This document shows, piece after piece, positions 1 to 64,000 of a stretch of 64,000 nt of DNA. The position numbers were made by a program, and so were the translations under genes. This DNA comes from Ascidia mentula (lineage: Eukaryota > Chordata > Ascidiacea > Phlebobranchia > Ascidiidae): positions 17,530,266 to 17,594,265 of the forward strand of contig OX387197.1 in NCBI GenBank assembly GCA_947561715.1. The letters are read 5' to 3'. The notes below the pieces were generated by a model. It was given only the letters and a program-made list of their open reading frames with translations. It was not told where the DNA came from and searched no databases. Each line of letters starts with the position of its first letter. Position 1 is the stretch's first letter.

Positions 1-590
1 TTATCAGAAATTTTACAGGCGGGCCAATGATATATGACATCAACAAGAAGTGTTTACGTGCGCTAAAATTACACGGAACTACAGTATGAACAGCTTTCTT
101 AGAGCACCTCCAGTTTCTGCCAACATTTGGCGTGCACGATTGAATGACCCAACGGGTCGAATTTGTCAGAAGATCGTAGTTTGTCCATGTCCGATCAATA
201 ACCAGTTCGTGTAACTGAGTATCAGACAAATGAGTGCAGCTCATTCACAAACAACCCAAATCGTGTATTTGCGAGACATTTTGTTTCAATGATATTTGTA
301 GAGCCCAGTCGCCGGGAGGGAAAAAGGCTATCTGAAATAGACATCACTTGGCTGGTTCTAGGAGAAAAAAAGCAAAGTCAAGTCAAGTACTTTTCAGTCA
401 CATAGCTTCCTTCAGCTAAAAATAAGATGTTGAGTGAACACTGCCAGATTTTAAGGTTGCTGCCAAATACTTGCTGCCAAATACTTGAATATTATTAAGA
501 TGGAAGCCAGATTTTAAGGTTCAATAATTAAAATTGTGAGCAGGGCACTCTATAAAGTTGCCTAGGTGGCTATAAATAAAACAGCAAAAA
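1..590. other. No recognisable gene
   Basis: I see no coding exon, RNA gene or repeat structure that I can name. Short open frames here have no family features. The stretch is AT-rich flank of the Harbinger element that follows. Confidence 0.5.
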
Positions 591-1110
591 AATGAACGCA
601 AATGCATTTGCCTATTGTTGTGTGGCAAATTCCAACGCAACACTACAAGGAAATTTTATGCCGTCGCGGTTTTTTCGCGCGTTGTTCGAAGCGGCAGGGG
701 GCTTCACACCCGCAGAGCGGTTGGCGCTGACGGCAATAAATCATTTTTTGTTGCCACGAAAACTAGGCCAATGTGCCAGCCAATTTCAGCGTCTCTGCAT
801 CGTAAGATGTTGTGACAAAGCCAATTATCGTTTGAACGTTTAAATCTGCAATAAAATAAAATATTTATGTCTAGTGTGTTTCCTTAGCACAAGTGTAAAA
901 TGAATAATTTTGATTTAGTTGTGATATTACTGCTAAATCAGCAAGTGATATTGTTAGTGGCACTGATGTACAACATTTTGTACCCCAGAAGGTAAGTTGG
1001 TTTGTATATTGGTTGCTCCAAAATGAACTTTATGTTTCAAACAGACAAAACAGCCAAACAGAGTTGTTGCTATAACAAAAGCTGCATGCTGTTTACATAA
1101 TTTTTTGCAG

Positions 1111-1350
1111 ATCAAAAATAGGCAATGTGTGCAAAATGAAAAGTTCTATTGTACTGCTTTGTTTTTTGACCAAGAAGACAGAATGGGTAATGTAATTATG
1201 GGAGAATGGAGATCTGAAATGCAGAGTTATTCAAACTTCCAATCTATTGGTCGCATGGGTACAAATATGTATACCAGAGGTGCTGCTGCAGTACGAGACC
1301 ATTACAAAGATTATTTCATTTCAGAGAATGGTGCACTGCCTTGGCAATAA
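1111..1350 (+). pseudogene. HARBI1-like transposase, C-terminal exon only
   Basis: An exon follows a clear acceptor (ttttttgcag at 1101-1110). It reads IKNRQCVQNEKFYCTALFFD and ends in the stretch AVRDHYKDYFISENGALPWQ before a TAA stop. The ending 'VRD..., YF..., GA(L/V)PWQ' is typical of PIF/Harbinger (HARBI1 family, DDE superfamily) transposases. The DDE catalytic exons are absent upstream, so this is a remnant. It is partner to the MADF gene on the opposite strand of the same element. Confidence 0.75.
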
Positions 1351-1591
1351 TTGTTTTCAGTTGTTTTTTTCTATTCAGTGTAGTATCTTGTTTGGTGTAT
1401 ATTTTTTTCTTTTTCACACGCAATAAATCACACAATTTCTTTGATCTGGTTTCATGTTTAGAAGTGAACAGAGAATACAATGAGGTAACACATGCTGCAT
1501 GACAATTTAAAATTGCTGGAATAGAAAAGTAGAAAAGAAAGAACCATTGAAGAATAAACAGTAAAACACACATTATGCATTGCCAATTAAA

Positions 1592-2514
1592 TTAGCTCGT
1601 AGTGATGACAGATGCTCTGTAATTGCAGACATGGCCTCCTATGCCTTTTTTTGGCAGGCTTCTTAAGCTGCAAGCAACAAAATTTCCAAAGCCTGTAAAT
1701 TCATCATCTTGTCCGGTGTTGGATGCTGTTAATTCTGAAATGCTTTCCGTATTTTGGCGGAGCATGCTGCAAATGCTTTCCTGAAACAGTATGAAATATA
1801 TGAGTGGCATAAATTACATTTCAACCTAAAAACACTAACCTGAAAATCCAATCGATCAGAGCGTTTCCATTTCATGCCCTGCCTTGAAGTTGATGGCAGA
1901 GATGTACTTGGTGGGGTAGCTATATCTTCTTCCACCTCCTCAAGGGTTATCTCCTCTGCAAACATCATTTGAATGTTTGTTTAAAGTAATAAAAACACAA
2001 ATAAATATGTATAAATACCTTGTTCTGGAACAGGTTCATCTTGTGTAAAATCAACCACAGGTGTTGATGGTCGGGAAAAGTTTCCAACAGTCCTGCAACA
2101 AACCATACTTGTTAGAAGTGCAATATATTTATAATTTAGCCCATACCAAAGTCACTCACATTTTATGCCTCAAATGATCCTGCAAAAATTTTAATGCTTC
2201 ATAATGCTCCCATTTTTGCAGGTTTTCAGCAGCAGCCCCACTCTTCCGTGCATTTTCAATTTTTCGCTTTTCTTTTGCAAAACGGTCTTGTAAGCTTTTC
2301 CATCATTTCATGCAATTCTCCACTGAATCAACAATTAATTAGTTGCTGGTCCAGACAACAACAGTACATTTATCCTACCTGACTGTCCAGTGCACTCACT
2401 AATGTTTTTCCAAACAGTTTCTTTTCGCTTCTGGTCTTTATATAGTTTGCTGCCAGAGTCATATATACATGGAGAATCATGTACCATTTGTATTAGCATT
2501 TCATTGAATTCCAT
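1592..2514 (-). pseudogene. MADF/Myb-SANT-like DNA-binding protein of the Harbinger element
   Basis: Five exons can be read on the - strand with consistent GT-AG junctions: 2514-2379, 2322-2160, about 2093-2020, 1955-1840 and 1780-1592. Exon 1 gives the start of a MADF domain (EFNEMLIQMVHDSPCIYD). Exon 2 gives its end (WKSLQDRFAKEKRKIENARK) and a W..YEALKFL motif. Exons 3 and 4 encode an acidic, Pro/Ser-rich linker. Exon 5 ends with DDEFTGFGNFVACSLRSLP, like the C-terminal motif of MADF-BESS proteins. One in-frame TGA just before the Trp of WKSLQDRF interrupts the domain where Arg is usual, consistent with a CGA to TGA change. In this superfamily the second protein binds transposon ends and helps the transposase. 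The copy is nearly complete but broken. The start Met at 2514 is chosen because the MADF domain begins there. Confidence 0.75.
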
Positions 2515-2960
2515 TATTAAACTTTTAAACAAACAAACTGCAAACAAAATTTCTCCACCAAATATTAATCACAGTTTAATTTATAAAATTTAATTGGTAA
2601 TCAGTATATTCATTTGACTAAATAATGATGAAATAACAAAACAAGTGTCAAAACCATTAACTTTAACCAGAAAATTTACGCCAACTTAGCATAAAACAAT
2701 TAATTTACAAACAAAACTAGCTAAAATTGTCAGAAATAAGTCAAATAACCCACAAAAATAAGTTTCTGCAGCCAGCAGAGCTACTAGCAAACAAAGCGTC
2801 TGACGGAAAAGTTAAATCAGATTTAACTCCGCCGTCAGACGCTTCGAGCGAGAAAATCACGCCGTCACGGCATGACGCCGGCTGGTGTGAATCCCCCGCC
2901 GCTTCGAAACCGCGTCGCCAGCCGTCAACCGCGTCTGGTGTGAATCCCGCTTAAGCTTTC

Positions 2961-5724
2961 ATGGTGGGATTTAACCTTTGCGGTAAGTGTAAAACCATTG
3001 TTGTATAATATGATTAAGATATCGTTATTAAACTTAGATTTGGGGAAATGAGATATCAAATGAAACTGCACAGTGTATTTGAGTTAAACTGTAATGTAAT
3101 TGATACATGCAGAATCACAAAATGTGGACATGGTGTTTTTGGTGGACAGCACCTCGTCTATCTCTAACGCTGATTTCCTAACATACAAATCAGCCTTTGC
3201 TTCAGCCTCTGAATTCCTTCCCTTGTCTAACACCTTCCAAGCAGCAATTCTTCAATATGGAAATCAAGACGTCAGAAAGTAAATTTCATCTCTTAATTTA
3301 AGGCATAACTCATCAAAACGTTTTTGTTTATTTTAGTTTTTCCCGATACTATTTCCAATGTAGCTTGTGTGATGCATGAAAATTAAGTGTGTCCTATTCA
3401 TATATGGATCCCTTTGTGTTTACGACACAAACACTCGCAGCAAAACACAGCACAGTACTATAATGACAATTTTGTGTAACTGCAGCATCAGCTATCTTCA
3501 TGACTCCTTCTATCAGTATCCAACCAAGCTTGGCGGTTGCACCAACGTAACGTGTTTCAAAACCGCCATTAACGGCAACATGCCCCATTTGCTTGCAGCG
3601 AGCACCTTCACCGCAACAGCAATCATGCGAGCAGTTTTGGTGAGCGTTGTTCAATATTAAAAAATGCGGAAAACATGGTCAAGTACAAACGTTTTTACCC
3701 AGATCGACTTCGCTCGATCAACAAATTTTGCCAATTCAATGAAATTCCTCATTTTGACAACAGACGATCCAGCGATTGACTCAAGTACTTTAGCTGAAAG
3801 GCAAGTATTGTCATAAAACAACAAATGTCTTTTGACGATTGTGCGACTGACGCGATTATTTCGGCTGAGCATTACCATTCAGTCAAGAGTCTTATGCTGT
3901 TCTAACTGTTTCTTTTTTTGCAGTGTCAACCTAACTATCACCAACGGCATCACAGTTTATGCAATTGGCATCGGCCCAAACGCCGACAAAGCACAGTTGT
4001 TGCAAATAGCTGGAAACGCATCGAGAGTTTTCACGGCGCCTTCGTTTTCAGATTTCGCGGCACAACTGAACAATTCGCTGTCCGCGATTATAGCGCAAGG
4101 TAAAGATGCACATATTTAAATATTACACGAAAAATAATTTGTTTGTCGCGCAGCTACCGTTCAGCCGACACCGCAGTCATCCAGCACCATTTCAGGTACA
4201 ATAAACAATTATTATTATTATTTTTCAACCAGTTTTATTGATCAAGCAGTTGTTTTTACTTCTTTGATTATCTAAAAACAATTTATGTAAACAATTCAAA
4301 TAAAAAAAGTGAGTTTACGCAAATTATGTGTAGTTTTGGTAGTTGTGTACGACAACCACTAAAAAAAATGTTTTTCCTACAGGTAGCAATCAGGCAACAC
4401 AGCAGTCATCTACCACTTCAGGTAGAACAAACCTTTGTTGTTAATCTCTAAACATTATATTTAACAAACTTTTATTGCTGCAATCTGCAACAACCCTTGA
4501 CACAATTCAAACTTTTTGCAGTACCGTATTTACTCGATTGTAAGCCGCGTCTTATAAAGTTTTTTAACCTACCGTTTGTGCGGCTTACGATCGAGGGCGG
4601 CTTATATTCGAGGGCGGCTTACATCATTTAGGACGCATCTCTGTATTTCTATGGAAAAGACTTTCCCGGTTGGGAAATGCCCTTCTCGAACTCTGTCCTG
4701 CGTAACAGAGTAAAATTATGTGTAACAATGCAATGGGTCATGCATGGGCGCCAGTGTTTTGGTTGAATGAGCGCAGATGAACAGGCTGTTGCCAGGGCGA
4801 TTTTCAGCGTGTTTGGGGCAGTTTTGGTTTGTTTTTCAGGGTTAATAGTCAGGCAGTAAATTGGTAGAGGGTGCTGTTGTACATGTAGCTGAAAAACTAC
4901 CCAAATATTGAGGTTGATTTTGTGAAAAAATGAATCACAGAAAGTATGTTCAATTTGTGATTTTCTGTCAGTGCGGACCCTTGGCAAGGAATTGTGGCCA
5001 AATTTATAATCGAAATAACTACTTAAACTGCTCCCCCGGGGGCATTTTGACCCTCTGTTGGCCATTATTTTGGTCAAAAAAGCAGAAAAAAGTGTAGGTT
5101 TGTTTTGTGAAAAAATGAATCACAGAAAGTTACCTCCATTTGCGATTAAGTGAAGCCACCAACCCTCCTCTACACAATTCATGAAGAATTAGATGTCTTG
5201 TAATTGTCTTGGGGCCCCACCGGGGCTGTTTGTACACCCCCTAGGACTGACAATTTAGCAGTTAGCCTTTGCAAAACCCCCCAATGTGCTGTCTTAATGT
5301 CACGCAGATATTTTGTCTGCGCTCTGTTTTTTAATGAAATTTACCATCAAATCGCTCCATCGTACCAGTATGTTTTATCGCACAAGGTTGTCAGCGTATC
5401 TGACAATTTTAAACCACAGATTTGTTGACAATTATTGTTGTAGAGCACCTAAGTTTGTCTTTAACATTAACGTGCGGCTTACATTCGAGGGCGGCTTATA
5501 TTAATTTTTGAACACCGTCGCATGCGGCTTACAATCGAGGGCGGCTTACATTCTAGGGCGGCTTACAATCGAGTAAATACGGTACTCCAATACTACCAAA
5601 CAAACGAAATTAGAGTGTAATGAAATTGCCTCTGTTTCTTGTTGCAGGCTGTGAACACACCGCAAGACCCATTTGGATTTCATTGGTCGTGGTTCTCGCT
5701 GCTCTGTGCGGTTGGGCTTATTGA
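2961..5724 (+). CDS. vWA-domain surface protein, gene 1 (signal peptide lost)
   Basis: Exons: 2961-2982, 3113-3278, 3486-3639, 3703-3800, 3924-4099, 4154-4195, 4383-4421, 5648-5724. The four middle exons (166, 154, 98, 176 nt) encode one vWA domain of about 198 residues. It carries a metal-site motif VDSTSS, a paired-Cys segment (CTNVTCFKTA) and FLILTTDDPAID, where the last MIDAS Asp lies. Two small Ser/Thr/Gln-rich exons follow (STIS, SSTTSG), all with phase-1 ends. The last exon gives ARPIWISLVVVLAALCGWAY and stop, a hydrophobic tail without cytoplasmic part that suggests a GPI anchor. Exon 4 uses a GC donor (gcaagt). Unlike genes 2-4, no signal-peptide exon is complete: only MVGFNLC remains, next to the Harbinger element. 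The gene may therefore be non-functional or use an upstream exon I cannot see. Confidence 0.8.
4521..5585. mobile_element. Non-autonomous DNA transposon (MITE-like) in last intron of gene 1
   Basis: The ends are perfect inverted repeats of 28 bp beginning gtaccgtatttactcgattg. Inside each end are several subterminal copies of a 'gggcggcttac/ta' motif in alternating contexts. The 1065-bp interior has no coding sequence I recognise. The whole element lies inside the last intron (4422-5647), so splicing of gene 1 need not be affected. The outer GTAC is palindromic, which prevents a clear call of the target duplication. The superfamily is not assigned. Confidence 0.8.
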
Positions 5725-8575
5725 TACTTACTGTGATATCGACGCGTCTTTACAGCAATTTATACGCCTATATACCCAATGCAGTTTATTCATCAGGGAA
5801 CAAGGTTGTCACACTTTCCACGCGCTTTTTGCTTGCAAATTTAAGGGAATTGGGCAACTTCGCCCCTTGTGATTTTTAGTTTTAGAAACGAAGTCCGTCG
5901 AAACGGATGATGTAGATACCAAGGGTTTCTGACTCGACTGCTGCAAGATTTTTGTAGACACATTTTTATATTATGCAGCGACCTAGTAAAACGTTTTATA
6001 TTTCAACCTGACATGTGGTTCCGTGACTAAATATATTAAAAAGTTTTAAGCTACATATTACAATGGCATGCAGTATCAAAAAGATTCTTAAATTTACAAT
6101 TGATGGAGTTGATATCATTTTCAGAATTCTCATTCTATTTTGTAATCATTGATTTATTCTACTGCTTTTCCCGCGCACTTCTGACTTTTTTTGTGCAAAG
6201 CCGGTGTTTTTTGACGGTGCTTATATATCCTATCGCTCTGCAGTAAATTTGATTACACAGCGCATCCTTTGCACTGTTGCATGACACCTGTAGAAACTTT
6301 AAGGCGGAGTGGCATTAACTATTTTCTCAAGACATTTTTGTGCTGAAAAATTCGATGGGATTAAATTGGTAACAAATGTAGCCTGCATTTAATAGGCTTG
6401 ATGGGATTTAGTAACACCATATTGACGTTATCGTTATCCAAATTTATGCCTAAAAAGGTAATGTAGAAGTTAAAGGTTCTGCTCAGGCGCGATGGGTTTT
6501 ATGCAGTGAATAAGTGACCAGAGCCTCGTTTTTAATAAGCATAGGTCAGTCTTGTATTTTCATGCATGTAACTGCAAGGTATTATGGAAGGATGAGATTT
6601 ACATTCCAGCGAAGTAATTGATTTCCGTACTGTGGAAAAAACGTTGACGGACGCTTTTCCTTGTACATTAGGATGAATCACAAACACAAACCAAGTTTAC
6701 AGGAGAAAAACCTAGCTTAATTTTTTTAAAAATTATACCACTTTTTGTCTTCTGATGTTATACCACGGACCTTGAGAGTAAAAACTGCTCCGTTTGTTTT
6801 TAGAGGTCACCTGAGATTGTAAGGGGCACCGACGTTTCGATAGAAATACTTCATTCATAAATCAAATAACGGTGTTCGTTTACCATGTATTAATACTTAT
6901 TACCCCCTGCACTCGTATAAAGTCTGGTGTTTAGCACCGAATTCAGCCCACTCTCGTGTTACACAATCGAATTTATCGCTTTGGCGTCACACAAACAGTA
7001 TAAATAACTCGAGTTATTGCCACACTGTACCTCTTCCTGACGATAAGGGTCTGGTGACTTGATTCAACAATACTTGACAGCGAACGTGGTAAGCACTCCA
7101 CGCAGACAGACATAAACACTCGCTAACGTTGGGAGAAATTGCTTCGACGAAGAATTGTGTGACGTCACAGTCAACTGTCTTGCGTAACATTTGCGGTACA
7201 AGGGGGATGGAGATAGGAAATGTAATGTCATTGTTCAATTACTCACACACAATGTCTATTTTCGCAGGTTTTATTGCGTTGATTTCATTTGTACCATTTG
7301 TAAACATGTGCCTTTTCTCTGCACCCGGTTTATTTTATGACACTAACTTCTAATGAATGTTATGTTCGAAAATAAGGTGTAGGTTTCACTGGGCGCTTGT
7401 GTTCAAGTAGCCAGCAGGACAGTGTAACTGTGTCAAAACCTATCAAATTTACACTACCTTAAAAATTTACGTGAAGGCATTGACTGCAGCGAACTTTGAA
7501 TCCAGTAGAGATAATTTTGACGCGGCTTTTTTTCCTACAAATAGTATAAAATCATCATGTTGCTGTTTGATTTGTATAGCGGTATATATCTATGAGATCC
7601 GTTGGGGTAATGATGTCAAATCGACTTACAAGGGCTGATAAGTAGTACATTAGGTGATGATTTGAGACCGCAAAAATGTTGCAATACTGACTCAAATTTG
7701 TATTTTTTTATTGCTTTAATTGCGATAGACTTTGAATTTGGGTTGAGTGAAAAGCAAGCGTAAGTAAAAACAGACTTGGTCCATCACTCCCAGATGCATA
7801 TTCGTTACATTATTACAAATAAGTTTGTGAAACTGTTGTTTTCTTCGCACACATATGCTAAACGGCTCTTTTGAGCTAACTGTGTTTGTTATGTGCGGTC
7901 GTTATCCCAGATACCGCTGTTCTAAGGAAACTGAATGGGTCTCAATCTATAGTTTTTAGACATACGTAACGTTATCTATGCAAGAAAATCATTTAAACAT
8001 CATTGAAAGCTTTGGTGTTGTTCGCGCATAGCAATTGGAACGCGCAATGACAACACAAATGGGGACTTGACGTTTCAAAAAGTTTTCCTTGGTCTTTCAA
8101 AGACTAATGTGTTGTTAAAGTTAAGTGAAAACCCTGAAACAAGGGCGTTGCGCACATATCTGCTCGCTGAAACTAAACCGGCCGGCGGTGATTTTAGCTG
8201 AAAAAAAAAACAGATTGAATATCGGAGCTGCTAGATGGAGAGGAAAAAAGAACACCAGTCAGCCATGACAATGTCTGACGTATAGTGTGATGTAGTAAAT
8301 ATAGCGACAGTCTTGTTGGTCTGCGCGTTGAAGGTTGTTACTTTTGCCGATACAAGGATACCAGAAAGAAGTATAGGACAAAGGCGTTAACTTAGAAGTA
8401 AACGTAGTAATAGCAACTGGACAAAGACTCGTTGAGTTTTATATGTTTGTTGGCTGTGTTTACACTTGATACGTTTTTGCACAGTTACCTGTTAACTCCT
8501 TCTTGTTTGTAGATTGCGTTTTCGAAGTTTTTGCCCTAGTCAACTCAACAGTTTCAAAAGCAGTTTCAGAGAAAT
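5725..8575. other. Intergenic, nothing recognised
   Basis: This stretch between genes 1 and 2 is AT-rich. I find no vWA exon, transposon end or RNA gene. The open frames around 7014-7353 overlap on both strands and show no family features. The last 240 bases (about 8340-8575) are the leader region of gene 2; a related sequence recurs inverted at about 31900-32160. Confidence 0.55.
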
Positions 8576-11500
8576 ATGTTACGTCGCTTTGCTGGCGAAT
8601 CGGTCGTATCGGTTTTCATTTTACTTTGTTGTCTTTGTGGTAGGTATACGTGTAACTGTTACGTAACAATTGTGATCCAGTATTCTCTCAAAAAGAATAC
8701 AGTATTAGTATTAAAGTAATAAATTGAAGCATTAAGGTTTGTTCCTGTTTGTGTTTCTGCTTCGATGATGTAGTTTATGATAAACTAGCAACTAGTGTCT
8801 GTGCTTGTTTACAGAGGCCCAAAACGTGGACTTGGTGTTTTTGGTGGACAGCACCTCATCGATCTCTAACAATGATTTTCTAACATACAAAGCTGCCTTT
8901 ATGTCCAACGCTGAAAACCTCCCATTGTCCAGTACCTTTCACGCTGCTATTCTTCAATACGGAAACCAGGATGTCAGAAAGTAAGCATCAAGTTGGTAAA
9001 CAGAATTGCCCGCACTTCTTTGTAACAGTGCTATCCCTAAACCAATGCTACTATATAGACTGACTGTAAATGACCACAAAGATACCGTACAAAACTCTAT
9101 CACACTTTGGCTATACAATGCATTTATTCTAGCATCGACTATCATACGGATTCCTTCTATCAATATCCAACAAAACTGGGAAACTGCACCGATGTGACGT
9201 GCTTCAAAACTGCCGTCAACGACAACATGCCCCACCTCCTTGCTGCAAGTACTTTTACCTCTACAGCAATCATGCGAGCTGTTCTGGTGAGTGTGCTTGT
9301 AGAATACGAAGCAGATATAACCGCTTTCAGACAAGGCAGTTTCATTTTTTCCTACATTTTACGTTTGTCCAGCTTTTTGTGCTAAAAAACGGCCCCACTT
9401 ATGAATAAAATGATTCAGACTCTCGTGTCTTAATATTGATGAATTGAAAATTTTATATTGCGAAAAATAAAACCAACGCATGTGCAAACAAGCCATAATA
9501 ATCACTGAGAGCTGCAGACAGGGTGCACAAACGGTTTCGACCTGTAAAGTCCTATCAGTGCAGCTGGTGACCGTGACACATGCTAGCTGGTAGGCTGGCA
9601 GGCACACAGATTTCCACTTTGTGGTACCTTTCGGTCAATCGTCGATATGTTGGGTACTAAACTTTTAACAAAACAACAGTTTGGGATCCATTAGCGCTAT
9701 CGGCTCGGATTGCACTTAACATATCGACGATTGACCGAAAGGTACCACAAAGTTGAAATCTGTGTGCCTGCTAGTCTACCAGCTGGCATGTGTCACGGTT
9801 ACAAGCTGCACTGATGAGACCTCACATGTCGAAACAGTGTATACACCTGTATAGTTGTAAAAATTCTTTTTGTGTTGCATATTTTACGCAGATCGACTTC
9901 GCAGAATCGGCTAATAACGTCAATTCAGATAAGTTCCTAATTGTGACAACTGACGATCCTGCGATTGACAGCAATACTTTAGCTGAAAGGCAAGTATTGT
10001 CGGATACTTTACTTCGAATTTTGGGCAACCTGACACAAACCCGCTAGTACATGGCGCCCTCCTAAGCTGTAAACAGAATTTGTTACAAACCCCACCAGCT
10101 CATGCGGGTACTCCCCCAAAAACGATGGAAACAACGCTATCATCTCAAGATTGTGTCCCAATCTGATAAGTGGCGATAATGTTGGGAAAATATCATCCAT
10201 CAAATGTAACTAATTGCCTAACACCCTGTAACCTTTACACATGTTGTGCAAAATTTATATACTGTTATAATGAACAGAATTATATGCAGTATATATCATT
10301 AACACCAAAGTTCCTTCACGTTTTGGGTTGTGCACCCATAGCCTATGCTCAATGTGGTGGATTTTCAATATTTTTAAAATAACATTAAAAGTTATTCACA
10401 CACGTTTACCAAAATGGGGTATTTTGCATTGCAGTGTTAACCTTACTATCGCTAACAACGTTACCGTGTACACCATTGGCATCGGTCTAAATGTGGACAG
10501 TGCGCAGTTACTGCAAATAGCTGGAGATGCCTCAAGAGTTTCTACAGCGGCATCTTTTTCCGATTTCTCTGCAGAACTGAACGCTACAACTGAGAAAATA
10601 GTAGCCCAAGGTAACTTTCTGCTGAGACTTTTTGTCCGAAATCTGAACGTAGACGTAAAATTGTTGAATCCCTTTTATTTTGTCTATTGAAAAATATTAA
10701 CTTTATGATTTTAATAATTCCCAATAAAAGCTGTAACCACCACGACCATGACACCAACCACAACCACTACTGTGCCTACCACAACCACCATGGCACCAAC
10801 AACCACAACCACTATGGCAACTACAACTACAACCACAACCACCATGGCACCAACCACAACCACCATGGCACCAACCACAACCACCATGGCACCAACAACA
10901 ACGACTACCGTACGAAACACGATGACAACGCCGACAACGCAGACAGCAGTGCAACCAAACACCACTTCAGGTGTGAAATTCCTCCAAAAATTATAAGACC
11001 TGTTTAAACTGAAGTGCTTGTTTACAGAGGCCCAATACGTGGACATCGTGTTTTTGGTGGACAGCACCTCATCCATTACTAACGATGATTTTCTAGCATA
11101 CAAAGCTGCCTTTATATCCAACGCTGAAAACCTCCCATTGTCTAGTACCTTTCACGCTGCTATTCTTCAATACGGAAACCAGGATATCGGAAAGTAAGCA
11201 TTAAGTTGGTAAACAGAATTGCCCGCACTTCGGTAACTTGACATTGGAGTTTGTAACAGTGCTATACCTAAACCAATGCTATATATACTGACTGTAAACA
11301 ACCACAAAGATACCGTACAAAACTGTAGCACGTTTTGGCTTTACAATGCATTTATTTTAGCATCGACTATCGTACGGATTCCTTCTATCAATATCCAACA
11401 AAACTGGGCAACTGCACCGATGTGACTTGTTTCAAAACTGCCGTCAACGACAACATGCCCCACCTTCTTGCTGAAGATACGTTTACCTCGACAGCAATCA

Positions 11501-12847
11501 TGCGAGCTGTTCTGGTGAGTGTGCTTGTAAAATACGAAGCAGATGTAACCAGAGTTTCCTTTTTAGACGGAGAAGTTTAATTTTTTTCGTACATATTACG
11601 TTTGCCCCACGTGTGAATTCATGCTGTTATATCTTAACATTGATAAATTGAAAGTTGTTTTGCAAAAAACATATTCAATATTTTTGGTTGCATATTTTGC
11701 GCAGATTGACTTCGCGGAATCAGTCAATTACGTCAATTCAAATAAGTTCTTAATTGTGATAACTGACGGTCCTGCGAATGACAGCAATACTTTAGCTGAA
11801 AGGCAAGTATTGTCGGATACTTTACATTCGAATTTTGGGCAACCTGACACAAACCGCTAGTACTTGGCGTCGCCCTAAACTGTAAACAGGATTTGTTACA
11901 AGCCTGACCAGCTCATGTACTCCCCCCAAAAATGATGGAAACTCTATCATTTCAAGATTGTGTCCCGAGACTGATAAGTGGTGATAAGGTTGGGAAAATA
12001 TCATCCATCGAATGTAACTAATTGCCTATTTTGCACCATGCAACCTTTACACATGTTGTGCAAAGTTTATATGAAGTTATAATGAACCGAATTATATGCA
12101 GTATATATCATTAACACCAAAGTTCCTTGACTTTGTGAGTTGTGCACCCATAGCCTATGCTTAAATGTGATGGGTTTTCAATATTTTGAAAATAACATTA
12201 AAAGTTATTCACACACGTTTACCAAAATGTGTATTTTCCATTGCAGTGTTAACCTTACCATCGCTAACAACGTTACCGTGTACATCATTGGTGTCGGTCT
12301 AAATGTGGACAGTGCTCAGTTACTGCAAATAGCTGGAGATGCCACAAGAGTTTCTAAAGTGGCTTCTGTTTCCGATTTCTCTGCGTTACTGAAAGCTGCA
12401 ACAGAGAAAATAATAGGTAATTCTGATGAGAATTTTTGTCCGATATCTGAACGTAGACGTAAAATTGTTGAATCCTTTTTAGTTTGTCTGTTGAAAAATA
12501 TTAACTTTATGATTTTGATAATCCCCAATAAACGCTTTAACCACAGCAACCATCATGGCACCAACAACACCGATCACCGTACCAAACGGGATGACCACGC
12601 CGACAACGCAGTCAGCAGGGCAACCAAACACCACTTCAGGTATAGTTTCCCCCAAAATTGTCAGGCCTGCTATTAACTGAAGTGCTACAACACAAAGTAT
12701 ATGAGGATCACGTGAAACATTATTTATTTTCCAGGTGCTCTTCGAATCATTCAGTCCAGCTGGATTTATTTTTGCCTTGCTTACACTGTTCTATCAATAG
12801 TTTTTAACAGCGTATGTAATGCGTGTATATATTGCATTGTTCTGTAA
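8576..12847 (+). CDS. Two-domain vWA surface protein, gene 2
   Basis: Exons: 8576-8639, 8815-8980, 9133-9286, 9892-9989, 10435-10610, 10731-10970, 11028-11193, 11361-11514, 11705-11802, 12247-12416, 12547-12639, 12735-12847. Together they encode 563 residues with no interruption. Order: signal peptide (MLRRFAGESVVSVFILLCC), vWA 1 (about 23-220, VDSTSS, TTDDPAID), an 80-residue Thr-rich stalk with TMAPTTT repeats, vWA 2 (VDSTSS and a more classical VITDGPAND), a short linker ending PNTTSG, then a hydrophobic C-terminus without a charged tail. The latter suggests GPI or a terminal membrane anchor. The exon-intron block of domain 1 is repeated for domain 2, introns included, so the gene grew by internal duplication. 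Both fourth vWA exons end at GC donors. vWA domains usually bind protein ligands through a divalent metal. The ligand is unknown. Confidence 0.88.
9511..9855. mobile_element. Foldback element in intron of gene 2
   Basis: Two arms of about 53 bp (roughly 9598-9650 and 9719-9772) are near-perfect reverse complements around 'ccactttgtggtacctttcg'. Outside them lie weaker inverted flanks containing 'gctgcagaca', 'gtttcgacc' and 'tcagtgcagctgg'. The same outer motifs occur in the array at 51041-52443, so the two belong to one repeat family. The equivalent intron of the second vWA block (11515-11704) lacks it, which shows that it inserted after, or was lost since, the internal duplication. No coding capacity is seen. 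Confidence 0.75.
10731..10970 (+). repeat. Thr-rich coding minisatellite, gene 2 stalk
   Basis: This single exon is built from near-tandem units around 'accatggcaccaaccacaac' that encode TMAPTTTT. It forms a mucin-like, potentially O-glycosylated spacer between the two vWA domains. Long open frames on the opposite strand here (Val-rich or Cys/His-rich) are by-products of the composition. Confidence 0.85.
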
Positions 12848-15321
12848 ATGGCCTGAACCAATTTTATTATGGTTTAAAAGCGTTTTTGTTGTATTCAATA
12901 TTATTTTGTCCTTTAAAGATTTATTTACGTTGAAAGTTTTTGTTCGTGTGTTGTACAACAACAAAGTTCATATTCCGTCTCAAGTTCAAGTTTGTTCATA
13001 CAGTTTATGTATTGTGTCACTGATTTGCTGGGGATACTATTTGTTGCAAAAATAACTAAACCCACGTAGTTCCCAGTAACTTGTTAATACTGTTTGCCTG
13101 TGTCCTAATATCCTGCCATTGTGGTACTTACCATTTGCATGGATACTTCTGTTCTTACACGCTTACTTTGTTCGCAATTGTATGCGAGTAAAAAGGTGGT
13201 CAATGATCCGATCGATTTGTTAAATTGTTTAATATATTTGCAGTATTGCCTACAGTACAGTTTTGTGATCGCTCTCATTAGGTTGAGTCATGGTGTAGGT
13301 GTTGCAAACACAATAATGTGCTGGTAAGTTTAGCAAGGTCTCCACTTGTTCATGAAACATGGTGTAAGGCCATTTAGCAATAACAATTGTCAAACTTTTA
13401 TTTAGAAGAAACCCATTCAATAATGAAGCGGTGACACGGTGATATTCATTACCCACACGACAAAAAAACATTGCTCCCATTACATGTTATCCAAACATTG
13501 TAAGATCGTGTTGGAAGATCTTACGCCGCAAGATCATTTTACTATATCCATAGCCAATGAAAGGGACTGAGTGCTAAGGCTCTTTGTGTGAACATGGTAC
13601 AAGTCCTTAAATTACTTTCGGCGTCTGTTGTGCGTCTTTTTGTTTACTGGTGCACAGGGTAACGTGCGTGTGACTTATCCATTATCACAGCTGCTTTTAT
13701 GCTCAGGCCCAACTCCCAACAACGCAGGAGATAAATTAAATAAAACGAAGTGTATGTGACGACAGACACAACGACTATACATTGTCCGCGTTGAGTCAAG
13801 TATGCGACGCATCGGTCGTTTCCTTTTATTACTTGTCAGACCATCCAATAACAATGAAGGCTTTCATTTAAAACCAACACGCAACCCCTTTTAGAGTCTT
13901 TTGGATGTATTACAATACAATAGCAATTATTGAGTGTTATGTATAGCATATCCAAAGCAAGATATTGTACCAATTGCACAGGAGACATCTTCGGAAAAAA
14001 AACCGGTCGTATTGTTCGGGTCTATGGATTTATTAGCATCCTGTAGTACGTTTTCCAACTAACCCTTACACACACTTCAAATATTGGTTAAACCGCAATA
14101 AAGCACTTTTGCGTAATTTTTCAACAAAAAATCAGCTATCACCTTGTTACCAGTTATCCTGTATGATTTTACACGAACAGACCTGGAAATTGCAATTTAA
14201 TCACGATGTGATGATCATCAGTATGATATGGGGAAAAGTTAAACTGAAATTAACCTACTTCATGAATCGGAGTATTTGTTCAATGGCAGTTCAAACGTTC
14301 CGGAAAATGTACCGTCAAAGCAGCATGTATCTTATAAACACGTGCAACACATCGCGCATTCGCGTTGGCCGCATTTTTGTTTTATACCAACGACCAAACC
14401 AGATGGGTTTGAATAAATCTTCACCTAACGTAATTTTACGGAAGAGATGCACACACATAAGGATTATCTGGTGCTAAAATTATCTTGATCATGCATAACA
14501 ACTTACACATCGAAAAACGACAAAGAATAGAACAACATAAATGTTTTCATAATGATGCCAGCAGCACCTTGACAGTTAGTTCAACTGTCACTTGGATCGT
14601 ATAATTTTAAGTACGTGACTGAGAAGATTAGCATGTTTACTGGGAGGTTGTCGTAATAAAAAAACATTATAATGTTTAACTCTTGCTGTACTTTGTTAGG
14701 GATCATTGCCCATTGAAATAGCGTGATTCCAATATACTAAAATATACAGAGAAAAAGTGTGTACTGTGACTGTTGTGACTTAAATTTCGACCCTCATTTA
14801 TTAGCCAGAGCGTGACAAACAACAAACTCCATACCTGCGACAGAGGTTTGTACGACACATTCACACAAATTCTGATTCCCTGCAGCAGCGATGTTTGTGT
14901 TCAAGTAGATACTGTAAGTTTAGACAGGATGTTTTGTATGATTGACAGATTATTACCATGTATCGCCATTCAAGCTGTCACACGTTATTCACAAAATACA
15001 GGTTTGGAAGGCAGTATGACAGAAGTCTCACACTGCTGGGGCGAGGTGTAACTAACTAGAACTAGAAGTAATAAAAACGTTCGAAAATAAGTACCCAAAT
15101 TCTGGAATTGATTTAACGGTATATTTCGTAACAATAGTGTGTGAAACGTTATATTATTTGTATCCGTCGACAGCATTTTGTAGTTTGGCTAATAATCAAC
15201 ATATCACAATATGTTGTATTTAATATTGCTTTTGTTGTTCAGTTTAGGTTTGCGTGCATGATTTGTTTGGTGTGTTCCACTTAATTTCCTTTGAACTCTT
15301 GCGACTTTAATTGACAAGACG
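12848..15321. other. Intergenic between genes 2 and 3; right part duplicated elsewhere
   Basis: I see no exon here. From about 14320 to 14950, and again from about 15210 to the end, the sequence recurs in the same orientation at about 32820-33430 and 33430-33540. That is the upstream flank of the gene 3 fragment, so this is duplicated flank and not coding. Confidence 0.6.
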
Positions 15322-18055
15322 ATGCTGGGCGGCTTTGCTGGACGAGCATCGGTTTTGCTTTTAATTCTGGAATGTAGTTTGTGCGGTGAGTGTACCTGTG
15401 CACTTGACATTTCCTTTTATATGAAATATATTCGAAATATTGACCATATGCGTATGACAAAATTTGGCATGTGTTACGCCAAAGATGACATTATGCCAAG
15501 TGTACGACTACTTTTTTATTGAACTAAGCTTTACCAAGTATAAACGGTTTATCTTACGTAGCTTGTAACCCGCAAATGAAAGTTATGGTTTAGGTTTGAC
15601 CGTAATGGACAACTAAAAATTGGTGACAGATTTTTTCAACAGTTGTCGCAAGTCGTTTGTTATACAGCGTCGTTTAATATATATTTCGCCTACTAAAATC
15701 AACATCAGTATCACTTGGTGGAATGAATAATCGTTTTGAACGAATAAGTCTTGATGGGCATTTGGATTAATGTCGATTAACACTGTGAACGTGTCTACTT
15801 TGCAGCGCAGATCGTGGACATCGTGTTTGTGGTGGACAGCACCTCATCCATTTCTAACGATGATTTTGCAGCATACAAAGCGGCCTTTGCTTCTGCTGCT
15901 GAATTCCTACCCTTGTCCAATAACTTTCACGCTGCTATTCTTCAATATGGAAATCAAAACATTAGAAAGTAAGCATCGTTAAAAAGTGAATCAAAAATTC
16001 GTGTTACAAATGCACCCGAATGGTATTAGCTTTAAAAACATCAATATGCAAATCCCATAGAAGTTCAAGACAACCTTAATTCAGTTATCTTGTACGATAC
16101 CTATAAAGTTTTTAATGCCCAAGCCTGGCATCATGTAAGGAAGCAAACTGACATTGGCGAATCTGGTGTACCAAGCCCATACAACTTATTGGATGTTTTT
16201 ATTTCTATTCCGTTCGTGCGAGGGCACGATTAAGTCGTTCAGCAGTTGTTCAGACTTTAATGCAAAGGTTTGCACTAAATCGATGTATTCTGATTACGTT
16301 CCACCGCAATTGACTAACGTACATTCAATATATATGAATCAAGCAAAATAAACGTATTCACTGAAAATGTTTACTATGTATAATGTAGCATCGACTACCG
16401 CACGGAATCCTTCTATCAGAATCCTACAAAATTGGGAAACTGTACCAATTTAATGTGCATTAAAACTGCCATCAACGACAACATGCCCCACCTTTTTGCG
16501 GCAAGCACGTTTACCGCCACAGCACTCAAACGGGCTGTTCTGGTGAGTGTTGTTTACCAAAACGTATTCAGTCGTAGGGAGCAATTCATGCCAACCTATA
16601 CAATGGTTTCCACTATACGTTACAACTATAGTTTGGTGCTACACAATTATTTAACCGCTTTCTTGTTTAAGATCGATTTTGTTCAATCCGCAAACTTTGG
16701 TAATTCTAAGAAGTTCCTGATTTTGACAACTGATGATCCTGCGATTGACTCTGGAAGTCTAGCTGAAAGGTCAGACGTTTTCTGTGTTCCATTAGTTATG
16801 CTCACCTGAATCTTTTGTCACTAAATTTAGCGGCACCTGTGCGTGGGTGCCAAACCTATTTGCCGTATAGTAGTCGTACAAACTTTTTAGGTTGTTGCCA
16901 AATGAACCACTTGAGAAATATTGATGGCAAAGGCACTCACACTAATAATCCCTTATATGTTCAAAACTGCAATGGCTTGCTTTTCGCAGACTGTGGATCG
17001 CTACCATATTTGGTCAACAATTGATAGTGGGCATCAGTGATATTAAATTTTCGAAAACACCCACTGAAGCCCCTTTTGCAAAGCCGTATGTTTTACTTTC
17101 CAGTGTTAACCTCGCTCTCACCTACAACATCACAGTTTACGCAATTGGCATCGGCCCAAACGCCGACAACGCACAGTTGTTGCAAATAGCTGGAAACGCA
17201 TCGAGAGTTTCCATAGCGCCTTCGTTTTCCCAATTTTCAGAGACCCTGAACGTTACCTTGCAGAAAATTATTGCTCAAGGTAAATCTTCTGTTAAATAAA
17301 ATAAAGATGATACATCTAATAAAGAGTATTTTGTACAAATAAGGTTTATGTGTTTTGGTGATCATTTGTTTTAAATACACCAGTGTGCACGACGACCTTA
17401 CCACAAACCACAACGATCATGGCTGCAGAAACAACGAACAGCATGGCGGAAGACACAACTATCCTGACAACAAATATTACAACCATGGCTTTAGACACCA
17501 CGACCATGTCTACAGATACAACTATCCTGACAACAAATATTACAACCATGCCGTTAGACACCACCACCATGGCTACAGATACAACGACTTTGGCTACAGA
17601 CACGACGACTATGGAAGCAAATACTACGGCCAATGCGACACATACAACGGCAATGGAAACAAATACAAAAACCATGACGACCGAAACAACCACCATGCAA
17701 GCAAATACAAGAAACGTGGCACCAACTGAGACAACCACCACGCCAATAACGAGGACCGCGACAACAAGCAAGTTAACTGAATCGGACAACCCTACCGACC
17801 GAACCAAAACAGTGGATGCAACACCAACCTACACTAATTCAATGGCAGTTGGTAAAACAAATAGTGCAACTGACCCGCTTACAACCACTTCAGGTAGTTT
17901 ATTGCTCGTTCAGTTTTCACATCACTTCAAGTTGATATAAACATTTTGTTAGGGCAGCTCAATATTTATTTTTGTTTTATACAGGTGCCGTGGGGCTCGT
18001 GGGGCCCAACTGGGTTCATCTGGTCAGCGCTCTTGCTGCTATCTTTCTACAATAA
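15322..18055 (+). CDS. vWA surface protein with long Thr-rich stalk, gene 3
   Basis: Exons: 15322-15385, 15806-15968, 16389-16542, 16672-16769, 17104-17279, 17384-17893, 17985-18055, totalling 411 residues. The first exon is a signal peptide (MLGGFAGRASVLLLILECSL). The vWA domain (about 22-218) has VDSTSS, CTNLMCIKTA and LTTDDPAID. The 510-nt exon encodes a 170-residue stalk rich in Thr, Met, Asp and Asn, with a 63-bp internal repeat. The last exon gives SGAVGLVGPNWVH and then a hydrophobic end with no tail, a good match to a GPI signal with a small-residue cleavage site. Unlike its paralogues, exon 4 has a GT donor (gtcaga). A polyadenylation signal follows at 18163. Start chosen by homology with the signal exons of genes 2 and 4. 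Confidence 0.9.
17384..17893 (+). repeat. 63-bp coding repeat in gene 3 stalk
   Basis: The exon contains at least two copies, 63 bp apart, of a segment reading 'actatcctgacaacaaatat' and onward (near 17459 and 17522), followed by shorter units of ACA/ACC/ATG codons. Stalk length is likely to vary between alleles because such repeats slip easily. Confidence 0.8.
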
Positions 18056-19490
18056 TGAATACATTTTATGCATCATGGTTCATTGTTTGTGACGTTTGTG
18101 TATTGTAAATGTATGCTATATGTAGTCCTATTCGGCTTCGAACCTTTTTTCATATGCCTTAAAATAAATATTGACACCTTACTCGCAGTCAAACGACAGT
18201 TTAATAGAAGGCCAAAAACTGAGAATTTTCACTGATGTGTTTTATGTCAATTTTTATGAATCTATTATTGTTACTGCCAAGTATTTGCTGCTCTCTACAA
18301 AAATTAGTTTCCCAGCTGTGTGATCTTGCCCCTTTTTTAAATGACCATATGATATTTTGTCAAACGTCAACGTCCGATCATTACTGGCCAAAGTTAGGAT
18401 TGGATTTGTTCCTTATCATGTGACGCGTTATGCTTGGAGCAAAGTTGCATATAGCTTGACTAAGAACAGATAGCATGTACGTATATGACACTTAGTGCTT
18501 TTTTACTTGTATATATTTCATTTTTTTCATTCTGCTTGGTAAGTATTGGCTTTAACTGATAATAAAAGATCGCCTTGCTGCAATTTCTAAGCACAGTTCC
18601 GCACTTGTAATCGAACGTTTTACAGTGATTAGTTGATATTTTGCGACCACCCCCTTTTTTGGCTGGAGTTAATTTCTGGCCTGAAATAATGCAGTCAAGT
18701 GTGCCAGGTCTATCTTTCGGCTTGTACAGTTTGATAATTTTGTAACCGGAACAGATACGAAACATGTTTTACTGTTTCATAATCAGTGTGCAATACGTCA
18801 GAATGTAATGATTCAATAATTGGAGACGAGCCTAGACATTCAAAAAACAATACCTTCATAAAACAAAAACTAAATAGTCAGCTTCCCTGGAAATTCGTCT
18901 CAATGATGCTAGCGCAATGAGTCTTAAATGAAGGTCGGCTGACCTGTTTGCTAGTTGCCACTGAATTATCTGTTCGCCTGTGCTCTCGGCTGAGATGCGG
19001 GCAGGCAGAATAATCCAAATTATAGTTTATTGTTCGAAATCAAAATTAGTCTTGTTCAAAGTAGAATCGAATCATAGAATGGAATAGAATAAAATCGAAT
19101 AGAATGGAATAGAATGGTCAGAAAGGCGAAAGCGTTACCGTATAAACTGGAAGTCACGTGACGTGCGATATTGTGAGAGAAAGGCAGTGTTTTCGTAAAT
19201 ATCATGTGGATAAGTCTCTGGGGCATTATTTAAGATAAAGTGTCCCTGTCAAACAAAAACTTCCCCAATGATGGAACACTGGAAAAGGTTCTTATCAAAA
19301 CAGCTTCCAGCTGCGCCGTTGTCCAACATGCGACTTTGTAATGCAATTGCGGGCACATTCTCACTCTCTCAAAACAGTTTCTCACACATCAAAGGCGGTT
19401 TACGTCACACGACCACAATTCCAAACGAATGACGCTGCAAAGTACTCATAATTTTATTACTGACGTCAAAAGTTATGAAGTGCAACGCTA
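18056..19490. other. Intergenic; holds a duplicated flank and a GAATA repeat
   Basis: About 18460-18830 recurs in the same orientation at about 34800-35120, downstream of the gene 3 fragment, so it is the 3' flank of the gene 3 locus. At about 19061-19117 there is a degenerate pentamer repeat of the 'gaata/gaatg' type. No exon is recognised, and the receptor copy that follows lacks its first two exons here. Confidence 0.6.
18163..18168 (+). promoter_or_regulatory. Polyadenylation signal of gene 3
   Basis: AATAAA lies 108 bases after the stop codon of gene 3, a usual spacing for a metazoan 3' UTR. Confidence 0.55.
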
Positions 19491-19593
19491 AGCTATCGGC
19501 TCATAATCAATATACTTATACTGACTGTAAACGACCACAAAGATACCGTACAAAACTGTAGCACATTTTGGCTATACGATACATTTATTTTAG

Positions 19594-22500
19594 CATCAAT
19601 TACCGTACGGATTCCTTCTATCAATATCCAACAAAACTGGGTGACTGCACCGATGTGACGTGTTTCAAAACTGCCGTCAACGACAACATGCCCCACCTTC
19701 TTGCTTCGAGCACGTTTACCTCAACAGCAATCAAGCGAGCTGTTCTGGTGAGTGTGCTTGTACAATACGAAGCAAATGTAACCAGAGTTCCGTTTTTCGA
19801 CGAGGCAGTTTAATTTTTTTCGTACATTTTACGTTTGCCCCACATGTGAATTCATGCTGTCATATTTTAACATTGATAAATTAAAAGTTGTTTTGCAAAA
19901 AACATATTCAATATTTTTTATTGCATATTTTACGCAGATTGACTTCGCGGAATCGGTGAATTACGCCAATTCAAATAAGTTCTTTTTTGTGACAACTGAC
20001 TATCCTGCGATTGACAGCAATACTTTAGCTGCAAGGCAAGTATTATAGGATGCTTTACATTCGAATTTTGGGCAACCTGACACAAACCTTCTAGTACTTG
20101 GCGTCGCCCTAAGCTGTCCCACCAGCTCATGTACTCCCCCCAAAAAAATTGAAACAACTCTATCGTTTCAAGATTGTGTCCCGAAACTGATAAGTGGTGA
20201 TAACGTTGGGAAAATTTCATGCATCGAATGTGACTAATTGCCTTTTTTGCACCCTGCACCCATACACATGTTGTGCAAAATTTATATACAGTCATAATGA
20301 ACCCAATTATATGCAGTATATATCATTAACACCAAAGTTCCTTGACTTTTTGAGTTGTGCACCCATAGCCTATGCTTAATGTGGTGGGTTTTCAATTTTT
20401 GAAAATACAATTGAAAGTTAATCACACACGTTTACCAAAATGGGGTATATTGCATTGCAGTGTTAACCTTACTATCGCTAATAACGTTACCGTGTACATC
20501 ATTGGCATTGGTCCAAATGTGGACAATGCTCAGTTACTGCAAATAGCTGGAGATGCCTCAAGAGTTTCTACAGCGGCTTCTTTTTCCGATGAACGCTACA
20601 ACTGAGAAAGTAGTAGCCGAAGGTAATTTTGATGAGAATTTTTGTCCGATATCTGATCGTAGTTTCCCCCGAAATTGTCTGTCCTGTTTATTCGCTGCTT
20701 TTTTTGTTTGTCTTTCAATTTCTTCCGATGTTTGTAAATCTTTCAAACAATCTTCAAATCTCTCAAAAATATTGTGTGACGTAGCAACATGTGAAACTAC
20801 GGGAGATCCCCAGTACGGAGTGACGACACTGCGTTGCCCTGCCAACTGCAGAGGCCAGGCACTCTGTGGCTCCGGACCATACGACAGCTCATCCTCTATC
20901 TGTGTGGCCGCCATTCACGCTGGCATCATCACAAGTACGTTTGTGACGTAATAATTATATTTATAATATGATATATTGTGACGAAAATCATCTGTCTGTT
21001 CGAATCGCAAAATACGTCATTTGAATCAAAATAGAAACTCATAAAATATTTTATTGCAATTTCACGCCCTTGTTTAAAAATCACGGCTGGATTGTCTTCA
21101 ATTCCCGGAATATTTCGAGTTGTGATTGACGCTACCGCTCTAACACTGCATGCACTGACTTATCGTCCGCCAACTGCACCTTGCAGTTCTTCAAAATTTC
21201 CTTCTTAAATTTCACAAAACCTGGTCAGGAATAATAGATTGTTTCTGGTACGACGAAACGCTCCAATGAGTTTCGTCAAAGAAAAGTGGTTCCATCATAT
21301 TTTTTATCAACAAGGTTTCATTAAACAGGTAAAAACCTGGTGAGTCATTTTGTTTTTTTTGTCGAGGTTGTTTCTGGAATTAAATCCAAGCCCAGTGGTT
21401 TTAATTTTCAAAGCACCTGTCACTCAAACCTAGTGTTGCCATCTGATATTCCCTGACCGATAACGACCTTAAAATATACCAAAGGTTTTAGGGCGCCTTT
21501 GGTATATCTCTATAAGAATTATGTTGCAATCATCAAATGTCACCAAATATATTTCACGGTAGGAATAAACTGTGGTTGATACGCTGAAAAAAACTGAATG
21601 ATAGCCAGGTGGACAAATAAGCTGACTTTATTCGGAACAATAGCTTCAATGAAAAAAACTATAGCAATTAAATGAACTATGGCAACACCTTTCCAAAAAC
21701 GTTTATTACAGCTTTCGCTCTTTAAACTTTACAATGAATGAATCAAGCGCATTCTCGGTTTCGCATAAAACAAACAAACTAACTTGGAATTTTAAATGCT
21801 TCGTTTGCACAAAAGAAAAGCCGTCGAAGGCCGCATTGATGATTCAATCCCCGATATTCAAGCACTTTTGTACCGATTTTGCCGACGCGCTTTAACACTA
21901 AAATCACAGACAGATCTAAACCAATCCCAAAACGTCATAAACTATGTAATTTGAGGAAGCTCCTGGATTCTGCGGGATTGCAGGAATCCGAGGAATAATT
22001 GAGGTACTAACCGTGTTTTCCAGACGAAGGAGGGAATGTTCGAATCATCAGAAGACCGGGTCAATCTTCTTATGCAGGTTCTACACAGAACGGTGTAACA
22101 TCTCAAAACTGCACTACGCAACCAACAACTTCGTTCATCTTCAACAATTCCCTACCAAGTAATATTACGTAAATATTAAGTATCAAAGTGATTAAAATGA
22201 ATGTGGGGTGTATTTCCCTGAAGAATTTATGACGTTTAAGTTGGTGTAGGTTGCTCCTCACATGGAGGCAACACTGGAGATCACCATTTAAGCGAAAGTA
22301 GGGATTATGGCGTAATAAGTAGGGGTTATGGGTTCGGTTGCTTCTGGTGATGGGACAAGAAGGTTTTTCGCCCAATCAACAATCCTTTGGCCGATACCTT
22401 GTCGGTTGTTTGGGGTTAATTTATTTTATGACGTTAGTGATCACCAAGGCAACGTTAACACAACAAACTTCATCAAAGCCAAGCATTGCACGCTTTAACC

Positions 22501-25215
22501 CAACCCCACATAAACTAAACTATTAAATTAACGATCGGATCGCAACCTATTGCAGAATAATCAATCGTGGACAATCCGAGCATTCTCTCACCTCATTGCC
22601 CATGTGACATCACAAAGGACGCGTTTCCGGCGAGGCTAAGAAGCGATTAGGTTTATTTAAACTGACTTTTGCGATGGTAAAACGTCAACCAATCCGATCC
22701 ACTCAAAAACACATCTAACCACAGTAAACACTTATTAGTTATGCCTGAATTGTTCGCGCGTCACGTGATATTACGTCATACTAATCACCCTGTACACAAG
22801 CAATCAACACTGATTACTGCAGTTGTGACACGGGCTACAAAGTTTTTGAAACACATCAGAAGCTCAAAGCATTTCCCCTCAAAAAAATCTCAGATATTTT
22901 TCCAAACAAATGTTTGACAAACTTTTGTTCCATTGCAGATATCTGGGATTGCGCCCCAAATCTGTGCCAGAATGGAGGGACTTGAGGAGTTTTGGTGAAC
23001 GATTATAATTGCTCCTGCATCTTCGGTTACGATGGAAAGAACTGCTCAAATTGTAAGAAGTGAAAATGTTTGAAAAAATTTGAGGCTTTTTTGTATTTTA
23101 ATGGCGACGTCACGTGTTTCAGTTTAGCCAATCCGAGCGATTGTTTGTGATGAAGACGTAACAATTAGTTCGTCTTAAAATCTTGTTGTCAAAGAAACGT
23201 TGGTAATGCAACCGTGTATTGAAGCAGTCAATAACGTTACGTGAGAGTTACTTCATGGTGATGCTTTTGAGCGCAAGGTGACGAATCTGGTCTTCGTCCC
23301 CAGATATCGGACAATGTTACAACAAACCTTGTCAGTATGGAGGAACCTGCGTTAACGGAACTGCAACAACCTATGCGTGCAACTGCATGCCTGGATACGA
23401 TGGAATCGACTGTGGAAATGGTAAAAAACTGGTTCCCTGTTTGTAATCCACGTAGGACGTGGTGTTATGATTCGAGTTGTCACCAAATTGAAGTTGTGAC
23501 TTTGTCATAGTTTTACCAAATCGCAACAAAACGAACTGTAATATACGGTGTCACATAACTATGCCTTGGGACTCACAACAAAGTGTGTAACTACAATCAT
23601 CCCAGTTGTTACCAAACCTGAAGGTCGCAGGTCGAACCCCGGACAGGGATAACATGATGTATAATGTTCAGAAATCAAGAAGTGCTCCTCCAATCCCTGC
23701 ACGAACGGTGGAACTTGCAACGAATTCGTGAACTTCTACAACTGCTCTTGTCCGGTCGGGTTTGGTGGGCCGACTTGCGCCAAAAGTAAGTCCTGTTATG
23801 CGAGTTGCTTTATCGCTGAACCTGAATGCCTCGGTTATATATAAAGTTGTATATAAAACACACACATATATATAACTTATATTGAATGGTGACATCAACA
23901 AACTGCACCTCCCGCAGTTTTCTGAAACAAACCCGACATTGGGACAAATTTATCGCGTGACGTCATCTAAGTCATACCATTGTTGTCTACGTAATATTTA
24001 CTGACCTTAGAATACTTTCCTAGTTAATATTCCAGAATGCATCGTTGGGTAATAAATGTTTTAGGTTTAAAGATAACGACAAAGACTCGTTGCTTTTATT
24101 AGCCCAAGTCATTAAACCTGAGCCCTCAAGTCCAAGAACACGTGAAAATTTGCTGCCTTGTTTTCGTATGTACTGCCTCTAGTGGTAGTCGGTGTGACAG
24201 CAGGGGTAACCTTGTTTCACTTTGATCCTCTACAACCTAAAATAGGTAATTATATAACAGTTCCCATTTAATTAACAGGGATGAATGCCCATTTTTACGT
24301 CACACACGTGTTTGCAAGGCAACCTCTGTTCCAATCCACGTACAGAGCTCGCAATATGTGTTGGCTTCAGACTCTCTCCTTCAGATATTCCTTCATAATC
24401 CCTGTCGGGATACTCGCTATAGCGAACTTTCTCTTCTGCTCATCCATCATAGTCCACCTCACCTGCAAGCGGGGAGCGGTGAGATCACGTGACAACGTTG
24501 CTATAGTGACACCGAACCTTTTCTTTCTAAATAGTGGTTTAACTTTTTGTGCACAACGAGTAGAGAAAAAAATACAATAAACATTACGTCACCACCATTG
24601 ACGTCATATTATGAATGCAGATCCAGTCTTCTGCCGCCAAACGCACAACGACTCATGACATGATTGTTGCCGTGACACTCGTTGTCATGCTGGGTGTCAC
24701 GTGGTTGTTCGGCTTCCTCATGTTGGCAGCTGACAATAAGATTTACCTGGAATTCACCTCGTGGATCTTCTGCATCTTCAATGTCTTCCAGGTGATTCCC
24801 CTAATTAGGTGTGGGCGCATTACAGGATGCAGAGTAGGGACTTTTCCAACGTGTTTTAACAAGGGGAACGAAGAGACCAATCAAAAAAGTGGGTATCAAA
24901 ATATTGAGTATAAAAATATTGAGTATAACAATATTAAGCATAACAATATTGAGTATAAAGATATTGAATATCAAAATATTGAGTATAAAGATATTGAGTA
25001 TAGAGGTAGATATTGATCCGCTGTAATCACTTTCCCACCAGGGTTTTCTGATTTTCATCCTAAACTGTGCGAGACAAGACAACGTCAGAGCTCTCTGGCT
25101 GCACCCAATGGTGAGAAGTATGACGTGTGGAAATTATTACGCATCTAAACCAACAACATCCACAAAATCCACCTCTGCTTCTAACATCTCTCAAGTCAAC
25201 TGGTCGAAGATTTGA
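19594..25215 (+). pseudogene. Adhesion-GPCR-like receptor, left-arm copy (vWA-LCCL-EGF-TM5-7), broken
   Basis: Readable exons with matching phases: vWA exons 19594-19747, 19938-20035, 20461-20622; LCCL 20784-20934 and 22024-22158; EGF 22939-23052, 23304-23420, 23672-23785; TM exons about 24279-24478, 24621-24791; C-tail 25042-25215. LCCL shows CETTGDPQYG, RCPANC and SICVAAIHAGI. The TM exons read CWLQ, SFIIPVGILAIANF (TM5), VVMLGVTWLFGFL (TM6) and FTSWIFCIFNVFQ then GFLIFILNC (TM7), as in class B2 receptors. Faults: no signal peptide or first vWA exon; a 14-nt deletion in the last vWA exon shifts the frame; EGF 1 has TGA at 22983 where its conserved third Cys should be; the GAIN domain and TM1-4 are absent. 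Part of the 3' half could still belong to an expressed transcript. Confidence 0.8.
24894..25003 (+). repeat. 15-bp minisatellite in a receptor intron
   Basis: At least seven units of the form 'tataa(a/c)(a/g)atattgag' lie in tandem between the TM6-7 exon and the C-tail exon. If the intron were retained, the frame would stay open and add an IEYK/N/D repeat. The good GFLIFILNC exon downstream makes normal splicing far more likely. Confidence 0.8.
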
Positions 25216-27317
25216 ATCAGAAACATTTTCCACCCAAACCCCATGACAATTATCCATGGAAATAAGTCACGACCCACCAGAATCCAATACATTTGTGTTT
25301 TGCATTCCCAAACAATCTAATAGTAAAGTCTTTGTAATCAACCTCCCGTGCCCCATTAGCTTGGTGCATACCCCAATTTGAGAAACACTGACTAAGCGAC
25401 TCACTCGCGCCATCTCGCGGGCAATTTTTTTGTGGTAAATATTAAGTATTTCAGAAAGCAATGCCTGTCATTTAAAACATTCTTTGTAGAAATTAATATT
25501 TTTTTAATTAGATTGTGTTCAGATTGTATCAGCTCGGGTGTTTAAAACATTTCAGTTTGGTGATAAAGATTCAGTCTTGATGATATCTTGTACATAGAAA
25601 CTGATTTTTGTCTTGTTTTGTTTTGGATGAAATTTTGGTGTGAAAGACGAGATATAATATTGTGTTGTGTTTGGGAATCTAAATTCACTGTTGTGGCGCC
25701 TCAACTTTTGATTTTTTGACAGAAAAAACTTTCCATTGTTAGCATGTATATATTTCATCATTTTGTTTCTGACAAGTTTTGTCGCAAATTTATTCTGGAT
25801 AAGTTTAGGCTGAAAGAAACTTCATAACTTCGCACAATTTAACCGTGGTAGATGTTTGTTTTCAATGCACTTTATGCGCACCAACAAATTCTGTAAATAA
25901 AACTAGTCATCCATCATGATTTCATCATCTTCAAATAAAGCAGAGAACCTTTGTCGACGGTGTGAACTCTGTTGACCCCAATTTCTGATTGATCCAAAAT
26001 TGAAATCCGATTTAAACAGCAAAAGTCGGGACAAAACTCTGATTGTCCGGACTAAGATCGCCGATGCTTTCCAAAGTCTCAGGTTTTCTCCGCAGATCGA
26101 ATCAATTCTGTTTTTGTTTCTTCAATAAGTTTCGTTTCATGAAAGAAGGCAATTAACGACAAATCTCATTCGCTCGGCTTACAAAATCCCATTGTTTCAC
26201 CTCACGACGTCACAACGGTGTATTGTTACGTATCCATTGGTCGGGATGTTGCAATCACGTATTTTGCAAATTTGTTTGTGCGAAGCCGATTTCGACGCAA
26301 AAACAAAATTGTTTAATATTGGGACCCCAAGGTCATCATTTGTACCCGTTGAGAATTCAAGGTGATCATAGCACTTGTTCCAGTCGAGTTAACAACGGAT
26401 CGACGGTAAAAAATGGAACTTTAAATTCAGCAAGATTTCTTAACTGGGGGTCTGGGGACCCTAAAGGGACAGTATCCTATCAGGGGGTTCACAGTGACGT
26501 ATCTAGAGGCTCTTCAGTGACGTAACTGGAGGCTCATCAATGACGTAACTAGAGGCTCCTCAGTAACGTATCTAGAGGCTCCTCAGTGACGTATCCAGGG
26601 GGTTCCACAGGACTTTCCAAACCCTTATAGTTTTAGTGATGAGGTTCATTTAGGGACATCCCCAAATAAATGTTTTCTAAATTGTAACGGGTAAATGGGG
26701 GTCAACAGAGTTCACACAGTCGACAAAGGTTCCCTGCTTTATTTGAAGATGATGAAATCATGATGCATCACTTGTTTTATTTACAGAATTTATTGGTGCG
26801 CATGAAGTGCATTGAAAACAAACATCTACCACGGTTAAATTGTGCGAAGTTATGAAGTTTCTTTCAAACTTATCCAGAATAAATTTGCGACAAAACTTAT
26901 CAGAAACACAATGATGAAATATATACATGTTAACAATGGAAAGTTTTTCTGTCAAAAAATCGAAACTTGAGGCGCCACAACAGTGAATTAAGAATCCCAA
27001 ACACAACACAATAATATATCTCGTCTTTCACTCCAAAATTTTATCAAAAGAAAACAAGACAGAAATCAGTCCTATATACAACGGATTGCCTTCACAAAAT
27101 AAAGTACAAGGGTTAAGGGTTCGAATCCCCGAGCGAGTGGGTTGGTAAACAAGTGAAATGTTATGCGGGAGTATAATCTGCTGCTGTATTTGTTTTTACT
27201 AACATGAATGTTGATGTTTAGTGGCCCAGGTTTTTGATACTTATACTGATTGATAACAACAATTATCGTGGAAAATTTAATGACGTCATAAGTTGTGACA
27301 TCGGTACATCACCATAG
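25216..27317. other. Centre of the inverted duplication
   Basis: This stretch holds the 3' flanks of both receptor copies (matching arms 25590-25981 and 26697-27085) and the unpaired spacer. No exon is seen in the spacer. The GAIN exon of the right copy ends at about 27318. Confidence 0.7.
26492..26606. repeat. 23-bp minisatellite at the palindrome centre
   Basis: Five tandem units of about 23 bp, each like 'cagtgacgtatctagaggct' plus three bases, lie in the spacer between the arms. Most units contain TGACGTAA or TGACGTAT. Confidence 0.85.
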
Positions 27318-30300
27318 TTATTCGTCCCGCCAACGATGAAGCGTTCGGATTGTTGAAAGCATGATTTCGATCGCCTTCTGTGTGTCGCTATCCGAGATTA
27401 GAGCTGATGACGTGTTCTGTCCCGATGTCGCCACAATCGCCAATAGTGATAGTGACGTTTCGACGACCTTAGTTGTCACAGTTGACGGATCCATGACGTT
27501 TATCTGCAGGGGTAACAAGGTCAGATAAAGGGGAATCCCCCGACAAGTTTTTTTGCCCAACTTCTGATGTAAATGCAACAAATGGTTTCGTTGCAAAGCG
27601 CGTTTAAACCGCTCCGTGACATTATAATAAGCTATACTTACACCGGATATGACGTCAGTGGTGGTGCTGGTGCAAGGGACCGACACAATGTTGGTGAAAT
27701 TTGCAGTAAGTTTTCCAGTGTCCTTCCCAATAGCACACGAGGCGGAAGCAATCTCCCGACCTGCCAACATTTAACCGAATTTACTACTACCGCTAGATGA
27801 CGCAGCGCAACAGAAAAGAAGGAACATGTTCGTGGTTGATTGAAAGGTGGGCGTTAATAGGTGTAGTATCTACTAGGCACTGGACTTTTCGATCGAGTAA
27901 AACATTGGATCCGATTGAAGTTTCTGGGAAAGTGATATTTGTTCCTTTCAACGCAGGACATCTCACTGTGACGTAAAAACGAACTGTTGTTTGCTTTATT
28001 ATGAGTAAGAAGTTCAATAATTAAACAATTCTTTTAACAAATTTTCGCTCAGTTTGTCAATAATTGGCTGATGTTTGAGTAAATTCGTTTGTTGTCACCA
28101 CAAATTAATGTTTAATAAGTTGAAAATTACCACCTCTGCACGCAATAGCGTTTTTTTACAGAAGTGCGTTTTTTCCTGTTCATTAAATTTGTGTATTGAT
28201 ATGTATTGAAAATGAGCTTGAACAGTTTGCGAAAACAACTCGTGATCTCGTGATAGAACTCATGATCAACGACTTACGATCACATGACGTTGGAATTCCG
28301 GTAAGTGGCGTAGCAGAGTAACCCGGTTTGCATTTACAACTTCCAGTTTGGGAATCGCACACTCCGTTAGGTAAACACGTGACCGCGTGGCAATTTCCTA
28401 AAGCTGTTGATGGAAATGTTGAACTTACTGAAAGCAACTGGAAGTTTTCCATACATAGGACATTAACGTACAACGTTTCATAACCATGATTATCGAGTTG
28501 TTTAAGTTTCTTCTACGTTTTAAATATAAAATCCTAAAAGTGGTAAAAAAAGGTTATGTTTGATGAGGCAGCATTTCTTAACAATCTCGCAGGTAGTTCC
28601 GTTGTAACCCGGCAAACACAGGCAGTTAAACGCGAACACAAGATCTTGACAGGAGCCCCCATTTAAGCACGGATGCGATGCGCCCTCGTCCTTCGCTGTG
28701 TTAAATAATATTGAAAACGTTTGTACGAAAACCTGAAAATATTTATTGAAGATATTTATGGCGTTAGTCGTTTTGTTGGAGATGAATTGTCGTTCGTGAT
28801 AACTCGTTTTATTTCTCAGGTTGAGGTCCACGCAGTTTGTTATTAAAATTCGCTAAAAGTAATCTTGTCACCACCAAACAATATCTAAACCAATATTTTG
28901 GAACCTCTGTATGACAAAAAACTTGTGCTTTGTACATTCTTATATTAAAAACGAACAAACTTATGCAAACAATTCATATGAGAACGTAGAACAGCGTCTT
29001 TTGTCGCTGCAAATTATTGTTTTGCATTCACTGTTCTTTTAATTTATTTTTTGTTGCCACGACAACTGCAGACAGTTGGTAAAATAACTTCTTGTTGGCG
29101 CGTTTGAAATTTGTGAGGGTTCAGGTTTGATGATCGGGGCTAATAAAGGCAACGACTCTTTGTCGTTATCTTTAAACCTAAAACATTTATTACCCAACGA
29201 TGCATTCTGGAATATTAACTAGGAAAGTATTCTGAGGTCGGTGATTATGACGCAGACAACAATGGGATGACTTAGACGTCACGCGATTTATTTGGATTTG
29301 GTTGACGTTTTACCATCTTAAAAAAGAGGATAATAAGTAAAGCTAATTGCTTCCCAGCCTCGCCGGAAACGCGCCCTCTGTGATGTCACAAGGGCAATGA
29401 GGTGATAGAATGCTCGGATTGTCCACGATTGATTATTCTGCATTAGGTTGCGATCCGATCGTTAATTTGATAGTTTAGTTTATGTGAGGTTGGGTTAAAG
29501 CGGGCAATGCTTGGCTTAGATTAAGTTTGTTGTGTTAACGTTGCCTTGATGATCACCAACGTCATAAAATAAATTAATCCCAAACAACCGACAAGGTATC
29601 GGCCAAAGGATTGTTGGTTGGGCGAAAAACCTTCTTGTCCCATTACCAGAAGCAACCGAACCCATAACCCCTACTTATTACGCCATAATCCCTACTGGAG
29701 TAGCGATAATTTATGTGAACGTTTCTTGGTCTTTCGCTTAATGGTGATCTCCAGTGTTGCCACCATGTGAGAAGCAACCTACACAACTTTAAACGTCATA
29801 ATTTCTTCTGAGAAAATACACCCCACATTCATTTTAATCACCTTGATACTTACAGCATACGTAATATTTAATGACGTCATACTTGGCAGGGAATTGTTGA
29901 AGATGAACGGAGTTGTTGTTTGCGTAGTGCAGCTTTGAGATGTTACACCGTTCTGTGTAGAACCTGCATAAGTAGATTGACCCGGTCTTCTAATGATCCG
30001 AACATTCCCTCCTTCGTCTGAAAAACACGGTTAGTACCTCAATTATTCCTCGGATTCCTGCAATCTTGCAGACTGGTAAAATCGGTACAAAAGTGCTTGA
30101 ATATCGGGGATTGAATTAAGTCTCAGCAATGCGGCCTTCGACGGATTTCCTTTCGTGCACACAGAGCATTTCAAAATTCCAAGTTAAGTTGTTTGTTTTA
30201 TGCGGAACCGAGAATGCGCATGTTTCATTGATTGTAAAGTTTGAAGAAAGCTGTAATAACCTTTGCAGTAACTGCGCTCCGTCCACATTTGGACCGACAC

Positions 30301-30583
30301 CAATAACACGGAATGGTTGCCACCAAGGTTAACACTGCAATGCAAAATACCCCATTTTGGTAAACGTGTGTGAATAACTTTTAATGTTTTTCAAAATTAT
30401 TTTCAAATATTAAATACCCACCACAGTAAGCATAGGCTATGGTTGCACAACTCAAAACGTGAAGGAACTTTGGTGTTAATGATATATACTGCATATAATT
30501 GGGTTCATTATAACTGTATATAAATTTTGCACAACATGTGTAAAGGTTGCTGGGTGCAAAAATGGGTAATTAGTTACATTCAA

Positions 30584-31027
30584 GGTTCACAGGCTTCGCA
30601 GCCAAGGCATTGCAGCCAAGCTGGATCAGCCACTTTTCCTGGCATTACTTCTGCGTTGTCTGATTACGGTGGTGGAGATCCTCTACGCATGTGAAGGTCG
30701 CCTGACAAGTTGTGCGCTTGCGCACCAGTGTACCTTGGCCACAATATACCCCGTGAAGCCACTGAGCTCCGGTAGCTCAGTTGGTAGAGCGTTGGGCCTG
30801 GTTAGCCCAGGGTCGTGAGTTCAAACCTCACCGGGAGCTTGATTTTTCAGGTCTCGCTCCGACTTGTCGGGAAAAGTGGTTGATCCAGCTTGGCTCCAAT
30901 GCTTTGACTGCGAAGCTAGTGAACCTTATGATCAGAATATTAGAGCTGTGATCGCCAAATATAAAGGGCCTGCGCAGTGGGGCGATCCCGCCTTGCTATG
31001 CGTAAGCATGGCATTACTTCTGCGTAT
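30584..31027. mobile_element. Small inserted element carrying a tRNA-like sequence
   Basis: Identical 10-bp direct repeats (ttacattcaa, 30574-30583 and 31028-31037) flank 444 bp that interrupt a receptor intron otherwise alignable to the left arm. Within it, about 30584-30640 and 30867-30925 are inverted repeats (ggttcac, aagctggatca), and a tRNA-like segment lies between them. The word 'ggcattacttctgcg' occurs near both 30640 and 31010. No coding sequence is seen. It may be a SINE nested in a MITE, or a composite element. Confidence 0.7.
30766..30838 (+). tRNA. tRNA-like sequence (anticodon GGT, Thr if genuine)
   Basis: The 73-nt segment has acceptor halves gctccgg/cgggagc (one mismatch), D arm gctc/gagc, anticodon stem tgggc/gccca with loop ctggtta, and T arm gtgag/ctcac with loop ttcaaac. 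Pol III A and B boxes (tagctcagttgg, gttcaaacc) are intact. An extra base between D and anticodon stems and its position inside a small inserted element suggest a SINE head or tRNA pseudogene, not a functional tRNA gene. Confidence 0.45.
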
Positions 31028-31704
31028 TTACATTCAATTGATGATATTTTCCCAACGTTATCACCACGTATCACAAAATCTAAAAATGATAGCGTTATTT
31101 CAATCTTTTTTTTGGAAGTACACAAGGTGATGGGGTTTGTAAGAAATCCTGTTTACAGCTTGGGCGGCGCCAAGTGCTAGCTGGTTTGTATCATGTTGCC
31201 CAAATGCAAAGCATCCGACAATACTGGCCTTTCAACTAAAGTATTGCTGTCAATCGCAGGATCGTCAGTTGTCACAATTAAGAACTTATTTGAACTGACG
31301 TTATTGGCGCGCATGATTGCTGTCGTGGTAAAAGTACTTGCAGCAAAAAGGTGGGGCATGTTGTCGTTAACGGCAGTTTCGATACAAGTCACATCTGTGC
31401 AGTTGCCCAGTTTTGTTGGATATTAATAGATAGAATCCGTACGATAGTCGATGCTAAGTCAGTATAAATAGTCTAGCACTGTTACAGACTCCAATGCCAA
31501 GGAACAGAAGTGCGGGCAATTCTGTTTACCCACTTTGTTCTTACTTTCTGACGTCCTGGTTTTCGTATTGAAGAATAGCAGCGTGAAAGGTACTGGACAA
31601 TGGGAGGTTTTCAGCGTTGGACATAAAGGCAGCTTTGTATGTTGGAAAACCATCGTTAGAAATCGATGAGGTGCTGTCCACCAAAAAGTCCACGTTTTGG
31701 GTCT

Positions 31705-32819
31705 CTGTAAACAAGCACATACACTAGTTGTTACTTTATCATAAACTACATTAGTGAAACAGGAACACAAACAGGAACATACCTAATACATCAATTTAAT
31801 ACTTTATTAATAATACAATAATTATTTTTGAATTTCACAAAGCGATCTGTGGACAGCTCAGATGAATTTTTATGAGACAAACATGATTCGCCTAAAAAGG
31901 CAGTTTCTGCTTTTAAAGCTGTTGAATTGACTAAGGGAAAACTTCGAAAACGGAATCTAAAAACAGAAAGGGGCAGGTACCTGATTGTCCAGTGCAAAAA
32001 AAAGTCTAGTTTAAATCTGCCAACAAACATTTTAAACACAACTATCCAATATGTCTTAGTACAGTTGGTATTCCTACGTTTACTTCTAAGTTATCGCTTT
32101 TGTCCTATTCTTCCTGCTATCCTTGTCCCACCATCGTCATTTCGGCGAAATGGAAATAAGTTAAAACCGAATTTATTTCACGCATGACTGAACGCGACTT
32201 CAAAGTATTGTGTTCACAAAAATTATACATTAACTCGACACAAAAACAAATAATGAATTGTAATAACAAACATTTTAATCAGCAAAGCCTCCAATACTTT
32301 TAAAACAATATTTACCTATAAAGTATATCGCAACGAAATGGGGTTTGACCGTGGTCACGCTGTGTGAATCCCAGGATGAGCATTGTTTGTCAAAGCGTAG
32401 ACAGCGAGGATTTGCGGCGATGCGTACAAGGGCCGATATATTCCCTGGCAGCTTTTGAAAACAATGAAATTTTCGACCCCTTAACCTTCTTATGTTAATA
32501 AAAAATACCTTTTAGTATTACAGCCGCCACTAATTTGTTCATTTTATGCCAAAACAACACACGAGATTTAATAGGGCAGTATTCACAAAAAAAGGAAAAA
32601 TTGTTTTCGGAAAGTAATTTCGCAGATCTGGTACTGTACTGGTCAAGCCCATAACAGGTGGTAAATCGAAACACATAGCAACTATTGCTCTGTTTCAAAA
32701 CCTGCGGGAAGGGATATCAACAAGTTTTTCGCAAAACAATTTGTTTGATCGGTTCACAGCGGCATTTTTGTTTGTATGCGTACCCCTAAGTTTGTTTACT
32801 TCTTGTCTCCAGTCTAATG
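31705..32819. other. Outer end of the right arm and unassigned sequence
   Basis: On the - strand, about 32160-31900 resembles the leader of gene 2 (about 8340-8570), including 'cgttttcgaagtttt'. The place of the signal-peptide exon is occupied by unrelated sequence. From about 32200 to 32819 I recognise nothing. Confidence 0.55.
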
Positions 32820-33539
32820 TGTCTTATAAACAAGTTCAACACATCGCGCATTCGCGTAGGTCGCGTTCGTATTTTGTACCAACGACCAAACCAAATGGGT
32901 TTGAATAAATTTTCACCTGACGTAATTTTACGGAAGAGATGCACACACATAAGCATTATCTGGTGCTAAAATTATCTTGATCATGCATAACAACTTACAC
33001 ATCGAAAAACGACAAAGAATAGAACAACATTAATGTTTTCATAATGATGTCAGCACCTTGAAGGTTAGTTCAACTGGGATCGTATGATTAAGTCCATGGC
33101 TGAGAAGATTAGCATGTTTACTGGGAGGTTGTTGTAATAAAAAAACATTATAACCTTCAACTCTTGCCGTACTTTGTTCGGGATCATTGCCCGTTAAAAT
33201 AGCGTGATTCCAATATACTAAAACATACAGAGAAAAATTGTGCACTGTGACTGTTGTGACTTAAATTTCGACCCTTATTTATTATCCAGAGCGTGACAAA
33301 CAACAAACTCCATACCTGCGACAGAGGTTTGTATGACACGTTCACACAAGTTCTGATTCCCTGCAGCAGCGATGTTTGTGTCCAGGTAGATACTCTAAGT
33401 TTAGACAGGATGTTTTGTATGTCACAATATGCTATGTTTAATATTGCTTTTGTTGTTCATTTTAGGTTTGCGTGCATGATTTGTTTGGTGTGTTCCGCTT
33501 AATTTCCTTTGAACTCTTGTGACTGTAATTGACAAGACA

Positions 33540-34164
33540 ATGCTGGGTGGCTTTGCTGGACGAGCTTTGGTTTTGATTTTAATTCTGGAATGTAGTTTGT
33601 GCGGTGAGTGTACCCTTTTGTAAGAAATATATTCGAAATATTGACCAAATGCGTATGACAGATTTTTTGCATGTGTTACGCCAAGAGAACGTAATGCTAA
33701 GTGTACGACTACTCCTTTATTGAACTTAGGGTCAGTTCATGCTTTACCAAGTATAAACGGTTCATCTTACGTAGCTTGTAACCCGCAAATGAAAGTTATG
33801 GTTTTTGGTTGTACGTCATGTATTTCAACAGTTTTCGCAAGTCGTTTGTTATACAGCGTCGTTTAATATATATTTCGCCTACTTTATAAAGTCATCATCA
33901 GTATCACTTATGCAGGTGGAATGAATAAGTTGTCAATGCATAAGTCTTGATTGGCATTTGAATTAACGTGGATTAACACTGTGAACGTGTTTACTCAGGA
34001 GCGCAGATCGTGGACATCGTGTTTGTGGTGGACAGCACCTCATCCATTTCTACCAATGATTTTGCAACAAACAAAGCGGCCTTTGCTTCTGCTGCTGAAT
34101 TCCTACCCTTTTCCAATAACTTTCACGCTGCTATTCTTCAATATGGAAATCAAAACATTAGAAA
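33540..34164 (+). pseudogene. vWA gene fragment: signal peptide and first vWA exon only
   Basis: Exon 33540-33603 encodes a signal peptide (MLGGFAGRALVLILILECSL) almost identical to that of gene 3. Exon 33999-34164 encodes the first vWA exon (VDSTSSISTNDFATNKAAFA). A normal donor follows, but no further vWA exon occurs before the Penelope-like fragment and the next gene. It could splice onward only into gene 4, which has its own signal exon, so it is most likely dead. Confidence 0.8.
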
Positions 34165-34399
34165 GTAAGCATCGTTAAAAAGTAAATTAAAAAATTGTGT
34201 TAAAAAAACACCCGAATGATATTGGTTGATCAATGGGTAAATCCCATAGGAGTACAACGAATTTAATTCTTTTGATTTGGCACTCTTTTAAAAAAGACTG
34301 ACTTTTGTAGTCAAAAATGCACACTAGCTTTCGCCTCTCGCTTCGTCAGGTGTAAATAAACACAATGCGATATCGTTAGTTGGCGTCGTCGTGTTGCGG

Positions 34400-34790
34400 T
34401 ATCGTTCCTGCGGCATCGTCCTGTTGATAGTGACTCATGAACCCTCAATCTCTGGTGAGCCTATCTTTGATGGCGTTGAAGCGATTAATATGGTGTTGCT
34501 CGACCGTTTCCCTTGCTAGTCTTGATCCTGACATTTTGCAAGACCATTACCCGTATGTCGTCCACGCTATGATAGCGCTCGTTGAAGTGTGCCCCCACTG
34601 GCTTTTCAGTGTTATTGTGTCGGACATCGTTCTTGTGGATATTTATTCTCTTTCGCAGAGTTTGCCCTGTCTGTCCAATGTACAGAGCGTGAACACAACA
34701 ACCATGGCTACAGCGTTGGATTTGTTTCGTTTTGTGTGGCGGCGGTATTTAAAATTACCTCTTTTGTGACGCGTCATGTTTGTAGCAAAA
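34400..34790 (-). mobile_element. Penelope-like retroelement fragment (GIY-YIG end)
   Basis: On the - strand the stretch reads ALYIGQTGQTLRKRINIHKN and continues with KPVGAHFNERYHSVDDIRV. This is the GIY-YIG endonuclease segment found at the C-terminus of Penelope-like elements, preceded by a Cys-rich stretch as usual for them. No reverse transcriptase part is recognised. It is a broken fragment at the deletion site in the shortened gene 3 duplicate. Confidence 0.75.
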
Positions 34791-35120
34791 TTGCATATAG
34801 CTTGACTAAGAACAGATATCAATGCAAAAGCATGTACGAATATGATCCTTAGATCTTTTATCCTGTACGTATTTCACTTTTTTGCATTCTGCTTGGAATT
34901 GTTTCAACTGATAATAAAAGATCGCCTTGCTACAACTTCTACTACACAGCACCACACTTGTAATCGAACGTTTTACAGTGATTAGTTGATATTTTGCGAC
35001 CACCCCCTTTTTGAAAATGTTTTGTAACCGGTACAGATTCGAAACACGCTTTATTGTTTCATAATCGGTGTGCAACACGTCAGAATGTAATGATTTGTGA
35101 AATTGAGACGAGCATAGACA

Positions 35121-36094
35121 TCAAAAGACGATACCTTGATTACTTTGTATACAAAAGCTTATTTTTTGGATCAAAGGCGGTTAAAAGTTAAAATGACGTG
35201 GATCATGTGACAGCAACTTCTGGTCATGTAAGTTGTGACTCGTTGCTATTCTTTCAAATCACGCAATAAGTGTGAGGTGGTAAATAAGATAAAGCATTTG
35301 GTATTTTGAGAGGTTATTTGTACATGGTATTGAGAACTATGTTTCCTTTTATTATGCCAACACTTGTTTTTCTTTGATGACCCCGGAGAAATTATCTAAA
35401 GTAATTTGTGGTTCGTTTTAAACAAAACAATGCGAAACTTTTCAGAAACGTTATAAGATATTATAAGATCAAACAACTCAAACGGTTCGTTGATTGCGTT
35501 GAGACACGCTTTAACCAATACAGATCGAACATAATCGTTTGCGCTCCGTTTGCTGCGTGTTTAGTTCCGGTAACCTTTTTTTAATTTAACATAACGCGCT
35601 CTGTCCAATTCGTTAATTGCTTGAATCTTCCACTAAAATACGAGGCAGTTATGACGTTAGGTAAAGGTGAGTACGTTAACACACCGAAGCTGATCTGTAC
35701 GAGTTAACAACACGTTCATTAATCAATTTCTATGTTGAATCTTGCGTACAAAAGTGTTTTAAGGCTTTGTTGTTATTGGTTTTAAACTGCTTGACAATAT
35801 GCGGGATTAAATAAGTAGGCAGTGTAGGCACTTAATACGTTTACCAATATATATCGTTTTGCAGTATACAAAAAGTACATGTGCAACTACAACAGTGTTA
35901 TGCACTGCATGGATTGGAGCAGTATGTTCATGTTATTATAACATTCACATATGGATTTTAGACTGGATTTATGTCCGTCTCTTTTCAGATTAAATGAACA
36001 GACATTTTCATAATTGCTTTGTCTGTAAATTTAGTTCTCTACTAAATCTTCAGTAGAAAAGTTTGCTTTCGTCAATCTCGCTGTCGTCTTAGGG
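35121..36094. other. Intergenic, nothing recognised
   Basis: AT-rich sequence upstream of gene 4. I see no exon or transposon end. The last part is presumably the 5' flank and leader of gene 4. Confidence 0.5.
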
Positions 36095-38690
36095 ATGTCG
36101 TGGGGGATTTCTCGTCGAGCAGCGATGTTGATTTTCATTTTCGCATATGCTCTTTGCGGTAAGGTTGTGTACTAACGATTGCTATTAATTTACTCTGCAT
36201 AAACGAACGCGTATATGAATTGCACTGTGTTATCTTGAAATGATTGTAATCAAGCAAATAAATAAAACAAATCTACACCATAAAAGCTGTTTTGATGCCT
36301 TTTCGTTGACATGCTTTCCAACACCGGTACCGAGTAAAATTTTTGTTGACGACTCGCGTATAAAATGTACAATGCAGGTATAGCATAAAAATGCCGTTGG
36401 AATTTGAAAAAGAAACGGCACATTGTCACATGATCACAAATCATTATGATGGTTTACAGTAAAAAAAAAAGTTACAAATATTTTTGTGTCGGATACATAG
36501 CACTCATTACTAGAGTCTCTAGAGCCCCGAAATTATCCAAAAATTATTCTAAATGCTAACATATGCTCTAATTACCATTGTGAAGAGTATCGTTATAGCT
36601 ATAGATGCGCAAAAAGTCGACATCGTGTTTGTGGTGGACAGCACCTCATCCATTTCTAACGATGATTTTGCAACATACAAAGCGGCCTTTGCTTCTGCCG
36701 CTGAATTCCTACCCTTGTCCAATAACTTTCACGCTGCTATTCTTCAATATGGAAATCAAAACATTAGAAAGTAAGCATCGTTAAAAAGTGAATCAAAAAA
36801 TTGTGTTAAAAATGCACCCGAATGATATTGGTTGATCAATCGGTAAACTTTCACGCTGCTATTCTTCAATACGGAAACCAGGACGTCACGAAGTAAGCAT
36901 TAAGTGTGTAAACGTAATTGTCCGTACTTCCGTTCCTTTGCATTGGAGTTTGTAACAGTGTTATACCTAAACCAATGCTACTATAAAGACTGACTGTAAA
37001 CGACCACAAAGATATCGTACAAAACTGTAGCACATTTTGGCTATACAATGCATTTAATTTAGCATCGACTATCGTACGGATTCCTTCTATCACTATCCAA
37101 CAAAACTGGGCAACTGCACCGATGTGACTTGTTTCAAAACTGCCGTCAACGACAACATGACCCACCTCCTTGCTGCAAGCACGTTTACCTCAACAGCAAT
37201 TAAGCGGGCTGTTCTGGTGAGTGTTTTCTGGTACATCCGCAGACAAAACGGTTCTTACCTGCGAATGCACTTTGCTCACAACTGTATGCTTATACTCTCC
37301 TTAATCACACTGAAATATATGCGATGGGTGTACGGATATGAACCAAATATGAACGTTGTGCATTATAGATCGATTTTGCTCAATCAACAAATTTTGCCAA
37401 TTCTAAGAAGTTCCTAATTTTGACAACTGACGATCCTGCGATTGACTCAAATACCTTAGCTAAAAGGCAAGTATTGTCAAAAATTGTTTTGTTCAAGGCA
37501 ATGCTGTGGTGCCCAATGTTCTTGCTGGCCGATGGTTGCAGGTAATATAGTGTTTAGATAGTGATAAACAGTTGCCACAAATATCAATTAATGGCGAATG
37601 TATTTGGCAAGCGTACGCGTTGTGGTGATGTGGTTTGGAAATACTACTGCTTGTTGTAAGTTTGTTCCGCATTATGGCGCTACTGAGCGTTTTCGACAGA
37701 GAATTTTCAGATCGCGGGGTATTCCTGAAAGTAGGTTTTCATGAATGCAGTTGTTGCAACACTCATGTAGTATCCTGGTTTAGAAAGTCAAATGTGTGTA
37801 GTGTTTGCTGTTAGGGAGTCTAATAATATTATTTTTCGGTTTTCAGTCATCCTATAAGATTAATTATTAAATAAGGATTTTGGATTAAATACTAAATAAG
37901 GATTAAATATTGAATTTAATAAACATTAAATAGGAAAAAAGTTTTCATCACAAAAAAGAGAAATGCGTTTTGTTCCAGTGTTATCCTCACTCTCACCAAC
38001 AACATCACAGTTTACGCAATTGGCATCGGCCCAAACGCCAACAACGCACAGTTGTTGCAAATAGCTGGAAACGCATCGAGAGTTTTCACGGCGCCTTCTT
38101 TCTCCAATTTCAGTGTTCAATTGCACGTGACCCTGAAAAAGGTTCTTGCTCAAGGTTAGAGTGTATTCGTCAGCTAAGTCGTTCAGTAGTCAACAACCAG
38201 TACTTAATTTTGGCAACAAACCTACAATATGCACAGCGCTTTCATGTTTAGAAACAATACTTAATTTTGTTTGTGTTTTCATACAGCTACTGCTACACCG
38301 GAGATTACTACGACGGTTTTGGATTCTCACACATCAGAGCAAAGAAATACCACCATGGACAACGAAGTTCTTCAAATGCCCACATCCCAGACAACCACAT
38401 CAGGTGATACAGACCAACGTGACCATTACAAACTTTCCAACCTAGTGTTGCGTTGCCTTACTCCTATTATAAAGCTTTCATTTGTCTTTAATTTTTATTG
38501 AAAAAGCAGTGACCAATTGTTAGAGGCGCATAACACATTAAAAACAATCCGATGCGCGCTTTGAGATGACCTGTGCGGTGTAAATTTACCTTACCTTGTC
38601 AATGTTGTATTTATTGCAGGCGCCGCTCCTATAACAGCATCAATTTGGACTGTCTTGTACATGTCCCTTCTAACCATAACTTTTTATTAA
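36095..38690 (+). CDS. vWA surface protein, gene 4
   Basis: Exons: 36095-36158, 36605-36770, 37063-37216, 37369-37466, 37979-38154, 38287-38403, 38620-38690, giving 281 residues. Signal peptide MSWGISRRAAMLIFIFAYAL; vWA domain about 22-219 with VDSTSS, CTDVTCFKTA and LTTDDPAID; a 39-residue Thr/Ser-rich linker (ATATPEITTTVL, QTTTSG); then GAAPITASIWTV and a hydrophobic end, GPI-like. Exon 4 ends at a GC donor. Intron 2 contains a second partial copy of the end of the first vWA exon (about 36848-36892); to its left the sequence is like gene 3, to its right like gene 2. The gene is thus a recombinant of two paralogue types. Coding exons are intact. Confidence 0.88.
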
Positions 38691-40203
38691 AGTATTGTGG
38701 CGTTGAAGGGAGCGCTCTGTCATCACGCTGTGGAAAATGATCACGTTTGTGGAAAAGTGTGGTTACAATAAATACCTGTCCATTGAAACTTCACAAATAC
38801 AGTATTTTTCTGTTCGTTATTTTGCGTGCGACCGCACTTAAACCTATAAAATGTTTGTTTCGTCAGAAAACTTGTTGCCTCTACAATTTCTCGACGATTT
38901 ACCAACACTAAACTAATGTTTTAATGTATTTAAAAACAATTGGCTTTGATGACGTTTTTTGTTGTCTTGCCGATGTATATAATCATTATTGACGTTATGA
39001 TCATGCTTTGTCAACAACATGGCTATCATAAAAGAATGTATCATTACTGAGGTAATACCTACATTTAGCCGTGACGGGAAATGATCAAATAGTCTGGCCT
39101 CATACCCAGGCACCGCAAAGTTTGTAAAGCGTCACTCTTGTATCCACGTCAAAGGGGCACACGTATGTAAAAATTCCTCGCCCAGTACCGATTCGCTGTT
39201 ACGCGCAAGGCGTAACCCTTGAAATGTCAACACCTCGCACAAGATTTTCCTGGTATTTTAGCTATACGCGAAATAATGTTTAATAGGATCGGGTTTAACA
39301 AAACGCGTTTGTTCTAACTTGTTTATTTTACTTCTCAAAATGAGATTGTTTAAGTCACATGGTATAAAATGCTGCGCAGAACTTGATGCAAACAAAGGGG
39401 TGCGACGTATTTATTGGCGTTTGCCGTTATCAATAGCGCGATAAAATAACACCTTTTGTGTGCTTTTCGGACTTGTTTTTTCTGACAATCTGAGTGATGT
39501 CTTTTGTGATATAGCGTTATACATTTTTGGCAATGTACAGCTATATTTTGTGGCACCCATATCAATTACCAAATTGATCAACAAACTGTTTTTTAGAAAT
39601 ATCGGTGATTTAAAACGTTGAAATTTGTGCTGGTGCTGTATCTTGCTGAACCCGGTTGGTTTTATGTCACCTATTCGGATTTTTTCTCTGCTCTACGTGA
39701 TGCGTGAACGTTGCGGTACTGTGACAATTGTACCGAGGTTTCCAGTAAGGCTCTTTTAACGAGTTGAAAAGTAATGTATTTGTTTTCGGAGTGTCGTTTT
39801 GCACGTGTTTCAACCTGGATAAATGGACATCATCAACAAATTTTTCTTTGGCAGTCATGTTGTAACAAAAGTTGATTCAATCTCTCAAATCCTACAAAGA
39901 ATCTATTTTTGTTGCCTTGTGTTGTGTTAATGAAAATCAATAGAAGGAAAACGATATTGAGTTGAGAAGCGCTATTGTATTGTGGTTACAAATAGCAGTG
40001 CATGCAACGCGCGCATTTAACGTTATTTAGCGTGTCGGCTTCCTTGACGGCTAGATGCAACTGAAGCATCACATTAGCGATTCAAGGTAAACTAATTTCC
40101 GCACAGGCTTTTAGGGAACTTCTATTTTAGCCGCGACAGTGGGTTGGGCAGTCACCTACGTGCGCATGTTCTTTGTTCCCTTTTTAAACTTGTGGAACCC
40201 AAC
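38691..40203. other. Intergenic, nothing recognised
   Basis: Unique sequence between the vWA cluster and the tandem 13-kb repeat. Small open frames on the - strand lack any family feature. Confidence 0.5.
38767..38772 (+). promoter_or_regulatory. Polyadenylation signal of gene 4
   Basis: AATAAA lies 77 bases downstream of the gene 4 stop codon. Confidence 0.55.
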
Positions 40204-40577
40204 ATGACTAACGACGTCGATGGGGTGTGACTGAGAAAACAACGTTAACCTTTCAATCGTGTTTCGGGGTAAACGTTTTTCTGTTGAAAAAAGACTACTC
40301 TAGAGTTGCCGGCTAGACTATGACGTTGTCGAAGAAAAAGGTAGCGTCGGGAGACTAAAGGTCTAGGATTACAGCAGTTGGATCGTGAGTTTAGTATTCA
40401 GGGAGTCAATTGCTTTAGTAATTATGTGCTGTGATTGGGAAAAGCGCTAGTCAAAAGCAAGTACTGTATCGAAGCACAGTGCAACATTTTGTTGTTCTTA
40501 GTCCGTGATTTTGTACTTTGTTAAGGTTCTGTAGGAATTATATCAATATTTTGAGCACAACAGAACATACCATCGAC

Positions 40578-42537
40578 ATGCAGCGACTTCTCATAGCGGT
40601 TTCTTTGGTTCAGGTGCTATTTCAGTTTGCTGGTAAGTACAGTTATAAGATTCGAGTTGCAGAACATAACAAAATTGAGTGAGTCGAAAGTGTAACCTAA
40701 ATAATATTGATATATATATATATATATATTTATGTAAGTAACTTTGAAATCTTGTTGACTATACCAAAAATATTTTTATTTTGTTTTCTAGTGTCATCAG
40801 ATGTTCACCTCAGTAAGTATTTGTTGCATGTTATATACTTGAACGTCACTTGCACTTCTGTACTGCATAATAGTATTTCAAATAGGATAAACATGTTTAC
40901 GAAATGTGCAACTTTAAATCAACCCAGAACTTACCTGGGCTTATTCTCGAAACGTATAATGGTGCTTATTGCCAAACAGGACAACACACATAAACCACAT
41001 ACTCAATAATATTTAAACTAAGTTGCAGACACAACCAAATATCGCTATATTAAGACGCATATATGTCCAGGTGCGTGACCTTTGATGGTTGTGTCATATT
41101 CGCAGATAGCCAGGCAATAACATGCACATTGTTGTAACCCGCTTGGATAAAAAAAAAACAAGTACAAAACTTAGGAGACATACCTAGGTGAAACACAAAT
41201 GCTAAACAGCTGCCTAAAAACCATAAGTGCCGCCAAGTTCTGTGACACGAACAGCGTGTTTTCCTTTCAGCAATAAAGCCAATATTCTGAAATTATCTGC
41301 AAACACTGCTTCGCCTATTCGGTCTCGTAGGTGAAGCGTGTCTGGTAACGAACAATATATCTTTGAAACAGTTTGTAGATGTGTCCCCGAAATACGCATG
41401 TTAATTACTCCAACACAGATATTTCAGCAAACGCAACGGGAAGTCCTCTACCGGATAATTCAACTTCTGATTTACCTCCATCCACAACAGGAAGAACCCA
41501 CATTAACACAACCTCCTCAACAGGAACACCATTCAGTACGTCCAGATCATGTGTACAATAAAAATCAGCCAAGTACAATAAATATCAGTTATGCGGTAAT
41601 AATGTCGTTCATTTGAAAATTTTTTTTTTGCTGAGCAAATTTAAACAGAAAAAGTTTATTTGAGTATTTTTTGTCACAGCAAGCCCTTTTACCACAACTT
41701 TACCACCCTTTCCAACTAATTCAACTACTGGCCCAGGTAAGTTTCTTATTCCATTTCGAAATGCAATTGCCGGATAATAGGCGCGAGGTAGATTACTGCA
41801 AAGCAGTGGTCCCCAACTTTTGCGACGCACGCAAAAAGTATTGACGTTCAGTGATGTTATATTATAATGCCAGAGTAGTAACAAATATTTCCAATGCTTC
41901 GCAATTTGGGATCTTCTGCTCCATAGGTAAGATATATAAGAATTTACCGAATAGTGTACATATCACAAAACGATTTATTACATAAATAAATAATTTGTTA
42001 GCAGTGCGGCGCTACTATCTTTACGTTTATCGTATTTATCAGTTATACCGTGTGGCCACATGTGTATCCCGGGCATAATTTCAATTTACATCGATTTTGT
42101 GAAAGTTTTCGGACTTCTGTGAATTATCAATTAAATTACATTAAATTCCAGGTGTGTGCACCAGAGAGCAAGCCGAATACCTTTTCCGCACCCAGAAATG
42201 GCACAACGCCTTGTTGGAATGGCAATCTTCCCTTCACAGTTGGTCTACATGTCCGACCCGAGGTTGCCCTGAGATCCATCGACTCCCGGTGCACATCAAC
42301 TACCTACAACGTCTGGCTACCTGGGTATCTTATTTCGAGGGCTGGTTGTGCGACTACAGAGCATGGATGAACACTGAGCAACGATTTACCGCCAAAGGCT
42401 GCCCCATGCTTGTGCGACGCAAGTACTTCGATCTTTTGTCCTTGTGGAGAGGCAAAGTGATGTTTTATAAGGATGCGTATTACTCGTGGATTAAAGTAGA
42501 ATGTGGCGGGGGCCACGGTACTAATTGGAATGGCTAA
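40578..42537 (+). CDS. Secreted Ser/Thr-rich protein with six-Cys domain (A1)
   Basis: Exons: 40578-40632, 40792-40812, 41419-41535, 41680-41736, 42152-42537; 211 residues. All internal junctions are phase 1 with good GT-AG sites. Signal peptide MQRLLIAVSLVQVLFQFA; then a Ser/Thr/Pro-rich stretch with N-glycosylation sequons (NATG, NSTS, NTTS, NSTTG); then a 129-residue domain beginning VCTREQAEYLFRTQKWHN with six Cys and many Trp and Tyr (STCPTRGC, GWLCDYRAW, KGCPM, VECGGG). I do not recognise this domain. No membrane segment follows, so the product should be secreted or mucus/matrix-bound. The copy-2 gene has exactly the same coding length, which supports the model. An AT dinucleotide run lies in intron 1. 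Confidence 0.82.
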
Positions 42538-42689
42538 AAAGCATATTTACTAACTTTTCGACTTGTGCATTGATTGTCTTTCATACCACTAACATCGCGA
42601 TATGTAGTTGCGTATTAATTGTTTTCATAGAACTGACACACCGTAGTTTCTTCACCTGTTCCAACATTCATTCATGTTATAAAATGTGC

Positions 42690-43142
42690 TAACCCGCAGA
42701 TATCCTTGCGGCGAGGCAAAGTGATGTATTATAAGGATGCGTATTACTCGTGGATTAAAGTAGAATGTGGTGGGGCGTTTGAAGGCCACGAATCTAATTG
42801 GCATGGTTGAACTGGCAGAAAATATGCTTCGGTTTACCATTTGTGGCTAACACCTTGATTGTACAAATTTGTTGAATGTTTTTCTCACTTAAACACATCC
42901 GCTTGTTGATCAAGTCACATGTCAAGTGGCATTGATCATTTTATTTTATTGCATAAACGCAAAGTGGCGTAAAAATTTTGTTGCCTGTTTGCAAAATAGA
43001 GCAAAATAGATTTATTGAGTACACTGCAAGAAACACGTTTAGTGTTGCGAAATAAGAAAACTTTTATAATGTTACATATTGCTCGTGGATTTATAAAGAA
43101 TGCGCTGGGTGACTCGATTCTAGTTGGATTGGCTAACAAGTA
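42690..43142 (+). pseudogene. Relics of extra last-exon copies of gene A
   Basis: About 42700-42810 repeats the end of the six-Cys exon (RGKVMYYKDAYYSWIKVECG), with its own acceptor-like cag and stop. About 43066-43140 is a more decayed repeat (YCSWIYKECAG). They point to small tandem exon duplications. Copy 2 has matching but shorter relics near 55765-55990. Confidence 0.65.
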
Positions 43143-43597
43143 TTTTTACTAACTTTTCGACTTACCTTGATTTTGTTGCACCACTAACATCTGGATTTGC
43201 AGTGGCGTATTAATTGTTTTTTTCACTCACATACCGTAGTTTCCTTACCTGTTACTCCACATGGAACAACTTTTATGTATGTTTTGAAATGTGGTAAGAA
43301 GCGGATTAAGGCAAACGGTTTTATAACAATACAGAATTTACCATATTTGGCTGTGTCCGATTTGAGGAGCTACTTTAGATTGATTGTATTTGCAATACCA
43401 ATCCAATGTTTGAAAATGGCCGGAGTACTGTAAGAAACGTGCGCAACTTGCATAAAAATAATGATAGGTTTGTGAGAATTCACCATGTGGAAGTGTGACT
43501 CTTTTGTACCCAAGTTTTCGTTGATTAATGGCCAACAAAAACGTTTGATTGAGTAAACGAAAAAGAACAAACTCAATTTAAGCTCACATATCGCGTC

Positions 43598-43906
43598 ATG
43601 GAACAATGCAAAACCGTAACCACAGTGTTTAATGTCAGAAGGTTAGGCCCAACGACCATGCCCGAGTGCGAAACAAGCAAAATTGACGTTGGCGTCATCG
43701 TTGACGGAATTTGCCGTCAAGTGAAGTCACGCGATGTGCATTTGTGTGCATCGAAAGGTGGTAAAGTGCTGGCCGGGTTTTTAAAACATAAATTTTCTGA
43801 TTTGCTCACAGGGAATAATCTACATGAATTTTTCGTCTCCATTGCGAAATCCCTAATCTTCCAAATTATGTCACATTTATGGCCCAAACAGGGTCTGCGT
43901 ATCTAG
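43598..43906 (+). CDS. Possible small gene or exon D1 (102 aa), uncertain
   Basis: An open frame starting MEQCKTVTTVFNVRRLGP is kept in both tandem copies (97 aa in copy 2). No family is recognised. Several of the differences between copies change residues, and the C-termini differ, so selection is not evident. It could be an upstream exon of B, about 750 bases away, or chance. Confidence 0.25.
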   Translation: MEQCKTVTTVFNVRRLGPTTMPECETSKIDVGVIVDGICRQVKSRDVHLCASKGGKVLAGFLKHKFSDLLTGNNLHEFFVSIAKSLIFQIMSHLWPKQGLRI

Positions 43907-44652
43907 CATTACAGTAGTTGTTGGGCATTGGAACTTTTTTTTTGAACTAATAACGAAACGTGCTAAGCGCTTTCACACCAAAAAAGGTTGACCAGACAGT
44001 TTGGTGTCAAAAAATTTGGAACGAGTTTATTGTAATTCGTCAACCGAAATTGCAGACAATTAATGTCCGCTGATGATTGGAATTATTTTTTGATAACTCT
44101 AAACCTCGACAGGCACAAAAACAACCTGAAAGGCACGAATACAATTGTCAAGACATGTCCTTTGATTCTGACTGCTGTGTCAAGTGTAGTAATTACATGT
44201 TAATGAAGTGTACAAAGGAATTATAATGTTTTTTTACGTTGTACCGGGCCTCAATGCCCCATTGTTACATACTCACTATTTAATATTCAACATGTTATAA
44301 ACAGTGTGACTGGTGTTCAATTTAATACATACCCCCTTTTCCAGCATTAACGTTTTCATAGGATACAGGTACACAACCAAGAAAAGCATGAGAAACGCTT
44401 TTGTATAGGATTGTGTTTCAGTGCGCTGCGACATATGATATCACCATCACAAAAGTGTAACAACAACTATGGCTTTCAGCTTTATTTTTTTACGTGAAAG
44501 GTTACAGTGGAATGAATTTGGTGCACAAATCGCTACAGATCCATTGAATCATACAAACATTAAAACAGTTGCTCAGTAAAGCTCAAAACTCTAGGTACAA
44601 AATTTAGAAGAGGTTCAGTGTTACCTGTGGGTAAACATTTTTATGCAAGGAA

Positions 44653-47575
44653 ATGGAACTGAAGTCACTGCTTTCACGTGAGTTGAAGGAATTATGTCCG
44701 CACGGAACTGAAATTGATCCTGAAAAAACAGGAAAACTTTTGCATCAGTTAGGGTTAATTGAGAAACTCAAAACCCCGGACAAAATCAGTCTCGTTCAAA
44801 GCGTCGGTCTGATGACGTCAGCATTGATACGTATGCCTGACAACGCTGATTTTGTGCTGAAAGACCTCAATCTTCTGTGCGAACATATTATGGACTTGGC
44901 TGGATCAGCAAACCCAAGTGCCCAAGTGATTTCATGCGCAGTCGTTGCGGCTAAGTCGAAGATTGGAGTTTTTCGTGAGACCACAAAAGCTAAACTTGAA
45001 GCGCTGATGCTCCTTTCCGACGAGCCTGATGGCGATAGGATAAACCATGTTAAAATTGAAAGGATTGAACATGTTGTAGAAATACAGGAGTACGTAACAG
45101 AGATTTACACTGAAATCATGCAACTCGTGGCCAGACATGCGAAAAATATAATGAGAGATCCACCATGTAAGTTTGCGTTGGTAGCCATGGGGTCCAAAGC
45201 GCGAAATAACACCGTTTTCAGACATCGAAAGCGTCATACTTCTAGAGGATGGCTTTGTGGGGCGAAAGGAGTACTTTGAGTGGTTTGCAACTATCTTCCT
45301 AATGATTCTGGTTCGTCTGGGTGAGACAATACTACGTTTTTTGGACATTCCATGCTTAAGGGGGTGGTTTTATGACGCGTTCACGACATGTGGCATTTCG
45401 CCAGACGGATTCGCACCGGAGGCTAGCAAGCACCCATTAGGCAGGTGGGGATATACAGGAGAGCTGATCAAAACGGTCAGTGAGATGATCGCGTGTTTAA
45501 TACCAAGTAAAGATGATCACCATTTCGCAGACATGTTAACCAGAACTTGTTTTGTGTATGGAGATCGCAGCGTACACTGCAGCTACAGGGCAAAATTATT
45601 AGAGTTGCAAAGGAGTCAAACAGAGTTGCCCGATTACGTCTGGGAACAACTCACTAAGTACAACTTTGCAAACGCTCGCAGCACATTGACGTTCGACGTT
45701 AAGCGCTCTATATACCGCCAAAAATCACTTTCAGTGCAAGCCCTGGGTCGTTTGTATCGCTCCGAATATGTACCGAGCGTTGATATCGTGGCAGATTTGT
45801 TTCGACGTTCAATTCTTGACGAAAGCACGAAGGAGAAACTGAAGTTTGCCATCGCCATTGGTTGCGAAGCTCGTCTTAGAGCTTGTATGAAAACCACAGG
45901 ACAAAACGATATTCGCATTCACCGCATTTTTACGGAAGAAGATCACTCTTTGAATGAGTTTACAAAATACATCGGAGCGGGGACAATCGCTGACTGTCTA
46001 AACATTGCTTATACGCTTGAGCGTTGGTTGCTGCATACCTATCAGTCTAGGACAATTGCAGATCAATGCCATTTGGAAGTATCTCCGTGTAAAAAGGCGG
46101 TGGTTGCTTCTTACTTTGATGAAACCGTTGCAATGGAACAGATAGAAAAATGCAAACGAATTTCATTGTACCAAGTTGGTAACTCGTATCCGCGGTTGCT
46201 TTTTCCACTTCTTAACACTTTGTTACTCGGCAAAAAGCACAAGGAAGTAATACGAACATTTAGACGGGAGTTCTTGCTGTTAAAAGGACTGGAAATTATG
46301 GAACCGATATTTGATAGCGTCCTCATATACGTGCACAGCTTAATGGAAACGGATGATTACAAGCAAGCCATTAAGTGGTTGAGAAAGATGAACTTTTGGA
46401 ATCGCTTTGGATTGGCGAAGAGCATTCCAATGGATCTTGTTTGGAAAAATCTCGGTGTTTGTTTTTACTGGTTAAGACGGACGCATAGGGCCTTAAGGTA
46501 TTTTGAACGTGCAGAATTGGAAAAGCAGACAGATTACAGAGAGTTTTCCCAAAATTACCTTCAGTACCCTATTTGTTTATCAGAAATTGGAAGAAACGAA
46601 GAAGCCATGGAAAAGCTTGATGCAGTATTGGCCCGGCGCCTGGCGCTTCACGTGGATGAAACTTCTGACCTAGTGGTTCACAGGATCTGGCTAAACAAGG
46701 CGCAGACACTTTGTCGGTTGGGTAAAGCAGAAGAAGGGCTCCAGCTATAAGAGAGCATGGAGGTACGTTTCCGAGCATGCAAATCGCCTTGACGGGGATC
46801 GTATAATGATGCATCACTATTTGAAAATTAAGCTCTCATGCGTAAACGTGCTCAACAGATACGCGGAAGCATTTACGGTGGCACGGAGGTTACTTAAATG
46901 TTCCCTGCAGGACCAAATTGCTTTAGGAGAGCATATAAATACGAAGTACAAGAAATTGAGGACCTCTGCACTACAAAGAAAAATTGAAAAGTTGGTTACT
47001 ACACTGAACAACCGCAACGAACAAATAGATACTATTGAAGCGCGGTTAGCGGAAGAACTTGGTGTTAATGTGGCATTGGTGACATCAATGAGATACGAAC
47101 GCAACGAAAATTCTTTAGCATTTTGGATGCAAGTTGAATGCATATTACCCGCTATTGAACCAGACGAAACCCTTGCATGCGTTAATGGTGATGGTATCTA
47201 CGTTAAAAACAGACACATGCACGTAACTGGTCTTATAACAACGAAACTCTTTGTCTTACGTCGATTCGGAGAATGTGTTGTTCATGCTAAACGCTGCCTT
47301 GGATTTGCGCGAATAGCCAAAACAGATATGCCATTGGGCCTCTCCTCTGACTTAATCTACATAATTTCCAAGTGTTCTTATCAACTAAACAGATTGAAGG
47401 ACAGTCTCTCTGCCGCCGCAAGTGGTATAGAATTTTGCCAACAGTATTTATTGAACTGTGCGACTGCGCCGCTATTCATAGCCTTAAAAAAAGTTAAAAA
47501 ATAGAAGCATCGCACCCTTATCAACTTTGCTGCTCTTCATTTTTGCTTGCTGACAACGAAAGAGTCTTGCAGTGA
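44653..47575 (+). pseudogene. Nucleotidyltransferase-TPR gene, broken copy (B1)
   Basis: This is the copy-1 counterpart of the intact 983-codon gene at 57498. Comparison shows three length-changing differences: a 5-nt loss at about 45193, which destroys the GS of the catalytic motif and shifts the frame; a 2-nt loss at about 46748, which creates a stop; and a loss of about 22 nt near 47500 in the C-terminal part. Open segments of 208, 497 and 232 codons remain. Elsewhere the copy is close to B2, so it died recently, after the tandem duplication. A short N-terminal product is possible but would lack the whole active site. Confidence 0.9.
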
Positions 47576-47824
47576 CTTGTATGACAACAAATAGCCAAAC
47601 AACCCATTCTCATATCGTTTTTTCTTTTGCTGTAAACAATAGTTTTTCGGAGTGCTGTTATCTATAGCTACACATTTTGCGGAATGTCATTTAATCTTCA
47701 GCTTAAAGGCAATTTTGTCTAAATTCTGAACGAACTTTTTTACAAAACTGTATTTATTTCATCATTATATACAAATCAAAAACATGTTTTTCCGTCGGTA
47801 AAATAACAAAGTCAGAATATGATA

Positions 47825-48070
47825 TTAATCGATGTAAGTGGAAAGCAAACACAACAGGTTCAATAAAATATTTCGGAGAGGACGCTTAGCGCCTACAGTG
47901 CCGGAGTTTACGAAATCCAAATGGCCACTAGGACACCCAGTACGTCCGTGTTGATACTGATGGTGTAGCTCACCAAGGCCCGTATAACACATTTCATTGG
48001 GCGCTTTGGTAGATCTTGCATGTACAGAGTTTTGCATTATGGCTTCTAATGATATTTTCATACTCTGTTT
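47825..48070 (-). pseudogene. Relic of gene C (psi-C), copy 1
   Basis: On the - strand a degenerate version of the C-terminal third of gene C can be followed, ending in NILLNLLCLLSTY, where intact C has NILLNLLCLLYTY. The upstream transmembrane regions are missing. It lies just after B1. Confidence 0.75.
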
Positions 48071-48299
48071 TGAGTAAAAATCCGATATGCAAATTGAATC
48101 TTATCGGCCAGTATTGTGTTGATCGAGCTAGAATGGTAAGCAAAAGGCAAGACCAGTCCTGTGAATGTCATTTGGATAAAACAAAAGACAAGCTCATCTG
48201 CCGTCACAGGCATTTTATGATTCATTTTTTCTGTATTGATTCATAGTTATTCATTAAAAAACTGTAATCTATTTTGCTAAACAAATTTTTGCTGAAAAA

Positions 48300-48770
48300 G
48301 TTTGTTTGATTATTTCTTGTCAAAGCACCTTTCACCGCAAATTCACCACCTTTTCCAACCAACTCAACAACCACTGGCTCAGGTAGGTTTCATAAATGCA
48401 AGTTTCAGGCATAATTGCAATTTTTATAGATTTTTTCAAAGTTTTCGGACTTCTGTGAATTATCAATTAAATTACATTAAATTACAGGTGTGTGCACCGG
48501 AGAGCAAGCGGAATACCTTTTCCGCACCAAGAAATGGTACAGCGCCTTGTGAATCCACCGATTCCCGACTACCTACAATGTCTGACTACCTGGGTATCTT
48601 ATTTCTAGGGCTGCATGTGCGACTACAAAACATGATTGAACACTGAGCAACGATTTAACGCCAAAGGCTGTCCTTGTGGAGAGGAAAATTGATGTTTTGT
48701 AAGAATGCGTATTACTCGTGGATTAAGGTAGAATGTTGCGGGGGACACGGTTCTAATTGGAGTGGCTAAC
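48300..48770 (+). pseudogene. Relic of gene A (psi-A), copy 1
   Basis: A Ser/Thr/Pro exon (about 48329-48382, FPTNSTTGS) and a shortened six-Cys exon (from 48488, VCTGEQAEYLFRTKKWYS) follow in the order seen in gene A. The Cys exon is cut and has stops. The signal exon is absent. Confidence 0.8.
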
Positions 48771-48785
48771 AATCAGTCTTATTCG

Positions 48786-48900
48786 AATCGTCGGTCTGAT
48801 GACGTCAGCATTGATACGTATGCATGAAAACGCTCATTTTGTGCTGAAAGACCTCAATCTTCTATGCAAACTTCTTATGGACTTGGCTGGATCGATTTTT
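48786..48900 (+). pseudogene. Relic of gene B (psi-B), copy 1
   Basis: About 110 bases match codons near the start of gene B (GLMTSALIRM, HFVLKDLNLLC, MDLAGS). The rest of B is gone. With psi-C and psi-A it completes the remains of a second A-B-C set. Confidence 0.85.
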
Positions 48901-48986
48901 GGATAATATGCATAATTGATTTACATCAGTTTATTTTTCTCCTTCTCATCATAAAAATATTTTTTTAGCTTAGTACTTATCTACTA

Positions 48987-50060
48987 TTATGCCGACGGTG
49001 TAAATGGCCATACGATGCTTTTCCAATCAGTGTAAGTGTAAAGTAAACACAACAGGTTTAGTAAAATGTTACATTCGTAGAGGACGCTGAGCGCCACCAG
49101 CGGCATAGTTTGTGGAATCCAGATGGCCACCAGGGCACCCAGTACGTCTGTGCTGATACCAATAGTAGAACTTACCAAAGCCCTTTTCACACACTCCATC
49201 AAACGCTTGGCTGATCTTGCTTTTACAGAAGTGGTCACCGACGTTTCTGATGATTTCTTACTTCTGTTGTGGGTAAAAATCGGGTATACAAATAGAAATG
49301 TTAAACAGGCCTGCACTGTCATGGTCGAACATGCAAGGTAAACGAACGGCACGACCGGTTGAACCTTGAGTGTTTCGATGCGGGTAGCACAACCGTAATT
49401 TCCCACAGCATAATTCCTCCACCAAAGATGCAGGAAAAGGCAGGACGACAAGGTGATTATAATGAGAATGCACGTGAAGTAGCTGAAGGCCTGCAGCTTT
49501 CTGGAGCGAATATGACTGAGCAGCGAGTTACTGTAAAACGTCATTTGGCGGCACCACAAAAACATAAGACAGAAATGGATGGTTATTGCTGTTAGAATTA
49601 TCATTGTCTTAGCAAGAACGTCGCAAAATGCGTTGGAATTGGTTCCGAGAAACATAAGCATTTGCTCCTCTAGTATGCGGATAAAATTCGCGAAGTACCC
49701 GAGAAACAAGTAGAAATACATCCACCTGCACGGATGCTTCTTCCATACTTCGAAACTGGCCGGTTTTACTCTTGGTTCTCTGGAATTGCATGAATCAACT
49801 TTTGATGAGGAAATGACTGTGGCTTGGATGCTGTGACAATTTGACAGAGGAAGCAATCGTCTCGTCTGATCATTGGCATTGCGACGCAACTGCCTCAAGA
49901 TAAAGACAGTCACGCAGAACATTAAATATATTGATATGGTTGCCATGGTTAGAGATGCTGAAGCAACGCATACTCGCCAGATCAGGATTGAAGTGCTTGT
50001 GTTCTGTGACGTAAAACTTGTGGAAAGATTCATTGCAATCATTCGATATAATTGAAACAC
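48987..50060 (-). CDS. Single-exon seven-helix membrane protein (C1), orphan
   Basis: An uninterrupted 357-codon frame. The N-terminus has N-glycosylation sequons (NLSTSF, NTSTS) and no signal peptide. Seven hydrophobic segments are visible: about 28-53 (SLTMATISIYLMFCVTVFIL), 112-140 (WMYFYLFLGYFANFI), 148-172, 192-215 (FSYFTCILIIITLSSCLFL), 238-262, 290-312 and 320-345 (ALSVLYECNILLNLLCLLYT). The topology is that of a G-protein-coupled receptor, but I see no DRY or NPxxY motif and cannot name the class. Intact in both tandem copies (356 aa in copy 2). AATAAA on the - strand lies about 50 bases past the stop. It is divergent from A and B in orientation. Confidence 0.8.
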   Translation of the reverse strand: MFQLYRMIAMNLSTSFTSQNTSTSILIWRVCVASASLTMATISIYLMFCVTVFILRQLRRNANDQTRRLLPLSNCHSIQATVISSSKVDSCNSREPRVKPASFEVWKKHPCRWMYFYLFLGYFANFIRILEEQMLMFLGTNSNAFCDVLAKTMIILTAITIHFCLMFLWCRQMTFYSNSLLSHIRSRKLQAFSYFTCILIIITLSSCLFLHLWWRNYAVGNYGCATRIETLKVQPVVPFVYLACSTMTVQACLTFLFVYPIFTHNRSKKSSETSVTTSVKARSAKRLMECVKRALVSSTIGISTDVLGALVAIWIPQTMPLVALSVLYECNILLNLLCLLYTYTDWKSIVWPFTPSA

Positions 50061-51040
50061 CTACCCTACAACAATGACGTTAGACAACATTTTTAAACTT
50101 TGACAGCGCATTTTTAAATGCCTGAACGCAAAGCGGTACACCAGCAAAGCGGAACTGCAAACTTATCAAACCAGGTTCACATTGACTGATTATGTACTTT
50201 ATTTGTAATCGTTTTTACCAGTCAAGTCCCTATCCGTACACAACCACTCTCACCGTCTGCATTGAGAAAACCTTATACATCGAAACATTGTGCACTGTCT
50301 GCACCTTACTGATCATTTTGACTCATAAGCTTCTATATTGTTTGTTTCAGTTCTATTACCTCGCAAGTATCGAAAGTCAGTTTAAAACAGTAACAATTTG
50401 TCTTCAGGTCTGCGTGACGTCATGAAACCGGATACAGACATAAGCAACTTGCAGGCTACAAACCAATCAGCAATTACTTGCGAGTTATTGGAAAGTTCAC
50501 TTACATATTTTAATTCTGCGTGATTCATTACTTGTAGCAGTTATTTAGCTGTTTGCATAAATTCTTGACATTTCAGATTGAATTTCGACAGGACAGGGAG
50601 TTATTCATTCGTCCTTTTTTTCTTGCTTTATTTCAGATTTCTCCTGGCGTACAACAATCATTTTTAAAATGTCAGTGAATGACAATTCCGACATCATTTG
50701 ACCAGGAACACAACGTTTATCTTTCCGCTTCAAATCAATCTAAAATGCATAACGGTTCCTCCATGAATTTAATAATGAGGAAATTTGATTTTACCCGACA
50801 CAAATGTCTGTCATTCTTGTGTCAAAACCATCAAAGTATAGGTATTTTATCAGACATAGGCATAGAGACGTTTGTGTCTAAATTCCCAGTTCTTGAAGGA
50901 AGAAGCCATATGCCATATAGGTATTCACCTACGATTTAAACGATGTCCTGGCCGTCTTTCACCAATTGTGTATATGTGATTTGTTTGCTTTGGTCACAAT
51001 CAAAAATATTTATATCATAAATAGGTAAACATCACTTTAT
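50061..51040. other. Upstream flank of C1, with a doubtful small open frame
   Basis: The 86-codon open frame at 50679-50939 (MTIPTSFDQEHNVYLSASNQ) is also open in copy 2 at 63614-63874. The few differences between copies all change amino acids, so there is no sign of protein-level selection. I do not call a gene. The rest is featureless. Confidence 0.45.
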
Positions 51041-52443
51041 TATAAGCAATGTGGAGCCAATAATATGAATTTGTGTATAAGCTGCAGACAGATGGCCACT
51101 GTTTCGACCTAAAAGGTCTCATCAGTGCAGCTGGTGTGACTATTAGACGAACTTTGCAGACCAAACGGCCAAGCAAAGACTTCCACTTTGTGGTGACTAT
51201 ACAGTCACCGTCATCCGTTGGGCACCAAACTAGGTGCAACCTTACGGAGCAAACAAGGTGGAAACACTACGGCCAAGCAAGCTTAACCAATAGTGCCGTC
51301 AGGCCCCGTGTCACAATAATCATATGATAAGCAATGTGGAGCCAATAATATGAATTTGTGTATAAGCTGCAGACAGATGGCCACTGTTTCGACCTAAAAG
51401 GTCTCATCAGTGCAGCTGTTGCACCTAGTTTGGTGCCCAACGGATGACGGTGACTGTATAGTCACCACAAAGTGGAAGTCTTTGCTTGGCCGTTTGGTCT
51501 GCAAAGTTCGTCTAATAGTCACACCAGCTGCACTGATGAGACCTTTTAGGTCGAAACAGTGGCCATCTGTCTGCAGCTTATACACAAATTCATATTATTG
51601 GCTCCACATTGCTTTTCATATGATTATTGTGACACGGGGCCTAACGGCACTATTGGTTAAGCTTGCTTGGCCGTAGTGTTTCCACCTTGTTTGCTCCGTA
51701 AGGTTGCACCTAGTTTGGTGCCCAACGGATGACGGTGACTGTATAGTCACCACAAAGTGGAAGTCTTTGCTTGGCCGTTTGGTCTGCAAAGTTCGTCTAA
51801 TAGTCACACCAGCTGCACTGATGAGACCTTTTAGGTCGAAACAGTGGCCATCTGTCTGCAGCTTATACACAAATTCATATTATTGGCTCCACATTGCTTA
51901 TCATATGATTATTGTGACACGGGGCCTGACGGCACTATTGGTTAAGCTTGCTTGGCCGTAGTGTTTCCACCTTGTTTGCTCCGTAAGGTTGCACCTAGTT
52001 TGGTGCCCAACGGATGACGGTGACTGTATAGTCACCACAAAGTGGAAGTCTTTGCTTGGCCGTTTGGTCTGCAAATTTCGTCTAATAGTCACACCAGCTG
52101 CACTGATGAGACCTTTTAGGTCGAAACAGTGGCCATCTGTCTGCAGCTTATACACAAATTCATATTATTGGCTCCACATTGCTTATCATATGATTATTGT
52201 GACACGGGGCCTGACGGCACTATTGGTTAAGCTTGCTTGGCCGTAGTGTTTCCACCTTGTTTGCTCCGTAAGGTTGCACCTAGTTTGGTGCCCAACGGAT
52301 GACGGTGACTGTATAGTCACCACAAAGTGGAAGTCTTTGCTTGGCCGTTTGGTCTGCAAAGTTCGTCTAATAGTCACACCAGCTGCACTGATGAGACCTT
52401 TTAGGTCGAAACAGTGGCCATCTGTCTGCAGCTTATACACAAA
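51041..52443. mobile_element. Tandem/inverted array of a foldback-type repeat, 1.4 kb
   Basis: The 1403-bp block is bounded by 10-bp direct repeats (atcactttat, 51031-51040 and 52444-52453), and copy 2 has the corresponding uninterrupted site near 63970. Units of 285 bp follow head to tail (matching points 51704, 51989 and 52274). The first full unit (51041 to about 51328) and a partial unit to about 51418 run in the opposite direction to the rest, so the array is a large inverted repeat. Units hold 'gtttcgacctaaaaggtctc', 'tcagtgcagctggtgtgact' and a near palindrome 'ggtgactatacagtcacc'. Open frames in it repeat with the units and are not genes. Related to the foldback in gene 2. Confidence 0.88.
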
Positions 52444-52581
52444 ATCACTTTATTACTTTATATACAAACAAAATTAATTAAAACATCGTCAAAATTTTTA
52501 ACATGGATAACAAAGCAGCTTACACATGACAAAATGCGAACAAATGTACAATTGCGAAGGTTTGTTAAGTTGAACTGCAAC

Positions 52582-53324
52582 CTAGCTTCTAATATTCCAG
52601 CGACAAAATGGCCAAATGATGCTTTTCCAATTGGTGTAAGTGTAAAGCAAACACAACAGGTTCAGTAAAATATTACATTCGTAGAGAACGCTCAGCGCCA
52701 CCAGCGGCGTTGTTTGTGGAATCCAGATGGCCACTAGGGCACCCAAGGCGTCAGTGCTGACACCAATGGTGGAGCTAATCAAGGCACGTTTCACGCATTT
52801 CATTAAACGCCCGGCCGATTTCGCCTTCACGGAGTTGCGCATCTTCTCAGGACTTGAGCTTGCTTCAGGCTGAGTCTTCATGCTCATGTTGTGGGTCAGT
52901 ATCGGGTATATAAATAAAAATGTAAGACAGGCCTGCACCGCTATTGTGGAACTTGCCAGAAAAGCAAAAGGCACAACTGGTTGAACCTTCAGTGTTTCGA
53001 TTCGAGTGGCGCAACCGTAAACTCCCACAGCGTAATCCCTCCACCATATATGCAGAAAAAGAGCAGAAGAGACCGTACCAAGCATGAGGAAATACGTGAA
53101 GTAGCTAAAGGCCTGCAGCTTTTTGGACTAAGTAATGCATTGCTATATAACGCCACCTGGCGGCACCATAGGAACACGTGACATAAATGGATTGTTATTG
53201 CTGTAAGAACGATCATTGCCTTTCCTAGCGCATTGCAAGCAACGTCGGATCGTGTTCCGAGGAACAGCAACAGTGCCTCTCCCAGGACTCGCAGAAAGTT
53301 TATGAAGAACGCAAGGATCAGGAT
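52582..53324 (-). pseudogene. Truncated gene C paralogue (C') at the tandem junction
   Basis: On the - strand this encodes a diverged C protein from within the second helix (FFINFLRVLGEALLLFLGT) to the C-terminus (NILLNLLCLLYTYTNWKS). The 5' third is cut exactly where the second 13-kb unit begins. The frame also shifts once near 53120. The sequence differs from C1 far more than C1 from C2, so it is an older paralogue. A whole version may lie right of the window, in copy 2. Confidence 0.8.
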
Positions 53325-53702
53325 GACTTACGACGTCGATTGGGTGTGACTGAGAAAACAACGTTAACCTTTCAATCGTGTTTCGGGGTAAACGTTTTTC
53401 TTTTGAAAAAAGACTACTCTAGAGTTGCCTGCTAGACTATGACGTTGTCGAAGAAAAAGGTATCGCCGGAGAATAAAGGTCTAAGATTACAGCAGTTGGA
53501 TCGTGAGTTTAGTATTCAGGGAGTCAATTGCTTTAGTAATTATGTGCTTTGATTGGGAAAATCGTTAGTCAAAAGTAAGTACTGTATCCAAGCACAGTGC
53601 AACATTTTTACTTGTTGTTCTTAGTCCGTGTTTTTGTACTTTGTTAAGGTTTTCTGTAGGAATTATATCAAAATTTTGAGCACAACAGAACATACCATCG
53701 AC

Positions 53703-55614
53703 ATGCAGCGACTTCTCATAGCGGTTTCTTTGGTTCAGGTGCTGTTTCAGTTTGCTGGTAAGTGCAGTTATAAGATTCGAGTTGCAGAACATAACAAAAT
53801 TGAGTTAGTCGAATGTGTAACCTAATTAATATTGATATATACATATATATGTAAGTAACTTTGAAATCTTGTTGACTATACCAAAAATACTTTTATTTTG
53901 TTTTCTAGTGTCATCAGATGTTCACCTCAGTAAGTATTTGTTGCATGTTATATACTTGAACGTCACTTGCGCTTCTGTATTGCATAATAGTATTTCAAAT
54001 AGCATAAACATGTTTACGAAATGTGCAACTTTAAATCAACCCAGACCTTACCTGGGCTTATTCTCGAAACGTATAATGGTGCTTATTGCCAAACAGGACA
54101 ACACACATAAACCACATACTCAATAATGTTTAAACTAAGGTGCAGATACAACCATCTTATCGCTTTATTAAGACGCATATATGTACAGGTGCGTGACCTT
54201 TGATGGTTGTGTCATATTCGCAGATAGCCAGGCAATAACATGCACATTGTTGTATCCCGCTTGGATAAAAAACAAGTACAAAACCTAGGAGACATACCTA
54301 GGTGAAACACAAATGCTAAGCAGCTGCCTAAAAACCATAAGTGCCGCCAAGTTCTGTGACACGAAAAGCGTGTTTTCCTTTCAGCAATAAAGCCAATATT
54401 GTGAAATAATCTGCAAACACTGCTTCGCCTATTCGGTCTCGTAGGTGAAGCGTGTCTGGTAACGAACAATATATCTTTGAAACAGTTTGTAGCTGTGTCC
54501 CCGAAATACGCATGTAAATTACTCCAACACAGATATTACAGCAAACGCAACGGGAAGTCCTCTAACGGATAATTCAACTTCTGATTTACCTCCATCCACA
54601 ACAGGAAGAACCCACATTAACACAACCACCCCAACAGGAACACCATTCAGTACGTCCAGATCATGTGTACAATAAATTTCAGCCAAGTACAATAAATATC
54701 AGTATGCGGTAATAATGTCGTTTATTTGAAAAAAATTTTTGCTGAACCAATTTTAACAGAAAAAGTTTATTTGAGTATTTTTTGTCACAGCAAGCTCTTT
54801 TACCACAACTTTACCACCCTTTCCAACTAATTCAACTACTGGCCCAGGTAAGTTTCTTATTCCATTTCGAAATGCAATTGCCGGACAATGAGCGCGAGGT
54901 AGATTTACTGCACGCAAAAAGTATTGACGTTCAGTATATTATAATGCCAGAGTAGTAACAAATATTTCCAATGCTTCGCAATTTGGGATCTTCTGCTCCA
55001 TAGGTAAGATATATAAGAATTTACCGAATAGTGTACATATCACAAAACGATTTATGACATAAACAAATAATTTGTTAGCAGTGCGGCGCTACTATCTTTA
55101 CGTTTATCGTATTTATCAGTTATACCGTGTGGCCAAATGTGTGTCCCGGGCATAATTTCAATTTACATCGATTTTGTGAAAGCTTTCGGACTTCTGTGAA
55201 TTATCAATTAAATTACATTAAATTCCAGGTGTGTGCACCAGAGAGCAAGCGGAATACCTTTTCCGCACCCAGAAATGGCACAGCGCCTTGTTGGAATGGC
55301 AATCCTCCCTACACAGTTGGTCCACATGTCCGACCCGAGGTTGCCCTGAGATCCATCGACTCCCGGTGCACATTAACTACCTACAACGTCTGGCTACCTG
55401 GGTATCTTATTTCGAGGGCTGGTTGTGCGACTACAGAGCATGGATGAACACTGAGCAACGATTTACCGCCAAAGGCTGCCCCATGCTTGTGCGACGCAAG
55501 TACTTCGATCTTTTGTCCTTGTGGAGGGGCAAAGTGATGTATTATAAGGATGCGTATTACTCGTGGATTAAAGTAGAATGTGGCGGGGGCCACGGTACTA
55601 ATTGGGATGGCTAA
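53703..55614 (+). CDS. Secreted Ser/Thr-rich protein with six-Cys domain (A2)
   Basis: Exons: 53703-53757, 53909-53929, 54533-54649, 54791-54847, 55229-55614; 211 residues, the same length and junctions as A1. Signal peptide identical in the first 18 residues. The stalk has a few replacements (NITAN for NISAN, TTTPTG for TTSSTG) and the six-Cys domain is nearly unchanged. Both copies thus appear intact. It lies upstream of the intact B2 on the same strand, about 1.9 kb away, too far for an operon. Confidence 0.82.
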
Positions 55615-55764
55615 AAAGGATATTTACTAACTTTTCGACTTGTGCATTGATTATCTTTCACACCACTAACATCGCGATATGTAGTTGCGTATTAATTGTT
55701 TTTATAGAACTGACACACCGTAGTTTCTACATTTTTTTTATTTTTATTAACTGTGCTAACCCGC

Positions 55765-55992
55765 AGATATCCTTGTGGAGAGGCAAAGTGATTTTTTATT
55801 GCATAAACGCGAAGTGGCGCAAAAAATTTGTTGCCTGTTTAAATGGGGAAAGCAAAATAGATTTATTGAGTCCACTGCAAGAAACACGTTTAATGTTGCG
55901 AAATAAGAAAACTTTTATAATGTTACATATTGCTCATGGATTCATAAAGAATGCGCTGGGTGACTCGATTCTAGTTGGATTGGCTAACAAGT
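55765..55992 (+). pseudogene. Relics of extra last-exon copies of gene A, copy 2
   Basis: Short remnants matching those at 42690-43142 but with a further internal deletion: a piece with 'tccttgtggagaggcaaagt' and a decayed piece near 55925-55990 encoding YCSWI-like sequence in relic form. Confidence 0.6.
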
Positions 55993-56447
55993 ATTTTTAC
56001 TAACTTTTCGACTTACCTTGATTTTGTTGCACCACTAACATCTGGATTTGCAGTGGCGTATTAATTGTTTTTTTCACTCACATACCGTAGTTTCCTTACC
56101 TGTTACTCCACATGGAACAACTTTTATGTATGTTTTGAAATGTGGTAACAAGCGGATTAAGGCAAACGGTTTTATAACAATACAGAATTTACCGTATTTG
56201 GCTGTGTGCGATTTGAGGAGCTAATTTAGATTGATTGTGTTTGCAATACCAATCCAATGTTTGAAAATGGCCGGAGTCCTGTAAGAAACGTGCGCAACTT
56301 GCTTAAAAATAATGATAGATATGTGAGAATTTACCACGCGAAGTGTGACTCTTTTCTACTTATGTTTTCGTTGATTAATGGCCAACAAAAACGTTTGATT
56401 GAGTAAACGAAAAAAAACAAACTCAATTTAAGCTCACATATCGCGTC

Positions 56448-56741
56448 ATGGAACAATGCAAAACCGTAACCACAGTGTTTAATGTCAGAAGGTTAGGCCC
56501 ACCGACCATGTCTGAGTGCGAAACAAGCAAAATTGACGTTGGCGTCATCGTTGACGGAATTTGCCGTCAAGTGAAGTCACGCGATGTGCATTTGTGTGCA
56601 TCAAAGGGTGGTAAAGTGCTGGTCGGGTTGTCAAAACATAAATTTTCTGATTTGCTCACAGGGAATAATCGACATGAAGTTTTTGTCTCCAATGCGAAAT
56701 CCCTAATGTTCCAAATTATGTCACATTTATGGCCAAAATAG
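56448..56741 (+). CDS. Possible small gene or exon D2 (97 aa), uncertain
   Basis: Counterpart of the 102-codon frame at 43598. No recognised family, and amino-acid-changing differences between the copies are common. The reading frame may persist only because the copies are young. Confidence 0.25.
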   Translation: MEQCKTVTTVFNVRRLGPPTMSECETSKIDVGVIVDGICRQVKSRDVHLCASKGGKVLVGLSKHKFSDLLTGNNRHEVFVSNAKSLMFQIMSHLWPK

Positions 56742-57497
56742 GGTCTGCGTATCTAGCATTACAGTAGTTGTTGGGCATTGGAACTTTTTTTTGAACTAAT
56801 AACGAAACGTGCTAAGCGCTTTCACACCAAAAAAGGTTGACCAGACAGTTTGGTGTCAAAAAATTTGGAACGAGTTTATTATAATTCGTCAACCAAAATT
56901 ACAGACAATTAATGTCCGCTGATGATTGGAATTATTTTTTGATAACAGTAAACCTCGACAGGCACAAAAACAACCTGAAAGGCACGAATACAATTGTCAA
57001 GAAATGTCCTTAGATTCTGACTGCTGTGTCAAGTGTAGTAATTACATGTTAATGAAGTGTACAATAGAACTATAATCGTTTTTTAAGTTTTACCGGGCCT
57101 AAATGCCCAATTTTTACATACTCACTATTTAATATTCAACATGTTATAAACAGTGTGATTGGTGTTCAATTTAATACCCCCTTTTCCAGCATTAACGTTT
57201 ACCTAGGATACAGGTACACAACCAAGAAAAGCATGAGAAACGCTTTTGTATAGGATAGTGTTTCAGTGCGCTGCGACATATGATATCACCATCACAAAAG
57301 TATAACAACAACTATGGCTTTCAGCTTTATTTTTTTACGTGAAAGGTTACAGTGGAATGAATTTGGTGCACAAATCGCTACAGATCCATTGAATCATACA
57401 AACATTAAAACAGTTGCTCAGTAAAGCTCAAAACCCTAGGTACAAAATTTAGAAGCGGTTCAGTGTTACCTGTGGGTAAACATTTTTATGCAAGGAA

Positions 57498-60449
57498 ATG
57501 GAACTAGAGTCACTGCTTTCACGTGAGTTGAAGGAATTATGTCCGCACGGAACTGAAACTGATCCTGAAAAAACAGGAAAACTTTTGCATCAGTTAGGGT
57601 TAGTTGAGAAACTCAAAACCCCGGACAAAATCAGTCTCGTTCGAAGCGTCGGTCTGATGACGTCAGCATTGATACGTATGCCTGACAACGCTGATTTTGT
57701 GTTGAAAGACCTCAATCTTCTGTGCGAACATATTATGGACTTGGCTGGATCAGCAAACCCAAGTGCCCAAGTGATTTCATGCGCAGTCGTTGCGGCTAAG
57801 TCGAAGATTGGAGTTTTTCGTGAGACCACAAAAGCTAAACTTGAAGCGCTGATGCTCCTTTCCGACGAGCCTGATGGCGATAGGATAAACCCTGTTAAAA
57901 TTGAAAGGATTGAACATGTTGTAGAAATACAGGAGTACGTAACAGAGATTTACACTGAAATCATGCAACTCGTGGCCAGACATGCGAAAAATATTATGGG
58001 AGATCCACCATGTAAGTTTGCATTGGTAGCCATGGGTTCGCTTGCAAAGCGCGAAATAACACCGTTTTCAGACATCGAAAGCGTCATACTTCTAGAGGAT
58101 GGCTTTGTGGGGCAAAAGGAGTACTTTGAGTGGTTTGCAACTATTTTCCTAATGATTCTGGTTCGTCTTGGTGAGACAATACTACGTTTTTTGGACATTC
58201 CATGCTTAAGGGGGTGGTTTTATGACGCGTTCACGACATGTGGCATTTCGCCAGATGGATTTGCACCGGAGGCTAGCAAGCACCCATTAGGCAGGTGGGG
58301 ATATACAGGAGAGCTGATCAAAACGGTCAGTGAGATGATCGCGTGTTTAATACCAAGTAAAGATGATCACCATTTCGCAGACATGTTAACCAGAACTTGT
58401 TTTGTGTATGGAGATCGCAGCGTACACTGCAGCTACAGGGCAAAATTATTAGAGTTGCAAAGGAGTCAAACAGAGTTGCCCGATTACGTCTGGGAACAAC
58501 TCACTAAGTACAACTTTGCAAACGCTCGCAGCACATTGACGTTCGACGTTAAGCGCTCTATATACCGCCAAATATCACTTTCAGTGCAAGCCCTGGGTCG
58601 TTTGTATCGCTCCGAATATGTACCGAGCGTTGATATCGTGGCAGACTTGTTTCGACGTTCAATTCTTGACGAAAGCACGAAGGAGAAACTGAAGTTTGCC
58701 ATCGCCATTGGTTGCGAAGCTCGCCTTAGAGCTTGTATGAAAACCACTGGACAAAACGATATTCGCATTCACCGCATATTTACGGAAGAAGATCACTCTT
58801 TGAATGAGTTTACAAAATCCATCGGAGCGGGGACAATCGCTGACTGTCTAAACATTGCTTATACGCTTGAGCGTTGGTTGCTGCGAACCTATCAGTCTAG
58901 GACAATTGCAGATCAATGCCATTTGGAAGTATCTCCGTGTGAAAAGGCGGTGGTTGCTTCTTACTTTGATGAAACCGTTGCAATGGAACAGATAGAAAAA
59001 TGCAAACGAATTTCATTGTACCAAGTTGGTGACTCGTATCCGCGGTTGCTGTTTCCACTTCTTAACACCCTGTTACTCGGCAAAAAGCACAAGGAAGTAA
59101 TACGAACATTTACACGGGAGTTCTTGCTGTTAAAAAGACTGAAAATTATGGAACCGATATTTGATAGCGTCCTCATATACGTGCACAGCTTAATGGAGAT
59201 GGATGATTACAAGCAAGCCATTAAGTGGTTGAGAAAGATGAACTTTTGGAATCGCTTTGGATTGGCGAAGAACATTCCAATGGATCTTGTTTGGGAAAAT
59301 CTCGGTGTTTGTTTTTACTGGTTAAGACGGCCGCAAAGGGCCTTAAGGTATTTTGAACGTGCAGAATTGGAAAAGCAGACAGATTACAGAGAGTTTTCCC
59401 AAAATTACCTTCAGTACCCTATTTGTTTATCAGAAAATGGAAGGAACGAAGAAGCCATGGAAAAGCTTGATGCAGTATTGGCCCGGCGCCTGGCGCTTCA
59501 CGTGGATGAAACTTCTGACCTGGTGGTTCACAGGATCTGGCTTAACAAGGCGCAGACACTTTGTCGGTCGGGTAAAGCAGAGGAAGGGCTACAGCTACTT
59601 AAGAGGGCATGGAGGTACGTTCACGAGCATGCAAATCGTCTTGACGGGGACCGTATAATGATGCATCACTATTTGAAAATTAAGCTCTCCTGCGTAAACA
59701 TGCTTAACAGATACGCGGAAGCATTTACGGTGGCACGGACGTTACTTAAATGTTCCCTGCAGGACCAAGTTGCTTTAGGAGAGCATACAAATACAAAGCA
59801 CAAAAAATTGAGGTCCTCTGCACTACAAAGAAAAATTGAAAAGTTGGTTACTACACTGAACAACTGCAACGAACAAATAGATACTATTGAAGCGCGGTTA
59901 GCGGAAGAACTTGGTGTTAATGTGGCATTGGTGAAATCAATGAGATACGAACGCAACAAAAAGTCTTTAGCATTTTGGATGCAAGTTGAGTGCATATTAC
60001 CCGCTATTGAACCAGACAAAACCCTTACATGCGTTAATGGTGATGATGTCTACGTTAAAAACAGACACATGCACGTAACTGGTCTTATAACGACGAAACT
60101 CTTTGTCTTGCGGCGATTCGGAGAATGTGTTGTTCATGCTAAACGCTGCCTTGGATTTGCGCGAATAGCCAAAACAGATATGTCATTGGGCCTCTCCTCT
60201 GACTTAATCTACATAATTTCCAAGTGTTCTTATCAATTAAACAGATTTAAGGACAGTCTCTCTGCCGCCGCAAGTGGTATAGAGTTTTGCCAAGAGTATT
60301 TATTGAACTGTGCGACTGCGCCGCTATTCATAGCCTTAAAAAAAGTGTTTCGTCAGTGCGAGAAGGATTTAAAAATGGAAGCATCGCACCCTTATCAACT
60401 TTGCTGCTCTTCATTTTTGCTTGCTGACAACGAAAGAGTCTTGCAGTGA
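57498..60449 (+). CDS. Nucleotidyltransferase-like protein with TPR region (B2), intact
   Basis: A single exon of 983 codons starting MELESLLSRELKELCPHG. Residues 172-203 hold a DNA-polymerase-beta-type nucleotidyltransferase signature: ALVAMGSLAKREITPFSD, then IE, so G180-S181 and D192/E194 are in place. Downstream comes a block with WFYDAFTTCGISPDGFAPEA, HPLGRWGY, ELIKTVSEM and HHFADMLTRTCFVYGD, which I recall from a large, uncharacterised animal family (DUF294-like NTase plus helical repeats). From about residue 560 to 760 helical pairs look like TPRs (NLGVCFYWLRRPQRALRYFE, NKAQTLCRSGKAEEGLQLL). There is no signal peptide or membrane segment, so it is probably cytosolic. The substrate is unknown. 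Lack of introns is unusual beside the many-exon neighbours and could reflect retroposition long ago. Confidence 0.88.
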   Translation: MELESLLSRELKELCPHGTETDPEKTGKLLHQLGLVEKLKTPDKISLVRSVGLMTSALIRMPDNADFVLKDLNLLCEHIMDLAGSANPSAQVISCAVVAAKSKIGVFRETTKAKLEALMLLSDEPDGDRINPVKIERIEHVVEIQEYVTEIYTEIMQLVARHAKNIMGDPPCKFALVAMGSLAKREITPFSDIESVILLEDGFVGQKEYFEWFATIFLMILVRLGETILRFLDIPCLRGWFYDAFTTCGISPDGFAPEASKHPLGRWGYTGELIKTVSEMIACLIPSKDDHHFADMLTRTCFVYGDRSVHCSYRAKLLELQRSQTELPDYVWEQLTKYNFANARSTLTFDVKRSIYRQISLSVQALGRLYRSEYVPSVDIVADLFRRSILDESTKEKLKFAIAIGCEARLRACMKTTGQNDIRIHRIFTEEDHSLNEFTKSIGAGTIADCLNIAYTLERWLLRTYQSRTIADQCHLEVSPCEKAVVASYFDETVAMEQIEKCKRISLYQVGDSYPRLLFPLLNTLLLGKKHKEVIRTFTREFLLLKRLKIMEPIFDSVLIYVHSLMEMDDYKQAIKWLRKMNFWNRFGLAKNIPMDLVWENLGVCFYWLRRPQRALRYFERAELEKQTDYREFSQNYLQYPICLSENGRNEEAMEKLDAVLARRLALHVDETSDLVVHRIWLNKAQTLCRSGKAEEGLQLLKRAWRYVHEHANRLDGDRIMMHHYLKIKLSCVNMLNRYAEAFTVARTLLKCSLQDQVALGEHTNTKHKKLRSSALQRKIEKLVTTLNNCNEQIDTIEARLAEELGVNVALVKSMRYERNKKSLAFWMQVECILPAIEPDKTLTCVNGDDVYVKNRHMHVTGLITTKLFVLRRFGECVVHAKRCLGFARIAKTDMSLGLSSDLIYIISKCSYQLNRFKDSLSAAASGIEFCQEYLLNCATAPLFIALKKVFRQCEKDLKMEASHPYQLCCSSFLLADNERVLQ

Positions 60450-60698
60450 CTTGCATGACAACAAATAGCCAAACAACCCACTCTTATATCGTTTTTTCTT
60501 TTGCTGTAAATACTTGTTTTTCGGAGTGCTGTTATCTATAGCTACACATTTTGCGGAATGTCATTTAATCTTCAGCTTAAAGGCAATTTTGCCTAAATTC
60601 TGAACGTACTTTTTTACAAAACTGTATTTATTTCATCATTATATACTTATCAAAAACATGTTTTTCCGTCGGTAAAATTACAAAGTCAGAATATGATA

Positions 60699-60945
60699 TT
60701 AATCGGTGTAAGTGGAAAGCAAACACAACAGGTTCAATAAAATATTTCGGGGAGGACGCTTAGCGCCTACAGTGCCGGTGTTTACAAAATCCAAATGGCC
60801 ACTAGGACACCCAGTACGTTTGTGCTGATACTGATGGTGTAGCTCACCAAGGCCCGTATAACACATTTCATTGAGCGCTTTGGTAGATCTTGCATGTACA
60901 GAGTTTTGCCTTATGGCTTCTGATGATATTTTCATACTCTGTTTT
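60699..60945 (-). pseudogene. Relic of gene C (psi-C), copy 2
   Basis: Matches the relic at 47825-48070: a decayed C-terminal third ending NILLNLLCLLSTYTD. It was therefore already dead before the 13-kb duplication. Confidence 0.75.
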
Positions 60946-61196
60946 GAGTAAAAATCCGATATGCAAATTGAATCTTATCGGCCTGTATTGTCTTGATCGA
61001 GCTAGAATGGTAAGCAAAAGGCAAGACCAGTCCTGTGAATGTCATTTGGATAAAACAAAAGACAAGCTCATCTGCTTTCACAGGCATTTTATGATTCATT
61101 TTTTCTGTATTGATTCATAGTTATTCATTAAAAAACTGTAACCTATTTTGCTAAACAAATTTTTGCTGAAAAAGTTTGTTTGATTATTTCTTGTCA

Positions 61197-61700
61197 AAGC
61201 ACCTTTCACCGCAAGTTCACCACCTTTTCCAACCAACTCAACAACCACTGGTTCAGGTAGGTTTCATAATTGCAAGTTTCAGGCATAATTGCAATTTTTA
61301 TAGATTTTTTCAAAGTTTTTCTGTGAATTATCAATTAAATTACATTAAATTACAGGTGTGTGCACCGGAGAGCAAGCGGAATACCTTTTCCGCACCAAGA
61401 AATGGTACAGCGCCTTGTGAATCCTTCCTTCACAGTTGGTCTACATGTCCGACCCGAGGTTGCCCTGAGATCCATCGACTCCCGGTGCACATTAACTACC
61501 TACAACGTCTGGCTACCTGGGTATCTGGGTATCTTATTTCTAGGGCTGGATGTGCGACTACAAAACATGGATGAACACTGAGCAACGATTTACCGCCAAA
61601 GGCTGTGGAGAGGAAAATTGATGTTTTGTAAGAATGCGTATTACTCGTGGATTAAGGTAGAATGTTGCGGGGGACACGGTTCTAATTGGAGTCGCTTACA
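61197..61700 (+). pseudogene. Relic of gene A (psi-A), copy 2
   Basis: Ser/Thr/Pro exon about 61200-61256 and six-Cys exon from 61356. This copy keeps more of the Cys exon than copy 1 does (the part encoding HINYLQRLATWVS), and shows a small internal repeat of 'tgggtatc'. It has stops and no signal exon. Confidence 0.8.
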
Positions 61701-61718
61701 ATCAGACTTTTTCCAATC

Positions 61719-61834
61719 GTCGGTCTGATGACGTCAGCATTGATACGTATGCCTGACAACGCTCATTTTGTGCTGAAAGACCTCAATCTTCTATGCAAAC
61801 TTATTATGGACTTGGCTGGATCGATTTTTGGATA
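61719..61834 (+). pseudogene. Relic of gene B (psi-B), copy 2
   Basis: The same early codons of B as at 48786 (GLMTSALIRMPDN, HFVLKDLNLLC). Only about 110 bases remain. Confidence 0.85.
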
Positions 61835-61918
61835 ATATGCATAATTGATTTACATCAGTTTAATTTTCTCCTTTGAATCACAAAAATATTTTTTTAGCTT
61901 AGTACTTATCTACTACTA

Positions 61919-62989
61919 TTATGCCGATGGTGTAAATGGCCATACGATGCTTTTCCAATCAGTGTAAGTGTAAAGTAAACACAACAGGTTTAGTAAAATG
62001 TTACATTCGTAGAGGACGCTGAGCGCCACCAGCGGCATAGTTTGTGGAATCCAGATGGCCACCAGGGCACCCAGTACGTCTGTGCTGATACCAATGGTAG
62101 AACTTACCAAAGCCCTTTCCACACACTCCATCAAACGCTTGGCTGATCTTGCTTTTACAGAAATGGTCACCGACGTTTCTGATGATTTCTTACTTCTGTT
62201 GTGGGTAAAAATCGGGTATACAAATAGAAATGTTAAACAGGCCTGCACTGTCATGGTCGAACATGCAAGGTAAACGAACGGCACGACCGGTTGAACCTTG
62301 AGTGTTTCGATGCGGGTAGCACAACCGTAATTTCCCACAGCATAATTCCTCCACCAAAGATGCAGGAAAAGGCAGGACGACAAGGTGATTATAATGAGGA
62401 TGCACGTGAAGTAGCTGAAGGCCTGCAGCTTTCTGGAGCGAATATGACTGAGCAGCGAGTTACTGTAAAACGTCATTTGGCGGCACCACAAAAACATAAG
62501 ACAGAAATGGATGGTTATTGCTGTTAGAATTATCATTGTCTTAGCAAGAACGTCGCAAAATGCGTTGGAATTGGTTCCGAGAAACATAAGCATTTGCTCC
62601 TCTAGTATGCGGATAAAATTCGCGAAGTACCCGAGAAACAAGTAGAAATACATCCACCTGCACGGATGCTTCTTCCATACTTCGAAACTGGCCGGTTTTG
62701 CTCTTGGTTCTCTGGAATTGCATGAATCAACTTTTGATGAGGAAATGGCTGTGGCTTGGATGCTGTGACAATTTGACAGTGGAAGCAATCGTCTCGATTG
62801 ATCATTTGCATTGCGACGCAACTGCCTCAAGATAAAGACAGTCATGCAGAACATTAAATATATTGATATGGTTGCCATGGTTAGAGATGAAGCAACGCAT
62901 ACTCGCCAGATCAGGTTTGAAGTGCTTGTGTTCTTTGACGTAAAACTTTCGGAAAGATTCATTGCAATCATTCGATATAGTTGAAACAC
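61919..62989 (-). CDS. Single-exon seven-helix membrane protein (C2), orphan
   Basis: A 356-codon frame, very close to C1 with one residue missing near the N-terminus and scattered replacements (for example CVERALVS for CVKRALVS). The seven helices, the N-terminal sequons and the conserved C-terminal WKSIVWPF are all kept. Intact open frames in both copies, while B1 has died, suggest that C is still under constraint, but I could not count silent changes formally. Confidence 0.8.
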   Translation of the reverse strand: MFQLYRMIAMNLSESFTSKNTSTSNLIWRVCVASSLTMATISIYLMFCMTVFILRQLRRNANDQSRRLLPLSNCHSIQATAISSSKVDSCNSREPRAKPASFEVWKKHPCRWMYFYLFLGYFANFIRILEEQMLMFLGTNSNAFCDVLAKTMIILTAITIHFCLMFLWCRQMTFYSNSLLSHIRSRKLQAFSYFTCILIIITLSSCLFLHLWWRNYAVGNYGCATRIETLKVQPVVPFVYLACSTMTVQACLTFLFVYPIFTHNRSKKSSETSVTISVKARSAKRLMECVERALVSSTIGISTDVLGALVAIWIPQTMPLVALSVLYECNILLNLLCLLYTYTDWKSIVWPFTPSA

Positions 62990-64000
62990 CTACCCTACAA
63001 CAATGACGTTAGACAACATTTTTAAACTTTGACAGCGCATTTTTAAATGCCTGAACGCAAAGCGGTACACCAGCAAAGCGGAACTGCAAACTTATCAAAC
63101 CAGGTTCAGATTAACTGATGTAGTTTATTTGTAATTGTTTTTACCAGTCAAGTCCATATCCGTACACAACCACTCTCACCGTCTGCATTGAGAAAACCTT
63201 ATACATCGAAACATTGTGCACTGTCTGCACCCTGCTGATCATTTTGACTCATAAGCTTCTATATTGTTTGTTTCAGTTCTATTACCTCGCAAGTATCGAA
63301 AGTCAGTTTAAAAAATAACAATTTGTCTTCAGGTCTGCGTGACGCCATGAAACCGGATACAGACATAAGCTGATGCCCAGGAGCAACTTGCAGGCTACAA
63401 ACCAATCAGCAATTACTTGCGAGTTATTGGAAAGTTCACTTACATATTTTAATTCTGCGTGATTCATTTGCTTGTCGCAGTTATTTAACTGTTTGTATAA
63501 ATTCTTGCCATTTTAGATTGAATTTCGACAGGACAGGGAGTTATTTATTCGTCCTTTTTTCTTACTTTCAGATTTCTCCTGGCGTACAACAATCATTTTC
63601 AAAATGTCAGTGAATGACAATTCCGACATCATTTGACCAGGAACACAACGTTTATCTTTCCGCTTCAAATCAATCTAAAATGCATAACGGTTCCTCCATG
63701 AATTTAATAATGAGGAAATTTGATTTTACCCGACACAAATGTCTGTCATTCTTGTGTCAAAACCATCAAAGTGTAGGTATTTTATCAGACATAGGCATAG
63801 AGACGTTTATATCTAAAATCCCAGTTCTTGTAGGAAGAAGCCATATGCCATATAGGTATTCACCTACGATTTAAACGATGTCCTGACCGACTTTCACCAA
63901 TTGTGTATATGTGCTCTTGTTTGCTTTGGTCGCAATGAAAAATATTTATAACACAAATAGGTAAACATCACTTTAATACTTTATATACAAACAAAATTAA
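62990..64000. other. Upstream flank of C2 and empty site of the foldback array
   Basis: Matches 50061-51040 and then 52454-52480 of copy 1. At about 63968-63980 'atcactttaatactttatat' runs on without the array, giving the pre-insertion state. The open frame 63614-63874 is not called as a gene for the reason given for copy 1. Confidence 0.7.

Follow-up and report, generated by a model that had tools for sequence, protein, structure and literature searches.

The closest described systems are the adhesion G protein-coupled receptors (secretin-like 7TM, PF00002) and the duplicated pseudogenes of gene clusters with inverted duplication junctions, which we take to be the kind to which the present locus belongs. 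The window, a 64,000-nucleotide stretch of the Ascidia mentula genome on contig C1, holds a receptor gene pair that very probably derives, on the evidence of its sequence, from an adhesion-type GPCR gene duplicated in inverted, tail-to-tail orientation and since decayed; it lies among locally clustered vWA exon units. Two relatives elsewhere in the assembly, one on contig C71 and one further along C1, resemble the adhesion receptors in that both match the Pfam domain 7tm_2, whereas the arms in the window lack a complete seven-helix domain, the left retaining TM4-7 and the right none. The pair is similar to duplicated pseudogenes of clusters in its partial copies, nonsense codons, lost splice sites, few-base junctions and uninterrupted relative elsewhere, but differs from them in that its inverted junction is seen twice, at two sites. 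A literature search found nothing joining the terms 'adhesion GPCR' and 'LCCL' in these spellings.

Layout of the inverted duplication

Comparison of the window with itself by blastn confirmed the inverted pairing that a preliminary description had proposed to check by a dot plot of 19-32 kb, and bore out its reading of a tail-to-tail duplicated receptor gene whose shared blocks are inverted matches. Seven inverted blocks (74-92% identity) pair 19.6-26.0 kb with 31.5-26.7 kb on either side of a 708-nt centre, and stand well above chance (174-957 bits, E 1.3e-43 to 0). From the outside inwards, left with right, the first five blastn blocks are 19590-19740 with 31457-31307, 19959-20231 with 31305-31030, 20226-20543 with 30581-30262, 21703-21883 with 30259-30075, and 21969-22692 with 30072-29298. 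The sixth is an intron (23945-24128 on the forward strand, 29294-29114 on the reverse; 90%) and the seventh consists of the 3' arms of a central palindrome (25588-25984 forward, 27081-26693 reverse; 92.4% by blastn); the two 3' arms are 94.4% alike. The locus thus has the two features of an inverted segmental duplication, namely arms in opposite orientation and a junction to unlike sequence. There are no N letters in the window, nor in the stretches of 16.5 kb and 18 kb around the two relatives.

The central 708 nt (25985..26692, reverse strand) are 3' flank present on the right copy only, 97.8% identical to the second C1 locus. Most of this segment lies downstream of the single gene on C71, in the orientation of the right copy. 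At the junction of the C1 pair, the 3' flank of the 7TM-bearing copy abuts the distal end of the second copy's 3' flank; the second copy lacks the whole stretch from the GAIN region through the C-tail.

An uninterrupted relative on C71

The preliminary description had called for a search for an intact gene elsewhere, and the comparison with the genome (195.8 Mb, 79 contigs) found an uninterrupted relative at C71:148.97-159.64 kb, with LCCL, EGF, hormone-receptor-like, GAIN-like and 7TM parts in a single row on one strand. Its 18 modelled exons contain no stop; the AG/GT ends of the model were chosen and hence are no test of the splice sites, and the gene models are partial, that of C71 running from LCCL1 to TM6-7, short of the C-tail and without exons for the HRM-G1 and GAINa-GAINc intervals. 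An automatic exon chain agrees at both ends with the modelled LCCL1, HRM, GAINc, GAINb, GPS, TM1, TM2-3 and TM4-5, and at one end for EGF5 and EGF6. LCCL2, EGF1-4, G1 and GAINa were either left out of the chain or placed in the wrong frame, and TM6-7 lies at or beyond the chain's limit; these exons were therefore set by hand from lists of splice sites. For the TM5 exon, the end at 157115 was used on the basis of its fitting phase, and its join to TM6-7 is a predicted one; the end at 157125 joined in frame with none of four TM6-7 starts.

Pfam returned LCCL, EGF-type and 7tm_2 domains only for this relative. The joined exons up to TM5 match PF00002 with E 5.6e-24 and 85.2 bits against a cut-off of 20.6, as expected of a secretin-like 7TM protein. 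The exon labels HRM, GAIN and GPS are our assumption, assigned by position; Pfam gave no GAIN or GPS match in the C71 relative at E 0.01. A Cys-rich GPS-like stretch was spotted by eye, and some solved adhesion receptors align from query residue 113 or 185, before TM1. All 22 solved sequences that match the GAIN-7TM part are adhesion GPCRs, the best being G6, G2 and E5. There is no vWA match in C71:144.0-160.5 kb, so that the ancestral 5' end may have lacked vWA exons or carried them.

Content and decay of the two arms

The left arm, on the forward strand, begins with the later vWA exons and their introns (19517..20662), 87.8% identical to the tandem unit 11284-12456, whose own first vWA exon is positioned before 11284; blastn and an exon search around the left arm gave no match for a first vWA exon. 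LCCL exon 1 (20767..20959 with flank) is open with its AG and GT intact, and is followed by LCCL exon 2 (22005..22161 with flank), a remnant of EGF1 with 50 of its 108 nt (22790..22839), EGF2 (22919..23077 with flank) with an in-frame TGA at 22983, and EGF3 and EGF4 (23279..23809; 23279-23445 and 23647-23809 with flank). A deletion then runs from EGF5 into TM4, and the intron block 23945..24128 stops at its junction, placed by alignment at about 24127. Beyond it, at 24127..24874, lie a truncated TM4 exon, which has lost its first 11 nt and its splice acceptor and carries a TGA at 24143, then TM5 and TM6-7, 97.5% identical to the second C1 locus. The C-tail and 3' flank follow (24880..25590), with 15-bp tandem repeats at 24880-25001. 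Ten of the 18 modelled receptor exons are absent from this arm; 7tm_2 is not matched in Pfam, TM4-7 remaining with a nonsense codon. With its two TGA codons, cut EGF1 and large deletion, the left arm is classed as a pseudogene.

The right arm, on the reverse strand, has a longer vWA part (30262..32126: exons and introns at 30262-30581, 31025-31306, 31307-31457 and 31474-31831, and 5' flank at 31907-32126), of which the first exon and the 5' flank, to about 32126, match 8352-9019 in inverted orientation by blastn. It continues with LCCL exon 2 (29859..30036 with flank) and, within 27283..28720, EGF5, EGF6, an HRM-like exon, G1 and GAINa. The donor of EGF5 has changed from GT to TT, the HRM-like exon has lost its donor and carries a 1-nt indel, and GAINa has indels of -4 and -3. 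At approximately 27083..27084, a deletion junction common to the second C1 locus brings the GAIN region directly up to 3' flank; no TM exon is left and 7tm_2 is not matched in Pfam. Eleven of the 18 modelled exons are absent, and GAINc is reduced to 6 of its 106 nt. Since no stop occurs in the 236 codons compared, the decay of this arm is read from truncation, loss of splice sites and indels only, and the arm is classed as a 3'-truncated fragment.

These inventories agree with the preliminary description for the right arm, where the first vWA exon, two EGF-like exons, a hormone-receptor-like motif and the start of GAIN correspond to vWA exon 1, EGF5, EGF6, the HRM-like exon and GAINa. For the left arm, given as LCCL exon 1, EGF 1-3, TM5-7 and the C-tail, the three whole EGF exons and the C-tail hold, but the helices retained are TM4-7 and there is an additional EGF remnant. 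The claim that the parts missing on one side are mostly present on the other is only partly sustained. Twelve of the 18 modelled exons do occur in a single arm (seven left only, five right only) and LCCL exon 2 is the one found in both, but five (GAINc, GAINb, GPS, TM1 and TM2-3) occur in neither. Only about half of the losses are complemented: of the 10 exons gone from the left arm the right retains 5, and of the 12 gone from the right arm (GAINc included) the left retains 7, EGF1 only as the remnant.

A second inverted pair at 283 kb

A second locus on C1 (17838571-17846667), 283 kb from the pair in the window and reversed, has the same tail-to-tail order among different neighbours. Here a 7TM copy meets a fragment that carries the right arm's deletions and the centre breakpoint, and the left arm of the palindrome is missing. 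The 7TM copy has no stop in 652 codons of modelled exons, and its dN/dS relative to C71 is 0.36 overall and 0.32 over GAINc-TM7. It is not clearly a working gene: vWA exon 1 contains a TGA, one hand-set donor is AT, LCCL and EGF1-5 were not found, and a TAA is harmless only if a 72-nt loop intron is real. This TAA (17841231), shared with the left arm (24269), was considered as an old nonsense mutation and dropped as a disabling change; an intron lies at about that place in several paralogues, and in C71 an in-frame stretch of 72 nt there is bounded by GT...AG.

The GAIN-to-flank junction and the centre breakpoint are the same in the window and at the second locus within about 4 nt, a CCAA at the second-locus junction being assignable to either side. 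The right arm and the inverted fragment of the second locus are 97.9% identical in the 3' arm and 97.8% in the centre, and share deletions that are lacking in C71 and in the 7TM copy, among them one of about 131 nt in the HRM-GAIN part. In that part, 14 sites group the right arm with the fragment, while the two other possible pairings have 3 and 2; in the 3' arm alone, the corresponding numbers are 3, 1 and 1. The HRM-GAIN identity of the right arm is 94.3% to the fragment and 93.1% to the 7TM copy, and the identity between the left 3' arm and the second-locus arm is 95.2%; as such differences are small, the order of events rests more on the shared deletions and on the 14:3:2 distribution of sites.

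Origin of the pair and alternative readings

We propose that an inverted pair formed once and was later copied whole from one site to the other, in either direction; the pair is probably older than its presence at both. The deletions may be products of end joining or of template switching at places with little homology. As the C71 gene survives, perhaps together with the second C1 copy, selection would have been relaxed, and neither arm in the window would make a receptor. The preserved introns, the disabling changes in both arms and the uninterrupted relative on C71 are those of an unprocessed, duplicated pseudogene, and support decay after duplication, one of the two readings offered in the preliminary description. 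The retained exons have a dN/dS to C71 of 0.49 on the left and 0.50 on the right (0.26 for the left GAINc-TM7 part); these values below 1 probably reflect the time before decay, though residual use may persist. Since its split from the 7TM copy, the left arm has acquired 3 silent changes, 2 replacements and 1 stop, too few to tell selection. The arms are less alike in the vWA exons (86.6%) than in the LCCL2 region (92.6%), which suggests that exchange within the vWA array complicates this history.

The other reading, that the assembler joined two haplotype fragments of one gene, is unlikely. A nearby direct duplication of 94-95% identity (40.2-51.0 against 53.3-64.0 kb, blastn) shows that the assembly could conceivably contain unmerged haplotypes. 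However, the junction is not unique to one place but recurs at C1:17.840 Mb with other neighbours, the same right-side deletions and no N, and the probable age of the pair also counts against such a join. Furthermore, the 3' arms differ from each other by 5.6%, whereas the right 3' arm, the centre and the left TM4-7 differ from the second locus by 2.1-2.5% (5.7% in HRM-GAIN). It could also be hypothesised that the arms are working half-genes that divide the ancestral domains between them, as the 12 exons confined to a single arm and the retained-exon dN/dS of about 0.5 might suggest. This subfunctionalisation is hardly credible in view of the two nonsense codons and lost acceptor of the left arm, the indels and missing splice donors of the right arm, and the five exons, including TM1-3, present in neither arm. 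When exons were placed at random 20,000 times, 16% of the trials gave an overlap no larger than the real one, as did 7 of the 18 circular shifts (a count that includes the real arrangement); complementary loss is not rare under random placement and was ruled out as a sign of function.

Finally, read-through of the centre could give double-stranded RNA, to be cut into small RNAs that target the C71 gene and the second C1 copy. The segment 25588-27081 folds as a single long hairpin with a minimum free energy of -765.7 kcal/mol (a value without shuffle control), and its 3' arms are 83-98% identical to the relatives on C71 and at the second locus. Any inverted repeat would fold likewise, however, the paired part is 3' flank and not modelled exon, and the palindrome's left arm is absent at the second locus; an expressed hairpin is accordingly very improbable. 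It is even harder to believe that hairpin-derived small RNAs from a transcribed centre dampen the two receptor relatives (C71 and 17.84 Mb) and that the pair was kept for this reason; if true, a broken gene pair would be a regulator of its own family.

Significance

Judged from the sequence, the locus appears to be a case of ordinary duplication and decay in a receptor and vWA cluster. The C71 gene, in which LCCL and EGF parts precede a 7TM part of adhesion type, is probably of more use than the pair in the window, at which gene predictors may call chimeric receptors. The pair itself would clearly illustrate the growth and decay of a receptor gene cluster, through inverted duplication, truncation, the placing of the pair at two sites and further loss.

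Results

Self-comparison of the window by blastn gave seven inverted blocks of 74-92% identity between 19.59-25.98 kb and 31.46-26.69 kb, in agreement with the preliminary description, which had claimed inverted matches between two tail-to-tail arms of a receptor gene (left, plus strand; right, minus strand). The right arm extends to ~32.13 kb, where it has an inverted match to 8352-9019. A 53-residue query of the first vWA exon has at least 21 matches in the genome (195.8 Mb, 79 contigs); those listed are all on C1, the contig of the window, with seven in the window and two at 17.84 Mb, and the inverted pair therefore sits within a local array of vWA units. Plus-strand vWA exon units are spread over 3110-38156 (at ~3.1, 8.8, 11.0, 15.8, 34.0 and 36.6 kb), two of them being followed by stretches of a 21-bp-period repeat (10735-10929 and 17409-17710), with a Thr-rich frame at 17362-17940.

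The search for an intact gene elsewhere led to an uninterrupted relative on contig C71, matched at the DNA level by 22.6-25.6 and 20.6-22.7 kb of the left arm and 27.1-29.3 kb of the right. The pieces of both arms are consecutive there, in a single row on one strand: LCCL (C71:148.97-150.5 kb), EGF (151.0-152.5 kb), the right-arm exons (152.4-154.8 kb), a part absent from both window arms (154.8-156.76 kb), TM4-7 (156.76-157.5 kb), the C-tail and 3' flank (to 158.47 kb) and a single copy of the palindrome arm together with the bulk of the centre (to 159.64 kb). All 18 modelled exons are open, their AG/GT ends having been chosen and hence providing no test of the gene model. Pfam calls EGF-type, LCCL and 7tm_2 domains in this relative and none of HRM, GAIN or GPS, which are presumed from position; the 22 matching sequences of solved structure all belong to adhesion receptors. 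The adhesion-type GPCR gene at C71:147984-158151 has LCCL exons and, as modelled, six exons for EGF; an extra LCCL exon 1 lies upstream (~C71:147984). Its GPS-like stretch, CLCNKVGSLSL, is without the usual HL-T cleavage motif. A putative 72-nt intron in extracellular loop 2 (C71:156883-156954) has no in-frame stop, and in several paralogues this place seems to be occupied by a longer intron.

Measured against these exons, the left arm retains LCCL1, LCCL2, EGF3 and EGF4 open with intact splice sites, while EGF1 is reduced to 50 of 108 nt, EGF2 contains a TGA at 22983, and TM4 has lost its first 11 nt and acceptor and contains a TGA at 24143. No stop was seen in TM5 and TM6-7; the first vWA exon is missing, as are the ten exons from EGF5 through TM2-3. 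In the right arm LCCL2, EGF6 and G1 are open, the EGF5 donor is TT, the HRM-like exon has lost its donor and carries an indel of one base, two gaps (4 and 3) interrupt GAINa, only 6 of the 106 nt of GAINc are left and the remaining eleven modelled exons are absent, with no stop among the 236 codons compared.

The junction has a second copy 283 kb away (C1:17838571-17846667, minus strand), where vWA exons, EGF6 and HRM-like, GAIN-like and TM exons form a 7TM copy beside an inverted fragment. This locus jumps from the equivalent of window position 25153 to 25978 and continues through the centre (25985-26692), the right 3' arm (26693-27081) and the right arm's GAIN-HRM piece as far as 27856. The missing piece, the left copy's 3' flank (25154-25977), has CCAA at either end, so that the CCAA of the second locus could derive from either side. 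Where the centre ends on its far side, the two C1 loci depart from C71-like sequence at the identical place (CCAATTTCTGATTG vs GAAGTTTCTGATTG in C71). The right arm and the second-locus fragment also have in common a GAIN exon-to-3' flank junction and the absence of a ~131-nt stretch, and 14 sites group these two, against 3 and 2 for the other pairings. Their identity is 97.9% in the 3' arm, 97.8% in the centre and 94.3% over HRM-GAIN, where the right arm and the 7TM copy reach 93.1%; the left arm's TM4-7 is 97.5% identical to that copy. The left 3' arm (25588-25984) is 94.4% identical to the right one and 95.2% to the second-locus arm, and C71 matches the receptor parts and flanks at 83-92.5%.

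The 7TM copy has no stops in 652 codons, and its dN/dS against C71 over GAINc-TM7 is 0.32. One donor, set by hand, is AT, a TAA falls inside a 72-nt stretch regarded as a putative intron, vWA exon 1 contains a TGA, and LCCL and EGF1-5, looked for at this copy, were not found.

Discussion

Inverted duplication followed by decay is, in our view, very probably what produced the pair, which is an ordinary and well-resolved example of its kind. The simplest history would be that of one inverted pair, its right side already truncated, which was afterwards duplicated as a unit. The 94.3% identity of the two C1 loci over HRM-GAIN weighs slightly against this reading. That the assembler instead joined two haplotype fragments is very improbable; the breakpoint on the far side of the centre occurs at both C1 loci. 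The junction alignments share at most a few bases; end joining or template switching, which leave junctions of this sort, may have produced them. If transcribed, the centre is predicted to fold into a long hairpin.

The proposal of complementary loss holds in part: 12 of the 18 modelled exons are in one arm only (seven left, one of these a remnant, and five right), but five are in neither and one is in both. Circular shifting also gives an overlap of at most one exon in 7 arrangements out of 18, counting the observed one, and when blocks with the same sizes were placed at random 20,000 times, 16% of the trials did so; by these rough tests, the pattern gives no reason for a reading beyond two sets of deletions.

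Elsewhere in the window, a direct duplication of ~10.8 kb (40204-51042 and 53323-63978, ~13 kb apart, 93.8-95.2% aligned identity) may have arisen in tandem or may reflect haplotypes left unmerged; six-frame translation of 40200-50002 gives a single Pfam family at E 0.001, DUF294. Between the two copies lies a tandem array (51418-52454; 285-bp unit, 3.6 copies, 99% matches), the sequence of which (51038-52454) also matches itself inverted at 92-99%.

The genome has at least 101 matches to one TM6-7 peptide, many of them closely arrayed (C69, C71, C73, C67 and C2): a large repertoire of adhesion receptors.
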